Shown here piece after piece: positions 1-64,000 of a DNA stretch of 64,000 nt. Position numbers and translations under genes: made by a program. A model generated the notes under the pieces. The model did not search any database. It was not told the DNA's origin and was given only the letters and a program-made list of their open reading frames with translations. Origin of the DNA: Rhizobium sp. L1K21. GTDB lineage: Bacteria > Pseudomonadota > Alphaproteobacteria > Rhizobiales > Rhizobiaceae. Numbering within the stretch: the stretch's first letter is position 1; every line of letters starts with the position of its first letter. The stretch is taken from assembly GCF_024055895.1 (NCBI RefSeq), contig NZ_JAMXLE010000005.1, positions 124,001 to 188,000 on the forward strand, in the 5' to 3' direction.

Positions 1-2
1 AA

Positions 3-290
3 TACTTCAAGGCCGACGACGATGCAGAAAGCATCATCCGTCCGATTGCCGTGATCGGGCTTTCAGCGCGCGGACTGGTCTTCGCCGTTATCGCATGGCT
101 TTTTGCCAGCCGCTTCATCTATCTCGGCGAACAGCAGGCCACGGAAAAGCCGGGACTGCAGGACGTCTTGAACTATCTTGCCAAACTTCCCTATGGACCC
201 TGGCTGACCATTGCCATGGGCGTCGGCCTTATTGCCTACGCGCTTTATTCGCTTGCCGAGGCCCGCTGGAGACGCATCGGCAGGCTCTGA
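3..290 (+). CDS. DUF1206-family membrane protein, C-terminal part (5' end outside window)
   Basis: The reading frame is open from the first bases of the window and ends at TGA 288-290, so only about 95 C-terminal residues are visible. They hold two hydrophobic stretches, one starting at AVIGLSARGLVFAVIAW and one at WLTIAMGVGLIAYALYSLAEA. The spacing and the GLSARG and GLIAYALY signatures match the repeated two-helix unit of DUF1206 membrane proteins, which usually carry three such units. The function of the family is unknown. An ATG at 51 lies inside the frame but is not the true start, because coding sequence continues upstream. Confidence 0.7.
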   Translation, partial: YFKADDDAESIIRPIAVIGLSARGLVFAVIAWLFASRFIYLGEQQATEKPGLQDVLNYLAKLPYGPWLTIAMGVGLIAYALYSLAEARWRRIGRL

Positions 291-329
291 GGCTCTCCCC
301 TCTCGCCAAGCGCAAAAAAAGCGGATACT

Positions 330-346
330 ATTCGCATACGAATGAA
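330..346. promoter_or_regulatory. Operator-like inverted repeat ATTCG-CATA-CGAAT upstream of the UPF0280 operon
   Basis: A perfect 5-bp inverted repeat around a 4-bp centre lies 50 bp before the UPF0280 start codon. The same 17-bp stretch occurs with 14 of 17 identical bases at 22784-22800, just upstream of the 6-hydroxynicotinate-reductase-like gene. Sharing of such a symmetric motif by two distant operons suggests one dimeric regulator, of GntR type by appearance. This is inference; no GntR gene is visible in the window. Confidence 0.5.
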
Positions 347-396
347 ATGATGCGGATGGGTCTTTGGCAGTTTTGGCGAAAAAGAGGGATGTCGGG

Positions 397-1260
397 ATGG
401 GTCCAGTGGCACGCATGCTCGCCGATCAGCGCCGTTTGCATCTGCAGCACGGGCCGATTGATCTGATCATCGAAGCATTCGGGCCTGAAGCCGATGTGCG
501 CCGCGCCTACCAGCAGGCCCAAACGGCCTTCGCAACCGTCCTTGACGATCTGGTTCTTGAACTGCCGCTTCTGCGCAAACCCGTGGAAAGCGAACCTCAA
601 GGGCAGATCGCGCGCGCCATGTGGGCGGCGACCTTTCCATTCTCACCGGAGTTCATCACCCCCATGGCCGCCGTGGCAGGCAGCGTGGCAGATCATATTC
701 TGGCAGCGATGCTGGAAAACAATGTGCTCTCCCGCGCCTATGTCAACAATGGCGGCGACATTGCGCTCCACCTTGCCGAAGGCGCATTTACGGTCGGCAT
801 CTGTGACGACCCCGCCACCGGCGCGGCAGGCGGGACTGTCACCATCAGGCCAGATGACCGCATTGGCGGGATCGCCACCAGTGGCTGGCGTGGACGATCC
901 TTTTCGCTTGGTATCGCAGACGCGGTGACTGTGCTTGCCCAAAATGCCGCCTGCGCTGACGCTGCCGCCACCATGATTGCCAATCGCGTCGATCTGCCCG
1001 GCTCTGCCAAGATCAGGCGCGCGCCCGCAGACAGTATCCAGCCGGACAATGATCTCGGTTCGCGGGCGGTCACGACCGCTGTGGGCGACCTCGACGACGG
1101 CGAGATCGACACCGCCTTGGACGGCGGCGTAACTGCCGCGCAGCACTATCTTTCGCGTGGGCTGATCCGCGCCGCTTATCTATCGCTGGCAGGCCATCGC
1201 CGCGCCATGCCGGAAACCATCAACAATCATCACATAAGAGGGAGTGTCACCAATGGTTGA
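397..1260 (+). CDS. UPF0280 family protein
   Basis: This 287-residue protein matches the UPF0280 family, whose members are distantly related to ApbE-type flavin transferases. No reaction is established for it. The start at ATG 397 is preferred over the upstream in-frame TTG at 364 because AAAGAGGG at 381-388 sits about 8 bases upstream. Recognisable family segments are a glycine-rich central region (NNGGDIALHL about residue 110, then IATSGWRGRSFSLG and GIADAVTV). The gene ends in ATGGTTGA, overlapping the next start by 8 bases, so the three genes up to 2418 are probably translationally coupled. The family often occurs near AA_synth and 6-hydroxynicotinate-reductase-like genes, which fits a role in nitrogen-heterocycle or amino-acid-type catabolism (inference). 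Confidence 0.75.
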   Translation: MGPVARMLADQRRLHLQHGPIDLIIEAFGPEADVRRAYQQAQTAFATVLDDLVLELPLLRKPVESEPQGQIARAMWAATFPFSPEFITPMAAVAGSVADHILAAMLENNVLSRAYVNNGGDIALHLAEGAFTVGICDDPATGAAGGTVTIRPDDRIGGIATSGWRGRSFSLGIADAVTVLAQNAACADAAATMIANRVDLPGSAKIRRAPADSIQPDNDLGSRAVTTAVGDLDDGEIDTALDGGVTAAQHYLSRGLIRAAYLSLAGHRRAMPETINNHHIRGSVTNG

Positions 1261-1837
1261 ACCAGTCGTGCGGAAAAAGGCCGTTATTGTCGAAGAGATT
1301 TTTCACGAGGGCGGGCCGCGCGCTGAAAAGCCGCTGAAGCGCGCTGCCGTTGTGGCCGTGATCAAGAACCCCTTTGCCGGACAATATGTCGAAGATATCG
1401 CCTTCTTCATGGAAGATCTAAAGCCGCTGGGTCTCGAAATGGCTGACGACCTGATCAAGGCGCTGGGCGGCGATGCCTCCGTGGTCGAAGGTTACGGCAA
1501 GGGCGCGATTGTGGGCACCGCTGGCGAATTGGAGCACGGCGCGCTCTGGCATGTGCCGGGCGGTTATTCCATGCGCGAGAAGCTCCCGAACTCCAACGCG
1601 ATTGTCCCCTCCACCAAAAAGATCGGCGGTCCCGGTACCCGGCTTGATGTGCCGGTGACACATTGCAATGCATCTTATGTGCGCTCACATTTCGACGCCA
1701 TGGAGGTGGGCCTGAACGACGGCCCCAAGGCGGATGAAATTCTGCTCGCTCTGGTGATGACGACCGGCCCGCGCATCCATGCCCGCGTCGGCGGCCTCAA
1801 GGCCTCTGAAATCAAGGGCGAGGACGGACTGCGGTGA
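1253..1837 (+). CDS. Amino acid synthesis (AA_synth, PF06684/DUF1185) family protein, copy 1
   Basis: A 194-residue protein of the AA_synth family, known structurally as a chorismate-mutase-like fold but without an assigned reaction. The recognisable segments are VVAVIKNPFAG near residue 35, GYGKGAIVGTAGELEHGAL near 80, PSTKKIGGPGT near 125 and HCNASYVRSHFDAMEV near 140. ATG 1253 is chosen because GAGGGAG lies about 6-10 bases upstream. The downstream gene starts at GTG 1834 within the last codons, giving GTGA overlap. Its paralog next door has exactly the same length, which suggests a hetero-oligomer or two linked steps in a pathway. Confidence 0.8.
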   Translation: MVEPVVRKKAVIVEEIFHEGGPRAEKPLKRAAVVAVIKNPFAGQYVEDIAFFMEDLKPLGLEMADDLIKALGGDASVVEGYGKGAIVGTAGELEHGALWHVPGGYSMREKLPNSNAIVPSTKKIGGPGTRLDVPVTHCNASYVRSHFDAMEVGLNDGPKADEILLALVMTTGPRIHARVGGLKASEIKGEDGLR

Positions 1838-2418
1838 GCGCGAAAATCCGTAAACTGGTTGTGATCGCTGACGAGGTTCGCCTCGAAATGGGAGAGCGGG
1901 TCAACCCGCCTTCCCGCCGTGCCGCCGCCATCGCCATTATCGAAAACCCCTATGCGGGCCGCTTCGACAAAGGCCTGGAAGAACTGATCACCATCGGCGA
2001 AGACCTGGGTGGCCTGCTCGGCGAAAAATGCGTGGCCGCACTCGGCTGCGCGCCCTCTGATGTGCAAAGCTACGGCAAGGCGGCCATGGTGGGCGAAGCC
2101 GGCGAACTCGAACACGCCGCCGCCATTCTCCACCCCAAGCTCGGCGCACCCTTGCGCAAGGCCGTGGATCATGGCGCGGCACTCGTTCCCTCATCGAAGA
2201 AGATGGGCGGGCCGGGCGATCCCCTCGATATCCCCCTTGGCCACAAGGATGCAGCTTACGTGCGCTCGCATTTCGACGGCATGACGGTTGAGGTGAACGA
2301 CGCCCCCCGCGCCAACGAAATCATGGTCGCCGTCGCCGTGGCGCTCACCGGCCGCCCCCTCCCCCGCGTCGGCGGGCTCACACATGATGAGGCTGAAGGC
2401 AAGGACGGGTTGCGGTAG
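1834..2418 (+). CDS. Amino acid synthesis (AA_synth) family protein, copy 2
   Basis: This is the second AA_synth paralog, again 194 residues, starting with GTG that overlaps the previous stop (GTGA). It keeps the family blocks AIAIIENPYAGRF, SYGKAAMVGEAGELEHAAA, PSSKKMGGPGDPLDIPLGHK and AAYVRSHFDGMTVEVND. Divergence from copy 1 is substantial (roughly half the residues by eye), so this is an old duplication with probably distinct roles. It is the last gene of the operon. The 150 bases that follow hold no clear terminator. Confidence 0.8.
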   Translation: MSAKIRKLVVIADEVRLEMGERVNPPSRRAAAIAIIENPYAGRFDKGLEELITIGEDLGGLLGEKCVAALGCAPSDVQSYGKAAMVGEAGELEHAAAILHPKLGAPLRKAVDHGAALVPSSKKMGGPGDPLDIPLGHKDAAYVRSHFDGMTVEVNDAPRANEIMVAVAVALTGRPLPRVGGLTHDEAEGKDGLR

Positions 2419-2574
2419 AGCACCGGGCGACAATATTGAGCCATTCTGTTGGCCCAAACCGGCTAAACCTGACTATGCCTGTCGAAATAAGCAGCTTGCC
2501 AAATCTCAGGGGCTGTGGCTAACTCTACCCATTGTAGCATCTCTTTTTGGATAAAACTTGGGGGAGCAATATCC

Positions 2575-3966
2575 ATGAAGCTGACTGCCGGTGAACGCCT
2601 GGTTTGTGACCGGGTTATAAACGTATTCGAAACAGGTACCGTAAAAGGCAAGTACGGTGCGATTAGCATTTACAAAGATGGACCCGGCGGTATCCGCCAG
2701 ATTACCTATGGTCGATCGCAAACAACCGAATATGGCAACCTTCGTCAATTGGTGGAGATGTATGCAGCCGCTGAGGGTACCTATTCAGATGATTTCAAAC
2801 CCTATGTCAAACTGATCGGCCATGTTGCTCTTGTAGACAACGAACCGTTTAAATCCCTCCTTCGCCAGGCGGGCAAAGATGATCCGGTGATGTGGGCGAC
2901 GCAGGACAAGTTCTTCGATAGCGTCTATTTTGCACCGGCACAAAAATGGGCAACGGCAAACGGCTTTGAATTGCCGCTGTCAATGCTCGTGATCTATGAT
3001 TCATTTATTCACAGCGGGCGAATATTAGATTTCCTGCGCTCCCGCTTTCCAGAAAAGCCGCCGGTACATGGCGGCGATGAGAAAATCTGGATCAAACAAT
3101 ATGTAGAAGTGCGCCACGACTGGTTGAAAAACCACAAAAACGAAGTGCTACGCCTGACGATTTACCGGACAAAGGATCTCCTGCGGGAGATTTCTCGCGA
3201 CAATTGGGACCTCAAGAACATGCCGGTTCTCGCTAACGGCACGCCAGTTGACGATACGCCTGAGAAACGTCCGTCCGTTCCAGCCATTCCCAAGGCCTCA
3301 CTCCAGGATCTGGTTCCTTTTCTGGGCGATATAGATGAAGCCGACATGGTGTCGGACAAAACTGCAACGGAAACAATCGCAGATCATTTCACGGCGACAG
3401 CCTCCAGTTCGAGCGTTCAACAAAGAGAAACCGTTTTGCGCAGCCTTGCTGCTTCAGCCGGTGTTACGCCAGCCATGGAGCGGCTAATCAATTATAGAAA
3501 CCAGTACCGACCGACGAGCAATCCGCGCTATTGGGCTGTTGTCAATTTCGACCTGCACTCGGCCAAACCCCGCATGTTCCTTTTCGACTGCGTGGCCGGC
3601 ACCACAACTGCTCTTCTTTGCGCTCATGGTCGCGGCTCAGAGGGGCCGAAAGACGACGGATATGCGGAATTTTTCTCGAATGAAGACGGATCAGGTTGCT
3701 CTTCGCTCGGTATTTATCACTGCGATGTAACCTATTTCGGCAACCATGGAAAATCGCTTTATCTGGATGGGCTTGAGGCAACAAACTCAAGAGCCCGTCT
3801 CCGGCATATCGTCATACACGGTGCGGACTATGTGTCGCCGGAAATGGTCGCAAAAACAGGTCGAATCGGGCGGAGCCTCGGCTGTCCTGCGGTCGAAGAA
3901 GGTGAAGCTTCGAAAGTTGTCGAAGCGTTGGCTGGAGGTTCCCTGATGATCATTTGGAAGTCGTAG
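2575..3966 (+). CDS. Chitosanase-like (GH46) and L,D-transpeptidase-like (YkuD_2) fusion protein
   Basis: The 463-residue protein has two parts. Residues 1-210 resemble family GH46 chitosanases. LTAGERLVCDRVINVFE ends in a likely catalytic Glu19, and KDGPGGIRQITYG places a likely second acidic residue at Asp35. Residues about 330-463 look like a YkuD_2 murein L,D-transpeptidase-type domain, with H411 and H415 in HIVIHGAD and C437 in GRSLGCPAV. A serine- and alanine-rich linker separates them. The start at ATG 2575 follows GGGGAG at 2561-2566. No signal peptide or membrane segment is visible, which is odd for two enzymes whose substrates lie outside the cytoplasm. A cell-wall role or a secreted-effector role is possible (inference). 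Base composition is lower in GC than its neighbours, which hints at transfer. Confidence 0.65.
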   Translation: MKLTAGERLVCDRVINVFETGTVKGKYGAISIYKDGPGGIRQITYGRSQTTEYGNLRQLVEMYAAAEGTYSDDFKPYVKLIGHVALVDNEPFKSLLRQAGKDDPVMWATQDKFFDSVYFAPAQKWATANGFELPLSMLVIYDSFIHSGRILDFLRSRFPEKPPVHGGDEKIWIKQYVEVRHDWLKNHKNEVLRLTIYRTKDLLREISRDNWDLKNMPVLANGTPVDDTPEKRPSVPAIPKASLQDLVPFLGDIDEADMVSDKTATETIADHFTATASSSSVQQRETVLRSLAASAGVTPAMERLINYRNQYRPTSNPRYWAVVNFDLHSAKPRMFLFDCVAGTTTALLCAHGRGSEGPKDDGYAEFFSNEDGSGCSSLGIYHCDVTYFGNHGKSLYLDGLEATNSRARLRHIVIHGADYVSPEMVAKTGRIGRSLGCPAVEEGEASKVVEALAGGSLMIIWKS

Positions 3967-3984
3967 CCAGCGGCAGGCACAAAC

Positions 3985-5571
3985 TCAAGTTACAGCCAAT
4001 ATCCGCGCAAGCTCATCCCTGTGCCGCATCATTGCGTGATAAGCCGCATAGTCGGCGGCGAGGTGGGTGTGAATATCAGGACGGGGCGCGATTGTTTTTG
4101 TCGTTGAGCCGGTCAGGTTTGCGGCAGCTTCGGCATGGCTCGAATAGCGACCTGCGGCGACGGCGGCGTTGATCATGGTGCCGAGAAGGACGGGATCGCG
4201 GGTCTCGTCCACCCGCACCGTTCGGCCCGTCATATCGGCGTAAAGCTGGGGAATGAGCGGGTGGGCGGCCAACCCGCCACCCATCAGCAGCGTGGCGATC
4301 ATTTCCGCGTCGGGCATATTTTCCAGCACATGGCGAATGCCGCAGGCCAGGCCCACACAGGTGCGCCAATAGAGCCGGCAGAGATTGTCGAACCCGCCCT
4401 CCAGGCTGAGGCCCGAGAATGCGCCGGTTTGCGCTGGATCTGGCATCGGCCCGCGGCTTCCGTGAAGATCGGGCAGAACCGCAATCGGGCGGCCGTAGGC
4501 CGGCCCCTCCTGCGCAATCCGCTCGGCGATCCGGTCGAGGATTTTCATGTGCAGGGTCAGGCTTGGCGGGCCACCGGCGTCATGTCTGCGCAGAAGAAAG
4601 TCGAGCAGCGAACCGGAGGAGGATTGGCCTGCCTCCATGAGCCAGAGGCCCGGCAGGGCAGCGCCGCAAAATCCACCCCAGACACCGGGCTTTTCTTCTC
4701 TGCAACGGCGCAGCACGACCACACAGCTGGAGGTTCCGGCAATGAGTGCAGCGGCATGGGTGGGGGCTTCTTCCGGCGACTGGCAGAAGACGCCGATCGT
4801 TCCTGCATAGGCATCGATGAGCCCTGCCGCGACGATGCATTTTGTGGAAAGACCAAGTTCCTTTGCTGCCGCTTCGCTCAGCGTACCGATCGGTTCGCAT
4901 GATGGTGTTGCGTGTTCGGGAAGGCCGGTGCGGAGGCGTGCATCCTCCAGGCCGATGCGCTGATAGAAACGCTCCGGATAAGCGCCGGGCGCGTCCGGCT
5001 CATAGGCCCATTTGGCGGCAAGTGCCGAATGCGAGCGTGACGTCGAGCCGGTCGCGCGCCAGGTGAGATAATCGCAAAGATCGAAAATGAGACCGGCCCG
5101 CGCCCAGCTTTCCGGCAGGTTTCGTTTCAGCCACAGAAGCTTCGGCGGCTGCATTTCGGGCGACATATAGCCGCCGAAACGGTCAAGGGTGGGGTCGCTG
5201 GAGCTTGAAATCTCGTTGGCTTCGGCGATGGCGCGGTGGTCCATCCAGAGCATCGTATCCTGCTGATCCGGCCCCGATTTCGAGGCGGCAACGGGCGTGC
5301 CGTTGCCATCCCGCAGCACAAGCGAGCATGTGGCGTCAAAGCCGAGCGCCACCACCTCATCGGGCTGAACACCGGCTTGCTCACAAGCGCCGCGCACCGA
5401 TTGGGCAACCGCCTGCCAGATTTCCGCGCTGTTCTGTTCGTAAAAAAGCGCATCGGGCTGATGAACCCCGATTGCCGTGACCACACGCGCCATCTGCATA
5501 CCGCCGAGGTCGAATACCCCCGCGCGCGCACTGCCGGTCCCGACATCGACCGCCACGATGAATTCACGCAT
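3985..5571 (-). CDS. FGGY-family pentulose (ribulose-type) kinase
   Basis: This 528-residue sugar kinase should phosphorylate a ketopentose released by the polyol dehydrogenases upstream. It has the N-terminal phosphate loop VAVDVGTGSARAGVFD, then GFDATCSLVL, WMDHRA, GGYMSPEMQPPKLLWLK, and the C-terminal ATP-binding LLMGGGLAAHPLIPQLYADM. These segments match the subfamily of ribulokinase-like FGGY proteins rather than classic XylB. The start ATG 5571 overlaps the end of the HAD gene by 8 bases; the in-frame ATG at 5607 would overlap it further. It is the last gene of the smo operon, in the position xylB occupies in the Rhodobacter sphaeroides operon. Confidence 0.85.
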   Translation of the reverse strand: MREFIVAVDVGTGSARAGVFDLGGMQMARVVTAIGVHQPDALFYEQNSAEIWQAVAQSVRGACEQAGVQPDEVVALGFDATCSLVLRDGNGTPVAASKSGPDQQDTMLWMDHRAIAEANEISSSSDPTLDRFGGYMSPEMQPPKLLWLKRNLPESWARAGLIFDLCDYLTWRATGSTSRSHSALAAKWAYEPDAPGAYPERFYQRIGLEDARLRTGLPEHATPSCEPIGTLSEAAAKELGLSTKCIVAAGLIDAYAGTIGVFCQSPEEAPTHAAALIAGTSSCVVVLRRCREEKPGVWGGFCGAALPGLWLMEAGQSSSGSLLDFLLRRHDAGGPPSLTLHMKILDRIAERIAQEGPAYGRPIAVLPDLHGSRGPMPDPAQTGAFSGLSLEGGFDNLCRLYWRTCVGLACGIRHVLENMPDAEMIATLLMGGGLAAHPLIPQLYADMTGRTVRVDETRDPVLLGTMINAAVAAGRYSSHAEAAANLTGSTTKTIAPRPDIHTHLAADYAAYHAMMRHRDELARILAVT

Positions 5572-6274
5572 GCATGTTGTCTTTCGCTCTCCCTGGACGG
5601 CGGACAAGGTGCAGCAAATCTGTCATCAGGTCAAACATTGCATCAGGTCTGAGCGCACGCAAGGAGGCTTTATAGTCATCGTTATTGGCATGGGTTCCGC
5701 CACAGAAAGCGAAAACCGGCATGCCCGCGGCCTGGGCAGCACGAATGCCGGTCGCGGTGTCTTCCACCACAACGCATTGCGCGGGCTTATAGCCCAGCGT
5801 TTCCGCCGCATGCAGAAAGAGATCAGGCGCTGGCTTGCCATTCTCCACCATCGCTGCGCTGAAGATGTTATCGTCAAATTGCGAAAGCAGGCCGGTCACT
5901 TCCAGGCTTCTTTCAATCCGGTCCGGATAACTGGAAGAGGCAACGCAAAATCGGATTCCATGCCGTTTCAGCATCTTCAGCGTTTCGGCCATATGCGGTG
6001 TTGGCTGCAGCTCCCGTTCAAAACGCTCAAACAGCCGACGACGCAGATTTTCGGCAAACTGCGGGGGCAACGCCTTGCCGAACTCTTCAGCAATGGCCGA
6101 GATGACGAAGGCAAGGCTGCGCCCCAGAAAGCGATCACTCACGGCCCCGGTGCTCAGCGTCAGCCCCTGTTCGCTCAGGCAATCGCGAAGGTTGGAAAGC
6201 GCAATCGGCTCGCTGTCGACCAGAACACCGTCGCAGTCGAAAATGACCAGTAGGTCGCCTTCGCCTCCACTCAC
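5564..6274 (-). CDS. HAD-superfamily sugar-phosphate phosphatase (beta-phosphoglucomutase-like)
   Basis: A 236-residue haloacid dehalogenase-like hydrolase. The nucleophile motif is DCDGVLVDSEP at about residues 14-24, motif II is CVASSS near residue 120, and the C-terminal motif is VVEDTATGIRAAQAAGM with the DxxxG acidic pair. The cap domain is of the helical phosphoglucomutase type. The start is GTG 6274, two bases after the mtlK stop, so translation is probably coupled. In this operon it likely dephosphorylates or clears a polyol- or ketose-phosphate. The substrate is not readable from the sequence. Confidence 0.8.
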   Translation of the reverse strand: MSGGEGDLLVIFDCDGVLVDSEPIALSNLRDCLSEQGLTLSTGAVSDRFLGRSLAFVISAIAEEFGKALPPQFAENLRRRLFERFERELQPTPHMAETLKMLKRHGIRFCVASSSYPDRIERSLEVTGLLSQFDDNIFSAAMVENGKPAPDLFLHAAETLGYKPAQCVVVEDTATGIRAAQAAGMPVFAFCGGTHANNDDYKASLRALRPDAMFDLMTDLLHLVRRPGRAKDNMHA

Positions 6275-6276
6275 CT

Positions 6277-7752
6277 TTAGAGCGCTCCGTCCAGATAGTC
6301 CTGCAAGGTTGCGGCAGTCCCCTTCTCGCGCAGGCTCTCCAAGGCATGGGAAAAGCGTGCGAGAAATGTCGGGTTGGTGCCCACCTTGCCGAAGATATCC
6401 TCCAATGCCGGAAAGACCGATGGGTCTTCCCGCGAGGCCAGCGCTGCAGCCTGCAGGCGCTCTGCACTGGCATCATTGAACACGATCTGTTTGCCGCTAT
6501 CGCTCACGCCTTCGAAATATTTGCACCAGAGTGCGGAGACGAGCGCAAGGCCGGTGACATCCAGGCCCTTGGCCAGCCGGTCAGCGGTTGATGGCAGGAT
6601 GAATTTCGGCTGCCGGTTGGAGCCGTCCTGCGCCAGACGCGGGATGGTGTCGCCAATATTGGGATTGATGAAACGGCGCTCGATCAGCGCCACATAATCG
6701 GAGAGGCTGGTATCTGGAACCGGCGGCACGACAGGCACGATTTCGTCATGTTCGAGCTTGGAGAGGAAACCGGCAATCAAGGGGTTTTCCATGGCTTCGT
6801 GAACGAAGTGAATGTCCATCAGGGCCGCCGGATAGGCAATGGCCGCATGCCCGCCATTGAGAATGCGCAACTTCATCAGCTCATAAGGCGCGACATCGGG
6901 AACAAAGGTTGCCCCGACATCTTCAAAGGCCGGACGGCCCTGCGGGAAATTGTCTTCCAGCACCCATTGCTTGAACTCTTCGCAAAAGACCGGCCAGCCA
7001 TCTTCGACGCCGTAACGCGTGGCCGCAATCTCGATTTCGCGCGGGCCGGTTGCCGGTGTAATGCGGTCCACCATGGAATTCGGAAACGCAACATTGGTGT
7101 GGATCCAATGGGCGAAATCCGGATCGCTGAGTTTTGCCAGCTCCACCACGGCGGCTTCCGTTACCTCGCCATTGCCCGGAATATTGTCGCAGGACATGAC
7201 GGTGAACGGGGCAAGCCCCTTTTCCTTGCGCGCTTTCAGCCCCGCAATGATCAGCCCGAACACCGTTTTCGGTGCATCCGCATTGGCTGCATCGGCCTGG
7301 ATGGCCGGGTGTCTGGTATCAAACTTGCCGGTGGAGGAATCGATGAAATAGCCACCTTCGGTGATTGTCATCGAAACAATGCGGATTGCCGGATCGGCAA
7401 GCGTTTCAATGATACGGCCGAAATCGGGTGCGGTGATGATATCGATCATCGGGCCGGTGATCGTGGCGGCAGAGCGGTTGATATCCTGCTCGACAACGGT
7501 CGTCAGATAATCCTGCGCGGCCAGCGTTTCCTTCATCTTCGCATCAGAGGGCATGATACCCGCGCCGATGATGGCAAAATCCAGGTTTTTGCCCTGATTG
7601 AACAGCTCATGCAGGTAGACCGCCATATGGGCGCGGTGGAAATTGCCGACACCGAAATGCAGGATGCCGGGGCTCAGCTGCTCGCGGCTATAGTTGGGAA
7701 CCGACACCTTTTCGGAAAGGTCTTTGAGATTTTGAAGCGACAGTTTTGTCAT
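6277..7752 (-). CDS. mtlK: Mannitol/arabinitol dehydrogenase (long-chain polyol dehydrogenase)
   Basis: The 491-residue enzyme belongs to the polyol-specific long-chain dehydrogenases, which oxidise D-mannitol or D-arabinitol to the ketose with NAD. The nucleotide-binding segment FGVGNFHRAHMAVYLHELF lies near residue 33, and the catalytic Lys-Asn-His array is in MKLRILNGGHAAIAYPA near residue 300. Length and motifs are typical of MtlK. It follows the sorbitol dehydrogenase gene by 38 bases and is followed immediately by the HAD gene. Gene order matches the smoEFGKS-mtlK-xylB operon of Rhodobacter sphaeroides, which supports the symbol. Confidence 0.9.
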   Translation of the reverse strand: MTKLSLQNLKDLSEKVSVPNYSREQLSPGILHFGVGNFHRAHMAVYLHELFNQGKNLDFAIIGAGIMPSDAKMKETLAAQDYLTTVVEQDINRSAATITGPMIDIITAPDFGRIIETLADPAIRIVSMTITEGGYFIDSSTGKFDTRHPAIQADAANADAPKTVFGLIIAGLKARKEKGLAPFTVMSCDNIPGNGEVTEAAVVELAKLSDPDFAHWIHTNVAFPNSMVDRITPATGPREIEIAATRYGVEDGWPVFCEEFKQWVLEDNFPQGRPAFEDVGATFVPDVAPYELMKLRILNGGHAAIAYPAALMDIHFVHEAMENPLIAGFLSKLEHDEIVPVVPPVPDTSLSDYVALIERRFINPNIGDTIPRLAQDGSNRQPKFILPSTADRLAKGLDVTGLALVSALWCKYFEGVSDSGKQIVFNDASAERLQAAALASREDPSVFPALEDIFGKVGTNPTFLARFSHALESLREKGTAATLQDYLDGAL

Positions 7753-7790
7753 GGGTCTCTTCCCGTATTGGGCGGTGGACCGGAGAGCGG

Positions 7791-8560
7791 TCAGCTCATC
7801 CAGTTGCCGCCATCGACATTGTAGGTTTGCGCGACGATGTAGTCGGCTTCCGGCGAGGCGAGGAATATGGCCATGCCGGTCAGGTCTTCGGCCCGGCCCA
7901 TGCGCCCGAAAGGCACCGCCTCGCCCACGCTCTTCTTCTTTTCGCCCGGCTGCAGGCCCTCATGTTTGGCAAACAGCGCATCAACACCGTCCCAATGCTC
8001 GCCATCGACGACGCCGGGGGCAATTGCATTGACATTGATGCCGTGCTTGATGAGATCGAGCCCGGCAGACTGGGTGAGCGAGATCACAGCCGCCTTGGTG
8101 GCGCAGTAGACTGCCACCAGCGCCTCGCCGCGACGGCCTGCCTGGCTTGCCATGTTGATGATCTTGCCGCCCTTGCCTGCCTTGATCATCGACCGCGCAG
8201 CGGCCTGCATGGTAAAAAGCGTTCCCGACACATTGATCGAAAAGAGCTTTTCATAGCTTGCCCGCGTTATCTCCACGATGGGTGCCAGATCAAAGAGCGC
8301 GGCATTGTTGATCAGGATATCAAGCCCGCCGCAACGTGCTTCGACCGCCTGAATGGCCGCATCGATGGAGGCCTGGTCGGTCACATCCATATGCACGGCA
8401 TAGGCTGAAGCCCCAAGCTCAGAAGCCGTTGCCTCCGCCTGCGCCATATTGATATCGGCAATGGCAACGGTGGCACCCTCGCGGATATAGGCTTCCGCGA
8501 AGGCCTTGCCGATGCCACGGGCCGATCCGGTGATCAGCGCCGATTTTCCATCCAGCCGTT

Positions 8561-8564
<4 letters not shown>
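7791..8564 (-). CDS. smoS: Sorbitol (L-iditol 2-) dehydrogenase, SDR family
   Basis: A 257-residue classical short-chain dehydrogenase that oxidises sorbitol to fructose. The cofactor loop is [14 protein letters not shown] at residues 9-22, then ILINNAA, the catalytic Ser in [12 protein letters not shown], and the Tyr-x3-Lys pair in [12 protein letters not shown] near residue 155. The substrate-loop sequence [18 protein letters not shown] is characteristic of SmoS-type sorbitol dehydrogenases and differs from general SDRs. The start ATG 8564 overlaps the stop of smoK by four bases (ATGA), showing tight coupling to the transporter. Confidence 0.92.
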
Positions 8565-9562
<998 letters not shown>

Positions 9563-9574
9563 GATAGACATCCT

Positions 9575-10405
9575 TTACTTGACTGCGCCAAAGGTCAGAC
9601 CGCGAACCAGCTGTTTCTGCGAGAACCAGCCCATGATGAGGATCGGAGCGATCGCCAGCGTCGATGCTGCCGAAAGCTTCGCCCAGAACAGTCCCTCCGG
9701 TGACGAATAGGAGGCGATGAAGGCTGATAGCGGTGCGGCCTGAGAGGCGGAAATGTTGAGGGTCCAGAACGCTTCGTTCCAGGCCATGATGATGTTGAGG
9801 AGCAGTGTCGAGGCGATCCCCGGCACGGCCATGGGCGTGAGAATGTAGACAATCTCCTGGCCAAGCGTTGCCCCGTCCATGCGGCAGGCTTCCAGAATTT
9901 CGCCTGGAATTTCCTTGAAGTAGGAAAACAGCATCCAGATGAGGATCGGCAGGTTCATCATGGTCAGAATGATGATCAGGCCGAGCTTGGTGTCGAGAAG
10001 CCCGAGGTTCTTGTAGGCCAGATAGAAAGGCACAAGAACGGCGACCGCAGGCAGCATCTTGGTGGAGAGCATCCACATCAGAATGTCCTTGGTGCGCTTG
10101 GTCGGGTTAAACGCCATGGACCAGGCCGCCGGAATGGAAATCAGCAACGCGATGAAGGTCGAGCCGAGCGAGATAACGGCGGAGTTCCACACATGGAGCA
10201 GATAGTCGGAGCGTTCCTGCACTTCGACATAGCTTGAAAGCGTCCAGTCGAAATCGAAGAAGACCGGCGGGAAGGCAATAGCTGCACCTTCCGATTTGAA
10301 GCTGGTGATCACCGTCCACAGAATGGGAAAGAAGATCAGCAGTGCGACAAACCAGGCGGCGATTGACCAGCCGACGCGTTTGGCAGTGGTTACATTGCGG
10401 GCCAT
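9575..10405 (-). CDS. smoG: Polyol ABC transporter permease 2
   Basis: The 276-residue membrane protein has six hydrophobic segments, the first at AWFVALLIFFPILWTVITSF. Its EAA loop, EACRMDGATLGQEIVYILTPMAVPG, contacts the ATPase in MalG-type permeases. It ends in the typical QKQLVRGLTFGAVK. It follows smoF with a 3-base gap and precedes smoK by 12 bases, so the transporter genes form a single transcription unit. Confidence 0.9.
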   Translation of the reverse strand: MARNVTTAKRVGWSIAAWFVALLIFFPILWTVITSFKSEGAAIAFPPVFFDFDWTLSSYVEVQERSDYLLHVWNSAVISLGSTFIALLISIPAAWSMAFNPTKRTKDILMWMLSTKMLPAVAVLVPFYLAYKNLGLLDTKLGLIIILTMMNLPILIWMLFSYFKEIPGEILEACRMDGATLGQEIVYILTPMAVPGIASTLLLNIIMAWNEAFWTLNISASQAAPLSAFIASYSSPEGLFWAKLSAASTLAIAPILIMGWFSQKQLVRGLTFGAVK

Positions 10406-10408
10406 GGT

Positions 10409-11278
10409 TTACGCCTCCAGGTTCTTGCCGACAATGCGCATCAGGAAGAATGCAACAATGTTGGCAACGATGATCGCGATCACACCACCGGCTGACGCAA
10501 CGCCGACGTCGTAGCTCAGTAGCGCCTGGGTGTAGACCAGGAACGGCAGGTTGGTGGTGGCCGTACCCGGACCGCCATTGGTGGTGACGAGAATTTCTGC
10601 AAACACGCTCAACAGGAAAATCGTCTCAATCAGGATGACCACCGTGATGGCGCGCGAGAGGTGCGGCAGCACCAGATAGATGAAGCGCGACACAGCGCCT
10701 GCCCCATCCATTTCGGCTGCCTCGATCTGTTCGCCATCCAAGGATTGAAGTGCGGTCAGCAGAATGAGCGTGGCAAAGGGAAGCCACTGCCAGGCCACAA
10801 TGATGGTGACCGAAAGCAGCGGGATCTGCGCGAAGAAATCAATCGGCGGAAGGCCAAACAGGCTAAGCAACCATGCGAAGATCCCGTAGATCGGGTTCAT
10901 CATCATGTTTTTCCAGACAAGGGCTGCCACCGTCGGCATCACGAAGAAGGGCGAGATGACGAGAATGCGTACAATCCCCTGCCCGAAAATCGGCTGGTCT
11001 ATGAGTAGCGCCAGGAAGGTGCCGCCCACCACGGAGATCAGCAGAACGCCGCCAACCAGAAGCAGGGTATTGACCACTGCCGAGGAAAAGGCCGGATCGG
11101 TGAGGAAGTAATAATAGTTGCCCCAGCCCGCAAAGGACGTGATCGGGTTCAACAGACTGTAATTCTGGAAGGAATAGTAGAGTGTCGCAGCAAGCGGCAC
11201 GACCATCCAGATCAAGAGCAGGATCACCGACGGCGCGAGCATCAATCTCGCGGTGGTGCGCATTTGCGTCGTTGCCAT
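10409..11278 (-). CDS. smoF: Polyol ABC transporter permease 1
   Basis: A 289-residue MalF-type permease with six membrane segments and the EAA loop EAAEMDGAGAVSRFIYLVLPHLS near residue 200. ATG 11278 is used because TTTGGAGGCTAAC precedes it with ideal spacing; the longer frame from 11311 lacks such a site. The gene is separated from smoE by 159 bases that contain a strong GC hairpin, so its expression is likely lower than that of the binding protein. Confidence 0.9.
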   Translation of the reverse strand: MATTQMRTTARLMLAPSVILLLIWMVVPLAATLYYSFQNYSLLNPITSFAGWGNYYYFLTDPAFSSAVVNTLLLVGGVLLISVVGGTFLALLIDQPIFGQGIVRILVISPFFVMPTVAALVWKNMMMNPIYGIFAWLLSLFGLPPIDFFAQIPLLSVTIIVAWQWLPFATLILLTALQSLDGEQIEAAEMDGAGAVSRFIYLVLPHLSRAITVVILIETIFLLSVFAEILVTTNGGPGTATTNLPFLVYTQALLSYDVGVASAGGVIAIIVANIVAFFLMRIVGKNLEA

Positions 11279-11343
11279 GTTAGCCTCCAAAGACGTTTCC
11301 GCGAAAAGCAAGGAGCCGCATTACCGCTTTCAGCAGAGCCTAT

Positions 11344-11383
11344 AAAAAGGGGGCCGCGCACATACTGCGATGAACGCGGCCCC
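11344..11383 (-). terminator. Attenuator-type hairpin between smoE and smoF
   Basis: On the minus strand the arms GGGGCCGCG (11383-11375) and CGCGGCCCC (11357-11349 region) form a 9-bp GC stem with a 16-base loop, followed by CTTTTTATA. That is an intrinsic-terminator layout located inside an operon, right after the binding-protein gene. Such hairpins commonly reduce read-through and stabilise the upstream mRNA so that the binding protein is made in excess. Confidence 0.7.
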
Positions 11384-11437
11384 AAGTTCTGCCGCCGGTC
11401 AGGTGGCGACAGATGATATGTCCTCGGGATGGACTTC

Positions 11438-12739
11438 TTACTTGATGTAACCGGCCTTGGTCATTTCGCGGGTGGTCAGCTGCTGTGCGGCAGCAAGCGC
11501 TTCATCAGCACTCTTCTGACCGGCAAGGGCTGCCGAGAACTGCTGGCCGACGGCCGTACCCATGCCCTGGAATTCGGGGATGGCCACGAACTGCACGCCC
11601 ACATAAGGCACCGGCTTGACGGTCGGATGCTGCGGGTCAGCCTCGTTGATCGAGGCCAGCGTCATCTTGGCGAACGGTGCCGCTTCAAGATATTTGTCGT
11701 TCATGTAGAGCGACTTGCGGGTACCCGGAGGAACGTTCGCCCAACCTTCCTTTTCAGCCACCAGCTCGGTGTAGTGCTTGGAGGTTGCCCAGGAGACGAA
11801 CTTCTGCGCCGCATCAGCCTTCTGCGTACCGGCGGGAACGGCCAGAGACCAGGCCCACAGCCAGTTGGCGCGCTTGCCCAGACCATTGTCGGGGGCGAGT
11901 GCAAAACCAACCTTGTCGGCAACCGTCGATTCGTCGGAATTGGTGACGAAGGAGGCCGCAACCGTGGCATCGATCCACATGCCGCACTTGCCCTGCTGGA
12001 AGAGCGCGAGGTTTTCATTAAAGCCGTTGGAGGATGCGCCTTCAGGACCATAATTGTTCATCAGCTCGAGATAGGAATCGAGCGTGGCCTTCCACTCGGG
12101 CGTATCAAACTGCGGCTGCCAGTTTTCATCAAACCAGCGTGCGCCATAGGAGTTGGACATGGCTGTGAGGAAGGCCATGTTTTCGCCCCAACCAGCCTTG
12201 CCGCGAAGGCAAATGCCGTTTACGCCGTTTTCACGGTCGGTCATGGCTTCGGCAGCCTTTTTGATGAAGTCCCAGGTCGGGGCCTGCGGCATTTCCAGAC
12301 CGGCCTTCTCCATCAGGTCGGTGCGGTACATAACCATGGAGCTTTCGCCATAGAAGGGCGATGCATAAAGCTTACCGTCAACCGATAGGCCATCGCGGAT
12401 CGCCGGGATCAGGTCGTCCACATCGTCAACCTGGTTCAGCTCCAGAAGCCAGCCGTTTTTCGCCCAGATCGGAACTTCATAAGTGCCGATGGTCAAAACG
12501 TCATACTGACCGCCCTTGGTAGCAATGTCGGTGGTGACCTTCTGGCGCAAAACGTTTTCTTCCAGCGTGACCCAGTTCAGTTCGATATCCGGATTTGCCT
12601 TGGTGAAATCGTCGGTGAGTTTCTGCATGCGAACCATGTCGCCATTGTTCACGGTGGCAATGGTGATGGTTTCGGCATGCGCCATGCCAAACATGGCGAC
12701 AGCCGAGCTTGCGCTCAGCAGGATTGTTCTCAGTTTCAT
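11438..12739 (-). CDS. smoE: Polyol ABC transporter substrate-binding protein
   Basis: A 433-residue family 1 solute-binding protein that captures sorbitol or mannitol in the periplasm. ATG 12739 gives a clean signal peptide, MKLRTILLSASSAVAMFGMAHA, cleaved near AHA|ET. GGGAGGGAAAAC just upstream provides the ribosome site; the longer frame to 12817 has no signal peptide at its start. It is the first gene of the polyol operon, with a near-consensus promoter at 12789-12817. Confidence 0.92.
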   Translation of the reverse strand: MKLRTILLSASSAVAMFGMAHAETITIATVNNGDMVRMQKLTDDFTKANPDIELNWVTLEENVLRQKVTTDIATKGGQYDVLTIGTYEVPIWAKNGWLLELNQVDDVDDLIPAIRDGLSVDGKLYASPFYGESSMVMYRTDLMEKAGLEMPQAPTWDFIKKAAEAMTDRENGVNGICLRGKAGWGENMAFLTAMSNSYGARWFDENWQPQFDTPEWKATLDSYLELMNNYGPEGASSNGFNENLALFQQGKCGMWIDATVAASFVTNSDESTVADKVGFALAPDNGLGKRANWLWAWSLAVPAGTQKADAAQKFVSWATSKHYTELVAEKEGWANVPPGTRKSLYMNDKYLEAAPFAKMTLASINEADPQHPTVKPVPYVGVQFVAIPEFQGMGTAVGQQFSAALAGQKSADEALAAAQQLTTREMTKAGYIK

Positions 12740-12763
12740 GTTTTCCCTCCCACATGAAGAAAG

Positions 12764-12782
12764 TGAGCAATTGCTATGCTCA
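12764..12782. promoter_or_regulatory. Operator-like repeat TGAGCA-N7-TGCTCA at the smo promoter start site
   Basis: A perfect 6-bp inverted repeat with a 7-base spacer covers the predicted transcription start and leader of smoE. It also contains the palindrome AGCAATTGCT (12766-12775). The position, just downstream of the -10 box, fits repression. The SorC-family regulator at 17684-18634 is the obvious candidate to bind it (inference). Confidence 0.5.
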
Positions 12783-12788
12783 TGGGCA

Positions 12789-12817
12789 AATAATCGCCTT
12801 GTGCGTAAAAATGTCAA
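12789..12817 (-). promoter_or_regulatory. Sigma-70-type promoter of the smo operon
   Basis: Read on the minus strand, TTGACA (12817-12812) is followed after exactly 17 bases by ATTATT (12794-12789). The -35 box is a perfect consensus. The predicted start lies near 12782, about 43 bases before the smoE start codon. Confidence 0.6.
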
Positions 12818-12939
12818 TAGGATTTCGTTGCTGCACCGCCGAAGTGGAGGAGCAATATATTGATTTTGCTTGATATTTTATTGCACCCGACAACAAGAGG
12901 CTGAAGACCGCACAATCAACGCGATCCTTCTCGAAATCA

Positions 12940-12963
12940 CGACCTCGATCGCGTTCGAGGTCG
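12940..12963. repeat. Inverted repeat CGACCTCG-N8-CGAGGTCG
   Basis: Two perfect 8-bp arms flank an 8-base loop, about 57 bases before the hydrolase start codon and without a T-run. It lies in the divergent region between smoE and the alpha/beta hydrolase. It may be an operator or an mRNA hairpin. No role can be assigned. Confidence 0.4.
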
Positions 12964-13019
12964 CGGAAGAGGCGAAAACGGGTGATGCCGGTCTCATCAA
13001 CGTCAATCGAGAGGCTTTC

Positions 13020-14045
13020 ATGTTGAAACTTTTTTCTTTCACCGCCTTGTCACTCTGCCTGGCAACACAGGCCTATTGCAGTGACGCGATCGGATTTCTG
13101 GAAACCCTATTGGGCGAGGACGGCGCACGTCCGCTTCATGTGACGATCTGGTATCCCACAGATGCGCAAACGGACGCTGTCGCCGTCGGCGAAAATGCGG
13201 CCTTCCAGGGCATTGCGGCGATACCGGAGGCCAAGCCGACACCGGGAGACCGCCCGCTGATTGTGCTCTCTCATGGCTTCGGCGGCAGCTGGCGCAATCT
13301 GAGCTGGCTGGCCGCCACACTGTCCCACAACGGCTATATTGTGGCAGCACCCGACCACCCCGGCACCACGACACGCAATCGAGACCCAGCTCAAGCGCAG
13401 CAATTGTGGGAGCGACCGCATGATCTAAGTCGGGTCATCGATGCCATGACCGCCGACCCGCGGCTCGGTGGCGCGGTGGATTTGGACAGGATCGCCGCTA
13501 TCGGCCATTCGCTCGGTGGCTGGACGGTTTCGGCAATCGCCGGGGCGCATTTCGACACGCAACGCTTCAAGGCGGCTTGCCAAATCAATTCCGTTCCTGC
13601 CGTATGCCACTTGGCTGAGGAACTGGGATTGGACAACCCGGCACTTGAAAGGCCGATGGGTGATCCGCGGGTCAGCGCAGTCGTCTCACTTGATCTCGGT
13701 GGCGCCCAAGGGTTCACGCCGGAAAGTCTGGCAGCCGTCAAAGTCCCTTTTCTTGTCGTCAGTGCGGGAACCGATATTGGTGACATGCCGGCCAAGGTGG
13801 AATCCGGCTATCTTGCTGAAAACCTGCCAAAGGCATCGTCCACATATATAGACATCCCCGATGCCATGCATTTCAGCTTCATGCAGCTTTGCAAGCCCGG
13901 CGCGTCTGCGCTTCTGGATGCGGAGGTCCCTGGTGACGGGATTATCTGCCGTGATGGCGGAACGCGATCACGCGCGGAAATCCACGATGAAACCGCCTCT
14001 CTGATAACCGAATTTCTGAAGGACGCTTTTGCGGAGAAACATTAG
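13020..14045 (+). CDS. Exported alpha/beta hydrolase (dienelactone hydrolase / PAF-acetylhydrolase-like)
   Basis: The 341-residue protein begins with a signal peptide (MLKLFSFTALSLCLATQAYC), so it probably acts in the periplasm. The oxyanion segment VLSHGFGGSWRNLSWLAA near residue 80 and the nucleophile elbow GHSLGGWTV near residue 163 identify an alpha/beta hydrolase. A catalytic His is likely in DAMHFSF near residue 283. The substrate is unknown; PAF-acetylhydrolase-like proteins of this type are esterases. ATG 13020 follows CGAGAGG. Its stop overlaps the stop of the convergent araC-type gene by three bases. Confidence 0.75.
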   Translation: MLKLFSFTALSLCLATQAYCSDAIGFLETLLGEDGARPLHVTIWYPTDAQTDAVAVGENAAFQGIAAIPEAKPTPGDRPLIVLSHGFGGSWRNLSWLAATLSHNGYIVAAPDHPGTTTRNRDPAQAQQLWERPHDLSRVIDAMTADPRLGGAVDLDRIAAIGHSLGGWTVSAIAGAHFDTQRFKAACQINSVPAVCHLAEELGLDNPALERPMGDPRVSAVVSLDLGGAQGFTPESLAAVKVPFLVVSAGTDIGDMPAKVESGYLAENLPKASSTYIDIPDAMHFSFMQLCKPGASALLDAEVPGDGIICRDGGTRSRAEIHDETASLITEFLKDAFAEKH

Positions 14046-15082
14046 CCGTCGATGACCACCGAGCGGCGATAGCGGCTCGGTGTCGTTCCAGCCACCCGCG
14101 CAAATTCGCGATTGAAGTTCGATTTCGTCTGGAAACCGCTTTCAAACATCACGCTCGTCACCGGGAGATCGGTTTTCAGCAAAAGGCGCTTTGCCTCGCT
14201 GACCCGATATTCGTTGACGATCTGGGAGACATTTCGCCCATGAATGCGGTTGATCGCGGCGGATATCTGGCGGGCAGGAACGCCGAGACGGCGCGCTATC
14301 CTCTCCAGCGTCAGGTCCGGGTCGCGATAGAGTTTTCTTGCCTTCATGGCGGCGTCAACCTTTTCCATGATTGCGTTGTCTTCTTGGCTCGCCACATTGT
14401 CCGTCTGGCGGCTGGAGGACTCATCCTCTTGGGAGGCCTCACGCCGGCTTTCCGGCACGCTTCGGCCTATGATGGCAATGGCGTAGGCAATGGCGGGCAA
14501 TGTCAGCATATTGGCCACGGCGACGATGGAAGCAGCGTGCGTGCCACGATAGATATCGAAATCGGCGAAAATGGCGAGATCGACGAGACCGGAGAAGAAA
14601 AGAAGTCCACCGGCGGTCAAGACGGCCTGGCGGGCACGACCAACATCGCTCAGCCGCACATTCTCCAGTTGATCAGGCCCGCCGCAGCCGTTGCGGATCA
14701 GTGCTGCACCATAGCCGAAATAAAGAATGGCGATCAGCAGATCCAACGGCGGATGCCATTGACGCCACATGGCTGACAGAACCACCATCACCACGGGGCT
14801 CAGAAAATGCAGCCAAATCCTGCCCCGTGAAGTCGCCTGTCGCATGCCGGAAAAGCAGAGCCAGGCAATGGGCGGCAGCAGTGAGGCAACGACCGGTTGC
14901 AAAAATCTGACCCAGGCAAAATCAACCGTCCAGCGCAGGCCGACCGTGACCATGAGCACGATGCAGGCCGCAACGAAGATCGTAACCGGCCTGAAGCGCC
15001 AGCCGTCATCCAGCAGCATGCGGACAAGGAGAGCCGCCAGCAACAGGGCAACGACAAAAGGCAGCGGAATTGCGGGCATCAA
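14042..15082 (-). CDS. AraC-family regulator with an N-terminal membrane domain
   Basis: A 346-residue protein. Residues 1-200 are mostly hydrophobic with about six to seven candidate helices, starting at IPLPFVVALLLAALLVRMLL. Residues 245-346 form an AraC-type double helix-turn-helix (LTLERIARRLGVPARQISAAINR, then VTSVMFESGFQTKSNFNREFARVAG). Most AraC regulators are soluble, so this one probably senses a membrane or periplasmic signal. It is convergent with the exported hydrolase, which could be a target (inference). Confidence 0.8.
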   Translation of the reverse strand: MMPAIPLPFVVALLLAALLVRMLLDDGWRFRPVTIFVAACIVLMVTVGLRWTVDFAWVRFLQPVVASLLPPIAWLCFSGMRQATSRGRIWLHFLSPVVMVVLSAMWRQWHPPLDLLIAILYFGYGAALIRNGCGGPDQLENVRLSDVGRARQAVLTAGGLLFFSGLVDLAIFADFDIYRGTHAASIVAVANMLTLPAIAYAIAIIGRSVPESRREASQEDESSSRQTDNVASQEDNAIMEKVDAAMKARKLYRDPDLTLERIARRLGVPARQISAAINRIHGRNVSQIVNEYRVSEAKRLLLKTDLPVTSVMFESGFQTKSNFNREFARVAGTTPSRYRRSVVIDG

Positions 15083-15164
15083 ACAGGTCTCGGTGCCGGA
15101 TCGTTTCGGCGGTCTTTTCTTCCAGCACAGCCTGCGGGCATTTTACAAGGCCGATCTTGACGAT

Positions 15165-15908
15165 CTACGCCCCTCTGTTGCGCGAACGGGCATTGCGGGC
15201 CAGCATATTCAAGAATTCCACCAGCGCCGAGAACGCCATGGCCGCGTAGATATAGCCTTTCGGAACGTGGAAGCCCATGCCTTCGGCAATCAGCGTCGTC
15301 CCGATCATCATCAGGAAGGCGAGCGCCAGCATGACGATGGTTGGATTTCTCTCGATGAAATTGGCGAGCGGGGTTGCCGCAATCAGCATCACGGTCACGG
15401 CCGCGATGACCGCCACAAACATGATCGGCAGATGCGGCGTCATGCCAACAGCCGTGATGATGCTGTCGATGGAAAAGACCAGATCGAGAATGAGGATTTG
15501 CCCGATGGCCGAGGCGAGCGTCGTGGTGGCCCGCCCGGACATGAAATCATCCTTGTTGGGTTCCGGATCAACATTGTGGTGAATTTCCTTCGTCGCCTTC
15601 CACATGAGAAACAGACCACCGGCAATCAGGATGATGTCCTTCCAGGAGAAGTCATGTTCGAAGAGGGAAAAGATAGGGGTGGTGAGCTTGACGATCCAGG
15701 CAACTGTACCCAGAAGCGCAAGCCGCATGACGAGCGCAAGGCCGATGCCGACGCGCCGCGCTTTCTGTCTGTGTTCAGGGGGAAGCTTGTTGGTGAGAAT
15801 GGAAATGAAGATCAGGTTGTCGATACCCAGAACGACTTCCATAACGACCAGCGTGACAAGCGCCATCCATGCGGCTGGATCTTGAATCAGCGTTGCCAGG
15901 TTTTCCAT
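15165..15908 (-). CDS. TerC-family integral membrane protein
   Basis: A 247-residue protein with seven or so membrane segments. The TerC hallmarks are [18 protein letters not shown] with a charged Asp-Asn pair near residue 29, and [16 protein letters not shown] near residue 140. TerC/Alx-type proteins are linked to tellurite resistance and to manganese or metal export. ATG 15908 is chosen because it gives the usual TerC N-terminus; the frame extends to 15971 without a better start. It stands alone between araC and the unknown pair that follows. Confidence 0.85.
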
Positions 15909-16041
15909 GCAGCAAACGACCCCCGGAAATTGCGTGGAACGGTATTTGGTGTAGCAATCACCATTGTTCAACGCATGAGAATAGAACTTGTTTCGACAAG
16001 CCGCCGATAAGGGCGAGACACATTCGCGAGACTGTGCTCAA

Positions 16042-16647
16042 TCACGATGCACAAATTCCCGTCGGCTGATCGGTAAACTCATAGTCTTTCATCGTGTCAT
16101 AAAAGATGAAGGTTTCATTGTAGGGATAGACACGCCGCTCATAGAGCGTGTCGCCGGTGGCCGCCACCGTTCCCGTTACACAGACGGTGTATTCGGAAGC
16201 GGGAATCTCATAATATGTCGGCATCTTCGTCTTGACCTGTTCTCTCGGCGGGAACACTGTCTTTAGTTCGTCAACCTGCTTTTCACCCTGGAAGAACCGA
16301 ATGGACGCGTTTCGAATTGTCGTGTTGGTCGCGTTTTCGTAGACAATGTAAATACCGCCATATCCGTTTCGCTCGAGGCTTTTCACGTTCAACCAAAAAG
16401 GCACATTTTTCGCGATCACATCAGTGTTTTTTTCGATTTCCTTAGAGGAGCCGGCGATCTCCTTGGTGTTCTCAGAAATCTCAACGTTTGACTTCTGAAG
16501 TTTCTGCAGAAAATCAATGGCAACTCCCGGCTCATAAAGCGCGTAAATCGCCAAACCACCGCTCAAAATCCCAGCAAGGCCTCCCAGTATACCAATGACC
16601 TGCGATGCGCTGTTTAACGCGTCTGCGTGTTTCTTGAAAAAACTCAT
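16042..16647 (-). CDS. Conserved-looking hypothetical protein with one membrane segment and a coiled coil
   Basis: I do not recognise this 201-residue protein. It has one membrane segment at about residues 15-42 (VIGILGGLAGILSGGLAIYALY). A polar, probably coiled-coil stretch follows at about 46-80 (repeated EISENTKEIAGSSKEIEKN), and then a beta-rich C-terminal half. The topology suggests a small anchored protein. It lies 56 bases downstream of the thioredoxin-like gene on the same strand, so the two are likely co-transcribed. GC content is lower than that of the neighbouring metabolic genes. Confidence 0.6.
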   Translation of the reverse strand: MSFFKKHADALNSASQVIGILGGLAGILSGGLAIYALYEPGVAIDFLQKLQKSNVEISENTKEIAGSSKEIEKNTDVIAKNVPFWLNVKSLERNGYGGIYIVYENATNTTIRNASIRFFQGEKQVDELKTVFPPREQVKTKMPTYYEIPASEYTVCVTGTVAATGDTLYERRVYPYNETFIFYDTMKDYEFTDQPTGICAS

Positions 16648-16703
16648 CCGTGTTCGTCTCTCTATGCCACCGGCTGATGCTTTGTATCTGCGCGCTGTTC
16701 ATA

Positions 16704-17567
16704 TCACTGCGTGAAGAAGTCGGCTTTCTTTCCCCAGCTCAGCCCCGCATAATTGTTAAACGGAGCTGTCCCGATCCACTGTTCGCCGTCTACCTCGGCA
16801 GAGTATTCAAAAAAGTAGCCACTGCCCTCCTCAAGCACATCCACCTTCGGTGCATCCAGACGCGGCGCGCTGTAGAGATATGTGCCTTTAACTTTGGCAA
16901 AGTGGTTTCGATTGACCCCACGGCGAACCGGCGGAGACCGAACCAGGTCGCTATAGCGGCCTGGATCCGCTTCGGGTGAGGTCGCCGTTCCACTTTCCGA
17001 TATCAGATAGTCGAGAGAATTCCAGGCACCCAGCATAGCCTGAAGCCGGCTCTGGGAATCCATGAAAACAACTGTCGGATAGGCGAATGATTGACCGGAG
17101 GAAGACCCGCCCGACCCTGATATATGTGATCCGACTGCCGGGGCCATGATGTGGCCGGCAACTGTATTGACTTCATCGATAAACGCCGCCGACTTATCGG
17201 AAAGTGCGTTGTTTTTCTCGTTCGGATTTTCATAGAAAAGCCCAACCTGATCCTGCCTGTCCGAGAAATAGGCGTTGGCCACGGCATTTCCGAAACGGCG
17301 AAAGCTCATGTAGACGAACCGGAAATCTAGATCATGTTCGATTGCGGCCTGCGCCTCATAGAGTTGATGGCAAAAGGGACACCACGGTGCAGCCATCACA
17401 TAGACCGCACGCTTGGCCGCCGTGTTGGTCGATAGCCAGATGCTCTTTTCCAGATTTTCGAGAATGATCGCCTGTGTAAATTCCAAATCAGAATTGGCAT
17501 AGCCAATCGTTGGAAGTGCCAGTGAGGCAAGCGCCCCGCCCACCAATTCACGCCGTGTAAATTCCAT
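16704..17567 (-). CDS. Exported thioredoxin-fold protein with CPFC motif and SH3-like C-terminus
   Basis: The 287-residue protein starts with a Tat-like leader (FTRRELVGGALASLALPTIGYA). C63-P-F-C66 in APWCPFCHQLYEA is a DsbA/DsbG-type active site, and FAYPTVVFMD near residue 160 supplies the cis-proline. A glycine/serine-rich insert (SHISGSGGSSSGQSF) sits before it. The last 75 residues (KGTYLYSAPRLDAPKVDVLEEG) look like a bacterial SH3 domain. It is probably a periplasmic disulfide oxidoreductase acting on a specific partner, perhaps the membrane protein encoded just downstream (inference). Confidence 0.6.
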   Translation of the reverse strand: MEFTRRELVGGALASLALPTIGYANSDLEFTQAIILENLEKSIWLSTNTAAKRAVYVMAAPWCPFCHQLYEAQAAIEHDLDFRFVYMSFRRFGNAVANAYFSDRQDQVGLFYENPNEKNNALSDKSAAFIDEVNTVAGHIMAPAVGSHISGSGGSSSGQSFAYPTVVFMDSQSRLQAMLGAWNSLDYLISESGTATSPEADPGRYSDLVRSPPVRRGVNRNHFAKVKGTYLYSAPRLDAPKVDVLEEGSGYFFEYSAEVDGEQWIGTAPFNNYAGLSWGKKADFFTQ

Positions 17568-17683
17568 GTTCCCCTCGCCACTCGCTCTTAAATTGTAATT
17601 GAGGGAACACTTTTAAAATCCATAGTGTTAATATCCACCTTACAGGCCAAGTCTTTTGCAACAGATTGCGGCCTGAGCATACC

Positions 17684-18634
17684 TCACCCCAGCAACATCC
17701 GTGCGGCCTCTTCATCCGTAATCAGCCCGTTGATAATCCCACCCTGAACGGCGGCTTTGATGGCTTTGTGTTTGCGTTCGCCGCGGGCAATGCCGATCAC
17801 GGTTGAGGTTTCGCGTGGCGGAATGGGATGGCTGGCGACGCGTTCGTTGAAAGGGTGGTCGATCAGTGTGCCATCGGCGCCGAAAATCCAGCCGCAGACT
17901 TCGCCGGCGGCTCCCGAGTGAACGAGCTGGTCCATCTCTTCGGCGTTCAGGAAACCGTCGAGCAGCAGCGGCGCATCCGCCCCCAGTTCGCCAATGCCCA
18001 CAAAGGTCACATCGGCTTTGCCGCTCAGTTTGAGCGTGCGCTCGATCAAGGGCTGGCCGTGCATCAGGTCGCGTTCCTCCCGCGAGGAGACCACCACCGG
18101 AAGCGGCATGGGAAAATGCGGTGCTTTGACCGCATCGGCCATGGAGAAGATGACGTTGTAATAGGCAGCCGAGCCGTCCGGACTGATATTGCCGGTGAGC
18201 GACACGATGCTGTGCTGGGGACATTCCATGGGCGAAAGCTGGTCGATCATGGACCGCAGCGTGCGCCCGGTACCCATGGCAATGGTCAGCGCTTCAGGCT
18301 TTTTCAGCCAGCGCTCCAGCTCTGCCGCACCGGCCTCGGCCAGCCCGACTGTGGTTGAGCTGGAAGACGGGTCAGTGGGAACGATCTCGACCATTTTCAG
18401 GCCGAACGTCTTCTTCACGGCGTCAGCCAGCTCGAGGCAGACGGCAATGGGGTGGTCCAGACGCACCTTGATGAGCTTTTCAGCCATGGAAAGCGAAATC
18501 AGGCGCTGCGCACTCTGGCGCGAAATCGCCATCACATTGGCGATTTCATCCTGTGTGTGACCGGCGACATAATAGAGCCAGCCGGCTCTTGCGGCGTCAT
18601 CCAGCCTTGTCTGGCTCTCCGGTCTTTTCGCCAT
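17684..18634 (-). CDS. SorC/DeoR-type sugar-binding transcriptional regulator
   Basis: A 316-residue SorC-family regulator. An N-terminal helix-turn-helix lies at about residues 24-46 (HTQDEIANVMAISRQSAQRLIS). The effector domain has AMGTGRTLRSMIDQL near residue 115, VTFVGIGELG near 205 and GIARGERKHKAIKAAVQGGIINGLITDEEAA at the end. ATG 18634 is used because the longer frame from 18670 has no good ribosome site. Regulators of this family control polyol operons, so it is the best candidate repressor of smoE-xylB here, although 5 kb away from it (inference). Confidence 0.8.
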   Translation of the reverse strand: MAKRPESQTRLDDAARAGWLYYVAGHTQDEIANVMAISRQSAQRLISLSMAEKLIKVRLDHPIAVCLELADAVKKTFGLKMVEIVPTDPSSSSTTVGLAEAGAAELERWLKKPEALTIAMGTGRTLRSMIDQLSPMECPQHSIVSLTGNISPDGSAAYYNVIFSMADAVKAPHFPMPLPVVVSSREERDLMHGQPLIERTLKLSGKADVTFVGIGELGADAPLLLDGFLNAEEMDQLVHSGAAGEVCGWIFGADGTLIDHPFNERVASHPIPPRETSTVIGIARGERKHKAIKAAVQGGIINGLITDEEAARMLLG

Positions 18635-18710
18635 GAATTCCCACCCTTGCGACGGATAAGCTGCCAACAAACCCGATTTCTGTCAAACCGGGTGCCGTGG
18701 GCAAAATGCC

Positions 18711-19130
18711 TCAGACCGGGTCTGCGCCAATCGCCTTCAAGGCCGCCTGACCGACTTCAACGTCCTGATCGCCGGTTCCCGAGCCAACACCGATGGCGCC
18801 CGCCAGAAGGCCGTCGAAACGGATCGGCAACCCGCCCTTGAGGTTGATCACGCGGCCTTGCGTCGCAATACCTGCCGCCACGCCGAATTCGGTCGGCATG
18901 TTGCCTGTCGGCGCATTGATGGAGGCCGCTGTCACCGCCTTGGCATTGGCTGTGTGCATGGAGGTGAATTTGGCGCCATCCATACGCAGTTTGGCCAGCG
19001 TTTCGCCGCTCTGATCGACAATGACAATATCCTGCGGAACGCCGATTTCTTCGGCCTTGGCCACAGCGGCCTGAAGTGCGGCGAGAACACCTTGATGGTT
19101 GAGAGCAACAGCGGGACGGGTAAAAGACAT
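18711..19130 (-). CDS. GlcG/HbpS-family (heme-binding-protein-like) small protein
   Basis: A 139-residue single-domain GlcG/HbpS-like protein (DUF336). Segments typical of the family are VIVDQSGETLAKLRMDGA, TANAKAVTAAS and GGLPIRFDGLLAGAIGVGSGTGDQDVEVGQAAL. Members bind small molecules or heme and often sit beside catabolic enzymes. ATG 19130 is chosen as the usual family start (MSFTRPAVALNH) with AAAGGTGCG upstream. It is 76 bases upstream of the SorC gene on the same strand. Confidence 0.75.
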   Translation of the reverse strand: MSFTRPAVALNHQGVLAALQAAVAKAEEIGVPQDIVIVDQSGETLAKLRMDGAKFTSMHTANAKAVTAASINAPTGNMPTEFGVAAGIATQGRVINLKGGLPIRFDGLLAGAIGVGSGTGDQDVEVGQAALKAIGADPV

Positions 19131-19337
19131 GAAAACGCACCTTTCGGTTTCGCGGGGCTTGCACAAGCCGCCATTTCAACTTGGATCACCCGGCATTTAT
19201 AAGCAGCGCCCCACTTTTCGCCACCCTGAAAAAGCAACAAAAAACTGAAGCCAACAGGTTTCCTGTGACATAAGCGAGCGATAAATTGACCGCGCACTTA
19301 CAATTTGAAACCAAAGAAAAAAGCAGATGGAGACGAT

Positions 19338-20285
19338 ATGCAGCTGCTCAGCCTTGAGGAAACCCGCAACGCCCTGCCCTTTCCGGCCCTTCTGGAAGCA
19401 CTGGACGAAGGCTTTCGCGCAGAATGCACATCGCCGTTGCGCCATCACCATTTCATGGAGAATGCAAATGGTGCCGCCGATGTGCTGCTCTTGATGCCGG
19501 CCTGGCAGAATGCGGGCTGGGGTGGCGTCAAGATTGTCAATGTGCATCCGGGAAATGCCGATCTCGGTCTGCCAGCCATTTCCTCAAGCTACATTCTTTT
19601 TGATCGCAAGACAGGTCAGCACAAGCTGATCCTCGATGGTGGCGAATTGACCGCACGGCGCACGGCGGCAGCCTCGGCCTTGGCGGCCAAACGCATCGCG
19701 CGGCCTGACAGCTCCCATCTGCTGGTGGTCGGTTCCGGCCGCGTGGCTGCCAATATCCCGCATGCCTATCGCGCTGCCCTGCCGATTGAAACGGTGAGCG
19801 TTTGGAACCGCACCGCCGCCAATGCCGAAAGGCTCGCCGAAAACCTGCGGGCTGAAGGTATTGATGCGAAACCCGTGGATGATCTGGAGAGAGCGGTGGG
19901 CAAAGCCGACATCATTTCCTGCGCAACACTTTCCAAGGAACCGGTGGTCAAAGGCGCCTGGCTGAAACCCGGCCAGCACGTGGATCTCATCGGCAGCTTT
20001 ACCCCGCAAATGCGCGAGGTGGATGATGAGGCTGTCCAACGTGCCTCCGTCTATATCGACACGGACCATGCGAAGGTGGAAAGTGGCGATATTGCCGTTC
20101 CGCTTCAATCCGGGGTGATCGCCGATGCCGATATCTGCGGCACCTTGCTTGACCTTTGCCGTGACAACCGAAACCCACGAAAATCCGACGATGAAATCAC
20201 GCTCTTCAAGGGTGTCGGGACGGCCATTGAAGATTTGGCCGCTGCCATTCTAGCGGCAAAGCTTGTTGCCGGTCATCGGTCTTAG
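19338..20285 (+). CDS. Ornithine cyclodeaminase / mu-crystallin-family protein
   Basis: A 315-residue NAD(P)-dependent protein of the ornithine cyclodeaminase/mu-crystallin family, whose members act on ornithine, proline-type imines or alanine. The substrate-side Lys is in GGVKIVNVHPGN and the Arg in LTARRTAAASALAAK. The Rossmann motif is LLVVGSGRVAANIPHAYRA near residue 125, with DLIGSFTPQMREVD near 215. ATG 19338 follows TGGAGAC. It is 9 bases upstream of the AbrB-type membrane gene, so the two are probably one operon. Exact substrate unknown. Confidence 0.8.
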   Translation: MQLLSLEETRNALPFPALLEALDEGFRAECTSPLRHHHFMENANGAADVLLLMPAWQNAGWGGVKIVNVHPGNADLGLPAISSSYILFDRKTGQHKLILDGGELTARRTAAASALAAKRIARPDSSHLLVVGSGRVAANIPHAYRAALPIETVSVWNRTAANAERLAENLRAEGIDAKPVDDLERAVGKADIISCATLSKEPVVKGAWLKPGQHVDLIGSFTPQMREVDDEAVQRASVYIDTDHAKVESGDIAVPLQSGVIADADICGTLLDLCRDNRNPRKSDDEITLFKGVGTAIEDLAAAILAAKLVAGHRS

Positions 20286-20294
20286 GCGGCATTC

Positions 20295-21338
20295 ATGTCT
20301 CGAAACATCTTACCTGTTCTCATCACGCTTGCTGCCGCACTTTCGGGCGGCGCAGTCTTTCAGTTTCTGGGCGTCCCCGCCGGCCCGCTGGTCGGTTCCA
20401 CGCTGGCCGTGACGCTGCTGGCCGCTTTCGGCTTCAAGCTGGTGGTACCTGCCCTTTTGCGCAATCTCGGCTTCACCACAATCGGCGTCTCGCTCGGCGC
20501 GGGCATAACGCCGCATTTCCTGTCCGATCTCATGCGCTTTCCGGCAAGCCTCACGGGGCTGACGATCACGGTCATGCTGGTGATGCTGTCCTCGGGTTTT
20601 GTGCTCAATCGCTTCTTCGGCGCAACGCGCGCCACCGCCACCCTTGCCACCACGCCCGGTGCGCTGTCCTACACGCTGTCTCTGGCAACCGAGCGCCGGC
20701 ACGACACCGATCTCACCTTTGTCATGGTGCTGCAATGCATGCGGCTTTTTGTTCTGACCATCTTCCTGCCGCCGGCCATTGCGATGATCGAGCATGCAGC
20801 CGGTGCAACCGCGAAGGTGAGTGCGCCCCATACGCTCGACATGCCGACAAGCCTGATCCTGATTGCCGTGGCCGGTGTGGCGGGTTTTCTGTTTGAACGG
20901 GCGCGTATCCCCGCCGCCTACATCCTTGCCAGCATGGCCTTGAGCGGCATTGCTCATGGTGCGGGAATGGTGGAAGGCCGCCCTGCCGCCGCGCTCACCT
21001 TCATCGGCTTTGCGCTCGCAGGCGCTGTCATCGGAGCGCGCTTTTCCGCCGTCAGTGCCGCCCAGGTCCGCCGCCTCTTCAAAGCGGGCCTTGCCATGTC
21101 TGTTCTCGCGCTGACCATTTCGGCTCTCGTCAGCCTGGTCTTTGCCAGGCTGCTTGCCCTGCCCTTCGGCCAGGTCTGGGTGTCCTTCGCGCCCGGCGGC
21201 GTGGAAGGCATGAGCGCCATGGCACTCTCGCTCGGTTACGACCCGGCCTACGTGGCCACCCACCACATTTTCCGCCTGGTACTCATCCTGATCATGCTGC
21301 CGATTGTCTTGCGGTGGGTTGCCCCCCGCAAGGTTTGA
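20295..21338 (+). CDS. AbrB-family integral membrane protein (ammonia-monooxygenase-like annotation)
   Basis: The 347-residue protein is almost entirely hydrophobic with about nine to ten helices. It is built of two similar halves, each with a GAxxGxxFSxxS/ITP-type glycine turn (SLGAGITPHFL, then GAVIGARFSA). This is the AbrB duplication family, often annotated as AbrB regulator or ammonia monooxygenase although it is a membrane protein of unknown transport function. C-terminal SFAPGGVEGMSAMALSLGYDPAYVATHH is family-typical. It is translationally close to the cyclodeaminase-like gene and could move its substrate or product. Confidence 0.8.
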   Translation: MSRNILPVLITLAAALSGGAVFQFLGVPAGPLVGSTLAVTLLAAFGFKLVVPALLRNLGFTTIGVSLGAGITPHFLSDLMRFPASLTGLTITVMLVMLSSGFVLNRFFGATRATATLATTPGALSYTLSLATERRHDTDLTFVMVLQCMRLFVLTIFLPPAIAMIEHAAGATAKVSAPHTLDMPTSLILIAVAGVAGFLFERARIPAAYILASMALSGIAHGAGMVEGRPAAALTFIGFALAGAVIGARFSAVSAAQVRRLFKAGLAMSVLALTISALVSLVFARLLALPFGQVWVSFAPGGVEGMSAMALSLGYDPAYVATHHIFRLVLILIMLPIVLRWVAPRKV

Positions 21339-21646
21339 AAGCTGCAATCAGAGAGATCGTTTTAAAAGCGGACTCGCACGAACGGAAAAAAACATCTGAA
21401 CGTCTATCGGTCAGTTGAAGACCTTTGTCGGCGATTCTGCTTAGACTTTGATAGGATCAATGCCAGTCATAATCTCTCTCCCACACGAGCTATGTGGAAT
21501 ATACATCCTGTGAAGGCGTTGTGTCGAGTTGGATTTGGCTCGCCGGCTCACCCTTGAAATTGAAAATAGCTATGTGCTTCAATGTGGCAAAAGACAGTTC
21601 AGTCCGTTATCTGTCAGGCTGAGGTAGAAGAGGAGACGTTTTTGCT
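21339..21646. other. 308-base intergenic stretch, no feature recognised
   Basis: Between the AbrB-type gene and the cytochrome gene I see no coding sequence, RNA gene or clear terminator. Only AGGAG at 21630-21634, which serves as ribosome site for the cytochrome, is assignable. The stretch presumably holds the cytochrome promoter. Confidence 0.5.
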
Positions 21647-22132
21647 TTGATCCGCTTCGCCGCTGCATTGCTTATATTTATCTGCCTCGCCGCAGCCCTC
21701 TTCCTCTTCATGCGAGGTGAACCGGCGCATCGGCAGGCCGACGCGCAGGTGATTGCTCTTGGCCACAGCACCTACGCTACCCATTGTGCGGCCTGTCACG
21801 GCGTAAATGGCGAGGGACAACCCGGCTGGCAGACCGAGAGCACGCCGGAAAATCCGCTTGCGCCGCCGCATGATGCCACCGGCCATACGTGGGAACATGC
21901 CGACCGCGCCATTTTCCGCTATATCAAGACCGGCGTGCTGGATGATATCTGCACCTTTCCGGCGGTGGCAGGCGGCAAGGGCATGCCGCAGTTCAACCAC
22001 ACGCTGACAGATGCCGAAATCAAGGCCACCATCGCCTATATCGTCTCGCGCTGGCCCGAACAGGTGCGCACCATGCACGAGGCCATCAACCGCGAATATA
22101 ATGCGCAGGACAATCTGCTGGCTGAAAACTGA
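21647..22132 (+). CDS. Membrane-anchored class I cytochrome c
   Basis: A 161-residue monoheme cytochrome c. An uncleaved-looking N-terminal helix (residues 3-22) precedes C47-A-A-C50-H51, the heme-attachment site. The axial Met is in GGKGMPQFNHTLTDAEIKATIAYI near residue 110. The start is TTG 21647 with AGGAG 12 bases upstream. It probably shuttles electrons in the periplasm to an oxidase. It is followed after 26 bases by a P-loop gene that is unlikely to be functionally linked. Confidence 0.8.
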   Translation: MIRFAAALLIFICLAAALFLFMRGEPAHRQADAQVIALGHSTYATHCAACHGVNGEGQPGWQTESTPENPLAPPHDATGHTWEHADRAIFRYIKTGVLDDICTFPAVAGGKGMPQFNHTLTDAEIKATIAYIVSRWPEQVRTMHEAINREYNAQDNLLAEN

Positions 22133-22158
22133 AACAGGAAAGACCTGGGAAAAGCGGC

Positions 22159-22695
22159 ATGAATAAACGCGTTCTCATTTCCGGATGCTCAGGCGGCGGG
22201 AAGTCCACACTTTTACAAGAGCTTTCTGCGCGCGGCTATGCCACGGTTGAGGAGCCCGGACGCCGCATCGTGCAGGAAGAAAAAGCAAGTGGCGGCAAGG
22301 CCCTGCCCTGGATTGACATGGAAGCCTTTGCGCGGCGCGCCATCGATATGGCGCTTGTCGATCACGCAGCACACGAAGACGCGCAAAACTGGGCCTTCTT
22401 CGACCGCGGTCTCATCGATGCGCTGGCGGCCCTGCAGCATACAACCGGCGCGCCTCTGGACGAAAAACTGGCGGCCAGTCATCGCTATAACACGATGGTT
22501 TTCATAACCCCGCCATGGCCGGAAATCTATGCCAGCGACCCCGAGCGGCGACATGGCTTGAACGACGCCATCGCCGAATATGAACGGCTGTTACAGACAT
22601 TTCCGAGCCTCGGCTACACGATCATTCTTCTTCCAAAGACACCCGTTGGCGAGAGGGCCGATTTTATTCTTCGCTGCCTTGCAGAGCAGGCCTGA
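22159..22695 (+). CDS. P-loop NTPase (AAA_28 family)
   Basis: A 178-residue single-domain ATPase. Walker A is GCSGGGKST at residues 9-17, Walker B-like FFDRGLIDALAAL is near residue 81, and VFITPPWPEIYASDPERR matches the lid region of AAA_28 proteins. These are kinase-like P-loop proteins with mostly unknown substrates. ATG 22159 follows GGAAAAGCGGC. No clear operon partner. Confidence 0.75.
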   Translation: MNKRVLISGCSGGGKSTLLQELSARGYATVEEPGRRIVQEEKASGGKALPWIDMEAFARRAIDMALVDHAAHEDAQNWAFFDRGLIDALAALQHTTGAPLDEKLAASHRYNTMVFITPPWPEIYASDPERRHGLNDAIAEYERLLQTFPSLGYTIILLPKTPVGERADFILRCLAEQA

Positions 22696-22783
22696 AGTGT
22701 TGGAACGCCCGTCTTCTCGGGCTTTGAGCGCAAATTTCACCAATTTTCAAAAGCCGCTTGCGCTGTTCTCAATCTTCAGTAAT

Positions 22784-22800
22784 ATTCGTGTACGAACGAA
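22784..22800. promoter_or_regulatory. Operator-like motif ATTCG-TGTA-CGAACGAA upstream of the reductase-like gene
   Basis: It lies 14 bases before the start codon of the 6-hydroxynicotinate-reductase-like gene. It matches 14 of 17 bases of the motif at 330-346 upstream of UPF0280. The core TTCG-N2-ACGAA is an inverted repeat. Confidence 0.5.
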
Positions 22801-22813
22801 TTTTGAGGCAGCT

Positions 22814-24289
22814 ATGAACGAAGCGGTTAAGCCAGAGAAGATCCGTTGTGACGCCTGTCCGGTGATGTGTTACATCGCTGATGGACGCTCTGGCGCTTGT
22901 GACCGTTACGCCAATGCAGGCGGCGAGCTGGTGCGTCTCGACCCGCTCACCATTCTGGAAAACCGGCTGGAAGATGGTGGCGATGTCGTTCCCTTCCTCG
23001 CGAGTAGCGAAAGCGAAGGCGTGGACAGCGGCCAGAGCCGTTTCATCACGGCTGTGGGTGCCGGAACAACCTATCCGGATTACAAGCCAGCCCCCTTTAT
23101 CGTGTCTTCCGAGGTGAACGGTGTCGATATGATCACCGTCGTCACCGAAGGGATATTTTCCTATTGCGGTGCCAAGGTCAAAATCGATACCGACCGGCAT
23201 CTGGGGCATGAATGTTCCCCCGTCCGGGTCGAGGGCGAACAAATCGGCCATGTGACGACAGCAGAATATGGCAGCCAGATGCTCTCGCTTGGCGGCGTGA
23301 ACCACCTGACCGGCGGCTCCAAGAAAGAGGGCCGTGTTACCTGTGATGCGCTGCTGCGGCTCTGCAATGGCGAGCCCGTGGAAATGACCATCGATGACGG
23401 CGCTACGCTGATTGTCGAGGCTGGCAAACCGCCGATTGTCAACGGCACGCAAGAAAACGTGATGCGCGTCGGCTGCGGCTCGGCCACGGTGGGCATGTTT
23501 GCCGCCCAGTGGAAGGGTCTTGTCGATGAGGTGATCGTGGTTGACGACCATATCACCGGCGTCATGTCCGAACACCAGGCGGGCAAAGTCATCGGCTGGC
23601 CGGAAACCGGCATCAAGATCAATGGCCGCCGATCCACCCCTGGCCGCTATTTCCAGGTGGCCGAACCAGGCACCGGCTGGGGCGGCACGGACCTTGACGA
23701 TCCGCTGAAAATCATCGGCAAATTCAATCCCAAGACGGCCTGGCCCGGCCTGTCCATTTTGATGGTTTCAACCACTGGCGAGCATGCGGCCTATTACGAG
23801 CTGAACGAAGACCTTGAGCCGGTGGAAAAGGATATGCCACCGCGGCTGAAGCCGTCCGCCGAACGTATTGCCGAAAACTGCGAGCCGGCCATGACCTCGG
23901 TTCTGTTCATGGCGGGAGCCGGCGGATCGCTGCGCGCCGGCACGACCGAAAATCCAATCGGGCTCACCCGCTCGGTGCAGGCGGCGATCACCACCGTGAC
24001 CAGCGGCGGCGCACCCGTCTTCGTCTGGCCGGGCGGCGGTATCACCTTCATGGTGGATGTCACCCGCATGCCGAAAAATTCTTTCGGTCATGTGCCGACG
24101 CCAGCCCTCGTCGCACCCATTGAATTCACCATGCGCGCTGAAGATTACCGCGCGCTCGGCGGTCATATGGATTACGTCATGCCGCTGCAGGATGCCGTCA
24201 ACGGTGTCAGGGCAAAACAGAACGATCACATTCTGAGCGGCGCGCGCAGTGTCGGCAGCAAGAAGGGTAATCCCTGGCCGCTGAGCTGA
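22814..24289 (+). CDS. 6-hydroxynicotinate reductase-like iron-sulfur protein
   Basis: The 491-residue protein corresponds to proteins annotated as 6-hydroxynicotinate reductase, after the Eubacterium barkeri enzyme of nicotinate fermentation. The N-terminal cysteines in RCDACPVMCYIADGRSGACDRY (C12, C15, C19, C28 region) suggest an iron-sulfur site. Further blocks are VVTEGIFSYCGAKVKIDTD, VGCGSATVGMF and a glycine-rich C-terminus. ATG 22814 follows GAGGCA. In aerobic alphaproteobacteria the true substrate is unknown. The neighbours (branched-chain-type importer, UPF0280 and AA_synth genes with the same operator motif) suggest reductive degradation of a nitrogen-containing ring or amide (inference). 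Confidence 0.75.
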   Translation: MNEAVKPEKIRCDACPVMCYIADGRSGACDRYANAGGELVRLDPLTILENRLEDGGDVVPFLASSESEGVDSGQSRFITAVGAGTTYPDYKPAPFIVSSEVNGVDMITVVTEGIFSYCGAKVKIDTDRHLGHECSPVRVEGEQIGHVTTAEYGSQMLSLGGVNHLTGGSKKEGRVTCDALLRLCNGEPVEMTIDDGATLIVEAGKPPIVNGTQENVMRVGCGSATVGMFAAQWKGLVDEVIVVDDHITGVMSEHQAGKVIGWPETGIKINGRRSTPGRYFQVAEPGTGWGGTDLDDPLKIIGKFNPKTAWPGLSILMVSTTGEHAAYYELNEDLEPVEKDMPPRLKPSAERIAENCEPAMTSVLFMAGAGGSLRAGTTENPIGLTRSVQAAITTVTSGGAPVFVWPGGGITFMVDVTRMPKNSFGHVPTPALVAPIEFTMRAEDYRALGGHMDYVMPLQDAVNGVRAKQNDHILSGARSVGSKKGNPWPLS

Positions 24290-24388
24290 CACAGCAAATA
24301 TTCGCGCCAAACCGAAACGGCGAAAGAGGTACAAAGACGTTTAAAACACCGATTCGAAATATTTCCTGCGGGATGGATCGATATTCAT

Positions 24389-24434
24389 TTGACAGCAAAT
24401 GAATTGCAGCCATAATCGTTTGTGTACACATAAA
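24389..24434 (+). promoter_or_regulatory. Promoter and operator-like palindrome upstream of the substrate-binding gene
   Basis: TTGACA (24389-24394) and CATAAT (24411-24416) are separated by 16 bases. Directly after the -10 box lies TGTGTACACA (24421-24430), a perfect 10-bp palindrome inside GTTTGTGTACACATAAA. Its core GTGTAC equals that of the motif at 22784-22800. The layout fits repression at the transcription start. The leader to the start codon is about 120 bases. Confidence 0.55.
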
Positions 24435-24548
24435 TAAAAGGCGCAGAAGACGTCATATGTGTGCAAAAGCGGCCTACCGGGAAGCGGGTTTATAGGGATA
24501 TAAATCCAAGCCGATTGCAGCATTCGTTTCAAGAACAGGGGAACGTTC

Positions 24549-25844
24549 ATGACCGACAAAACTGGAAATAAAACCTTCAATCTCACGCGCCGCACAGCGC
24601 TGAAAGGTCTTGCAGCGGGAACCTCGCTCATCCTTTCTCCCGCCGTGCTGCGTCATGGCCTGGCACATGCCGGGGAAACCATCAAGCTCGGCGCACCCAT
24701 CCACCGCACCGGCATTGGTGCTGCCTATGGCCGCTGGTATGAGCGCGTGGCGAACGCTGCCGTCAAGATCATCAATGATGGTGGCGGCATCAACGGCATG
24801 CCGATTGAGCTGATCATCGAAGATGATGGCACCGATCCGAAGCGCGGCACGGAAGTGGTGGAAAAATTCGCCACCGAATATAAGGTCGACGCAATTTTCG
24901 GCCAGCTCTTCAGCCATGTGGTGGCAGCTGCGGCTCCACGCGCTGGTGAGCTTAAAGTGCCTTACCTCATGTGTTCGGAAACCCATCAGCTGGCAGCCGG
25001 TGGTTTCTCGCGCTACGCTTTCCAGCCGGGCATCACGGACGTAAAATCGCAGATCGCCTCCATGGCGCCCTGGGTTTCCAAAAACCTCGGCAAGAAAGTC
25101 ACCATGATCTATCCGGATTATGCTTTCGGCTATGGTCACCGCGACTTCTTCTCAGCGGCAATGAAGGAACAGGGCGGCGAAGTTTCCACCCTCATCCCGG
25201 TTCCGCCGACCGAAACATCCTTCTCGCGTTACTTCCCGCAGATCGATCCCTCGTCCGACGTGATCTATCACGTCATGGTGGGTCCGGGCGTCCTGACCTT
25301 CGTGAAGGAACTCGGCGAATTCTTCGGCTCCAGCCACCCGGCCATTTTCGGCTTTGTGGACTCCATCGAAGCCGTTGATCTGGCCACGCCGCAGCTTTCC
25401 TTCCTGGAAGACAGCTATTTCTGGGAAGCCGCCCCGCGTTATGCGCAGGCCGATCAGACCGAATTCGACAAGTTCTACCGCGAGGCCGTCGGTGTTGACG
25501 CCAATGGCGCATCGACCTCGGATCCGAAGGATATCTCCACCTACTCGCACATGTTCTCTGTCTGGGAAACGCTTTTTGCGATCAAGTCGGCCATGGAAGC
25601 GGCTGATTACAAGGGTGTTGAACAGAAGGAAGCCTTCATCGAGGCGCTGGAAAACCTCGGCACGATGGAAGCCTCCAACGAGCATCCGCAGGGCAAGAAG
25701 GTCATGGACCCCAAGACCCACCAGGCCTTTGGTGTTCAGAACATCTCGCAGGTGAAGAGCTCCAAGATGGAAGTGGTCTACACCACCACCATCGAAGAAG
25801 GCATGTACGAGCCGGAAGTCGACTACTCCAAGATGTCGCTCTGA
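24549..25844 (+). CDS. ABC transporter substrate-binding protein (branched-chain amino acid/amide type)
   Basis: A 431-residue periplasmic-binding protein of the leucine/amide family. The N-terminus carries a Tat-type leader (LTRRTALKGLAAGTSLILSP). Then come IKLGAPIHRTGIGAAYGRWYE, INDGGGINGMPIELIIEDDG and VDAIFGQLFSHVVAAAAP, as in urea/amide and amino-acid receptors. It is followed by RIME-like repeats and then by the two permease and two ATPase genes. GGGGAACGTTC provides the ribosome site. Ligand not readable. Confidence 0.85.
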   Translation: MTDKTGNKTFNLTRRTALKGLAAGTSLILSPAVLRHGLAHAGETIKLGAPIHRTGIGAAYGRWYERVANAAVKIINDGGGINGMPIELIIEDDGTDPKRGTEVVEKFATEYKVDAIFGQLFSHVVAAAAPRAGELKVPYLMCSETHQLAAGGFSRYAFQPGITDVKSQIASMAPWVSKNLGKKVTMIYPDYAFGYGHRDFFSAAMKEQGGEVSTLIPVPPTETSFSRYFPQIDPSSDVIYHVMVGPGVLTFVKELGEFFGSSHPAIFGFVDSIEAVDLATPQLSFLEDSYFWEAAPRYAQADQTEFDKFYREAVGVDANGASTSDPKDISTYSHMFSVWETLFAIKSAMEAADYKGVEQKEAFIEALENLGTMEASNEHPQGKKVMDPKTHQAFGVQNISQVKSSKMEVVYTTTIEEGMYEPEVDYSKMSL

Positions 25845-25849
25845 TTGAC

Positions 25850-26076
25850 CCTTCTCTCTCTGGAGAGCAGTCGGCAGAACGACGGATGAGGGGGTTCTTT
25901 GACGTCTCGGACGAGAACCCCTCATTGTCACGCTTCGCATGACATTTCTCCCCAAGGGGAGAAAGCCCCCGAAGAGGCATACCTAAACCAGTTTCATGCT
26001 GGGGACGGTGTTGCAGCCCGTCCTTCTCCCCTTGGGGAGAAGGTGTCCAACGGACGGATGAGGGGTTCCCACCCCT
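25850..26076. repeat. RIME-like palindromic intergenic element (one full, one partial copy)
   Basis: The stretch from the binding-protein stop to livH-type gene carries the palindrome CTTCTCCCCTTGGGGAGAAG family: TTTCTCCCCAAGGGGAGAAA (25945-25964) and CTTCTCCCCTTGGGGAGAAG (26023-26042). It also carries ACGGATGAGGGGTTC and GAACCCCTCATTG inverted partners. The same modules occur at 42513-42628 and 45821-45936. Layout and length match the rhizobial RIME elements, about 100-bp units with two palindromes. In RNA they would fold strongly and may lower read-through from the binding-protein gene into the permeases. Confidence 0.7.
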
Positions 26077-26127
26077 GACGCCTATCCCGCAAGCGGGAAA
26101 GGCATTTCCACAAACAAGGTTTTCGTA

Positions 26128-27009
26128 ATGGGTTTCGGTCCCTTCTTATTCCTCGCAACGCTTGAAGGTCTCGTCCAGGCTTCCGTGCTGGTGCTGACGG
26201 CTGTGGGCCTGTCGCTGGTGTTCGGCGTCATGCGCGTGGTCAATGTGGCGCACGGCGAGTTCTTCATGCTGGGCGCCGTCATTGCCTGGTTTGTGGCCAC
26301 CAATATGCCGGGCGATCCCGCCATCGGCTTTATCGCCGCCCTCATCATCAGCCCGCTGGCAGTCGGCGCGGTCGCCTATGTGGCAGACCGTCTGATCCTC
26401 ACGCGGCTGAACTACAATCCCGAAGCCACCATCGTTGCCACGATCGGGCTCCTTTACGTGATCCAGCAAAGCGTGCTGATGACCTATGGCGCGGATGCGC
26501 GGCCTGTCGATCCGCCCTTTTATTACACAATCCGCCTGCCCTGGTTCGGCTATTCGTCCTACAAGCTGTTCGTCATTGCCGCAGCCTGTGTGCTGCTCGG
26601 TGTGATCTGGTTTGTGCTGAAACGCACCAAGTGGGGCCTGTTGATGCGGGCAACACAGTTTGACCGCGAAACGGCACTTGCCTTCGGCATTCCCGTCCGC
26701 AAGGTCTACTCTTTCGTCTTCGCCATCGGTGCGGGTCTTGCCGCAATTGGTGCCGTGCTGATCGTGCCGATCCAGCAGGCGCATTATCTCATGGGCCTTG
26801 ATCCGCTGCTCTTATCCTTCACCGTGGTCATCATCGGCGGGCTTGGCAGCATTCAAGGCACCATTTTCGCCGCCATTCTCATCGGCCTGTCTGACGGCAT
26901 TCTCTCCGTCTTCTTTTCGCCGACACTGGCCAAGATCGTCTCCACGCTCTTCGTTGCCATGGTGCTTGTCTTCAAGCCAAACGGCCTCTTTGCCAAGGCG
27001 AAACGCTGA
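26128..27009 (+). CDS. Branched-chain-type ABC transporter permease (LivH-like)
   Basis: The 293-residue protein has about eight hydrophobic helices. LVFGVMRVVNVAHGEFFMLGAVI near residue 30 and LLSFTVVIIGGLGSIQGTIFAAILIGLSDG near 235 are LivH hallmarks. It forms the translocation pore with the next permease. The gene ends with TGATG, overlapping the next start by one base. Confidence 0.88.
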   Translation: MGFGPFLFLATLEGLVQASVLVLTAVGLSLVFGVMRVVNVAHGEFFMLGAVIAWFVATNMPGDPAIGFIAALIISPLAVGAVAYVADRLILTRLNYNPEATIVATIGLLYVIQQSVLMTYGADARPVDPPFYYTIRLPWFGYSSYKLFVIAAACVLLGVIWFVLKRTKWGLLMRATQFDRETALAFGIPVRKVYSFVFAIGAGLAAIGAVLIVPIQQAHYLMGLDPLLLSFTVVIIGGLGSIQGTIFAAILIGLSDGILSVFFSPTLAKIVSTLFVAMVLVFKPNGLFAKAKR

Positions 27010-27968
27010 TGGGTGCCGGTATGATGAAAAGCCTGATCCTGCACCTGGCCGTGCTCGTTCTCCTGTTCCTGCTGCAGTTCGTCATCAGTGACTATGCCAT
27101 TCTCACGCTCACCCGCATGATGGTGCTCGGCATCTTCGCCTCCGGGTTCAATATTCTGTTTGGCTATACCGGGCTCTTGAGCCTTGGTCATGCCATGTTC
27201 TTTGGTGCCGGCGTTTATGCCGCCGGTCTGCCGATCTATCACTTCGGCTGGTCGGTGCCGCTTGCCTTTGTCTTTGCCATTTTCATGTCGTTCGTCGCGG
27301 CCGTCATCATCGGCGTGATCGCACTTCGCACGGTGCGCGACTCTTTCATGATCCTCACCCTCATGCTGGCACAGGCGGGCTATCTGGCGATCCTTTATTT
27401 CAACCGGGAAACGGGCGGTTCGGAAGGGCTGACCATGCCGCAGGCCTCGCGCAGCTTCGATTTCCTTGGCCTGACTATCGACCTGACGGATGCAGCGACG
27501 CGCTACAACATCGCCGTCCTGCTGCTTGCCATCACCATTGTCGTCAGTTTCATTCTCATCCAGGGCCGTTATGGACGTCTGTTCAATGCGATCCGCGAGA
27601 ACGAGGCGCGCACCGAGATGCTGGGCTACAACGTTCTGACCGCCAAGCTCTTTTCCTTCACCGTTTCCGGCACGATAGCGGGCATGGCAGGGGCGGCTTA
27701 CGCTATTCTGTTTGGCTATATCGGCGCGACCTTTGCAGGCATCCAATATTCCATCGAGGCGCTGCTTTTCACGCTTCTCGGCGGTGCGGGCACCCTGCTT
27801 GGCCCGCTTCTGGGCTCCATTCTCATGACAACGCTCATCGACCGCCTGAGCGAAGTGACGAGTGCCTATTTCCTCTTCCTCGGTTTGATTTTGATCGCGC
27901 TTACGCTGTGGTTCCCCAAGGGTCTGCTCGGCACGATCAAGGAAAAGTGGCTGCCATGGCTGACGTAA
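27009..27968 (+). CDS. Branched-chain-type ABC transporter permease (LivM-like)
   Basis: A 319-residue LivM-type permease with the signature NILFGYTGLLSLGHAMFFGAGVY near residue 45 and AIRENEARTEMLGYNVLTAKLFSF near residue 195. The start ATG 27009 shares a base with the preceding stop, and the end overlaps the ATPase start by 13 bases. These tight overlaps indicate one coupled operon. Confidence 0.88.
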   Translation: MGAGMMKSLILHLAVLVLLFLLQFVISDYAILTLTRMMVLGIFASGFNILFGYTGLLSLGHAMFFGAGVYAAGLPIYHFGWSVPLAFVFAIFMSFVAAVIIGVIALRTVRDSFMILTLMLAQAGYLAILYFNRETGGSEGLTMPQASRSFDFLGLTIDLTDAATRYNIAVLLLAITIVVSFILIQGRYGRLFNAIRENEARTEMLGYNVLTAKLFSFTVSGTIAGMAGAAYAILFGYIGATFAGIQYSIEALLFTLLGGAGTLLGPLLGSILMTTLIDRLSEVTSAYFLFLGLILIALTLWFPKGLLGTIKEKWLPWLT

Positions 27969-28699
27969 CCTTTCTCAAGACCAAAGACCTCAAATGCCAT
28001 TTCGGCGGCATCAAGGCTGTCGACGGCGTCGATTTCACGCTCGAAAAGGGCGAAATCCGCGCCATCATCGGCCCAAATGGTGCGGGCAAATCCACCTTCG
28101 TTTCGCTGCTTTCGGGCCGCACCGAAGCGACTGCGGGCGAAGTCGAATTCCTAGGCGAAAACGTCACCAGGCTGCCGGCCTACAAGCGCGTGCGCCGGGG
28201 CATTGCTTACACGTTCCAGATCACCAATATCTACAAGGATTTTCCGGTGATCGAGAATGTCGCGATTGCCGTGCAAAGCCGCCTTTCCAATTCCGGCGAA
28301 AAAACCGGTGCGGGGCGCATCAGGGCGGAGGCCGAAAAGGTTCTGGCTCGTGTGGGACTGAGCCAGTTTGCAGAACGCAAGGCGGGTGAACTCGCTTACG
28401 GCCACCAGCGGCTGTTGGAAGTGGGCATGGGGCTGGCGCTGCAGCCGGAACTTCTCATTCTCGATGAACCAACCCAGGGCCTCTCTGACAGCGAAGTCTC
28501 CGATTTCTGCGATCTGGTGAAGGAGATCGCGCAAAACGCGACAATTCTCTTGATCGAGCACAATATGGATGTGGTGATGACACTGGCTGGCCGGATCACC
28601 GTTTTGAACCAGGGCCGCATTCTCGCCGAGGGCAGCCCGGAAGACATTCGCGCCAACCGCGCGGTACAGGACGCCTATCTCGGGCGGGGAGACGAATGA
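27956..28699 (+). CDS. Branched-chain-type ABC transporter ATP-binding protein (LivG-like)
   Basis: A 247-residue ATPase with Walker A GPNGAGKST, a signature region GELAYGHQRLLEVGMGLA and Walker B LLILDEPTQGLSD. The Q-loop side reads AYTFQITNIYKDFPVIENV. ATG 27956 is inside the end of the LivM-like gene. It ends with ATGA overlapping the next gene. Confidence 0.88.
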   Translation: MADVTFLKTKDLKCHFGGIKAVDGVDFTLEKGEIRAIIGPNGAGKSTFVSLLSGRTEATAGEVEFLGENVTRLPAYKRVRRGIAYTFQITNIYKDFPVIENVAIAVQSRLSNSGEKTGAGRIRAEAEKVLARVGLSQFAERKAGELAYGHQRLLEVGMGLALQPELLILDEPTQGLSDSEVSDFCDLVKEIAQNATILLIEHNMDVVMTLAGRITVLNQGRILAEGSPEDIRANRAVQDAYLGRGDE

Positions 28700-29403
28700 T
28701 GGCGGCAAGTCTGGAAGTCATCGGCTTCGACACGTTCTACGGCCAGAGCCAGGCGCTGCGGGAATTTTCCATTCGCCTCGAAGGCGGCAAGGTGCTCTGT
28801 CTGCTCGGCCGCAATGGCGCGGGCAAAACCACGGCGCTCAAATCCATCATGGGGATCATTCCACCACGCAAGGGCAAGCTCCTCATCGACGGCAATGACC
28901 TGAGCGAGAAACCGGCGTATGAAATACCCAAGCACGGCATCGGTTATGTGCCACAGGGCCGCCGGCTCTTTTCCGAGCTCACCGTGCGGGAAAATCTCGA
29001 AATTGGCCTTCTCACCCGCAGCACCGGAAAACAGGCGCTTGAGCATGCGCTGAGCTACTTCCCGGTTCTGCGCGAGCGCATCAATCAGGTCTCCGGCACG
29101 CTTTCGGGCGGCGAGCAGACGATGCTGGCAATTGCCCGCGCTCTTTGCATCGAGCCCAGCGTGCTGATGCTCGATGAACCGACCGAAGGACTGATGCCAT
29201 CGGCCATTGCCGCCATTCGCGATGTGGTGATCAAGCTGCGCGATGAGGGCAAGGCCATTCTGCTCGTCGAACAGCGCGTCGATGCGGTGATCCCAGTGGC
29301 CGACACTGTCGCCTTCATGGATCACGGTGAAATCCGCGAAACGGTGGCAATTGACGTGTTGAAGGACAATCCGGCTCTGCTGCAGAAATATGTGGGTGTT
29401 TAA
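28696..29403 (+). CDS. Branched-chain-type ABC transporter ATP-binding protein (LivF-like)
   Basis: A 235-residue ATPase with Walker A GRNGAGKTT, signature LSGGEQTMLAIARAL and Walker B VLMLDEPTEGLMP, as in LivF. The start ATGATG overlaps the previous stop. It completes the five-gene transporter that begins at 24549. Confidence 0.88.
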   Translation: MMAASLEVIGFDTFYGQSQALREFSIRLEGGKVLCLLGRNGAGKTTALKSIMGIIPPRKGKLLIDGNDLSEKPAYEIPKHGIGYVPQGRRLFSELTVRENLEIGLLTRSTGKQALEHALSYFPVLRERINQVSGTLSGGEQTMLAIARALCIEPSVLMLDEPTEGLMPSAIAAIRDVVIKLRDEGKAILLVEQRVDAVIPVADTVAFMDHGEIRETVAIDVLKDNPALLQKYVGV

Positions 29404-29406
29404 GCT

Positions 29407-30312
29407 TTAAAGCAGCCAGTTCGGCGGATCATCCATTATCCAGACAAGAGGCGCATTTTCCATCACGGCATGGCGGTTGCTGAGCCACGCATTGCGCAGT
29501 CTCTCATCGCCGGTGGCAACAAAAGCTTCCTTGGCGCGGAAGAGACGTTCCAGCTTGCGCCCGAGCCGCACGCCGAATTTTGCGTCGAAATCCTCAACGG
29601 TTGGCCGGTAGGCGGCGACTTTCAGCCCCTTGGTTTCGGCAATTTTCAGGTAAAAGCCTATCAGCCTTTCGATCAGGAAGGGGCGCATGCTGGCACTTTC
29701 GTCACGTCCGTAATTGCCATTCCCGGCATAGACTTTGCCAACCGGCGTCCCGCTTTTTGCTTCATTCTCGAATTTGGCAACCACCGCATCGCAAAAGGCA
29801 AAATAACCTGTCCAGAAGCGGTGATTGCCGACGACGTAGTTGCAATAGAAAAACGTCCTGTGATTTTGCGGCGCGCTGACCGGAAGACCCATTTCGCCCA
29901 GTTTTGCATAAAGCGGCTCGAGACCGGGATGTCCGCCAAGTTCGGCATGTTCCTTGCCGTTTTCGTAGAGCGCGGAGAGGCCAATCATTGGATTGATGAG
30001 ATAACAATCAAATCCCTCCTGCATCGCCTTTTGCGCAGCCTCACGAAACTGCTGAAAACCGATCGGGGATTTGAGCTCGAATTTGCTCGACACAAGGCCC
30101 CAAAAGTCGCGCGGATTGGCTGATTTTTCGGTCTCCCACAAAGCCTTGAACAGTTCATATTCACGGGCATTGGGCGCAGTGTTGAAGGAAATGTCGAAGG
30201 CAATCGCGTCGCTCGCCAGCCGCGCCTTCTGGCCCGCATCGAGATAGGGCTGATAGATGCGAAGGGCGGGCGCTGTTTCCGCCGCCGTCTTTTCCGCCAT
30301 CTGCGCTGTCAT
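29407..30312 (-). CDS. Hypothetical protein, unknown function
   Basis: I do not recognise this 301-residue soluble protein. Codon use matches the neighbours and the frame is intact, so it looks like a real gene. It contains AIAFDISFNTAPNAREYELFKALWETE near residue 35, DFWGLVSSKFELKSPIGFQQF near 68, an aromatic block NHRTFFYCNYVVGNHRFWTGYFAF near 150 and a Cys-free C-terminus. No signal peptide or transmembrane helix. It converges with the transporter operon and stands upstream of nothing obvious. A second start at ATG 30300 is equally plausible. Confidence 0.6.
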   Translation of the reverse strand: MTAQMAEKTAAETAPALRIYQPYLDAGQKARLASDAIAFDISFNTAPNAREYELFKALWETEKSANPRDFWGLVSSKFELKSPIGFQQFREAAQKAMQEGFDCYLINPMIGLSALYENGKEHAELGGHPGLEPLYAKLGEMGLPVSAPQNHRTFFYCNYVVGNHRFWTGYFAFCDAVVAKFENEAKSGTPVGKVYAGNGNYGRDESASMRPFLIERLIGFYLKIAETKGLKVAAYRPTVEDFDAKFGVRLGRKLERLFRAKEAFVATGDERLRNAWLSNRHAVMENAPLVWIMDDPPNWLL

Positions 30313-30357
30313 GATCGCAATCCTTCCGAAGTCAGCAATTCTCAGCCACTACGTCAT

Positions 30358-30390
30358 AAAAACCTGAACTTGTGCGAGCCTCACGAGTTC
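30358..30390 (-). terminator. Intrinsic terminator of the repABC operon
   Basis: On the minus strand GAACTCGTG (30390-30382) and CACAAGTTC (30374-30366) form a 9-bp stem with one mismatch-type wobble around a 7-base loop, followed by AGGTTTTTA. The hairpin overlaps the repC stop codon, so repC mRNA should end right there. Confidence 0.6.
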
Positions 30391-31603
30391 ATTCCTGCTT
30401 CCGGTCCAGCGCATTGAGCATGGGAAGAATGGAAAATGCACCAGCTTCGGCCTTGCGGGTGAGATCGCGCAGATAACCACCCGGCGAGCGGATCGTGTCG
30501 GAGCGCTCCAGAATGGCGGCTATCACCACGGCGGCCTGTTGTTCGCCCATCGCGGAGCGCGCCTTCGCCCAGGCATCCGGCGAAACACCCAGCATGGAGC
30601 GAACCAGATCAGCCGTCTTGATCAGATCGGCCCAGCTCGACACGCCATCGCGGGCATATTCCCAGATTTCCGGGCAAATCCGCCGCAATTTCTTCAGGCT
30701 GATCGCCGCCTTCTGTTCCGGCGCCGCTTTTTCTTGCAATATGCCCGCCACATCCATTTTTTCATTGCCGCTAGATTCAGATATCTGGTCAGCATTTGAA
30801 TTCTGATGGTGGCGCTCAGAATGACGATCATTGGCGCTCATTTCTTCTTCAGAGATAGATTGAAGATAGCTGTCTTCCACCTCGCCCCGAAGGTACAACA
30901 GCTCCTCGCGAAGTCCTTTTAGAAGACTAAGCGGTGCATTGCGCGACAGTGGCGGAGTCAAACGGGCCAGTCGTTCGGTAAAACCCGGCCAGTCGCCTTG
31001 ACGGCCCTCTTCCAGAGCAATCTCGATAATCTTGGAAAGGTCGCGCTGATGCAGCGTGATCTCGGCGCGGATGGCGCGGACCGCTTTTGCCTCGGCGCGG
31101 GCGGCTTCCGCATGTTCGTAGATTTCGGACGCCTGCAGGGCAAGCGGCGCAAGGTCGAAGCCGAAAGCGTCTTCCACCTGGCCATCATCGCCGCGCCGGC
31201 AATAGCGCTTGCCATTGGCGCTATCGCGCCGAAACACCATGCCCGCATCCACCAAGGCAGCCAGATGACGACGGATCGTGGCCGGTGCCATGCCGCGTGC
31301 GCGCAGCGAAAGCTCTCTGTTGGAGGGAAATACGATGATCGGCTGACGACCATCCAGTTCACGCTCAGGCGTGAAGGAAACAAGTGCTTCCAGAAGCATG
31401 ATGGTGCGGTCGCTGAGACCGTAGACGGCCCGCGCTTCGGTGAGCGCGCGCAGCAACTGCCACTTGTCTGCCGGTGCACCATCATTGCCGCCGCTGACCT
31501 TTGCCAGTTCTTCCTGACGCCTGGAGACAGCCATCTGCCGGGCAAACAGGCGCGCAGACATCTGCCCGCCGCCAAATGGCGTCGTTGCAAGTCGTTCAGT
31601 CAT
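30389..31603 (-). CDS. repC: RepC replication initiator
   Basis: A 404-residue RepC, the initiator of repABC replicons. RepC-specific segments include FARQMAVSRRQEELA near residue 21, KWQLLRALTEARAVYGLSDRTIMLLEALVSF near 47, then FPSNRELSLRARGMAPATIRRHLAALVDAGMVFRRDS, the DNA-binding winged helix. The C-terminal block RRICPEIWEYA is also typical. The origin of replication in known repABC systems lies inside repC. It is the last gene of the operon and is preceded by the 300-base antisense-RNA region. Confidence 0.93.
   Translation of the reverse strand: MTERLATTPFGGGQMSARLFARQMAVSRRQEELAKVSGGNDGAPADKWQLLRALTEARAVYGLSDRTIMLLEALVSFTPERELDGRQPIIVFPSNRELSLRARGMAPATIRRHLAALVDAGMVFRRDSANGKRYCRRGDDGQVEDAFGFDLAPLALQASEIYEHAEAARAEAKAVRAIRAEITLHQRDLSKIIEIALEEGRQGDWPGFTERLARLTPPLSRNAPLSLLKGLREELLYLRGEVEDSYLQSISEEEMSANDRHSERHHQNSNADQISESSGNEKMDVAGILQEKAAPEQKAAISLKKLRRICPEIWEYARDGVSSWADLIKTADLVRSMLGVSPDAWAKARSAMGEQQAAVVIAAILERSDTIRSPGGYLRDLTRKAEAGAFSILPMLNALDRKQE
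30735..30890. other. AT-rich block inside repC, putative origin of replication
   Basis: This stretch of repC is visibly richer in A and T than the surrounding gene (TTTTTTCATTG, GATTCAGATATC, TTTGAATTCTGATG, ATTTCTTCTTCAGAGATAG). In Rhizobium and Agrobacterium repABC replicons the origin lies in the central AT-rich part of repC. The assignment is by analogy; no iteron is evident. Confidence 0.4.
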
Positions 31604-31903
31604 GATATCCCCTGAAGAGAGGCACCAAAAGGATGTAAAGATACGCGTCCCGACACGACAGGTTTCATGCTGCCGCCGGCCTGATATCCCTCTCCAGAAA
31701 AGTCACAAAAAGAATACGCTCGAAGCAGCGATTACCGCTGTCGATACTTGACTTTGAACCTTGGAAGTGATTCTCTCGAATTGCTACATTGGAGAGGGCT
31801 TCCGGAATGGTGACATTTTGGAGGTCCTTTTTTCTTGTCCCTTGCTCTTTCCTTCCTTTTTCAGTTTCAAAAATCCGTCTTCAAGGGTGAAAACGGGGTG
31901 AAA
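31604..31903. other. repB-repC intergenic region with the incompatibility locus
   Basis: This gap of 300 bases is a standard repABC feature and encodes the counter-transcribed RNA. It contains a promoter-like TTGACT at 31748-31753 on the plus strand, a stem-loop with a T-run at 31799-31834 and an inverted repeat, CCCTCTCCA near 31687 with TGGAGAGGG near 31790. The repeat can form an alternative structure in the repC leader. Confidence 0.65.
31780..31834 (+). ncRNA. Predicted counter-transcribed antisense RNA (ctRNA) of the repABC operon
   Basis: The RNA would run opposite to repABC. A -35 box TTGACT (31748) and a weak -10 (TTCTCT, 31771-31776, 17-base gap) put the start near 31780. The 11-bp stem at 31799-31824 with loop GTGA, followed by TCCTTTTTTC, ends it. 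The size of about 55 bases agrees with known ctRNAs, which block repC expression and mediate incompatibility. Confidence 0.55.
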
Positions 31904-32989
31904 TCAGCCCTCTTTGTCTTTCGCAAAACGGGCATATTCTTCAATAATCAGGCCTTCGATACGGTCGACGAATTCCGGTGCGAGCGTGGATGAGAACGCC
32001 AGTTTCGCGGACTTCCCGCTGTGGTCGAGATGGGCAATCACTGCCCCGTCCGCCGCTCTGATCGTCTTTGGCTCTGACTTGGTGGAAACCGGCTTCTTCT
32101 TCAGTCGTGTGAACAGAAGCTGGAAACGCTTGTCAGTGTCGGCGGCCTTGAAGGCATCGGAGTGGATCAGGTCGGCGGCCTTGTCGCTTTCCGCGCCAAC
32201 GTCCTTCTCGAAGATTTCGGCAAGCGCCATCCAGCGCTCACGCCCTGCCTTGGGCGCTGGGCCTACAGCGCGGGCAAAACGCGTCGGCACGGCGTCGGCC
32301 ACCTGCAGGAGACGCGAAAGTTCGCTCTTCTGCACCGTCAGCGCCTCGCCTACGAGCTTGCGGTCAAAGCCGCGCTCCGTCAGCAATTTGGCAAACAGCG
32401 CCCGCTCAATGAAGCTCAGATTGCGCCGCTCGGCATTTTCCTTGCCCTGGGCCAGCACCAGCTCATCGTCGGAGAGCGCCCGCACGATCGCCTTGACGGG
32501 ACGACCCAGCCTGATGGCGGCCTTGAGGCGGCGGTGGCCATAGGCGACCTGGAAGCGTCCGGCCTCTTCAGCATGCGGGCGGACCAGGATCGGCACCTGC
32601 TGACCGCTTTCGCGCATGCTCTCCACAAGGCTCAGGAATTCCGGATCATGCTCTTCGCCCTCGCTCAGCCGGTCGGACACGAATGATGAGACAATGCGGG
32701 CGGGATCGAGATCGACGATGCGCTCGCCCTGTTCCACCGCCTCGCGCAAGGCGCGGGCCTCATCGGCTTCCCGGCTCAGATTGTTGAGTGAAAGCCCCAT
32801 CGCCTTGACCGCGCCCGACGATGCCCGTTGCGGCTGATGGCTAGTTCCCGCAGGCGCGTTGGCCGGGGCCGTGTCAGCCGCAGGCGCAGCAGTTGCAGGT
32901 TGCGACTTCGTCTCAGGAGCCGGCGCCGGCATTGACGGTTCCCCGAACAGCGCTTTGAGCGAGTTCTTGCGGTCTCGCGCAGCCATCAT
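31904..32989 (-). CDS. repB: RepB plasmid partition protein (ParB family)
   Basis: A 361-residue ParB-type centromere-binding protein of the RepB class. The N-terminus RKNSLKALFGE is the classic RepB start. The ParB fold has LVESMRESGQQVPILVRPH near residue 120 and YGHRRLKAAIRLGRPVKAIVR near 150; the helix-turn-helix ALTVQKSELSRLLQVADAV is near 215. ATG 32989 overlaps the repA stop as ATGA. It binds parS sites; no clear 16-bp parS palindrome could be found by eye in this region. Confidence 0.92.
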   Translation of the reverse strand: MMAARDRKNSLKALFGEPSMPAPAPETKSQPATAAPAADTAPANAPAGTSHQPQRASSGAVKAMGLSLNNLSREADEARALREAVEQGERIVDLDPARIVSSFVSDRLSEGEEHDPEFLSLVESMRESGQQVPILVRPHAEEAGRFQVAYGHRRLKAAIRLGRPVKAIVRALSDDELVLAQGKENAERRNLSFIERALFAKLLTERGFDRKLVGEALTVQKSELSRLLQVADAVPTRFARAVGPAPKAGRERWMALAEIFEKDVGAESDKAADLIHSDAFKAADTDKRFQLLFTRLKKKPVSTKSEPKTIRAADGAVIAHLDHSGKSAKLAFSSTLAPEFVDRIEGLIIEEYARFAKDKEG

Positions 32990-34254
32990 ACACGCCCCCA
33001 TGCGGAATGGATCAATTCCTCAATTTCGGCATTCACGGCATCCAGTGCCTCAATCGCGCGGTCATAGGTGCCACGGCTGAAGTTTTCACGCCCCACTTCG
33101 TAAAGCGTCTGCTTGGTCAGTCCGGCATCGGAAATCGCCGTTGATTTCAGCATCGGCGCTGTCAGCACCCGGTCGCCGAAGAGAGAGCGCAGAAAACCGG
33201 CAATCTGCGCCTGCGGCCCATCATGCGGCTCAAAGCGGGTGACGAGATAACGCAGGAAATCGAAGTTCAGCGTGCCGCCCGCCTCGCGAACCACATTCAA
33301 CAAGTCGGAGGTCATGAACAGAAACTGGCTCATGGAGGCCACGTCCAGCATCTGCGGATGCACGGTGACAATTACCGACGACGACGCGCAAAGGGCCGAC
33401 AGAGTGAGATAACCAAGCTGCGGCGGGCAATCGAGAACGACAACATCGTAATTGTCGCCAACGCTTGCCAATGCGGCCTGCACGCGGGTGAAGAAAAGCG
33501 CTGTATCATCGCCCGGCTTGCGGGACGAGAGTGCGCGCGGCGTGGCGTGTTCAAACTCCTGCAATTCGAGATTGCCGGGGACCAGATCGATATTGTGGAA
33601 ATAGGTCTTGCGAACGATCTCGCTCAGAGGCCGGATCTCCTCGTCATAACGGATGGCGCCGTAGAGCGTGTCGTTGCCGGAGAGATCAAGTTCCGGCTGA
33701 TAGCCGAAAAGGGCAGAAAGAGACGCCTGAGGGTCCAGGTCGACGGCCAGCACGCGGTGACCGTTCATCGCCAGATATTGCGCCAGATGCGCCGATGAGG
33801 TGGTCTTGCCCGAGCCGCCCTTGAAGTTGGTGACCGAAATCACCTGCAGATGTTCGCCGCGCGCGGGATCACGCCATTTCACATAACCGCGCGCCTTGGC
33901 CTCATTGCCCTTGGCCAGTGCCTGCTCGGCCAGATAGTGGCGCAAGGCATCGATTTCGGCGAGCGAATAATAACGCCGCCCGCCTGCCCCGACCTCGGGC
34001 TGCGGCCCCTCGCCTGCCAGCGACAATTGGCGCAAGTAGCCGTCGGACACACCGACGAGTTTTGCCGCCTCGCCCGAGGTGAACCGGCGCAGTGTTTTCT
34101 GGGATGTGGGCGCAAAAATGCGGTCACGCATTGCCTGAAGCTGCGCGGAGAGCGCTTCGGCATCCGCCGCAATTGCCTCATCTGCCGGACGCATTGGCTG
34201 CATATCCTCTTTCGGGTTGGTGGAGGGTTGCCCCATCCTTTGATCTCCATTCAT
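32986..34254 (-). CDS. repA: RepA partition ATPase (ParA family)
   Basis: A 422-residue RepA, the first gene of repABC. An N-terminal helix-turn-helix (FTSGEAAKLVGVSDGYLRQL near residue 60) mediates operon autorepression. The deviant Walker A is KGGSGKTT near residue 147, then LAVDLDPQASLSALFGY and VVLDCPPQLGYLTLSAL, as in ParA. It segregates the replicon together with RepB. ATG 34254 is used; the in-frame ATG at 34236 is an alternative. The upstream region holds a CtrA-type site. Confidence 0.93.
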   Translation of the reverse strand: MNGDQRMGQPSTNPKEDMQPMRPADEAIAADAEALSAQLQAMRDRIFAPTSQKTLRRFTSGEAAKLVGVSDGYLRQLSLAGEGPQPEVGAGGRRYYSLAEIDALRHYLAEQALAKGNEAKARGYVKWRDPARGEHLQVISVTNFKGGSGKTTSSAHLAQYLAMNGHRVLAVDLDPQASLSALFGYQPELDLSGNDTLYGAIRYDEEIRPLSEIVRKTYFHNIDLVPGNLELQEFEHATPRALSSRKPGDDTALFFTRVQAALASVGDNYDVVVLDCPPQLGYLTLSALCASSSVIVTVHPQMLDVASMSQFLFMTSDLLNVVREAGGTLNFDFLRYLVTRFEPHDGPQAQIAGFLRSLFGDRVLTAPMLKSTAISDAGLTKQTLYEVGRENFSRGTYDRAIEALDAVNAEIEELIHSAWGRV

Positions 34255-34461
34255 TCACAATCTGCGCGAATCGATACAATCAGCGTAAGCTGCAAAAGCG
34301 CAGCGGGGAAAATTCACCGCCAGAAAAAATGGCCTGATGAAGAGATACGCGGCACCAAAACAATTACAGAGATATTCCCTACTTACGGCAAGATCGACGA
34401 TAGACGCCCTTATCCGTAGGCGAACGTGAAGCAGGACACGAGTCGCGTCAAGAACTTTTTG

Positions 34462-34478
34462 GTTAACGATTTCTTAAC
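34462..34478. promoter_or_regulatory. CtrA-type binding site TTAA-N7-TTAAC upstream of repA
   Basis: GTTAACGATTTCTTAAC contains TTAA (34463-34466), seven bases, then TTAAC (34474-34478). It is an exact match to the CtrA consensus, and because it is an inverted repeat it also matches on the other strand. It lies about 208 bases before the repA start and 11 bases upstream of a TTGACG (-35-like) sequence at 34451-34446 on the repA strand. Cell-cycle control of repA by CtrA is therefore plausible (inference). Confidence 0.55.
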
Positions 34479-34532
34479 GCTAGCTCCACGCAAGCTCATA
34501 GAGTACGGCGTTTGTCCATAAAAAAGGGGCCT

Positions 34533-35339
34533 CTAATAGCCCGTTACCTTGATCTCTGCGCTGTCCAGGCCGAGCGCGGCATCGCGGTCTTCAAGTCCCG
34601 ATCGCGTTGCCCGCATGAGCGCTCCAACGTCGCTATCACCGACGGCCAGGCCATAGCCGAGCGCCCGCAACTCGCCGTAACCACGTCCGGGTCCGGTTAT
34701 CGTGGCAAGCAACCTGCCTTGATGACGGCATTCCTTCTCGATCCGCTCGAGCAATCGGACAACATCGGGACTGTCCAGACGCTCGATGCGATCGACAGAC
34801 CCGGCCAGATCATTGGGGCCTATGAAGATACCGTCAACGCCTTTGACGGAAGCCATTTCTGCAATATTATCAACGGCTTCAAAATGCTCACACTGAACCA
34901 TCAGGAAGACTTCCTCATGCGCCTCCACAAGACCGTAATCCGGTCGTGTGCCGAAACTGGAGGAGCGTGTGATGGCTGCCGCATAACCGCGATTGCCATG
35001 CGGCGGATAACGGCAGGCATCGGCAATTTCGCGCGCCTGCGCAGCAGTGTTCACACGCGGAACGATGATGGAGCGGATACCGCGGTCGATCACGCGGTTG
35101 ATCAGCCACGGCTGGCCATGGGGAACGCGCAGGATCACATCAGCACCGGCATTCTCAACGGCTCTGGCGATTGCAATCCACTGCTCCACATCGCCAATAC
35201 CATGTTCACCGTCGATGACAATCACATCCCAGCCGGCAGCAACCATTGCTTCCGCCACATCGGGCGAACCGAAATGAACCCATGCGGCGGTGACAAATTC
35301 ACCATCCAAAATGCGCGTTTTTAACCTGTTTGCCACCAC
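34533..35339 (-). CDS. HpcH/HpaI-family aldolase (2,4-dihydroxyhept-2-ene-1,7-dioate-type)
   Basis: A 268-residue TIM-barrel aldolase of the HpcH/HpaI family, which cleaves hydroxy-oxo acids into pyruvate and an aldehyde. The N-terminal DVIVIDGEHGIGD, VPHGQPWLINRVIDRGIRSIIVPRVNT, VQCEHFEAVDNIAEM with metal-binding Glu/Asp residues, and DGIFIGPNDLAGSV are the family blocks. The start is GTG 35339 after GGAGAAGGT. It follows the rmlC-like epimerase with a 38-base gap. A partner pathway is not visible. Confidence 0.8.
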   Translation of the reverse strand: MVANRLKTRILDGEFVTAAWVHFGSPDVAEAMVAAGWDVIVIDGEHGIGDVEQWIAIARAVENAGADVILRVPHGQPWLINRVIDRGIRSIIVPRVNTAAQAREIADACRYPPHGNRGYAAAITRSSSFGTRPDYGLVEAHEEVFLMVQCEHFEAVDNIAEMASVKGVDGIFIGPNDLAGSVDRIERLDSPDVVRLLERIEKECRHQGRLLATITGPGRGYGELRALGYGLAVGDSDVGALMRATRSGLEDRDAALGLDSAEIKVTGY

Positions 35340-35377
35340 ACCTTCTCCAGTCGATTCGATTTACCGGGGCCACCCCC

Positions 35378-35932
35378 TCAGATTTTGAAATAATCAGGCA
35401 ATTCAGCCAGCAGCGGCTGCTTTTCATCCTTAGCCGAAAGATGCGTCTTTTCAAATTGCGGCCATTGGACACCGATTGCCGGATCGTTCCATTTAACACC
35501 CTTGTCGTGTTCGCCACTATAGGGGGCCGTCACCTTGTAATTGATGATGGTCGAGGGTTTGAGCGTCGCAAAACCATGGGCAAAGCCCGGTGGCACCCAG
35601 AGCATGTCGCCGGTTTCCGGCGTCAGTTCCGCCGCCACCCATTGGCCGAAAGTGGGCGAGCCTTTGCGGATATCGACGGCAACATCCACAAGCGCGCCGG
35701 CTACGCAGCGAACGAGTTTGCCCTGCTCAAATGGCGGTGTCTGGAAATGCAGGCCGCGGATGGTGCCAACTTCGGCCGATAGCGATTCATTGTCCTGAAC
35801 GAAGGTAAGATCGGCGACGTGTTGGCGAAACCAGGCATCCTTGAACAGTTCGACGAAATAGCCACGACTGTCGCCCAAACGTTTGGGTGTGATTTTCTTC
35901 ACATCGGGGATTGCGAGCGCCTCAACCTTCAA
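35378..35932 (-). CDS. rfbC: dTDP-4-dehydrorhamnose 3,5-epimerase (RmlC-like)
   Basis: A 184-residue cupin-type sugar epimerase. The active-site His and Asp are in RGLHFQTPPFEQGKLVRC and VDVAVDIRKGSPTFG, followed by WVPPGFAHGF and NYKVTAPY. TTG 35932 gives the expected family length and has AAGGAA 8 bases upstream. ATG 36004 would add 24 residues without a ribosome site. The partner genes of dTDP-rhamnose synthesis (rmlA, rmlB, rmlD) are not in the window, so it is isolated here, perhaps supplying a surface polysaccharide. Confidence 0.8.
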   Translation of the reverse strand: MKVEALAIPDVKKITPKRLGDSRGYFVELFKDAWFRQHVADLTFVQDNESLSAEVGTIRGLHFQTPPFEQGKLVRCVAGALVDVAVDIRKGSPTFGQWVAAELTPETGDMLWVPPGFAHGFATLKPSTIINYKVTAPYSGEHDKGVKWNDPAIGVQWPQFEKTHLSAKDEKQPLLAELPDYFKI

Positions 35933-36119
35933 TGCCTGAATTCCTTCCAAGAAAGCCGCCGGCGGGGCAGCTGTTTTCCGGACGCTATTCAAAAAGCAAA
36001 GCATTTAAAAGGGAGGAGCGCGAAGACATGCATGCTGAACAGCAAACTTCTTGCCTCTTCCCACAGGATAAAGCAGAGAAGGAAAAAGCGCATGCACTCA
36101 AGCACGCGCGCTGATTTCA

Positions 36120-36995
36120 TTATTTGGAATATTCGCGGATCCACTCACCCGTCTTGGCAAGACCGCCGAAGGGGTAGAAGTGGAGGCGAACGTCGCCGTG
36201 GCGGGCAGGATCAATGGCAGTCTCGAGATCCCGCACGAGAGAGTCCGGGCCGGCATTAGACAGAAGCTTACCGATTGAAAGCCCGTATTTCGCCATCACC
36301 TTCGTCGAGGTTCCAACGCCACAGCGCGCTGCAAAGCGCATCAGCGTCTTCACACTGGCAGGTCCCGGAATGCCGACCCGCAGCGGGGCATGGACGCCGG
36401 CTGCCCGCACATCTTCAATCCAGCGCACAACCGGATCGGCATCGAAGGCAAACTGGGTGGTCACGTCGAAATCGAGCCCTTTTTCCTGCAGAATTGCCTG
36501 CTTGTCGGTCAGCGCCTTCCACAGTTGCGGCATGCCGATCTGCGGATGGCCTTCCGGATAGCCGGAAATACCGACCTTGCGGATACCGTATTTCTCCAGA
36601 AGACCCGACTGGATGACGGCAAGGGCATCATTATAAGGGCCTTCAGGCTTGTCGGGGTCGCCTGCAACAACAAAGACATTGGTGATTTCAGCCTCTGACA
36701 CGAGCGCATCGAGAAACTGTTCGAGTTCTGCCTCGGACTTAATACGCCGCGCGGAAATGTGCGACACCGGCACAAAACCGAGCGCCTTGACCTGCTTTGC
36801 CGCAGCGACACGTGCCGGCATTTCTTCACCCGGCAGAAATGTCACCGATACCTGCGTGCCGGGCGCAATCAGATCGCGCGCTTCCGTCAGCGCGGCTGCA
36901 TCCTTGGCCGTGATTTCGATGGAATAATTGTTGATGAGCGAGGTGCTCACCATGTCGCCCTCACGGGGCTGAAATGCCAGATTTGAACGTGCCAT
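36120..36995 (-). CDS. metF: Methylenetetrahydrofolate reductase family protein
   Basis: A 291-residue MetF-family flavoenzyme that makes 5-methyl-tetrahydrofolate for MetH. Blocks include SVTFLPGEEMPARVAAAKQVKALGF, PVSHISARRI, FVVAGDPDKPEGPYNDALAVI, GISGYPEGHP and ITTQFAFDADP-type TTQFAFDADPVV. The N-terminus is shorter and less conserved than in Escherichia coli MetF. It resembles the subset of alphaproteobacterial MTHFR-like proteins linked to one-carbon oxidation, so the direction of reaction in vivo is uncertain. ATG 36995 is the start after GGGAGGGCG. A LysR-type gene is divergent. metH lies 1.8 kb away. Confidence 0.75.
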   Translation of the reverse strand: MARSNLAFQPREGDMVSTSLINNYSIEITAKDAAALTEARDLIAPGTQVSVTFLPGEEMPARVAAAKQVKALGFVPVSHISARRIKSEAELEQFLDALVSEAEITNVFVVAGDPDKPEGPYNDALAVIQSGLLEKYGIRKVGISGYPEGHPQIGMPQLWKALTDKQAILQEKGLDFDVTTQFAFDADPVVRWIEDVRAAGVHAPLRVGIPGPASVKTLMRFAARCGVGTSTKVMAKYGLSIGKLLSNAGPDSLVRDLETAIDPARHGDVRLHFYPFGGLAKTGEWIREYSK

Positions 36996-37028
36996 TCGCA
37001 AAACGCCCTCCCAAGCGGCCAGCTTTAA

Positions 37029-37123
37029 CTGTATACATTGCTGATTGGAGATTAGCATTTGAGGCGGGCATTGCAACGAAAATGTGGTCCGGCAGGAGCA
37101 ATTTCACCACATTATGTATACAG
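37029..37123. promoter_or_regulatory. Paired operator-like sites CTGTATACAT / ATGTATACAG between metF and lysR
   Basis: The two decamers are reverse complements of each other and lie 75 bases apart (37029-37038 and 37114-37123). Each contains the palindrome GTATAC. They flank the metF-like promoter region and are 34 and 119 bases from its start. Such paired sites often bind a dimeric repressor with looping. The regulator is unknown; the adjacent LysR protein usually recognises T-N11-A sites instead. Confidence 0.45.
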
Positions 37124-37266
37124 TGATGCACTTGGTAGGCCCCCCTATATTGGCCATACCATTTCATTTCGCCCCGCGCGGCGAAGCGCAGCATATGAGT
37201 GCTATGCTTGCACGGCAGAGAAAATGGCAATAATCCTCTTCAAAACCATGTATCAGATGAATAGCC

Positions 37267-38163
37267 ATGAGACCGCGACGCTTTCTGCCTTCGATCAGCC
37301 TTCTATCTGCCTTTGAGGCCGTCTTGCGCACCGGCTCAACGGCTGCGGCTGCGCGTGAACTGGATCTCACGCAAAGCACGGTGAGCCGGCTCGTTCAGAA
37401 CCTGGAAAATCAGCTCGGCCACACGCTTTTCGAGCGGCATCGCCAGAGGCTGGTTCCCACCCAGGCCGCACAAGCCTATGGCCGCGATGTGACGCGTGCG
37501 CTTGATCTCATTCAGCGGTCGTCCATGGAGTTCGTGACCAATCCGGGCGGCGGCGCACTTTCATTATCCATCCTGCCTGCTTTTGGCACCCGTTGGCTGG
37601 CCCCGCGGCTGGGCGATTTCCTGGCAAAACATCCGGGCATCACGATCAATCTTGCTACCCGGCTGAAGCGTTTCAATTTTGCGGCAGAAACATTCGATGC
37701 TGCCATTCATTTCGGGGCGGACGACTGGCGCGAGGCCGATCACCTGCGATTGTTCGAAGAACGGATGACGGCATGCATCGCACCAACGGTCGCTTCTGAA
37801 CACCCGATCAACCATCCTGACGATTTGAAGGGCTTGGCCTTGTTGCAGCTCGAAACGCGGCCGACGGCATGGCGCAGCTGGTTTGCCGCGCAAGGGGCCG
37901 ATACGCCGCCCATAACAGGCATGCTGTTTGATCAGTTCGCCACGATGACGCAAGCGGCGATCGCCGGGCTTGGCGTGGCGCTGCTGCCCGATTTTCTGGC
38001 TGATATTGAAATCCGTGAAGGACGGCTTCAACCCGTGCTCAAGCGCTCCATCGCCGGAGCAGGGTCCTATTGGCTCGTCTGGCCTGAAGCGCGGGCCGAT
38101 TATCCCCCGCTTGCAGCCTTTCGCGCGTGGCTGGCTGAAGAGGTGCAGGGTCAGACTGTCTGA
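37267..38163 (+). CDS. LysR-family transcriptional regulator (GcvA-like)
   Basis: A 298-residue LysR regulator. The helix-turn-helix is at residues 19-40 (GSTAAAARELDLTQSTVSRLVQNLE). The effector domain resembles the glycine-cleavage activator GcvA (SILPAFGTRWLAPRLGDFLAKHPG, HFGADDWREADHLRLFEE, GLGVALLPDFLADIEI). It is divergent from the metF-like gene, making that gene the likely target. It therefore could control one-carbon flux (inference). Confidence 0.8.
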   Translation: MRPRRFLPSISLLSAFEAVLRTGSTAAAARELDLTQSTVSRLVQNLENQLGHTLFERHRQRLVPTQAAQAYGRDVTRALDLIQRSSMEFVTNPGGGALSLSILPAFGTRWLAPRLGDFLAKHPGITINLATRLKRFNFAAETFDAAIHFGADDWREADHLRLFEERMTACIAPTVASEHPINHPDDLKGLALLQLETRPTAWRSWFAAQGADTPPITGMLFDQFATMTQAAIAGLGVALLPDFLADIEIREGRLQPVLKRSIAGAGSYWLVWPEARADYPPLAAFRAWLAEEVQGQTV

Positions 38164-38196
38164 GAACCCACCAGTCGATATAACCCTGCGCCGAAT

Positions 38197-38574
38197 TTAG
38201 TTGGTTTCCGCAAGAACAGTACTTTCAGGCTCGAGCAGAGCAGTCTGGTCCGTTGGCATCGGCGTCCGGCCAGACTTTTCAGAAACCGCCACATTGCCCA
38301 TCGATCCATAAACCACAAAGCGGCTTGAATTCGCGGCGGTTTTCAAGGAGCCCGGATCCGTCACATAGGACGAGTAGCGCGGCGGCAGGCGTTCCAGATT
38401 CTGATCGGCCACATCGACCCGCTTCGGCGTGGAGGTCCACGGCACCATGTCGGAAAATGTCTCGAGCGAACTTGGCTGAGACTGGTTGTGGATCATGGTT
38501 CCGACGGTGGCGACTGCAGAGGTGGCTGCAAGCGCTGCGGCAAGACCAAATACGGCAAAAGCAACAGATTTCAT
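38197..38574 (-). CDS. Small exported hypothetical protein
   Basis: A 125-residue protein with a signal-type N-terminus (MKSVAFAVFGLAAALAATSAVA), no recognised domain and no cysteine. The mature part is short and polar (PSSLETFSDMVPWTSTPKRVD, then ERLPPRYSSYVTDPGS). ATG 38574 has GAGGAG 8 bases upstream. It is divergent from metH. Confidence 0.6.
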   Translation of the reverse strand: MKSVAFAVFGLAAALAATSAVATVGTMIHNQSQPSSLETFSDMVPWTSTPKRVDVADQNLERLPPRYSSYVTDPGSLKTAANSSRFVVYGSMGNVAVSEKSGRTPMPTDQTALLEPESTVLAETN

Positions 38575-38683
38575 GACACGCTCCTCAAGTTCCTGGCCGA
38601 TCCATTCCTGCGTTCGGCCTGCTTGATTAGACAATGCTAACGCGCATCTGTTTGTTCCCAGCGTTACAAGGCTCTTGCGGCGC

Positions 38684-38732
38684 TTGCAATCAGCTCAAGT
38701 CTCTATATAATGACATAAACATATCTTTATGT
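38684..38732 (+). promoter_or_regulatory. metH promoter with overlapping inverted repeat ACATAAA-N6-TTTATGT
   Basis: TTGCAA (38684-38689), a 16-base gap and the perfect -10 box TATAAT (38706-38711) form the promoter. The 20-bp inverted repeat at 38713-38732 covers the expected start near 38718. Only about 28 bases separate this from the start codon, too short for a riboswitch. The symmetric AT-rich repeat is the kind bound by ArsR-type, SAM or SAH responsive repressors of methionine genes. The regulator's identity is inference. Confidence 0.65.
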
Positions 38733-38745
38733 GGATGGAGTGACT

Positions 38746-41700
38746 ATGTCTGAGACGATGGACCGCCTGTTCGAAGGCGCCAAGGAAAAGCAAGTCGATG
38801 CACGCGCTGCACTGGAGGCCGCAGCCCGCGAGCGCATTCTGATCCTGGATGGCGCTATGGGCACGCAGATCCAGGGGCTGGGATTTGGCGAAGATCACTT
38901 TCGCGGTCAGCGGTTCGGCGGCTGCGATTGCCATCAGCAGGGCAATAACGATCTTCTGATCCTCACCCAGCCAGCAGCGATTGAAGAGATCCATTATCGC
39001 TACGCCATTGCCGGCGCAGACATTATCGAGACCAATACATTCTCCTCCACCTCCATTGCCCAGGCCGATTACGGCATGGAGGATATGGTCTATGAATTGA
39101 ACCGGGATGGCGCACGCCTTGCCAAACGCGCTGCCAAACGCGCTGAAGCCGAAGACGGCAAGCGCCGTTTTGTGGCAGGCGCGCTCGGCCCGACAAACCG
39201 CACGGCCTCCATATCGCCGGATGTTAACAATCCAGGCTACCGCGCCGTCACGTTTGATGATCTGCGCATTGCCTATGGCGAACAGCTTCGCGGCCTCATC
39301 GATGGTGGCTCCGACATTATTCTGATTGAGACCATTTTCGACACGCTGAATGCCAAGGCTGCGATCTTCGCCTGTTCGGAGATTTTCGAGGAAAAGGGCG
39401 TTGATCTGCCGGTCATGATTTCCGGCACCATCACCGACCTTTCAGGCCGCACGCTTTCCGGCCAGACGCCGACGGCCTTCTGGCATTCGGTGCGCCACGC
39501 CAAGCCTTTCACCATCGGCCTCAACTGTGCGCTCGGGGCCAACGCCATGCGCGCCCATCTGGATGAGATTTCATCGGTTGCCGACACATTCACCTGCGCC
39601 TATCCCAATGCAGGCCTGCCCAACAGTTTCGGCGAATATGACGAAAGCCCGGAATTCATGGCTGCCCAGATCGAGGAGTTTGCGCGCGACGGCCTCGTCA
39701 ACATTGTTGGCGGCTGCTGTGGCTCCACGCCGGAGCATATTCGCGCCATTGCCGAGGCCGTGTCGAAATACCCGCCGCGCCAAGTCCCCGATTTGCCGGT
39801 CCACATGCGTCTATCCGGCCTTGAACCCTTCACGCTGACGGATGAAATTCCCTTCGTGAATGTGGGCGAGCGCACCAACGTGACCGGCTCGGCCAAATTC
39901 CGCAAGCTGATCACTGCCGGCGATTATGCCGAAGCGCTCGATATTGCCCGCAGTCAGGTGGAAAACGGCGCGCAGATCATCGACATCAACATGGATGAGG
40001 GTCTCATCGATTCCAAACAGGTGATGGTCGACTATCTGAACCTGGTGGCCGCAGAGCCCGATATTGCCCGTGTGCCGATCATGATCGATTCCTCCAAATG
40101 GGAAGTGATCGAGGCAGGCCTGAAATGCGTTCAGGGCAAACCGCTTGTTAATTCCATTTCGATGAAGGAAGGCGAGGAAAGCTTCCTCAAGCAGGCCCGC
40201 CTTGCCAAGGCCTATGGCGCGGCCATCGTGGTCATGGCTTTCGACGAAAAGGGTCAGGCCGATACCCATGCGCGCAAAGTGGAAATCTGCACCCGCGCCT
40301 ACAAGCTCTTGACGGAAGAGGTCGGCTTCCCCCCGGAAGATATCGTTTTCGACCCCAATATCTTCGCCGTCGCCACCGGCATTGAGGAACACAACAATTA
40401 CGGCGCAGACTTCATCGCCGCCACGCGCGATATCATCAAAACGCTGCCGCATGTGCATGTGTCGGGCGGGGTGTCCAACCTCTCCTTCTCCTTCCGCGGC
40501 AATGAGCCGGTGCGCGAGGCCATGCATGCCGTCTTCCTCTATCATGCCATTCAGGAAGGCATGGATATGGGCATCGTCAATGCCGGTCAGCTTGCCGTTT
40601 ATGAAACCATTGAGCCGGAACTGCGCGAAGCCTGCGAAGATGTGGTGCTGAACCGTCGCGACGATGCGACCGAGCGGCTTCTGGAGATTGCCGAACGCTT
40701 CAAGGGTGCAGCCGGAAAGGAAGCCAAGGAAAAGGACCTCACCTGGCGCACCTGGCCGGTTGAAAAGCGGCTGGAACATGCCCTCGTCAACGGTATCACC
40801 GAATTCATCGATGCCGACACAGAGGAAGCCCGCCAAGCCGCCGAGCGCCCGCTGCACGTGATTGAAGGCCCGCTGATGGCGGGCATGAATGTGGTCGGCG
40901 ACCTCTTCGGCGCGGGCAAGATGTTCCTGCCCCAGGTGGTGAAATCCGCCCGCGTGATGAAACAGGCCGTTGCCGTTCTGCTGCCCTATATGGAAGCGGA
41001 AAAGCAAAGCAGCGGCAGCCGCCAGACCGCCGGCAAGGTGGTGATGGCAACCGTGAAGGGCGATGTGCACGATATCGGCAAGAACATCGTTGGCGTGGTT
41101 CTGGCCTGCAACAATTACGAGATCATCGACCTTGGCGTGATGGTCCCGGCCGAAAAAATCCTGCAGACCGCCCGCGAGCATAATGCCGATATTATCGGCC
41201 TTTCCGGCCTGATCACACCGTCACTCGACGAAATGGTGCATGTGGCCTCTGAAATGGAGCGGCAGGGTTTTGATATCCCGCTTCTCATCGGTGGGGCGAC
41301 CACAAGCCGGGTGCACACTGCGGTGAAGATCCATCCGCGCTACAAGGCCGGTCAGTCAATCTATGTGACGGACGCCTCGCGCGCCGTGGGGGTAGTCTCA
41401 AATCTTCTGAGCGATGAGCAGAAACCCGGTTACGTCACCGCCATTCAGGAGGAATACCGCAAAGTGGCCGAAGCCCACGAAAAGGCCGAAGCCGCCAAGC
41501 GGCGCATCAGCTATGCCGCGGCCCGCGACAATGCCCACAAGATCGATTGGGCAAATTATACCCCGCCGAAGCCCTCTTTCCTCGGCACAAAAACCTTCGA
41601 GACCTGGGATCTGGCCGAACTGTCAGATTATATCGACTGGACACCCTTCTTCCAGACCTGGGAGTTGAAGGGCCGCTACCCGGCCATTCTCGAGGATGAG

Positions 41701-42507
41701 AAACAGGGCGAAGCTGCCCGCCAGCTTTTTGCCGACGCACAGGCGATGCTGACGAAAATCATCGACGAAAAGTGGTTTGCACCGCGCGCCGTGGTTGGCT
41801 TCTGGCCAGCGAACGCGGTGGGCGATGACGTTCAGCTTTTCACAGATGAGACCCGCGCAGAAAAGCTCGACACATTCTTCACGCTGCGCCAGCAGCTTTC
41901 CAAGCGCGATGGACGGCCCAATGTGGCGCTTTCCGATTTCGTGGCTCCGAAGGACAGCGGCAGGGAAGACTATCTCGGCGGTTTTGTGGTGACCGCAGGC
42001 ATTGAGGAAGTGGCCATTGCCGAACGTTTCGAACGCGCCAATGACGATTATTCCTCCATCATGGTCAAGGCGCTGGCCGACCGTTTTGCCGAAGCCTTTG
42101 CCGAACGCATGCATGAAATGGTGCGCAAGGAACTCTGGGGTTACGGTGCCGATGAAACCTTTGCGCCGCAGGAGCTGATCAGCGAGCCCTATCAGGGCAT
42201 TCGTCCTGCGCCTGGCTATCCCGCCCAGCCCGACCATACGGAAAAGACCACGCTCTTCCGCCTACTGGACGCAGAAAAGACGACTGGCGTGACACTCACC
42301 GAAAGCATGGCCATGTGGCCCGGCTCTTCCGTCTCCGGCCTTTATTTCAGCCATCCGGAAAGCTATTATTTCGGCGTGGCCAAGGTCGAGCGCGACCAGG
42401 TGGAAGATTATGCCGCGCGCAAGGGTATGGACATCGAAGAGGTGGAGCGCTGGCTCGGGCCCATCCTCAATTATGTCCCCGGCCCCAAGGTGCAGGCCGC
42501 CGAATGA
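38746..42507 (+). CDS. metH: Cobalamin-dependent methionine synthase
   Basis: The 1253-residue protein has all MetH modules in order: homocysteine-binding domain ([10 protein letters not shown], zinc Cys in [11 protein letters not shown]), methyltetrahydrofolate domain ([17 protein letters not shown] near residue 375), cobalamin cap and B12 domain ([19 protein letters not shown] near residue 770, with the axial His in DVHDIG), and the AdoMet activation domain ([15 protein letters not shown] near 965, [15 protein letters not shown] near 1150). ATG 38746 follows GGAG with good spacing. It makes methionine from homocysteine. Its B12 supply is not encoded here. Confidence 0.95.
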
Positions 42508-42512
42508 CGGAT

Positions 42513-42628
42513 TTTCTTCTCCCCTTGGGGAGAAGATGCCCGCAGGGCAGATGACGGGTTCTCGCTTATGATTGTGTGGGAACCCCTCATCCGGCCTTTC
42601 AGGCCACCTTCTCCCCAAGGGTAGAAGG
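42513..42628. repeat. RIME-like palindromic intergenic element
   Basis: The element runs from CTTCTCCCCTTGGGGAGAAG (42516-42535, perfect palindrome) through GATGACGGGTTC and GAACCCCTCATC partners to CCTTCTCCCCAAGGGTAGAAGG (42607-42628). It starts about 6 bases after the metH stop and probably works as a 3' structure of the metH message. Modules are shared with 25850-26076 and 45821-45936. Confidence 0.75.
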
Positions 42629-42729
42629 ACATTGCCCACGCCATCTCGATCTTACCTCTGTCATGACCCGGCGGAAAATCCGTTTGCACGCGCTGGATTC
42701 GCCGGGCCAGCGGGAGTAAGAACGCCTCA

Positions 42730-44238
42730 ATGAAGGTTCTCAAAACAAGCCAGCCAAATTTGCACCCCGATATCGTTTGGAAACGCATGTTTTCCGAGCT
42801 GGAACGTGGTGACCAGGGCCTGAATATCCAGATCCGCCGCACTTTGGTTTATTCTATTGAAAGCGGCTTCTTGAAAGCAGGCACACGCCTGCCCTCCAGC
42901 CGCAAACTCTCCACCCTTCTGCAGGTGGCGCGCAACACCGTGACTGCGGCCTATCAGATGCTGATCGACGAGGGGTTTCTGATCTCGCGTGAACGCAGCG
43001 GCATCTTTGTTGCAGAAATCAACCGTCAGAGCGCCACCGAAAATAGCACGCGGGACGCTGCCGCCAAGGACTGGCAGGAGCACTTTGCCATTCATCCCTC
43101 CCGCCAGCGGCAGAATAACAAGCCGCGCGACTGGATGGACTACCCCTACCCCTTTCTCTTCGGTCAGTTCGATCCGCAATTCTTCCCCGCCAACAATTGG
43201 CGCGAGGCGGTGCGCGCCACCTCCAGCGTGCAAGAAATCCACGGCTTTCTCGGTGACCGCATAGACGATGACGATCCCGATCTCGTGGAGCAGCTGCGCG
43301 TCCAGGTTCTGCCCCGGCGCGGTATCTTTGCCGAACCCGAGGAAATCATCGTCACGATTGGATCGCAGCAGGCGCTTTCCATTCTCGTACAGCTTCTTGT
43401 GGGCGCAGATACGCCGACCGGCATCGAAGACCCTTGTTATCCCGATACTCGCAACCTCGTGTCGCTGGCCACCAGCAATGTGCACCGGCTGAACATGGAT
43501 GCGGACGGTGTCTTGCCCGATGCGCTGCTTTCGAAATGCCGGGTGGCATTCTTGACTGTCGGCCACCAATGCCCGACAACGGCAGCCATGCCGCTTGCCC
43601 GCCGAAAGATGCTTCTGGAGGCTGCCGAGCGAAACGACCAGATCCTGATCGAAGACGATTACGAGGCCGATCTTTCGCAGGCCACGCAGTCGGAAATCCC
43701 CTGCCTGAAAAGCCTCGATCAAACGGGCCGCGTCATCTATGTCGGCAGCTTTTCCAAGGCGCTCGCGCCGGGACTCAGGGTCGGCTATATCGTTGCGCCC
43801 AAAGGCGTGATCAGCGAATTGCGTGTGTTGCGCCGCTTGCTGCTGCGCCATCCACCCACCAACAACCAGCGCATTCTGGCCGCTTTCATCGCACTTGGAC
43901 ATTATCGCCAGCATATTCAGAAAACCGGTGTCGTGCTGCAAAAGCGTGCTGATCTGATTGCCCGGCTGATGCCGCAAATTCTGCCGCAATGCACCTGGCG
44001 GCGTGATCCGGGCGCAACAAGTTTCTGGGTTGAAGGGCCTGAAGGGCTGGATAGCCGAAAACTGGCGGAGGCCGCCCGCGCCCGCGGTGTTCTCGTTGAG
44101 GCCGGAGCCATCTTCTTTTCCAACCCAGATGCAGGCCGCCGTTTCTTCCGGCTTGGCTTCACCTCCGTCGCCGAAAGCCGCATTGAAGCAGGTTTGCGTG
44201 TTCTTGCCGAAGTGATGGACGACATCTGCATGGGCTGA
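42730..44238 (+). CDS. MocR/GabR-type regulator (winged helix + aminotransferase domain)
   Basis: The 502-residue protein joins a GntR-type DNA-binding domain (residues 15-95, with SIESGFLKAGTRLPSSRKLSTLLQVARNTVTAAYQMLIDEG parts) to an aminotransferase-like domain. PLP-site features are EDDYEADL near residue 315 and YVGSFSKALAPGLRVGYIVAP near residue 340, including the PLP lysine. It lies directly upstream of a class III aminotransferase on the same strand. MocR proteins usually control such genes, for example TauR of Rhodobacter capsulatus, which controls taurine-pyruvate aminotransferase. Confidence 0.85.
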   Translation: MKVLKTSQPNLHPDIVWKRMFSELERGDQGLNIQIRRTLVYSIESGFLKAGTRLPSSRKLSTLLQVARNTVTAAYQMLIDEGFLISRERSGIFVAEINRQSATENSTRDAAAKDWQEHFAIHPSRQRQNNKPRDWMDYPYPFLFGQFDPQFFPANNWREAVRATSSVQEIHGFLGDRIDDDDPDLVEQLRVQVLPRRGIFAEPEEIIVTIGSQQALSILVQLLVGADTPTGIEDPCYPDTRNLVSLATSNVHRLNMDADGVLPDALLSKCRVAFLTVGHQCPTTAAMPLARRKMLLEAAERNDQILIEDDYEADLSQATQSEIPCLKSLDQTGRVIYVGSFSKALAPGLRVGYIVAPKGVISELRVLRRLLLRHPPTNNQRILAAFIALGHYRQHIQKTGVVLQKRADLIARLMPQILPQCTWRRDPGATSFWVEGPEGLDSRKLAEAARARGVLVEAGAIFFSNPDAGRRFFRLGFTSVAESRIEAGLRVLAEVMDDICMG

Positions 44239-44349
44239 AGATCAGCGCAGAGCCAGATTTTGCTTTTTAAGGTGCCAGTTGCACAGATGCTGTTGCGCTC
44301 GCCTCTCATGTGGTATTCGGGGTCCCTCATCGCTTGAAGGAGATACCCC

Positions 44350-45732
44350 ATGGGCATTGCTGCCAACCCCAACGATATGGGCCACGTTGTAGAGGCCGAC
44401 AAACGCCACGTCTGGCACCATCTGACCCAGCACAAACCCTTTGAGACCGTCGACCCGCGCATCTTCGTTGAAGGCAAGGGCTTGAAGCTCTGGGACGTGA
44501 ACGGCCGCGAATATCTCGATGGCCTGTCTGGCGGCGTGTGGACCGTGAATGTGGGTTACGGTCGTGAAAGCATTGCGGATGCCGTGCGCGAGCAGCTGGT
44601 GAAGCTCAACTATTATGCTGGTGCTTCCGGCTCCATTCCGGGCGCCCTCTTTGCTGAAAAGCTGATTGAGAAAATGCCGGGCCTCACCCGCGTTTATTAT
44701 TCCAACTCCGGCTCGGAGGCCAATGAGAAGGTCTTCAAGATGGTGCGCCAGATTTCGCAGCGCCACCATGGCGGTCGCAAATACAAGATCCTTTACCGCG
44801 AGCGCGATTACCATGGCACCACGCTCGGCGCTCTCGCCGCCGGTGGCCAGGAAGAGCGCAAGGCCCAATATGGACCGTTGCCCGAGGGCTTCGTTTCGGT
44901 TCCGCACTGCCTGGAATATCGCAGCCAGTGGGGCGATATCGACAATTACGGTCAGCGCGCGGCTGACGCCATTGAAGAGGTTATCCTGCGCGAAGGCGCG
45001 GATACGATCGGCGCAATCTGCCTTGAGCCGGTCACCGCCGGCGGTGGCGTCATCACGCCGCCGAAGGGCTATTGGGAACGCGTGCAGGAAATCTGCCGCA
45101 AATACGATATCTTCCTGCATATCGACGAAGTGGTTTGCGGTGTTGGCCGCACCGGCAAGTGGTTCGGCTATCAGCAATATGGCGTCGAACCCGATTTCGT
45201 CACCATGGCCAAAGGTGTTGCCTCCGGTTATGCCGCCATCTCCGTGACGGCGACGACCGAGCGCGTTTTTGAAATGTTCAAGGACGACCCGACCGATCCG
45301 CTATCCTATTTCCGCGATATCTCCACTTTCGGCGGTTGCGTCTCCGGCCCGGCGGCTGCGCTTGAAAACATGCGCATCATTGAAGACGAAGGCCTGCTTG
45401 AAAACACCACTGCCATGGGTGAGCGGCTGATGAACAACCTGCACGCATTGCAGGAACGCCACGCCGTGATCGGTGAGGTGCGCGGCATCGGTCTCTTCTG
45501 CGGTGCTGAACTGGTTGCCGACCGCAAGACGAAGGAGCCGGCTGACGAGAAGAAGGTTCAGGCCGTGGTCGCAGACTGCATCGGCCAGGGCGTCATCATC
45601 GGTGCCACCAACCGCTCGGTTCCAGGCTTCAACAACACGCTCTGCCTCAGCCCCGCACTGATTGCCACCGAAGCCGATATCGACGCAATGACTGGTGCCA
45701 TCGACAACGCGCTGACGAAGGTTTTCGGCTGA
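44350..45732 (+). CDS. Class III aminotransferase, taurine-pyruvate aminotransferase-like
   Basis: A 460-residue PLP aminotransferase. The N-terminus (ADKRHVWHHLTQHKPFE), NSGSEANEKVFKMVRQ, EVVCGVGRTGKWFGYQQYGVEPD and the PLP lysine in TMAKGVASGYAAIS resemble Tpa, which transfers the taurine amino group to pyruvate giving sulfoacetaldehyde. The sulfoacetaldehyde enzyme xsc is not in the window, so other omega-amino substrates are possible. The ribosome site GAAGGAG is 6-12 bases upstream. It sits 111 bases downstream of the MocR gene. Confidence 0.75.
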   Translation: MGIAANPNDMGHVVEADKRHVWHHLTQHKPFETVDPRIFVEGKGLKLWDVNGREYLDGLSGGVWTVNVGYGRESIADAVREQLVKLNYYAGASGSIPGALFAEKLIEKMPGLTRVYYSNSGSEANEKVFKMVRQISQRHHGGRKYKILYRERDYHGTTLGALAAGGQEERKAQYGPLPEGFVSVPHCLEYRSQWGDIDNYGQRAADAIEEVILREGADTIGAICLEPVTAGGGVITPPKGYWERVQEICRKYDIFLHIDEVVCGVGRTGKWFGYQQYGVEPDFVTMAKGVASGYAAISVTATTERVFEMFKDDPTDPLSYFRDISTFGGCVSGPAAALENMRIIEDEGLLENTTAMGERLMNNLHALQERHAVIGEVRGIGLFCGAELVADRKTKEPADEKKVQAVVADCIGQGVIIGATNRSVPGFNNTLCLSPALIATEADIDAMTGAIDNALTKVFG

Positions 45733-45820
45733 AGCCTGAACGCAATTTTGAAATTGAGCCGGGCCTGAAGCAACCGCTTCAGGCCCTTTCTTTTTGGAGA
45801 CGGCCCGAGGCGCTATTTCC

Positions 45821-45936
45821 CCTTCTCCCCTTGGGGAGAAGGTGCCCGTAGGGCGGATGAGGGGTTCTCATTCGCCCTCAGGCTGGAACCCCTCATTGTC
45901 GCGCTGCGCCCGACATTTCTCCCCAAGGGGAGAAAG
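45821..45936. repeat. RIME-like palindromic intergenic element
   Basis: Between the aminotransferase and the convergent SDR gene lie CCTTCTCCCCTTGGGGAGAAGG (45821-45842) and TTTCTCCCCAAGGGGAGAAA (45917-45936), with GGATGAGGGGTTC and GAACCCCTCATTG partners between. Convergent placement makes it a likely bidirectional terminator structure. Confidence 0.75.
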
Positions 45937-45953
45937 AGGGCAACAAAGCAAGA

Positions 45954-46706
45954 CTACGTCCGCGCCACCTGAAACGGTGCCCAGGACTGGCTGACCGGCA
46001 TGATTTCGAGCGAGTTGATATTCACGTGCGGCGGCTGGGTGGCGACCCAGTGGATGGTGCGGGCAATATCTTCCGGCTGCAGCGGGTTGGCGCCGCCATA
46101 GAGCTTGTCATAGGCAGCCTTGTCGCCGCCCGTGCGCACCAGCGTGAATTCACTTTCCGCCATTCCCGGCTCGATGGAGGTAACCCGCACGCCCCTGGCA
46201 CTGAGATCGGAACGCAGACCCAGCGAAAACTGCTGAACGAAAGCCTTCGTGCCACCGTAAACATTGCTGCCCGGATAGGCCCAGTTGGAGGCAACGGAGG
46301 CCAGATTGACGATCAGGCCCTTGCGCGCGATCAGCGTATCGATCAGCAGGCGCGTGATAGTCACAAGACCGGTGATGTTCGTATCGATCATCGTCTTCCA
46401 ATCTTGCAGATCGCTTGCATCAATCGGCCCGGTGCCAAGCGCAAGGCCAGCATTGTTGACCAGCACATCGATCTCGGCAAATTCCGGCGGAAGGTTTGCC
46501 AGCGCATCCCGCGTTGCAGCCTCGTCGCGAATGTCGAAAGGCATGATGAATACCTTCTCCGGCCCGCCCAGTTCATCTGCCAGCGCTTCAAGCCGTTCCT
46601 TGCGCCGTCCGGTAATGGCAAGCTTCCAGCCATCGGCTGCAAAAGTGCGCGCAATGGCAGCGCCAAATCCGGCCGTTGCGCCGGTGATCAAAACGGTTTT
46701 GGACAT
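45954..46706 (-). CDS. NADP-dependent short-chain dehydrogenase (YdfG-like)
   Basis: A 250-residue SDR. The cofactor motif is ITGATAGFGAAIARTF with Arg residues in TGRRKERLEALADEL indicating NADP preference. The NNAG motif is VLVNNAGLAL, the catalytic Ser is in VNLASVASNWAYPGSNVYGGTKAF and the Tyr-x3-Lys pair follows in VYGGTK. YdfG-type enzymes act on 3-hydroxy acids such as serine and 3-hydroxypropionate; malonic semialdehyde reductase activity is known. The product of the upstream pathway is unclear. It is divergent from the deaminase-like gene. Confidence 0.82.
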   Translation of the reverse strand: MSKTVLITGATAGFGAAIARTFAADGWKLAITGRRKERLEALADELGGPEKVFIMPFDIRDEAATRDALANLPPEFAEIDVLVNNAGLALGTGPIDASDLQDWKTMIDTNITGLVTITRLLIDTLIARKGLIVNLASVASNWAYPGSNVYGGTKAFVQQFSLGLRSDLSARGVRVTSIEPGMAESEFTLVRTGGDKAAYDKLYGGANPLQPEDIARTIHWVATQPPHVNINSLEIMPVSQSWAPFQVART

Positions 46707-46830
46707 GAATTATTCCTTTCATTCTCAAAAGTCGAAAAAAGCGGGGTTATCTGCAATGCGCAAACCAATGTCGGCGTGGGGTCGACGTTCAAATTCACAA
46801 TCAAAAAGCGGCATGAAAGCCTCTGTTTCA
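46695..46830 (+). pseudogene. Possible remnant of a histidine-kinase ATP-binding domain
   Basis: Reading frame 3 of this stretch gives SFSKVEKSGVICNAQTNV followed by GVGSTFKFTIKKRHE. The end matches the G2 box of a sensor kinase (GxGSTFxFTI), and VEKSG-VI precedes it as in kinases, but the N-terminal domains are missing. The frame runs on into the deaminase gene. It overlaps the SDR start by a few bases. A decayed fragment is the simplest reading; an accidental match is possible. Confidence 0.35.
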
Positions 46831-47000
46831 AACTTGGTTTAAAACAAAAACATGACTGTCGTCACCTCTTTGTCTGCATTGCACAGGCAATAAACCGAGT
46901 ACGGCGATTGACTGCATGGGAGCGCATTGCAATAGTTCGTATGCTGTCAATTCCACAGTATGTCCGCCGTCATATCCCCAGCGTTCCAGAGTTTAAATTC

Positions 47001-48296
47001 ATGTTCGATCTTATCATCCGAAATGCCAACCTGCCCGATGGCCGAAAAGGCATCGATATCGGCATCGCAAATGGCAAGATCGGGGCAATCGAGGCCGGTA
47101 TAAGCGCTGAGGCCGGTGAGACCATTGACGCGACAAACCGGATGGTGAGCCCCGCTTTCATCGATCCGCATTTTCACATGGACGCAACACTCTCGCTCGG
47201 CTTGCCGCGCATGAATGTGTCCGGCACGCTTCTCGAAGGCATAGCGCTCTGGGGTGAGCTTCGCCCGCTTCTGACCAAGGAAGCCCTCATTGAACGCGCG
47301 CTGGCCTATTGCGATTACGCGGTGTCGCAAGGCCTTCTGTTCATCCGCAGCCATGTCGACACATCCGACCCGCGACTTGTCACCGTGGAAGCCATGCTGG
47401 AGGTGAAGGAGCGCGTGGCGCCCTATATCGACCTTCAGCTCGTCGCCTTCCCGCAGGATGGCTATTACCGGGCCAAGGACGGCGTGAAATCGCTGGAGCG
47501 CGCGCTGGACATGGGCGTCGATGTGGTTGGCGGCATTCCCCATTTCGAGCGCACCATGCAGGATGGTGCCGCCTCTGTGGAAGCGCTTTGCCGGATTGCT
47601 GCAGAGCGCGGCCTGCCGGTCGACATGCATTGCGATGAAACCGACGATCCCATGTCCCGTCATATCGAGACGCTGGCGGCTGAAACGATCCGCTTCGGCC
47701 TTCAAGGCCGTGTTGCCGGTTCGCATCTCACATCCATGCATTCGATGGACAATTACTATGTTTCCAAGCTCATTCCGCTGATGGCGGAGGCTGAAATCAA
47801 TGTCATCCCGAACCCACTCATCAATATCATGCTGCAGGGTCGGCACGACACCTATCCCAAACGCCGCGGCATGACGCGGGTGCGCGAGCTGATGGCCGCC
47901 GGGCTCAACGTCTCCTTCGGTCAGGATTGCTGCATGGACCCTTGGTATTCCATGGGCTCAGGTGACATGCTGGAGGTCGCGCATATGGCTGTGCATGTGG
48001 GCCAGCTTTCCGGCGTGGAGGACAAGCAGCGCGTCTTTGAAGCGATCACCACCAATTCGGCGAAAACGCTCGGTCTGAAAGATTACGGCCTGACGGTTGG
48101 CTGCAATGCCGATCTGGTCATCCTGCAGGCCGAAGATGTGCTTGAGGCCATCCGCCTGAAACCCGCCCGGCTCGCCGTTCTCAAAGGCGGAAAGGTCATT
48201 TCCCGCACGGCGCCGAAGGAAAGTGAACTTTCCCTGCCCGGTCGTCCGGCAAAAATCGATTTCGGTCGCAACCCCACCTCCTCGACGGCGGAGTAG
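47001..48296 (+). CDS. CodA-like nucleobase deaminase (amidohydrolase), altered active site
   Basis: A 431-residue member of the cytosine-deaminase (CodA) subfamily. Metal ligands are visible in SPAFIDPHFHMDATLSLG, MHCDETDDP and GSHLTSMHSM. In the sequence FGQDCCMDPWYSMGSG the catalytic Asp is kept, but the following Asp of Escherichia coli CodA (Asp314, which contacts the base) is replaced by Cys. The substrate is therefore probably not plain cytosine and may be a modified base. ATG 47001 is chosen because it gives the CodA-type N-terminus; no strong ribosome site is seen. The next gene follows after 5 bases. Confidence 0.8.
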   Translation: MFDLIIRNANLPDGRKGIDIGIANGKIGAIEAGISAEAGETIDATNRMVSPAFIDPHFHMDATLSLGLPRMNVSGTLLEGIALWGELRPLLTKEALIERALAYCDYAVSQGLLFIRSHVDTSDPRLVTVEAMLEVKERVAPYIDLQLVAFPQDGYYRAKDGVKSLERALDMGVDVVGGIPHFERTMQDGAASVEALCRIAAERGLPVDMHCDETDDPMSRHIETLAAETIRFGLQGRVAGSHLTSMHSMDNYYVSKLIPLMAEAEINVIPNPLINIMLQGRHDTYPKRRGMTRVRELMAAGLNVSFGQDCCMDPWYSMGSGDMLEVAHMAVHVGQLSGVEDKQRVFEAITTNSAKTLGLKDYGLTVGCNADLVILQAEDVLEAIRLKPARLAVLKGGKVISRTAPKESELSLPGRPAKIDFGRNPTSSTAE

Positions 48297-48301
48297 CGCG
48301 C

Positions 48302-48586
48302 GTGGGTGAGGCTGACCGGATCATCTCCAAAGAGCGCATTGCCATTCTGGGCGATCTCGGCGCGTCCACATTCATTCCCTGGATTGAGCGCCATGCCCGC
48401 AAGCTCGGCCTCAAAACATCGTTTTCCACAATTGAGGCGCATCGCATCGAGATGGAAATCGAAGGGCCAGAAGCGCTGATTGACGCCATGGAGATGGGTT
48501 GCCTGCTGGGGCCAATCGATGTCTGGGTCGACGAAATCCTGCGTTCTTCCAATGCACGGTCCAGCATTTCCGGCCTGCACACGTGA
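48302..48586 (+). CDS. Acylphosphatase-like small protein
   Basis: A 94-residue protein starting at GTG 48302, 5 bases after the deaminase. Its core resembles the acylphosphatase fold: RIAILGDLGASTFIPWIERHARKLGL, then IEMEIEGPEALIDAMEMGCLLGPIDVWVDEI. The catalytic Arg and Asn of true acylphosphatases are not evident (the loop reads GDLGASTF instead of GxVQGVxFR). A ligand-binding or structural helper for the deaminase is more likely than phosphatase activity (inference). Confidence 0.6.
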   Translation: MGEADRIISKERIAILGDLGASTFIPWIERHARKLGLKTSFSTIEAHRIEMEIEGPEALIDAMEMGCLLGPIDVWVDEILRSSNARSSISGLHT

Positions 48587-48628
48587 AGATCGGTAAGGGC
48601 ATCGCAAGGACACGCGAAATTATACTAC

Positions 48629-48672
48629 TGCACAATTTTTTGGCTATATTGATAACGTCGAATTTTTGTGCA
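48629..48672. promoter_or_regulatory. Inverted repeat TGCACAA ... TTGTGCA in the Rieske promoter region
   Basis: Two perfect 7-bp arms (48629-48635 and 48666-48672) frame an AT-rich segment (TTGGCTATATTGATAAC) that can serve as promoter. The site is 76-120 bases upstream of the Rieske gene. It is a candidate operator for the oxygenase operon. Confidence 0.4.
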
Positions 48673-48747
48673 AGCGTGCCAAGGTTTGTGTCTTTGGAGT
48701 CTCTTCCAGGGCCATGGATGAATTGAATGCATTAAGAAGATTGTCTC

Positions 48748-49401
48748 ATGTTTCCCAATAACTGGTGCAAGTGGACCCCTGTAGCGCTGTCGGCGGATGT
48801 ACCGGCTGGTACTGTCATCCCGGCCTGGACGCCGACTGGCGATGTGGCGCTCTGGCGCAGCCAATCCGGGCAACTCTCTGCCAGTTCCGATCGCTGTCCC
48901 CATCGCGGCATGCGGCTTTCGCATGGCTTTGTGCGGGGTGAAGCGCTCGCCTGCATCTACCACGGCTGGAGTTATGGGCGCGATGGCGCGTGTCTGCGCA
49001 TTCCAGCCCATCCCGACCTGCAGCCGCCCGCCAGCATCAACACCCGCAACCAGATCACCACTGAACGTGAAGGCATTGTCTGGGTTGTCAACGAAGCACA
49101 GGATGAGCCGCCACCTTCGTTTGACGGCTATTGGCCGCTGCGGTCGATGACCTTTCAGGCCAGTATCGCCGCGCTGGAAGCGGCTGCCGGTGCCAAGGCT
49201 GATATCAGCGGATTGATCAGATGCACATTGGGCGGCGAGACCGCATTTCTGCTTGCCGTCACCAAAGGTGAGGCTGAAACAATCGTCCACGTGCTGGCGG
49301 ACAAGAATGCGTCTCTGGCGCAGCGCATTGCCATCTCGCAGGCGGGCGAACAATTGCGCCGCGACGCAGAAAGCGCCGACGCCCTGGAAGGAGCGAATTG
49401 A
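48748..49401 (+). CDS. Stand-alone Rieske [2Fe-2S] protein of a split oxygenase
   Basis: A 217-residue protein with a complete Rieske centre: C50-P-H52 in DRCPHRGMRLSHG and C69-I-Y-H72 in CIYHGWSYG. The N-terminal 100 residues align with the Rieske half of aromatic-ring oxygenase alpha subunits, but the catalytic iron domain is missing. The C-terminal 95 residues (MTFQASIAALEAAAGAKADISGL and so on) do not resemble a ferredoxin or a flavin reductase. It presumably passes electrons to the next gene's product. Stop and next start share a base (TGATG). Confidence 0.8.
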   Translation: MFPNNWCKWTPVALSADVPAGTVIPAWTPTGDVALWRSQSGQLSASSDRCPHRGMRLSHGFVRGEALACIYHGWSYGRDGACLRIPAHPDLQPPASINTRNQITTEREGIVWVVNEAQDEPPPSFDGYWPLRSMTFQASIAALEAAAGAKADISGLIRCTLGGETAFLLAVTKGEAETIVHVLADKNASLAQRIAISQAGEQLRRDAESADALEGAN

Positions 49402-50243
49402 TGTCCGATCCGATGATTGATGAATGGTATCCGGTCGCTCTCTTTTCGAAACTGGATGCGGCTGGCCGCGACACGCTTCTGATGGGACATCCCATTCATG
49501 TGGCCCGCACCGGCTCAGAGAGAGTTGCCGCAACGGAAGCCGATGGACGAAGCCTGCCGGTGCGCATCCGCTACGGCCATGTCTGGACGTCGCTGGGCGA
49601 ACCGAAGAAAGAACTGTTCGACATTCCCGAGGCTGATGAGCCGGGCCGCCGCCTGGTGGATGTCGGTGTAGTGCGTGTGCGCTGCTCGCCGCTGAGGGCT
49701 GTCGAGAACTTCCTCGACATTGCCCATTTCCCCTTCGTGCACACCGACATTCTGGGTGCCGAACCACATACGGAAGTCGAAAAATACGATGTGGAAATCC
49801 GCGAGAAGGAAGACGAGGTCTGGGCAACCAAGGTGAAGTTCTTTCAGCCGCAGGCGGCCAAGTCAGCGGCTGGCGGCATTACGACGGATTACATGTACCG
49901 CGTGCCCGCCCCCACCTGCTCTGTGCTTTACAAGACCTGCCCGCCGCGTCCAGGCGAATGGGATGTCATCACGCTTTTCGTGCAACCGCTGACCGAGGAG
50001 CTGTGCGACGTATGGCCGTGGATGGCGCTTTACGATGATGAGGCGGACATGACCGACCTCATCCATTTCCAGCAGATGATCTTCCTGCAGGACCGCTCGA
50101 TCCTGGAAAACCAGATCCCGCGCCGTCTGCCGCTTGATCCGGGCATGGAAATCCCGACCCGTGCAGACATGACCTCCGTTGCCTATCGGCGCTGGCTGAA
50201 GCGGCACAACTATACATATGGCGCGCAACTGGTGGCCCAATGA
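49401..50243 (+). CDS. Rieske-less non-heme-iron oxygenase subunit
   Basis: A 280-residue protein with the catalytic domain of Rieske oxygenases. D106-x2-H109-x4-H114 in ENFLDIAHFPFVHTDILG is the iron site with the bridging Asp, and QDRSILENQIPRRLP near residue 233 supplies the third ligand. The N-terminal 90 residues keep a Rieske-like fold pattern but lack all four Cys/His ligands. It therefore needs the preceding protein's cluster. The arrangement equals NdmC of caffeine degraders. ATG 49401 follows AAGGAG. The gene ends with ATGA overlapping the GST gene. Confidence 0.8.
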   Translation: MSDPMIDEWYPVALFSKLDAAGRDTLLMGHPIHVARTGSERVAATEADGRSLPVRIRYGHVWTSLGEPKKELFDIPEADEPGRRLVDVGVVRVRCSPLRAVENFLDIAHFPFVHTDILGAEPHTEVEKYDVEIREKEDEVWATKVKFFQPQAAKSAAGGITTDYMYRVPAPTCSVLYKTCPPRPGEWDVITLFVQPLTEELCDVWPWMALYDDEADMTDLIHFQQMIFLQDRSILENQIPRRLPLDPGMEIPTRADMTSVAYRRWLKRHNYTYGAQLVAQ

Positions 50244-50893
50244 AACTCTACGACTACATACTCTCACCCAGTTGCTACAAGGTGCGCCTGCTTGCCGCCC
50301 TGACTGGCACACAACTCACCCTCCGCCCAGTCGATTTTCATCCCGGCGGCGAACATTTGAGCCCGGCACTTCTGGCGCTTAATCCCGCAGGTTCCATCCC
50401 CATTCTGGAAGATGGTGAGCTGGTGTTGACGGAATCGTCCGCCATGCTGGTTTACATTGCGGCCAAGGCCGCACCCGAATGGCTGGGCAGTGGCGACCCG
50501 GCTGAAAGCGCCCAAATCCAGCAATGGTTGTCCTTCTCGCACCGGCTCACCGCATCGCTCGGCGGCGCGCGCCTGGTGGAAATGCTGCTGCGACCGGGCG
50601 ACCTCGCCGCGCTGCAGGCCTCCGGCGTGAAGGCGCTTCGCGAGCTTGAGGCAGCGCTTGCAGTGCAGCGCATGAAGGGCGACATATTCCTCACGGGAAG
50701 CAAGCCGACAGTGGCCGATATTGCCTGCTTCCCCTATGTCGCGCTCGCGCCCGACGGCAGCATAGCACTCGACCCCTACCCGTCCATCCGGCTGTGGCTG
50801 CGTGCCGTGCGCGCGCTTGACGGCTTCATCGAAATGCCCGGCATTCACCGCCTCCACGAATTGAAACCCGAGCCTGCCAAGGAGACTGCCTGA
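50240..50893 (+). CDS. Glutathione-S-transferase-like protein (NdmE-like position)
   Basis: A 217-residue GST-fold protein. The N-terminal thioredoxin-like domain starts MKLYDYILSPSCYKVRLLAAL with the active Ser/Cys region, has NPAGSIPILEDGELVLTESSAML for the cis-Pro and Glu-Ser glutathione contacts, and TGSKPTVADIACFPYVAL in the helical domain. Its start overlaps the oxygenase stop as ATGA, so it is made together with it. NdmE, a GST-like protein, is required for the NdmC oxygenase in Pseudomonas putida CBB5. A similar scaffold role is the inference here. Confidence 0.8.
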   Translation: MKLYDYILSPSCYKVRLLAALTGTQLTLRPVDFHPGGEHLSPALLALNPAGSIPILEDGELVLTESSAMLVYIAAKAAPEWLGSGDPAESAQIQQWLSFSHRLTASLGGARLVEMLLRPGDLAALQASGVKALRELEAALAVQRMKGDIFLTGSKPTVADIACFPYVALAPDGSIALDPYPSIRLWLRAVRALDGFIEMPGIHRLHELKPEPAKETA

Positions 50894-50895
50894 CA

Positions 50896-52278
50896 ATGGC
50901 CGGATACCTGTTCAAGAACTGCGCAGCCATTATCGTTGACGACGGCACCGGCCAGACCGTTCATCGCGATGCAGATATTCTCACCGACGGCCCTGCCATC
51001 AAGGCGATCGGCCAGAACCTCAGCGCCGCACCCCAGCCCGAAGGGACGACCGTCCGCGACGCCACCGGCTGGTTCGTCTATCCCGGCCTTGTGAACACGC
51101 ACCATCATTTTTTCCAGACCTTCGTGCGCAACCGCGCCGATCTGGACTGGACGAAACTTTCAGTCATCGAGTGGCTGGATCGCATTTACCCGATCTTCTC
51201 GCGCCTCACCGAGGATTGCTTCTACCATTCCTCTCTGACGGCCATGGCCGAACTGATCAAGCACGGCTGCACGACGGCTTTCGACCATCAATATTGCTAT
51301 CCCCGCCATGCGGGCAAACGCATTGTCGACCGGCAATTCGAGGCCGCTGAAAAGCTCGGCATTCGGTTCCACGCCGGTCGCGGCGGCAATTCGCTGCCGA
51401 AATCCGAAGGCTCCACCATTCCAGACGAGATGTTGGAGACGACCGATGAATTTATCAACGATTGCGCCCGCGTGATTGATGCCTATCACGACGATGCGCC
51501 CTTCAGCATGCGTCAGGTGGTGGTCTCGCCCTGCCAGCCGGTCAATGCCTATCGCGAGACATTCGTGGAGTCGGTTCGCCTTGCGCGCGACAAGCATGTG
51601 TTCCTGCACACGCATGTTGGCGAAGGCGAAAGCCCGGTCATTGAAGCGCGCCACGGCATGCGCACGGTGGACTATCTGGAAGAGATGGGCTTTGCCGGTC
51701 CGGACACCTTCTATGCCCATTGCTGGGAGCTGACGCATGCAGAGCTTGCCAAGATGGCCGCCAGCGGCACCGGCGTTTCCCACTGCCCCGAGCCCGTCTA
51801 TCTCGTCGGCGCGGAAGTGACCGACATCCCGGCCATGGCCGCACTCGGCGTGCGGGTTGGTCTCGGTTGCGATGGGGCGGCATCCAACGACAATTCCAAC
51901 CTCATGCACTGCATCCATTCCGGCTACATGCTGCAATGCCTAGTCGCTTCCACGCGTCAACATCCCGTGCCGCCACCCGCTGATTTCCTGCGTTACGCAA
52001 CGGTCGAGGGCGCAAGCCTCTTGGGCCGCAAGGATATCGGCAGGCTCGCGCCCGGCATGGCGGCTGATCTTTTTGCCATCGATACGCGCCGGATGGACTA
52101 TGTCGGCACCCGTCATGACCCATTGAGCCTTCTTGCCAAGGTCGGCATCGGCATGGCCACCGATATGACGATGGTCAACGGACGCATCGTCTGGGAAGAC
52201 GGCGAATTTCCGGGCCTCGACGAAGCCAGAATGATGGCCGAGGCCGAAGCTGCACTATCAACAATCACACTCGCATAA
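50896..52278 (+). CDS. 8-oxoguanine deaminase-like amidohydrolase (ATZ/TRZ family)
   Basis: A 460-residue metal-dependent deaminase. The ligands are in VYPGLVNTHHHFFQTFVRN, VFLHTHVGEGES, YAHCWELTHAELAKMA and GLGCDGAASNDNSNLMH. These match the ATZ/TRZ family and in particular 8-oxoguanine deaminases, which turn 8-oxoguanine into uric acid. It starts 2 bases after the GST stop with AAGGAG upstream. Together with the oxygenase it points to a guanine- or xanthine-like substrate. The exact specificity cannot be read. Confidence 0.82.
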   Translation: MAGYLFKNCAAIIVDDGTGQTVHRDADILTDGPAIKAIGQNLSAAPQPEGTTVRDATGWFVYPGLVNTHHHFFQTFVRNRADLDWTKLSVIEWLDRIYPIFSRLTEDCFYHSSLTAMAELIKHGCTTAFDHQYCYPRHAGKRIVDRQFEAAEKLGIRFHAGRGGNSLPKSEGSTIPDEMLETTDEFINDCARVIDAYHDDAPFSMRQVVVSPCQPVNAYRETFVESVRLARDKHVFLHTHVGEGESPVIEARHGMRTVDYLEEMGFAGPDTFYAHCWELTHAELAKMAASGTGVSHCPEPVYLVGAEVTDIPAMAALGVRVGLGCDGAASNDNSNLMHCIHSGYMLQCLVASTRQHPVPPPADFLRYATVEGASLLGRKDIGRLAPGMAADLFAIDTRRMDYVGTRHDPLSLLAKVGIGMATDMTMVNGRIVWEDGEFPGLDEARMMAEAEAALSTITLA

Positions 52279-52298
52279 CCACCAGAAGGGGAACCAAC

Positions 52299-53399
52299 AT
52301 GAACACGAAACTGACACGCAGAACATTGATGAAGACAACGGCCGCAGCCGGTGTTGCCGCCGCTTTTGGCGGTCGCGCTGCATTTGCCGCTGAAGAACCG
52401 TTGGGCATTGCGCTTGTCGTGCCTTCACCGATTGGCGATGTGGGCTGGGGCCGGGCGCTGGCCGATGGGCTTGAGCCGATCAAGGCCGCCTATGGCGACA
52501 AGGTGAAGGTCACGATCCTTGAAAACATCGCAGAAGGCCCCGATGCCGACCGCATCATGAACAAGACAGTCGCCGACGGAAACAAGTTCCTGGTTGCCGG
52601 TTCCTTCGGTTATCAGAACGGCGCCATCCAGCTTGCCAAGCGCATGCCCGACATTTCCGTTCTCCACGCGTCCGGCTACATGGTCGCGCCGAACTTCTCG
52701 CCCTTCGCGGCGAAATATTTCCAGGGCACCTATCTGATGGGCATGGCAGCAGCCGCCCTTTCCAAGACCGGCAAAATCGGCTCGGTTTCGGCTTTTGCAA
52801 TCCCTGAGCTCATCACGTCGATCAACGCCTTCACGCTCGGTGCGCAGACTGTCAACCCGGATATCGATGTCTCCGTCATCTGGGTCAACAGCTGGTTCGA
52901 TCCGGCCAAGGAGCAGGATGCCGCCAAGGCACTGATGTCTCAGGATTGCGACGTGATCTTCTCCAATGCGCAGGACACGCCTTCTGTGATTTCAGCTTGC
53001 GAAGATGCCGGCGTCTATGCTTTCAACCTCAACTCCTCGATGAAAAAATATGCCGAGAAGACCTATCTCGGCTGCGTGCTGACTGACTGGTCGCCCTATT
53101 TCAAGGCGCAGGTCGAGGCCCATATGGCAGGCACGTTCACGGGCGCAAACGCCTTCCTCGGCGTCGAAGACAAGGTTGTTGAGGTCGTTGACTGGAACCC
53201 CGACGTTCCCGCCGACATGATGACCAAGATCAAGGATGTGGAAGCCAAGATCGCAGACGGCAGCTTCTCGCCGTTTAGCGGCCCGATCACAAAGCAGGAC
53301 GGCAGCGTCGGCGTTGCCGAAGGCACAACCCTAACGGACGCCGAGATCGTTGCGATGGATTGGCACGTCAAGGGTGTCTCCACGCCTCTGCCGAAGTGA
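52299..53399 (+). CDS. BMP-family ABC transporter substrate-binding protein
   Basis: A 366-residue BMP/PnrA-type periplasmic-binding protein with a Tat-type leader (LTRRTLMKTTAAAGVAAAFGG). Characteristic blocks are VPSPIGDVGWGRALADGLE, IMNKTVADGNKFLVAGSFGY, KYFQGTYLMGMAAAALS and DVIFSNAQDTPSVISACEDAG. Members bind purine nucleosides or bases. It heads the transporter part of the operon, 20 bases after the deaminase. Confidence 0.88.
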   Translation: MNTKLTRRTLMKTTAAAGVAAAFGGRAAFAAEEPLGIALVVPSPIGDVGWGRALADGLEPIKAAYGDKVKVTILENIAEGPDADRIMNKTVADGNKFLVAGSFGYQNGAIQLAKRMPDISVLHASGYMVAPNFSPFAAKYFQGTYLMGMAAAALSKTGKIGSVSAFAIPELITSINAFTLGAQTVNPDIDVSVIWVNSWFDPAKEQDAAKALMSQDCDVIFSNAQDTPSVISACEDAGVYAFNLNSSMKKYAEKTYLGCVLTDWSPYFKAQVEAHMAGTFTGANAFLGVEDKVVEVVDWNPDVPADMMTKIKDVEAKIADGSFSPFSGPITKQDGSVGVAEGTTLTDAEIVAMDWHVKGVSTPLPK

Positions 53400-53409
53400 T
53401 CGCCCTTCG

Positions 53410-54933
53410 ATGAGCGAAACACTCCTCAGCCTGAAAGGCATCTCGAAAAGCTACGGCCCGGTGCGCGCCAATCGCGGCATTGACCTGGCTGTCGCCCCGC
53501 GTTCCATTCACGCCATTCTGGGCGAGAACGGCGCCGGCAAATCCACGCTCATGAAGCTGATCTATGGCGTGGAAACCCCGGATGAGGGCGAGATCCACTG
53601 GCAGGGGAAACCCATTCGTCTCGCCTCTCCCGCAGAGGCGAGACGCCACGGCATCGGCATGGTATTTCAGCATTTCTCGCTGTTTGAGACCCTGACCGTT
53701 GTTGAAAACATCGCGCTCGTTGTCCCCGGCAAGAAAGCCGACCTGGTGACGCGCATTCGCACCCTCGGGGAAGATTTCGGCCTTGAGATCGACCCTTTTG
53801 CCCATGTGCATGCGCTTTCTGTGGGCGAGCGGCAGCGTGTGGAGATCGTGCGTTGCCTGATGACCAATCCCAAATTGCTCATCCTGGATGAGCCGACATC
53901 GGTTCTGCCGCCGCAGGCTGTCGAGCGCCTGTTTGAAACACTGAGACGCCTGCGCGATGGCGGCGTGTCGATTCTGTTCATTTCCCACAAGCTCGAAGAA
54001 ATCCGGGCGATTTGCGACCACGCAACCATCCTGCGGGCGGGCGAAGTGACCGGCAATGTCGATCCGCGCGAACACGATGCACATGATCTGGCGCAGATGA
54101 TGATCGGGCGTGACATGCCCGAGCCCGCGCCGGTGGTGGAGGTGGAAAAGGGCGAGAAGCGGCTGGAACTGATCGGCCTCAACTATGCGCCCGATGATCC
54201 TTTCGCCGTTGCGCTTTCCGATATCACACTTTCTGTGCGCGGCGGCGAAATTCTCGGCATTGCGGGCATTTCCGGCAATGGACAAAGCGAGCTTGCGCAG
54301 ATCATTTCCGGCGAAATCCGTTTGCCCAACCTCGTCAGCGACGAACTCTTTATCATGGGCAAACCTGCGGGTGACTTCACCCCGGCGCAGCGCCGCAGGC
54401 TCGGCATGGCCTTTGTGCCGGAAGACCGCCTGGGCCGTGGCGCAGTGCCGGAAATGTCGCTGACCATGAACGGTCTTTTGACCGCCCACCCGCTCGGCCT
54501 GTTGAAAAACGGCTTCATCAGTCAGGAAAAGGCACAAGCCTTTGCAGAGGAATGCATCCGCGATTTTGACGTGCGAACGCCCGGCACAGAGGCCGAGGCC
54601 GGCGCGCTTTCCGGCGGCAACCTGCAGAAATTCATTGTCGGCCGCGAAATCATGCTGGCGCCGAAACTGCTCTTCGTCGCCCAGCCCACCTGGGGTGTGG
54701 ACATTGGCGCGGCCACCGCCATTCGCCGGCGGCTGGTGGCGCTTCGCAATGCGGGCATGGCCATTCTCGTGATCTCCGAAGAGATCGAAGAGCTGTTCGA
54801 CATCTGCGACTACATTCAGGTTCTGCATCACGGCAGGCTGAGCAAACCGCTGGTGACGCGCCAGACAAAGCTCGAAGAGGTGGGCCGCTACATGATTGGT
54901 GCCGAAACGGACGCGGAGGCTGCCCGCGCATGA
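53410..54933 (+). CDS. Purine nucleoside-type ABC transporter ATP-binding protein (two ATPase domains)
   Basis: A 507-residue protein with two ABC ATPase domains, as in NupA/RbsA-type proteins. Domain 1 has GENGAGKST, LSVGERQRVEIVRCLM and LLILDEPTSVLPP. Domain 2 has a degenerate Walker A (GISGNGQSE), LSGGNLQKFIVGREI and FVAQPTWGVDIG. ATG 53410 is 10 bases after the binding-protein stop. It ends with ATGA overlapping the first permease. Confidence 0.88.
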   Translation: MSETLLSLKGISKSYGPVRANRGIDLAVAPRSIHAILGENGAGKSTLMKLIYGVETPDEGEIHWQGKPIRLASPAEARRHGIGMVFQHFSLFETLTVVENIALVVPGKKADLVTRIRTLGEDFGLEIDPFAHVHALSVGERQRVEIVRCLMTNPKLLILDEPTSVLPPQAVERLFETLRRLRDGGVSILFISHKLEEIRAICDHATILRAGEVTGNVDPREHDAHDLAQMMIGRDMPEPAPVVEVEKGEKRLELIGLNYAPDDPFAVALSDITLSVRGGEILGIAGISGNGQSELAQIISGEIRLPNLVSDELFIMGKPAGDFTPAQRRRLGMAFVPEDRLGRGAVPEMSLTMNGLLTAHPLGLLKNGFISQEKAQAFAEECIRDFDVRTPGTEAEAGALSGGNLQKFIVGREIMLAPKLLFVAQPTWGVDIGAATAIRRRLVALRNAGMAILVISEEIEELFDICDYIQVLHHGRLSKPLVTRQTKLEEVGRYMIGAETDAEAARA

Positions 54934-56012
54934 TGATGCCGCACCTGATCCGCCGCGAGCGCGCCTCGCTGAAAATGACACTGCTGGCCCCGGTCATCGC
55001 GCTTGCCGTGGCCATCGTGCTCAATTTCGCGCTCTACATTCTCATGGGCAAAAGTCCGCTCGATGTCTTCCACGCCATGCTGCTGGAGCCGATCCTGTCC
55101 TGGTATTCCTTCACCGAAGTGCTGTTGAAAATGGGGCCGTTGCTTTTGATCGCGCAGGGCCTTGCCATCGGCTATCGCGCCAAGGTGTTCAATATCGGGG
55201 CTGAAGGCCAGTTCATTCTGGGTGCAGTCTGCGCCTCTTCGATCCCGGTCTGGTTTCCGCAGGCGGAAGGCGCATGGATCTGGCCGCTGATGCTCCTTCT
55301 CGGTGCGCTTGGCGGTGCCTTCTGGGCCTCAATCACGGCCTTCTGGCGCGTGCGGCTCAATGCCAATGAAATCCTCGTCTCGCTGATGCTGGCGCTGGTG
55401 GCAGAACAGGTGCTGAACTACCTGCTGCTCGGCCCCTGGAAAGACCCGATGGGCTTCAACTTCCCGCAATCGGTCATGTTCCAGATGGATGCGCTCGTGC
55501 CGACGCTGATACCTGGAACCCGCGTCAACGTTTCGCTTCTGATCACGCTTTTCCTGTCGATCCTCGCATGGGCCTTCATGCAGAAGAGTTTTGCGGGCTA
55601 TAAACTCCAGGTCGGCGGTCTTGCACCGGGGGCGGCCCGCTATGCAGGCTTTTCCGAAAGCGGCGCGATCTGGCTCTCGCTGCTGATTGGCGGTTTTGCG
55701 GCCGGTCTTGCAGGGGCCGCAGAAGTGGCCGGTCCGCTTGGCCAGCTGCAACGCTCCATTTCCACCGGCTACGGCTATGCGGCCATCATCGTTGCCTATC
55801 TCGGCGGGCTTCACCCGATCGGCATCATCCTGTCATCCTTCTTCATGGCAATTCTCTATATCGGCGGCGACAATGCCATGGTCTCCGCCAGCCTGCCGAT
55901 TGCAGCCGTGCGCGTCTTCCAGGGCAGCCTGCTTCTGTCATACCTCATCGCTGTAGCCTTCGTGCGCTACCGCATCGAGTGGCCGACAACACCGAAGGGA
56001 GCGCGGGCATGA
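54930..56012 (+). CDS. Purine nucleoside-type ABC transporter permease 1
   Basis: A 360-residue permease with nine or ten hydrophobic helices. AQGLAIGYRAKVFNIGAEGQFILGAV near residue 75 and ANEILVSLMLALVAEQVLNYLL near 150 are typical of BMP-transporter permeases (NupB-like). Start and end overlap its neighbours by four bases each. Confidence 0.88.
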   Translation: MMMPHLIRRERASLKMTLLAPVIALAVAIVLNFALYILMGKSPLDVFHAMLLEPILSWYSFTEVLLKMGPLLLIAQGLAIGYRAKVFNIGAEGQFILGAVCASSIPVWFPQAEGAWIWPLMLLLGALGGAFWASITAFWRVRLNANEILVSLMLALVAEQVLNYLLLGPWKDPMGFNFPQSVMFQMDALVPTLIPGTRVNVSLLITLFLSILAWAFMQKSFAGYKLQVGGLAPGAARYAGFSESGAIWLSLLIGGFAAGLAGAAEVAGPLGQLQRSISTGYGYAAIIVAYLGGLHPIGIILSSFFMAILYIGGDNAMVSASLPIAAVRVFQGSLLLSYLIAVAFVRYRIEWPTTPKGARA

Positions 56013-56920
56013 GCGCCGTTGAGTTCATCCTGGCCAGCATGCTGGCCGCCGCCACCCCCTTTCTGCTGGCCGCCCTTGGCGAACTGGTGGCAGAACGCTC
56101 GGGCGTCATGAACCTCGGTGTCGAGGGCATGATGGCGCTTGGTGCTGCGCTCGCCTTCATCATCGTGCACAATGGCGGCGGGCATTTTCTGGCCTTCCTC
56201 GCCGCCGGGCTCGCCGCAACGGCGCTCTCGCTGGTCTTTGCCTTTGTGGCGCTTGGGTTTCGCGCCAACCAGGTGGCAACAGGGCTTGCCATCGGCATAT
56301 TCGGCCAGGGCCTTTCCGCCCTCTTCGGCAAATCCTATGAGGCGATGACGGTGAAAAGCCTGCCGAAGATGTCCATTCCCGGCCTTTCCGATCTTCCCGT
56401 GATCGGCGGATTGTTCACGCAGGATATCGTGGTCTGGCTGTCGCTCATCGTCACGCTTGTCATCGGTATTGCCTTTGCGCGCTCAAAGGTCGGCCTTGTG
56501 TTGCGCGCTGTTGGTGAGAACCCGAAGGCTGCGCGCGCCATCGGCTATCCCGTCATCGCCATTCGCGTCGGGGCTGTGGCCTTTGGTGGTCTCATGGCCG
56601 GCTTTGCCGGTGCCTATGCGTCCGTGGTCTACACCCCGCTCTGGGCTGATGGCATGATCGCCGGCCGCGGCTGGATCGCCATTGCGCTCGTTGTCTTCGG
56701 CACATGGCTCACCGGCCGCATCTTTCTCGGTGCCTGCCTGTTTGGTGCTGTTTCGCTGATCGGGCTGACAGCGCAGACAAGCGGGCTTGCCATTCCCTCT
56801 CAGCTTCTTTCCAGCCTGCCCTATATTGTGACCATTGTGGTCCTCGGCATTATCTCCTCCAACAAACGGCTTTTGAAGCTGAACGGCATTGCCTCACTGG
56901 GAGAGCCGTTCGAGCGCTGA
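56009..56920 (+). CDS. Purine nucleoside-type ABC transporter permease 2
   Basis: A 303-residue permease paired with the previous one. VAERSGVMNLGVEGMMALGAALAF near residue 28 and RAVGENPKAARAIGYPVIAIRVGAVAFGG near 175 match NupC-like proteins. ATG 56009 overlaps the upstream stop. It completes the nucleoside importer of the oxygenase cluster. Confidence 0.88.
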   Translation: MSAVEFILASMLAAATPFLLAALGELVAERSGVMNLGVEGMMALGAALAFIIVHNGGGHFLAFLAAGLAATALSLVFAFVALGFRANQVATGLAIGIFGQGLSALFGKSYEAMTVKSLPKMSIPGLSDLPVIGGLFTQDIVVWLSLIVTLVIGIAFARSKVGLVLRAVGENPKAARAIGYPVIAIRVGAVAFGGLMAGFAGAYASVVYTPLWADGMIAGRGWIAIALVVFGTWLTGRIFLGACLFGAVSLIGLTAQTSGLAIPSQLLSSLPYIVTIVVLGIISSNKRLLKLNGIASLGEPFER

Positions 56921-57087
56921 AACCCATCGATGCGGCAATCGCTGCTGGAGCCAACCGATTGGCTCTTGAACTAAACGGTAAAACCTGCATCGTGCTGAGC
57001 GGATCATTCGTCAACGAACGCCTTTGAAACATACGAAGACAGCGTGGCGAATGACGCCTACCCGCCATTCTAGAAAAGAGACCTCCG

Positions 57088-58470
57088 ATGTCCACGCTTT
57101 CGAATTCGCTTGCCGCCACCGATATAGCCACTGTCATGCACCCCTACACGAACATGCGCCTGCATGAAGCGGACGGCCCGGTGGTGATTGCCCGCGGTGA
57201 GGGCATTCACGTCTACGACGAAAGCGGCAAGGAATATATCGAAGGTCTGGCCGGGCTTTGGTCCGTGGCCCTCGGCTTTTCTGAGAAACGTCTGGCAGAC
57301 GCCGCCTACAAGCAGATGCTGCAGCTGCCCTATTACCACACATTCTCGTCCAAATCGCATGAACCCTCCATCCGCCTTGCCGATAAGCTGGTGGAGATGA
57401 CCCCGGACAACCTCTCGCGCGTCTTCTTCACCTCGTCCGGCTCGGAGGCCAACGACACGATCGTGAAGATGGTGTGGTTCATGAACAATGCGCTCGGGCG
57501 TCCGAAAAAGAAGAAATTTCTCTCGCGTATCAAGGGCTATCACGGGATTACGGTCGCCTCCGGATCGCTCACCGGCCTGCCGATCAACCACCGCGATTTC
57601 GACCTGCCGGCCATTCCGGTTCGCCACCTTACCTGCCCGCATTTTTACCGCTTCGGTGAAGAGGGCGAGGATGAGAGCGCCTTCACCGCACGCCTTCTGG
57701 CCGAACTGGAAGCCGTGATTGCCGAAGAAGGGGCCGACACGATTGCTGCCTTTATCGGCGAGCCGCTGATTGCCGCCGGTGGCGTGCTGCCGCCGCCTGC
57801 TGGCTATTGGGAAGGTGTTGAAAAAATCTGCCGCGCCAATGACATTCTCATTGTGGCCGATGAGGTCATTTGCGGCTTCGGGCGTCTCGGCACGCCATTC
57901 GGTGCGCAGAAATACAATTTCACGCCGGACATCATGACGACCTCGAAGCAGATCACGTCGTCCTACATGCCGCTTGCTGCCGTCATCTTCTCCGATGCAA
58001 TTTATCAGGCCATTGCCGACAATACGGCCAAGATCGGCAATTTCGGTCATGGCTTCACGGCATCCGGCCATCCGGTGGCAACGGCAGTTGCGCTGGAAAA
58101 TCTGGCAATCATTGAGGAGCGCGACCTGATCGGCAACGCGGCCCGGCTGGAAGCCAAGTTCCAGGCCGGTCTGCGCTCCTTTGCCGACCATCCGCTGGTG
58201 GGCGAAGCCCGTGGCACCGGTCTGATCGGCGCGCTGGAACTGGTGGCCGACAAGCCGACGAAAAAGCTCTTCGACAAGCCCGGCGCTGCCGGTGCGATTG
58301 CCAACAAGATCGGCCATGAAGAGGGCCTGATCTTCCGCTCCATCGGCGACACGCTGGCGCTTTGCCCGCCGCTGATCGTGACGGAAAGCGATGTCGACGA
58401 AATCATGCGCCGGATGGGCAATGCACTTGAAAGGCTGACGCCTGCGGTGAAAGCCGAAGGGCTGAGCTGA
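57088..58470 (+). CDS. Class III omega-aminotransferase
   Basis: A 460-residue PLP aminotransferase of the pyruvate-dependent omega-transaminase group. Motifs are LAGLWSVALGFSEKRLADAA, TSSGSEANDTIVKMVW, SRIKGYHGITVASGSLTGLP, ADEVICGFGRLGTPFG and the PLP lysine in TTSKQITSSYMPLAAV. It is close in sequence pattern to the Ochrobactrum anthropi omega-transaminase. It lies 167 bases after the importer and could remove a side-chain amino group, for example beta-alanine or an aminoisobutyrate from nucleobase breakdown (inference). A terminator follows. Confidence 0.85.
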   Translation: MSTLSNSLAATDIATVMHPYTNMRLHEADGPVVIARGEGIHVYDESGKEYIEGLAGLWSVALGFSEKRLADAAYKQMLQLPYYHTFSSKSHEPSIRLADKLVEMTPDNLSRVFFTSSGSEANDTIVKMVWFMNNALGRPKKKKFLSRIKGYHGITVASGSLTGLPINHRDFDLPAIPVRHLTCPHFYRFGEEGEDESAFTARLLAELEAVIAEEGADTIAAFIGEPLIAAGGVLPPPAGYWEGVEKICRANDILIVADEVICGFGRLGTPFGAQKYNFTPDIMTTSKQITSSYMPLAAVIFSDAIYQAIADNTAKIGNFGHGFTASGHPVATAVALENLAIIEERDLIGNAARLEAKFQAGLRSFADHPLVGEARGTGLIGALELVADKPTKKLFDKPGAAGAIANKIGHEEGLIFRSIGDTLALCPPLIVTESDVDEIMRRMGNALERLTPAVKAEGLS

Positions 58471-58501
58471 GACCCTGCCAGCCTGAGGAAGAGACAGGAA
58501 G

Positions 58502-58536
58502 GACGGCTGGCGGAAAAGCTGGCCGTCTTTTTTTTT
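58502..58536 (+). terminator. Intrinsic terminator after the omega-aminotransferase
   Basis: GACGGC (58502-58507) and GCCGTC (58522-58527) form the base of a hairpin, and nine T residues follow immediately. It separates the catabolic island from the glycan cluster. Confidence 0.8.
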
Positions 58537-58684
58537 GCGCGCCTCTTGGCATCTTTGCGCGCAAGCCCCGCAAAAGCTCGCTTCGATAGTTTCATCTTTC
58601 AAGATAGTCGAAATGTGTATGGTTCTGAGTCTGTTAGCGCCCGCAAAGGCCCCGGACGAACCAGACTCACAAGCGAGTGGCGCG

Positions 58685-59806
58685 ATGAAAGACAACCGCA
58701 TTTATGTGACCAAGCCGAAGCTGCCGCCGCTTGAGGAATTCATTCCATCGCTCGAAAAAATCTGGGAAAACCGCATCCTCACCAATGGTGGCCCCTTCCA
58801 TCAGCAATTCGAGGAAGAACTGGCCGCCCATCTCGGCGTTCCTTATGTCAGCCTCTTTTCCAACGGTACGCTGGCGCTCATGACCGCGCTGCAGGCATTG
58901 CGCGTCACCGGCGAAGTCATCACCACGCCCTACACCTTCGTCGCCACATCGAATGCTCTGCTTTGGAACGGGTTGAAGCCGGTTTTTGCCGATGTCGATC
59001 CGCAAACGCTGAACCTTTCGCCCAAGGCAATCGAGGCGGCCATCACGCCTGAAACCACGGCCATCCTGCCGGTTCATTGTTACGGTCAACCCTGTGATGT
59101 TGAGGCGATCCAGAAGATTGCCGACGATTATAACCTCAACGTGATCTATGACGCAGCCCACGCCTTCGGTGTGAACACGCCCAAAGGCAGCGTGTTGAAT
59201 TATGGCGACCTCTCAATCCTCAGCCTGCATGCCACAAAGGTGTTCAACACGTTTGAGGGCGGAGCAATTGTCTGCAAGGATATCAAGACTAAAACGCGCA
59301 TCGACCGGCTGAAGAATTTCGGTTTTGTGGATGAGACCACCGTGGTCACCCACGGCATCAACGGCAAGATGAATGAATTCAGCGCAGCACTTGGCCTGCT
59401 GCAGCTCAAATATATCGACAGCATGATTGAGGCCCGCCAGACCGTTGACGCGCTTTACCGCGAAAAACTGGCTGGCATTCCAGGCATCTCCTGCATCACC
59501 GGCGACGGCGAAGGTCGACACAACTATTCCTATTTCCCGATCCTGGTTGGACCGGAATACGGCATCGACCGCGATGCGCTCTACGAACTCTTGAGTGAAA
59601 ACGGCATTCACGCGCGCCGTTACTTCCATCCACTCGTGTCATCCTTCCCGATGTATCGCAACCTGCCTTCGGCACGCGAAGACAACCTTCAGGTGGCCCT
59701 CAAAGCCGCTTCGGAAGTGCTTTGCCTGCCGATCTATCCCGATCTGGAAACCACCACGATTTCGACGATAACCGACATTATCGCACGTGGTTCCACCGCC
59801 GCTTAG
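58685..59806 (+). CDS. DegT/DnrJ/EryC1/StrS-family sugar aminotransferase
   Basis: A 373-residue PLP enzyme that aminates keto-sugar nucleotides. Motifs: RILTNGGPFHQQFEEELAAHLG, SNGTLALMTALQAL, VIYDAAHAFGV, and the PLP lysine in SLHATKVFNTFEGGAIV. ATG 58685 gives the normal family length; earlier in-frame ATGs lie in a poor coding stretch. It leads a set with two GT2 enzymes, an oxidoreductase and an ATP-grasp protein, pointing to synthesis of an amino-sugar-containing surface glycan. Confidence 0.85.
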   Translation: MKDNRIYVTKPKLPPLEEFIPSLEKIWENRILTNGGPFHQQFEEELAAHLGVPYVSLFSNGTLALMTALQALRVTGEVITTPYTFVATSNALLWNGLKPVFADVDPQTLNLSPKAIEAAITPETTAILPVHCYGQPCDVEAIQKIADDYNLNVIYDAAHAFGVNTPKGSVLNYGDLSILSLHATKVFNTFEGGAIVCKDIKTKTRIDRLKNFGFVDETTVVTHGINGKMNEFSAALGLLQLKYIDSMIEARQTVDALYREKLAGIPGISCITGDGEGRHNYSYFPILVGPEYGIDRDALYELLSENGIHARRYFHPLVSSFPMYRNLPSAREDNLQVALKAASEVLCLPIYPDLETTTISTITDIIARGSTAA

Positions 59807-59843
59807 GCTTGCAGATCAGCGGTCTATCAACGACGGAGAAAAC

Positions 59844-60734
59844 ATGCCCCGCGTTTCCATCTGCATTCCGGCCTACAAGCCGGAATTCTTCGAAACCACA
59901 CTCAAGAGCGCTATCGCGCAGAGCTATCCCGACACCGAAATCATCGTCTCGGACGACTGCCCGACGGATGCGATTGAAAAGATTTGCGACCGGTATAGCG
60001 GCTTTGTTTCCTACAGCCGCAATCCCGATCCCGGTGAGTCAACAAACGTCATCCGCCTGGCCGGTCTGGCGAACGGCGAGTTTATCAAGTTTCTTTTTGA
60101 CGACGATGTTCTGACACCATTCTGCGTCCAGTTTTTGCTGGAAGCCTTGGAGCAGACCGCCAGCAAGGGGACCAAGCTTGCATTTTCGCCCCGCTACTCG
60201 ATTGATGAAAACAATCGAGTAATGGGATTGATCAATCATTTCCAGATCGCCAATGAAAACAAGCTGATCGAGGGAAACCATTTCATTCGTCTGACAGCCA
60301 TCAATCACGCCAATCTGATCGGTGAATATTCCACCACCCTGCTCTATCGTGAAGATTGCTTCGACGATGATGGCGTGTTTCGGCTCTTTCGTCCTATCGA
60401 TGGTGTTTTTCGTGGGCTGCTTGACCTGTCGGGCTGGATCGACATTGCCAAGCGAGGCGCATTTGTGGGCTGCCCCCATCCGTTATCTTACTTCCGCCAG
60501 CATGGCGGCTCGCAGTCGAACCACCAGACAAATCCAATTTTCATTTACGCGATCACCTTCTATGAAAACATCATGGAAATGGCCTTTGCCGAAGGTTATC
60601 TCCTGCCGCAGGATCTCGGGCAATCACTGAAAAGGTTGATCAGCACGTATGAGTATTGGCGAAATGCCTTTCCCGAGTTGAACCCACGCATCGATACGCT
60701 TCAAAAGCGCCTCGCACTTCTGCCGGCGATGTAG
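59844..60734 (+). CDS. Glycosyltransferase family 2
   Basis: A 296-residue GT2 enzyme. The nucleotide-sugar site is SICIPAYKPEFFETTLKSAI and EIIVSDDCPTDA, the metal-binding DxD is in IKFLFDDDVLTP near residue 90, and an acceptor-side FRQHGGSQSNH block is near residue 230. ATG 59844 follows GGAGAA. It converges with the Gfo/Idh/MocA gene, 8 bases apart. Acceptor unknown. Confidence 0.85.
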   Translation: MPRVSICIPAYKPEFFETTLKSAIAQSYPDTEIIVSDDCPTDAIEKICDRYSGFVSYSRNPDPGESTNVIRLAGLANGEFIKFLFDDDVLTPFCVQFLLEALEQTASKGTKLAFSPRYSIDENNRVMGLINHFQIANENKLIEGNHFIRLTAINHANLIGEYSTTLLYREDCFDDDGVFRLFRPIDGVFRGLLDLSGWIDIAKRGAFVGCPHPLSYFRQHGGSQSNHQTNPIFIYAITFYENIMEMAFAEGYLLPQDLGQSLKRLISTYEYWRNAFPELNPRIDTLQKRLALLPAM

Positions 60735-60742
60735 TTGGAGCT

Positions 60743-61957
60743 TCAGGCCGAGACGGTCGCCAAATCTGTCGCCCCATCCTGGCTCTTGTCTCTGGAGACG
60801 GCCGCAGGTCGCAGGCTGATCCAGCTCCTGTTCTTCCGCGAACGTTCAACTGCATCCAGAAGCTCAAGCCCCTCAAGGGATGCCGGCAAACCGAGAACGT
60901 AATCTGCATTGACATGCACCGCGCCATCGAGCCTGGCGATCAGCGCATCTGCAATGTCTTCGTAATAGTTGGCAAAAGCCTCTATAAAGCCTGCGGGGTG
61001 GCCGGCCTTGAAACGCTCATAGCGCTTCTGGTTGGCGATATTGAGATCAGGGCTGGATCGGTCGATATTGATGCGGTGTCCGAGACGGTCCGCATATTTG
61101 AGATTTTCGGGAAACTCCTGCAGCCATTCAAGCGAACCATTCGAACCGTAAAGACGAAATCCCAGCCCGTTGCAGGCACCAAGCGCCACTTTTCCGTACC
61201 ACATGTTACAGGAAAATCCGCCGTCGCAATTCACCATGGCTGTGATGTTGTCAGTCAGGCCGGGGAAATTGCCGAAGCTTTGGCCCGAGGCGCAGACATC
61301 AATTGGGGTGCGCCCGGTCAGGAACTTCAGAAGTGAATGGACATGCACACCCAGATCAAGCGAAACGGTGGATATGGGGCCATCTACTAGACGCCAATCC
61401 TGCGGACGGATCGGCTGGCCATTGCGACCAAGCTTGAGAAAACCTTCCTGCGGCATCTCGATATGGATCTGCTGAAGTTCGCCGAGAAGCCCGCGCTGCA
61501 CCATGTCGCGGGCTTCGCGCACCATGGGGTAGCCCGTATAGTTGAACGTGACCGCCAGAAAGCTCTTATCCGAACCCGCCCGCCAGATGTCGTGCACCTC
61601 CTGAATGCTGCCGGCAAGCGCTTTTTCGCAAATGACCGGTATGCCCGCCTCGAAAGCCTTCACCACCTGTTCGGTATGCTGCCGCGTCGGAGTGAGGATC
61701 AGAAGCACGTCCACCTCGCTCTTTTCTGCGGCGAGCATCGTCACCAGGTCTTTGTAGGTGCGATGCTCTTCAATGCCGTATAGCGCCGCGGTCTGCCCAT
61801 TCACATCGTCATGGCGGCTGAAACAACCAGCAACGACCTCGTAACGCTGGGTGAGTTCGATTGCGTGTTTGTGCGCCATACCGACAGCAGAATTGATACC
61901 GCCGCCCAGAACAGCAAGTTTCAGCTTGCGCACCCCGTTTGATCGAAAATCTACCAT
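60743..61957 (-). CDS. Gfo/Idh/MocA-family oxidoreductase
   Basis: A 404-residue NAD(P)-dependent sugar oxidoreductase. The Rossmann loop is LAVLGGGINSAVGMAHKHA at residues 12-30. The cofactor-stacking block is IPVICEKALAGS with the EK motif near residue 110, and the catalytic His region is SLDLGVHVHSLLKFLTG near residue 195. Likely a sugar-nucleotide dehydrogenase of the glycan pathway. Its start overlaps the end of the ATP-grasp gene by 7 bases. Confidence 0.8.
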   Translation of the reverse strand: MVDFRSNGVRKLKLAVLGGGINSAVGMAHKHAIELTQRYEVVAGCFSRHDDVNGQTAALYGIEEHRTYKDLVTMLAAEKSEVDVLLILTPTRQHTEQVVKAFEAGIPVICEKALAGSIQEVHDIWRAGSDKSFLAVTFNYTGYPMVREARDMVQRGLLGELQQIHIEMPQEGFLKLGRNGQPIRPQDWRLVDGPISTVSLDLGVHVHSLLKFLTGRTPIDVCASGQSFGNFPGLTDNITAMVNCDGGFSCNMWYGKVALGACNGLGFRLYGSNGSLEWLQEFPENLKYADRLGHRINIDRSSPDLNIANQKRYERFKAGHPAGFIEAFANYYEDIADALIARLDGAVHVNADYVLGLPASLEGLELLDAVERSRKNRSWISLRPAAVSRDKSQDGATDLATVSA

Positions 61958-63138
61958 GCGAATTCTCCTTCCATCGTCTGGAGACGGATATATGAGGCAA
62001 AATCGGGAACAACATCTCGCATTTGCTCAAAGTCTTCGAAGCGGGCAAAAAGAATTGCCAGTTTGTCATACGGTGCAGGGCTCAAGAGTTTGCCCGTCAC
62101 CCTCAGTGGCGCAATCTGAGCCACTGCGCCGGGAATTTCGGCTGTAAAGCTGAGAGGCGTAATTTTGCCGCTCTTGGTCGAAACCGTGTGACGCCCGACC
62201 AGCCGCGGCGGATCGAAACGCGGCTTGATTTCGATCGCCTCACCAAGCAGAAGCGCTACGACAAGGTCTGAATAGCCAATACCCAAAGACAGATCGATCA
62301 TGTGCCCATAGAGGTCGCCTGGGCTGCGCCGCATGGGTTCGATAATCCAGACGTCGTCGCCGCGCCAGATAAACTGCGTGTGCAGAAGACCGTCATTCAG
62401 GGCAAGCAAGGAAACGATCCGCCCCATGGCAGCGCGCATCGCTCCGCGTGCTCTCTCAGTCAGTGCAGAGGGGTGATGCGAACAATCCACCTGATAGGGA
62501 TAAACCGTGCAATATTCATCGGCGAAGACGTCGTAGATAATCTTGCCGTCGCGCACAAAGGCGGAGTGACTTGAGAGTTGCCCCTCAATGAACTCCTCGA
62601 CAACGATTTCACCATTTCTGGCATGTTTACGCGCTTCAGCCACAGCCGCTGGCAGTTGCGCCGCATCACGGACCGTGACAACGCCGCGCCCGCTATAGCT
62701 GTCCGTCGGCTTCACCAGCAGGGGATAGGCAAACTCGCCGACTAAAATCGAATCGTTCGGACCAAATGCCTTTGAGCGCGGTCCCGGCAATTCATTTTCC
62801 CGCATGAAACGCCGGAATGCAGCCTTCTCGTGCAGAATCCGTGTAACCTCCACCGAATCCCATCCGGGCAGTCCAAGCCTTTCGGCAACATAAGCGCAGG
62901 AGCGGAAAGAGACGTCATTCCCCGTTGGCACCAGCAGATCATATCTGCCTGATTCCATCTCCCTTAGAAGGGCTTCTTCGTCGCTGTAATCGAGATCGAC
63001 GGAAGAATCGGCATGATCATGGCACGGCTCGTCTAAACGGTTGCCGCAAACGGTGATGTTAAAGCCTCGCTTTTTTAAAGCAAAAACAATAGGGATAGCA
63101 CTGAAATTGCTGCCCACAACGAGCGCTTTTCTGGTCAT
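61951..63138 (-). CDS. ATP-grasp ligase
   Basis: A 395-residue ATP-grasp protein. It starts with a Rossmann-like VVGSNFSAIPIVFALKKRGF and has a nucleotide loop YPLLVKPTDSYSGRGVVTV near residue 135. The metal and ATP sites are EIVVEEFIEGQLSSHSAFVR and WIIEPMRRSPGDLYGHMIDLSLG near residue 270. Such ligases couple a carboxylate to an amine or thiol. With DegT and Gfo enzymes it may attach an amino acid to a sugar (inference). ATG 63138 is preferred over 63177. Confidence 0.8.
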   Translation of the reverse strand: MTRKALVVGSNFSAIPIVFALKKRGFNITVCGNRLDEPCHDHADSSVDLDYSDEEALLREMESGRYDLLVPTGNDVSFRSCAYVAERLGLPGWDSVEVTRILHEKAAFRRFMRENELPGPRSKAFGPNDSILVGEFAYPLLVKPTDSYSGRGVVTVRDAAQLPAAVAEARKHARNGEIVVEEFIEGQLSSHSAFVRDGKIIYDVFADEYCTVYPYQVDCSHHPSALTERARGAMRAAMGRIVSLLALNDGLLHTQFIWRGDDVWIIEPMRRSPGDLYGHMIDLSLGIGYSDLVVALLLGEAIEIKPRFDPPRLVGRHTVSTKSGKITPLSFTAEIPGAVAQIAPLRVTGKLLSPAPYDKLAILFARFEDFEQMRDVVPDFASYIRLQTMEGEFAW

Positions 63139-63287
63139 TTCGGCAAATTCCGCAATTCGGCTTCCCCATTTCTGCAAAGACTAGGAAACCAAGTTTGCTT
63201 GAGGCTTACGCGAGCCAAAACGTAGGCTTCGCACAATGCTGAATGCGTATAGCTCCAGGTAGAAGAGTCAAAGCGAGCGCCTAAAAA

Positions 63288-64000
63288 ATGGAACTTCTTG
63301 ACGCCGCAATCTGCGGCGAGACCTCAAAGACAATCGCAACAGCACCGACCTTCAGCGTGATCATTCCCGTTTTCAATGCGGAAAAAACACTCGAACGGTG
63401 TGTTGACAGCCTGCTCAATCCGAACGGCAACGAGCGCTTTGAAATTCTCATCGTGGACGACTGCTCGACAGATGCGACGCTGGATCTGGCCAAGACGCTT
63501 AGCGATCGCAATCCGCGGATCACGGTGTTCCGCACGGAGCAGAATGTTGGACCCGGGGTTGCCCGCAATCTTGGCGTTGAAAATTCCAAGGGGGACTGGG
63601 TTCTTTTCGTAGACGCGGACGATGTAGTGGAACCCGATTTCTTTTCCCGGCTCGCTCATATGGCCACGGAGACAAAGGCAGATATCATTGCCTTCAACGC
63701 CCGTCTGAATGGGCCGCAGGGGGAGACGCTGAAAGAACGGATTCGCATCGATCTTCAGCTCGTTTCGGGTGACAACCGCGTTATCGACTATCTGCAGGAC
63801 AGGATCGACAGGTCCGTCATTCACCACGCATTTCGCCGTCATTTTCTCAACCGTAACAGCCTTTCATTTCGCGCCGGGCTTCACGAAGACGTGGACTATA
63901 TGTTCAACGCACTGGCCAAAGCCACCGGTGTCGCCGTTCTCGACCAGCCGATATACCGCAAAATCAATACCAGCGGATCGATCGTCAATTCCCTCAGCGT
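63288..64000 (+). CDS. Glycosyltransferase family 2, N-terminal part (3' end outside window)
   Basis: The frame opened by ATG 63288 stays open to the window edge, giving 237 residues. GT2 hallmarks are FSVIIPVFNAEKTLERCVDSLL near residue 22, EILIVDDCSTDATLDLAKTL near 48 and WVLFVDADDVVEPDFFSRL with the DxD metal site near 105. A second domain half continues past the edge. It is divergent from the ATP-grasp gene and belongs to the same glycan cluster. Confidence 0.85.
   Translation, partial: MELLDAAICGETSKTIATAPTFSVIIPVFNAEKTLERCVDSLLNPNGNERFEILIVDDCSTDATLDLAKTLSDRNPRITVFRTEQNVGPGVARNLGVENSKGDWVLFVDADDVVEPDFFSRLAHMATETKADIIAFNARLNGPQGETLKERIRIDLQLVSGDNRVIDYLQDRIDRSVIHHAFRRHFLNRNSLSFRAGLHEDVDYMFNALAKATGVAVLDQPIYRKINTSGSIVNSLS

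Follow-up and report, generated by a model that had tools for sequence, protein, structure and literature searches.

The window, a stretch of 64,000 nucleotides from Rhizobium sp. L1K21 (GCF_024055895.1, contig NZ_JAMXLE010000005.1, positions 124,001 to 188,000, forward strand), carries a gene cassette with the following features:

48302-48586, + strand: small acylphosphatase-fold protein of 94 aa, encoded by the leading gene of the cassette (start codon GTG)
48587-48747, no strand: gap of 161 bases upstream of the Rieske gene, candidate promoter site from reading the sequence
48748-49401, + strand: Rieske subunit, 217 aa (Pfam Rieske, 70.9 bits)
49398-50243, + strand: catalytic subunit, starting with TTG at 49398 or, likelier, ATG at 49401 (VanA_C, 75.3 bits)
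50240-50893, + strand: GST-like subunit resembling NdmE in its context, 217 aa (GST_N and GST_C_2 above cut-off)
50896-52278, + strand: NdmH-type amidohydrolase, 460 aa (13 of 13 NdmH active-site positions)
52299-53399, + strand: periplasmic binding protein of the BMP family, its probable ligand a purine base (Pfam Bmp above cut-off, TAT_signal below)
53350-54933, + strand: ABC transporter ATPase, open reading frame from its first start codon (ORF list, family profiles)
54930-56012, + strand: ABC permease 1 (BPD_transp_2)
55979-56920, + strand: ABC permease 2 (BPD_transp_2)

The open reading frames lie where a sequence-only reading of this DNA had placed them. That reading located the oxygenase trio and the amidohydrolase but missed the conserved small gene at 48302-48586. 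With ATG 49401 taken as the start, the catalytic gene shares 1 base with the Rieske gene before it and 4 bases with the GST gene after it, in agreement with the 1 to 4 bases described before; 2 bases separate the GST gene from that of the amidohydrolase. The real start of the ABC ATPase probably lies downstream of the BMP stop at 53399.

Relatives were compared in 80 loci, which are close kin because they were chosen as the best 80 of at least 546, and in 81 stretches consisting of these loci and the window; a further sample comprised 297 genomes of the order, the strain's own included. The Rieske, catalytic and GST genes were found together in all 80 close-kin loci, and the GST gene, earlier noted to follow the oxygenase halves, adjoined the catalytic gene in each of them (tblastn). 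The cytosine-deaminase-like gene upstream (46953-48296) was considered as a cassette member and left out, because weak matches to it (26-27% identity) occurred in just 3 of these 80 loci. The + strand of the 161-base gap gave no sigma-70-like match. Motif scans of 46700-57200 returned 5 promoter-like sites against 2.9 expected and 6 terminator-like sites against 10.1 expected, and base composition showed no step across the region.

Two halves of a Rieske oxygenase

The first protein holds the complete Rieske site previously assigned to it (C50, H52, C69 and H72), and the corresponding columns read C/H/C/H in 80 of 80 close-kin loci. It had been described as having no iron domain; the iron ligands are indeed missing, but residues 128-217 form a reduced domain of the catalytic type (model pLDDT 94, structure comparison), and in a fold comparison the entire modelled chain aligned with whole alpha subunits (Z 18.4). 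In the second protein the iron-site residues are D106, H109 and H114 when counted from ATG 49401, which is the numbering given earlier, and D107, H110 and H115 when counted from TTG 49398; the third iron ligand is presumably D231 (ATG) or D232 (TTG). All four columns, including the latter, were invariant in the 80 loci (best 80 of at least 546), and the loss of iron ligands on realignment, which the sequence-only reading had named as a possible refutation, was not observed in any of them. Alignment with unsplit relatives, which also occur, showed that the catalytic subunit kept its Rieske domain with the cluster loops deleted, in line with the reported absence of Rieske ligands. Judged from sequence and models, the two proteins are reciprocally degenerate alpha subunits that retained one metal site apiece.

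Among PDB sequences the catalytic subunit matched SxtDIOX, SxtT and then NdmA/NdmB, in that order, and SxtT and SxtDIOX were the top solved-structure matches by sequence for each half; they were the top match of the Rieske half by fold, too. In SxtT and GxtA (SxtDIOX) both metal sites lie on one chain, of which the halves match different parts, whereas here they are distributed over two chains. This likeness could reflect a guanidine-bearing heterocycle, the substrate then being a guanine-based secondary metabolite or a pterin. The promiscuity of the NdmH-cluster enzymes (PMC13054789) would suit such a substrate as well, but the guanine deaminase alternative and the guanine-type binding protein described below point to simple bases, and we regard this explanation as very unlikely.

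The overall composition recalls NdmCDE, the 7-methylxanthine N7-demethylase of Pseudomonas putida CBB5, in which the catalytic subunit has no Rieske cluster, the cluster resides on another protein and a GST-like protein is the third component (PMC4408171). The cassette shares with it a 2-His-1-carboxylate subunit without cluster, a separate Rieske protein, a GST-like subunit and a purine setting. In NdmD, however, the Rieske domain is fused to a reductase, whereas the Rieske protein of the cassette is split off: it ends at 217 aa and no reductase domain was matched in it, as the sequence-only reading had it. We therefore call the oxygenase NdmCDE-like and not an NdmCDE. Also unlike NdmCDE, the unit includes a dead-looking acylphosphatase-fold gene, NdmH and an ABC importer.

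The same catalytic family was surveyed in 56 stretches. A free-standing Rieske protein accompanied it in 28 (GST found in 28; a contig fetched as two stretches enters once) and a Rieske-reductase fusion in 19 (GST found in 18). An NdmD-like fusion is a partner of this family elsewhere in the order, which supports the earlier description of an NdmCDE-like but rearranged system. Two P. putida plasmid clusters contain this catalytic family and encode all three protein types known from NdmC, NdmD and NdmE. The three architectures required 5 changes on a quick tree in which several long branches meet; they may have arisen by fission of a fused protein or by fusion of free parts.

The small gene and the electron donor

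The small first gene was found in 72 of the 80 close-kin loci by tblastn and in 79 of the 81 stretches, window included, by profile. Its product scored 18.0 bits with the Pfam acylphosphatase profile PF00708 (cut-off 22.5), and its model (pLDDT 88) adopts an acylphosphatase fold (best Foldseek E 2.7e-6, TM 0.75). The column presumed to hold the catalytic arginine, placed by eye, was never R in 35 rows; in one row R stood in the next column, and R30 (24 of 35) comes five columns after the presumed one. Sequence and model describe an acylphosphatase fold that apparently has no catalytic arginine. The gene stood beside 20 of 28 loci with a free-standing Rieske protein and none of 19 with the fusion (Fisher p 4e-7), an association that inheritance within one clade explains as well, since the phylogeny offered just 3 independent pairs, mostly with no difference in the small gene within the pair (locus L111 carries the gene by profile). 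The small gene as a substitute for the reductase was accordingly set aside.

A profile of the reductase part matched 1 of the 81 stretches (L093) and nothing in the window. The search of the genome for a cognate reductase, which the sequence-only reading had called for, was carried out with the separate reductase of a distant relative and returned three weak places. Two of these belong to one betaine-monooxygenase-reductase-like frame, the best candidate, which scored below the family cut-off. The remaining place (L139) gave no NCBIfam hit with the threshold applied. These places would be candidates for a dedicated reductase. As no reductase is encoded beside the cassette, a shared cellular one would have to serve.

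Amidohydrolase and importer

The amidohydrolase had been labelled an 8-oxoguanine deaminase. It scored 380.2 bits with the corresponding profile (NF006055), against a cut-off of 532, and its active site is of another type. All 13 positions compared with NdmH, the N2,N2-dimethylguanine hydrolase published in 2026 (PMC13054789), were identical in residue and number: C213, Q214, N217 and N165 (CQNN) together with Q74, W85, W93, Y98, Y133, E243, H275, P300 and D326. NdmH was present in 70 of the 80 close-kin cassettes (tblastn); 69 of these 70 matches were long enough for comparison, and in these 12 columns did not vary, while Q74 was kept in 68. Five of the 13 positions were missing from all 4 8-oxoguanine deaminases and all 4 guanine deaminases of related loci. 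The four relatives above the 8-oxoguanine deaminase cut-off had S214, S217, M165 and no residue at the W85 column, a signature not present in the window protein. On its residues, from which its function is predicted, the amidohydrolase is of the NdmH type. A reading as pterin deaminase was dropped once the NdmH residues matched; that enzyme is known from Agrobacterium.

Sister cassettes carry a guanine deaminase in place of NdmH, and guanine deaminases were also found within about 7 kb of the unsplit relatives L166 and L168. Because the amidohydrolase partner is NdmH in some cassettes and guanine deaminase in others, the substrates proposed earlier (N-methylguanine, methylxanthine or 8-oxopurine) narrow to methylated guanines. 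An 8-oxopurine stays a rival, because four stretches with distant relatives (L122, L129, L132 and L133) adjoin true 8-oxoguanine deaminases, above cut-off. The split oxygenase might then hydroxylate a carbon of the purine, such as C8 in guanine or xanthine, with the amidohydrolase acting before or after. Such ring oxidation would suit the molybdenum hydroxylases beside some distant relatives, as well as the P. putida plasmid clusters, which also encode the urate hydroxylase HpxO and a second, full-length Rieske oxygenase. However, the window amidohydrolase does not have the residues of an 8-oxoguanine deaminase, NdmCDE itself demethylates (PMC4408171), and hydroxylation of xanthine is already covered by a xanthine dehydrogenase in the strain's own genome, above cut-off at 1360 bits. 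We consider ring oxidation rather unlikely.

Among solved chains, the BMP protein was closest to 3s99 (4.3e-81), followed by AtzT (1.6e-79), a guanine/2-hydroxyatrazine-binding protein (PMC6834077). Five of the seven guanine-contacting residues of AtzT are identical (S97, F98, E165, W194 and N218), whereas its stacking Y45 is Trp here and its N220 aligns with Asp. Because of this resemblance and the guanine contacts retained, a purine-base importer is likelier than the nucleoside importer proposed earlier, a claim that is less strongly unsupported than the deaminase label. The split oxygenase and GST operon of the earlier observation is confirmed, and its interpretation as a rearranged, NdmCDE-like system acting on a modified purine is supported, but neither the 8-oxoguanine deaminase nor the nucleoside importer is.

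Proposed pathway and its significance

On balance we think it probable that N-methylated guanine bases are taken up and degraded by means of this cassette, the split oxygenase demethylating and deamination leading to xanthine. The BMP/ABC transporter would take up the base. A heteromeric oxygenase built, as sequence and models suggest, from two degenerate alpha subunits, and joined by a GST-like protein whose role would follow that of NdmE, would then release the N-methyl group as formaldehyde. In ordinary trimeric Rieske oxygenases, electrons pass from the Rieske cluster to the iron of the neighbouring subunit; by analogy they would run here from the cluster in the Rieske subunit to the iron in the catalytic subunit, supplied by a borrowed, shared reductase. 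NdmH, or guanine deaminase in the sister cassettes, would remove the exocyclic amine to give xanthine, and the host xanthine dehydrogenase, which is present, may receive the flux. The genome also holds a haem-dependent N-demethylase-like gene (PF11927) whose product might use dimethylamine. Position N7 is favoured for the methyl group solely by analogy, because NdmCDE is an N7-demethylase.

Several observations count against this demethylation pathway. N2,N2-dimethylguanine needs no N-demethylase, because NdmH alone frees dimethylamine from it (PMC13054789). A catalytic homologue was found in 52 of the 297 genomes, compared with 7, own genome counted, for NdmH at E<=1e-120, and one genome (G087) has a catalytic protein 81% identical and no NdmH at this threshold. 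No further gene family was widely common next to the cassette, the largest outside cluster reaching 13 of 81 stretches (clusters without annotation), and therefore no formaldehyde-detoxification family was, either.

The tight linkage of NdmH, which acts on N2,N2-dimethylguanine (PMC13054789), would also agree with stepwise N2-demethylation of guanine by the oxygenase, NdmH being a parallel, partly redundant route and the demethylated product going to guanine deaminase. Two routes to one bond in one operon would be uneconomical, an argument and not data, and we find this distinctly unlikely.

A bolder and very doubtful version of the pathway concerns N2,N2,7-trimethylguanine and 7-methylguanine, which are bases of eukaryotic RNA caps, tRNA and rRNA. 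Both would be eaten, NdmH splitting dimethylamine off trimethylguanine to yield 7-methylxanthine, from which the oxygenase would take the N7 methyl to leave xanthine. If so, the product of NdmH would be the known substrate of NdmCDE, the sister cassettes with guanine deaminase would treat 7-methylguanine likewise, and Rieske oxygenases would have a novel accessory in the acylphosphatase-fold protein, perhaps one on which the borrowed reductase docks.

In the open-licence literature, dimethylguanine hydrolase was found in PMC13054789 alone. Nothing found there joined dimethylguanine with Rieske, methylguanine with a Rieske demethylase gave off-topic matches only, and nothing was found on a heteromeric Rieske N-demethylase with a GST-like part, on 7-methylguanine catabolism, or on an acylphosphatase tied to a Rieske oxygenase demethylase. 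Among the matches listed for Sinorhizobium/Rhizobium, NdmCDE was not mentioned.

The discoverers of NdmH describe its physiological context as still under study, and the words operon and Rieske are absent from the main text of their report (PMC13054789). The cassette supplies a candidate operon context that is open to testing, since all 7 NdmH genomes (E<=1e-120, of 297) place NdmH beside the two-piece oxygenase, with about 660 bases, the span of one GST gene, between it and the catalytic gene. Because the halves are degenerate in opposite ways, with one metal site each, the proposed crossing of electrons between subunits becomes directly testable. Finally, as relatives of AtzB and AtzT adjoin here, this type of cassette is a candidate source for the recently evolved atrazine pathway.

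Gene run and its two oxygenase halves

The cassette forms an operon-like run of six parts on the plus strand, from 48302 to 56920:

48302-48586, plus strand, small acylphosphatase-fold protein
48748-49401, plus strand, Rieske protein
49398-50243, plus strand, catalytic protein
50240-50893, plus strand, GST
50896-52278, plus strand, amidohydrolase
52299-56920, plus strand, BMP/ABC importer

The metal ligands proposed in the sequence-only reading were borne out: C50, H52, C69 and H72 of the Rieske site and D106, H109 and H114 of the iron site (ATG numbering) did not vary in any of the 80 related loci compared, nor did a further catalytic residue, D231 (ATG numbering). These loci were the best 80 of at least 546 relatives in a single scan, so that the sample leans to close kin. 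With the window proteins as tblastn queries, the Rieske, catalytic and GST genes were each found in all 80 loci. The importer and the amidohydrolase were somewhat less frequent: 74 loci had the BMP protein, 72 the ABC genes (once weak, non-adjacent matches in L050 and L112 were discarded) and 70 the amidohydrolase; part of the misses were loci at contig ends. The small gene was detected in 72/80 loci by tblastn and in 79/81 stretches, the window counted, by profile. Clustering of all ORFs from the 81 stretches revealed no widely shared extra family outside the cassette span, the largest cluster (unannotated, like the others) occurring in 13, and a reductase profile matched only one of the 81 (L093). 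The cytosine-deaminase-like gene immediately upstream (46953-48296), which scored above its subfamily cut-off, was rejected as a cassette member because it is not conserved with the cassette (tblastn, 80 loci). Further out, a MocR-type regulator (above the PdxR model cut-off) is followed by an aminotransferase at 42730-45732, and a second aminotransferase lies across the cassette at 57088-58470.

By sequence, the nearest solved structures for the catalytic and Rieske halves were SxtT/SxtDIOX, with NdmA and NdmB more distant. Alignment with four unsplit relatives (L166-L169) showed both ends of a Rieske domain still present in the catalytic protein, with the cluster-ligand stretch lost, and no iron motif in the Rieske protein. 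Modelled with pLDDT 94, the Rieske protein aligned from residue 7 to residue 216 with complete alpha subunits (GxtA, Z 18.4, rmsd 2.9, 208 residues; NdmA, Z 17.4), which makes a shrunken catalytic-type domain the best reading of its last 90 residues. The small protein's model (pLDDT 88) has the fold of an acylphosphatase, with a best Foldseek E of 2.7e-6. Its putative catalytic column, placed by eye from what we take to be the acylphosphatase catalytic-arginine motif, held no Arg in 35 rows; one row had Arg in the next column, R30 was present in 24/35 and W27 was unvarying.

Architectures among relatives

Four patterns were found in 56 stretches, the contig fetched as L122 and L123 being counted once; this survey overlaps the 80-locus set, L172 being L098 and L159 and L171 apparently L113 and L112. 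An unsplit protein occurred in four stretches (L166-L169), with a BMP gene adjoining in three and the fourth on a short contig. Each unsplit chain carries both metal sites; in L166 and L168 a guanine deaminase lies no more than about 7 kb away. In nineteen stretches the catalytic gene is Rieske-less and its partner is a Rieske-reductase fusion (GST in 18, none found in L128); among them are two P. putida plasmids and S. meliloti pSymA. The window's architecture, with a free-standing Rieske protein, was present in 28 stretches, all 28 with GST; R. leguminosarum pR132505 is a named example. Within this type, a separate reductase gene lies close by in L125 and L137. A second, full-length oxygenase was seen in the stretches L125, L141 and L142. 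The remaining pattern, a lone catalytic gene, was found in four stretches. The small gene adjoined 20 of the 28 free-standing-Rieske loci vs none of the 19 fusion loci (L125 was excluded from the 20, its match lying far off on the opposite strand), an association that we do not call a functional link since independent pairs on the tree are too few.

Two Rieske-less catalytic genes accompany one fusion and one GST in the fusion-type loci L129, L134, L135, L144, L155, L156 and L157. L120, L121, L148 and L164 hold a lone extra catalytic gene with no Rieske protein in the stretch, and neighbours in L120 and L121 cluster with the L133 xanthine-dehydrogenase-like protein, aldehyde dehydrogenase and GMC oxidoreductase. 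At L131:9987-11732 the reductase portion of the fusion matched Pfam DmmA-like_N at 34.3, just above the cut-off of 33.

Compared by description, the make-up of the P. putida plasmid clusters fits NdmC, NdmD and NdmE of P. putida CBB5 as presented in PMC4408171, which also mentions homologous clusters of unknown function, chiefly in Sinorhizobium and Mesorhizobium. By analogy the window system may work like NdmCDE, although the fused reductase, a defining feature of the latter, is missing in the window.

Amidohydrolase, alternative deaminases and importer

The amidohydrolase, previously assigned as an 8-oxoguanine deaminase, reached 380 bits with the NCBIfam model, under the cut-off of 532, and has instead the active-site residues of NdmH, an N2,N2-dimethylguanine hydrolase. 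It equals the Pleomorphomonas oryzae enzyme in residue and number at all 13 active-site positions taken from PMC13054789. W85, N165, Q214, N217 and P300 are missing from 4/4 8-oxoguanine deaminases and 4/4 guanine deaminases of related loci. Of 70 homologues, 69 were long enough for comparison; in these, 12 of the 13 columns were invariant and the remaining one was kept in 68. At E<=1e-120, NdmH was found in 7/297 genomes of the order (own included), in all seven at a distance of about 660 bases from the catalytic gene, GST lying between the two; G087, a genome of the same sample, has a catalytic protein 81% identical, yet no NdmH at this threshold. A Pleomorphomonas MAG (L070) carries the complete cassette. 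In the main text of PMC13054789 the words operon and Rieske are absent, and the physiological context of NdmH is there said to be under study.

The deaminase partner is swapped among relatives. In L098, L109 and L110, which have no NdmH, a guanine deaminase follows the importer (429, 416 and 434, cut-off 375), and proteins of L122 and L130 likewise exceed this cut-off. More were recognized by similarity (56-93% identity, most of the length) in L146, L149, L165, L166, L168, L174 and L175, L164 holding a 136-residue piece of the L165 gene. Among the 71 loci carrying NdmH at >=60%, no guanine deaminase above 50% identity was seen. L050 encodes a distant amidohydrolase (28% identity). True 8-oxoguanine deaminases in L122, L129, L132 and L133 speak for the rival reading of ring oxidation, in which the split oxygenase would hydroxylate a purine carbon instead of removing an N-methyl group.

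The BMP binding protein is nearest to 3s99 and AtzT. Among the guanine contacts of AtzT described in PMC6834077, S97, F98, E165, W194 and N218 are identical in the window protein, Y45 is replaced by Trp and N220 aligns with Asp; over 74 homologues the seven columns were invariant except that of N218 (71/74). The NdmH-type hydrolase adjoins this AtzT-like protein (50896-53399). The atrazine protein AtzB is described in PMC13054789 as descended from an NdmH-like enzyme; with relatives of AtzB and AtzT side by side, cassettes of this type may have given rise to both.

Spread and proposed pathway

The catalytic family is patchy, with 52/297 genomes of the order at E<=1e-10 and 10/385 of the class at 1e-35 (own genome counted in both). 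It was found in 247 of 72,556 plasmid records at 1e-10, Rhizobium accounting for 128, and 112 plasmid records carry the catalytic protein at 80-90% identity. The own genome encodes a xanthine dehydrogenase (1360 bits), a haem-dependent N-demethylase-like protein (PF11927, 186 bits) that might handle dimethylamine, and a betaine-monooxygenase-like pair, under both family cut-offs, that could lend its reductase to the split oxygenase.

Sequences and models establish the genes, the metal ligands, the reciprocal loss, the NdmH residues, the linkage and the swapping of partners; from these, the most likely role would be import, N-demethylation and deamination of methylated guanine to xanthine. The importer would take up methylated guanine and the split oxygenase, as a putative complex supplied by a presumed electron donor, would strip one N-methyl group, presumably that at N7 by analogy with NdmCDE. 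NdmH or guanine deaminase would remove the exocyclic amine before or after N-demethylation, and xanthine would enter ordinary purine breakdown. The cassette holds a known kind of enzyme in a widespread arrangement, of which our searches of open-licence papers gave no earlier description.
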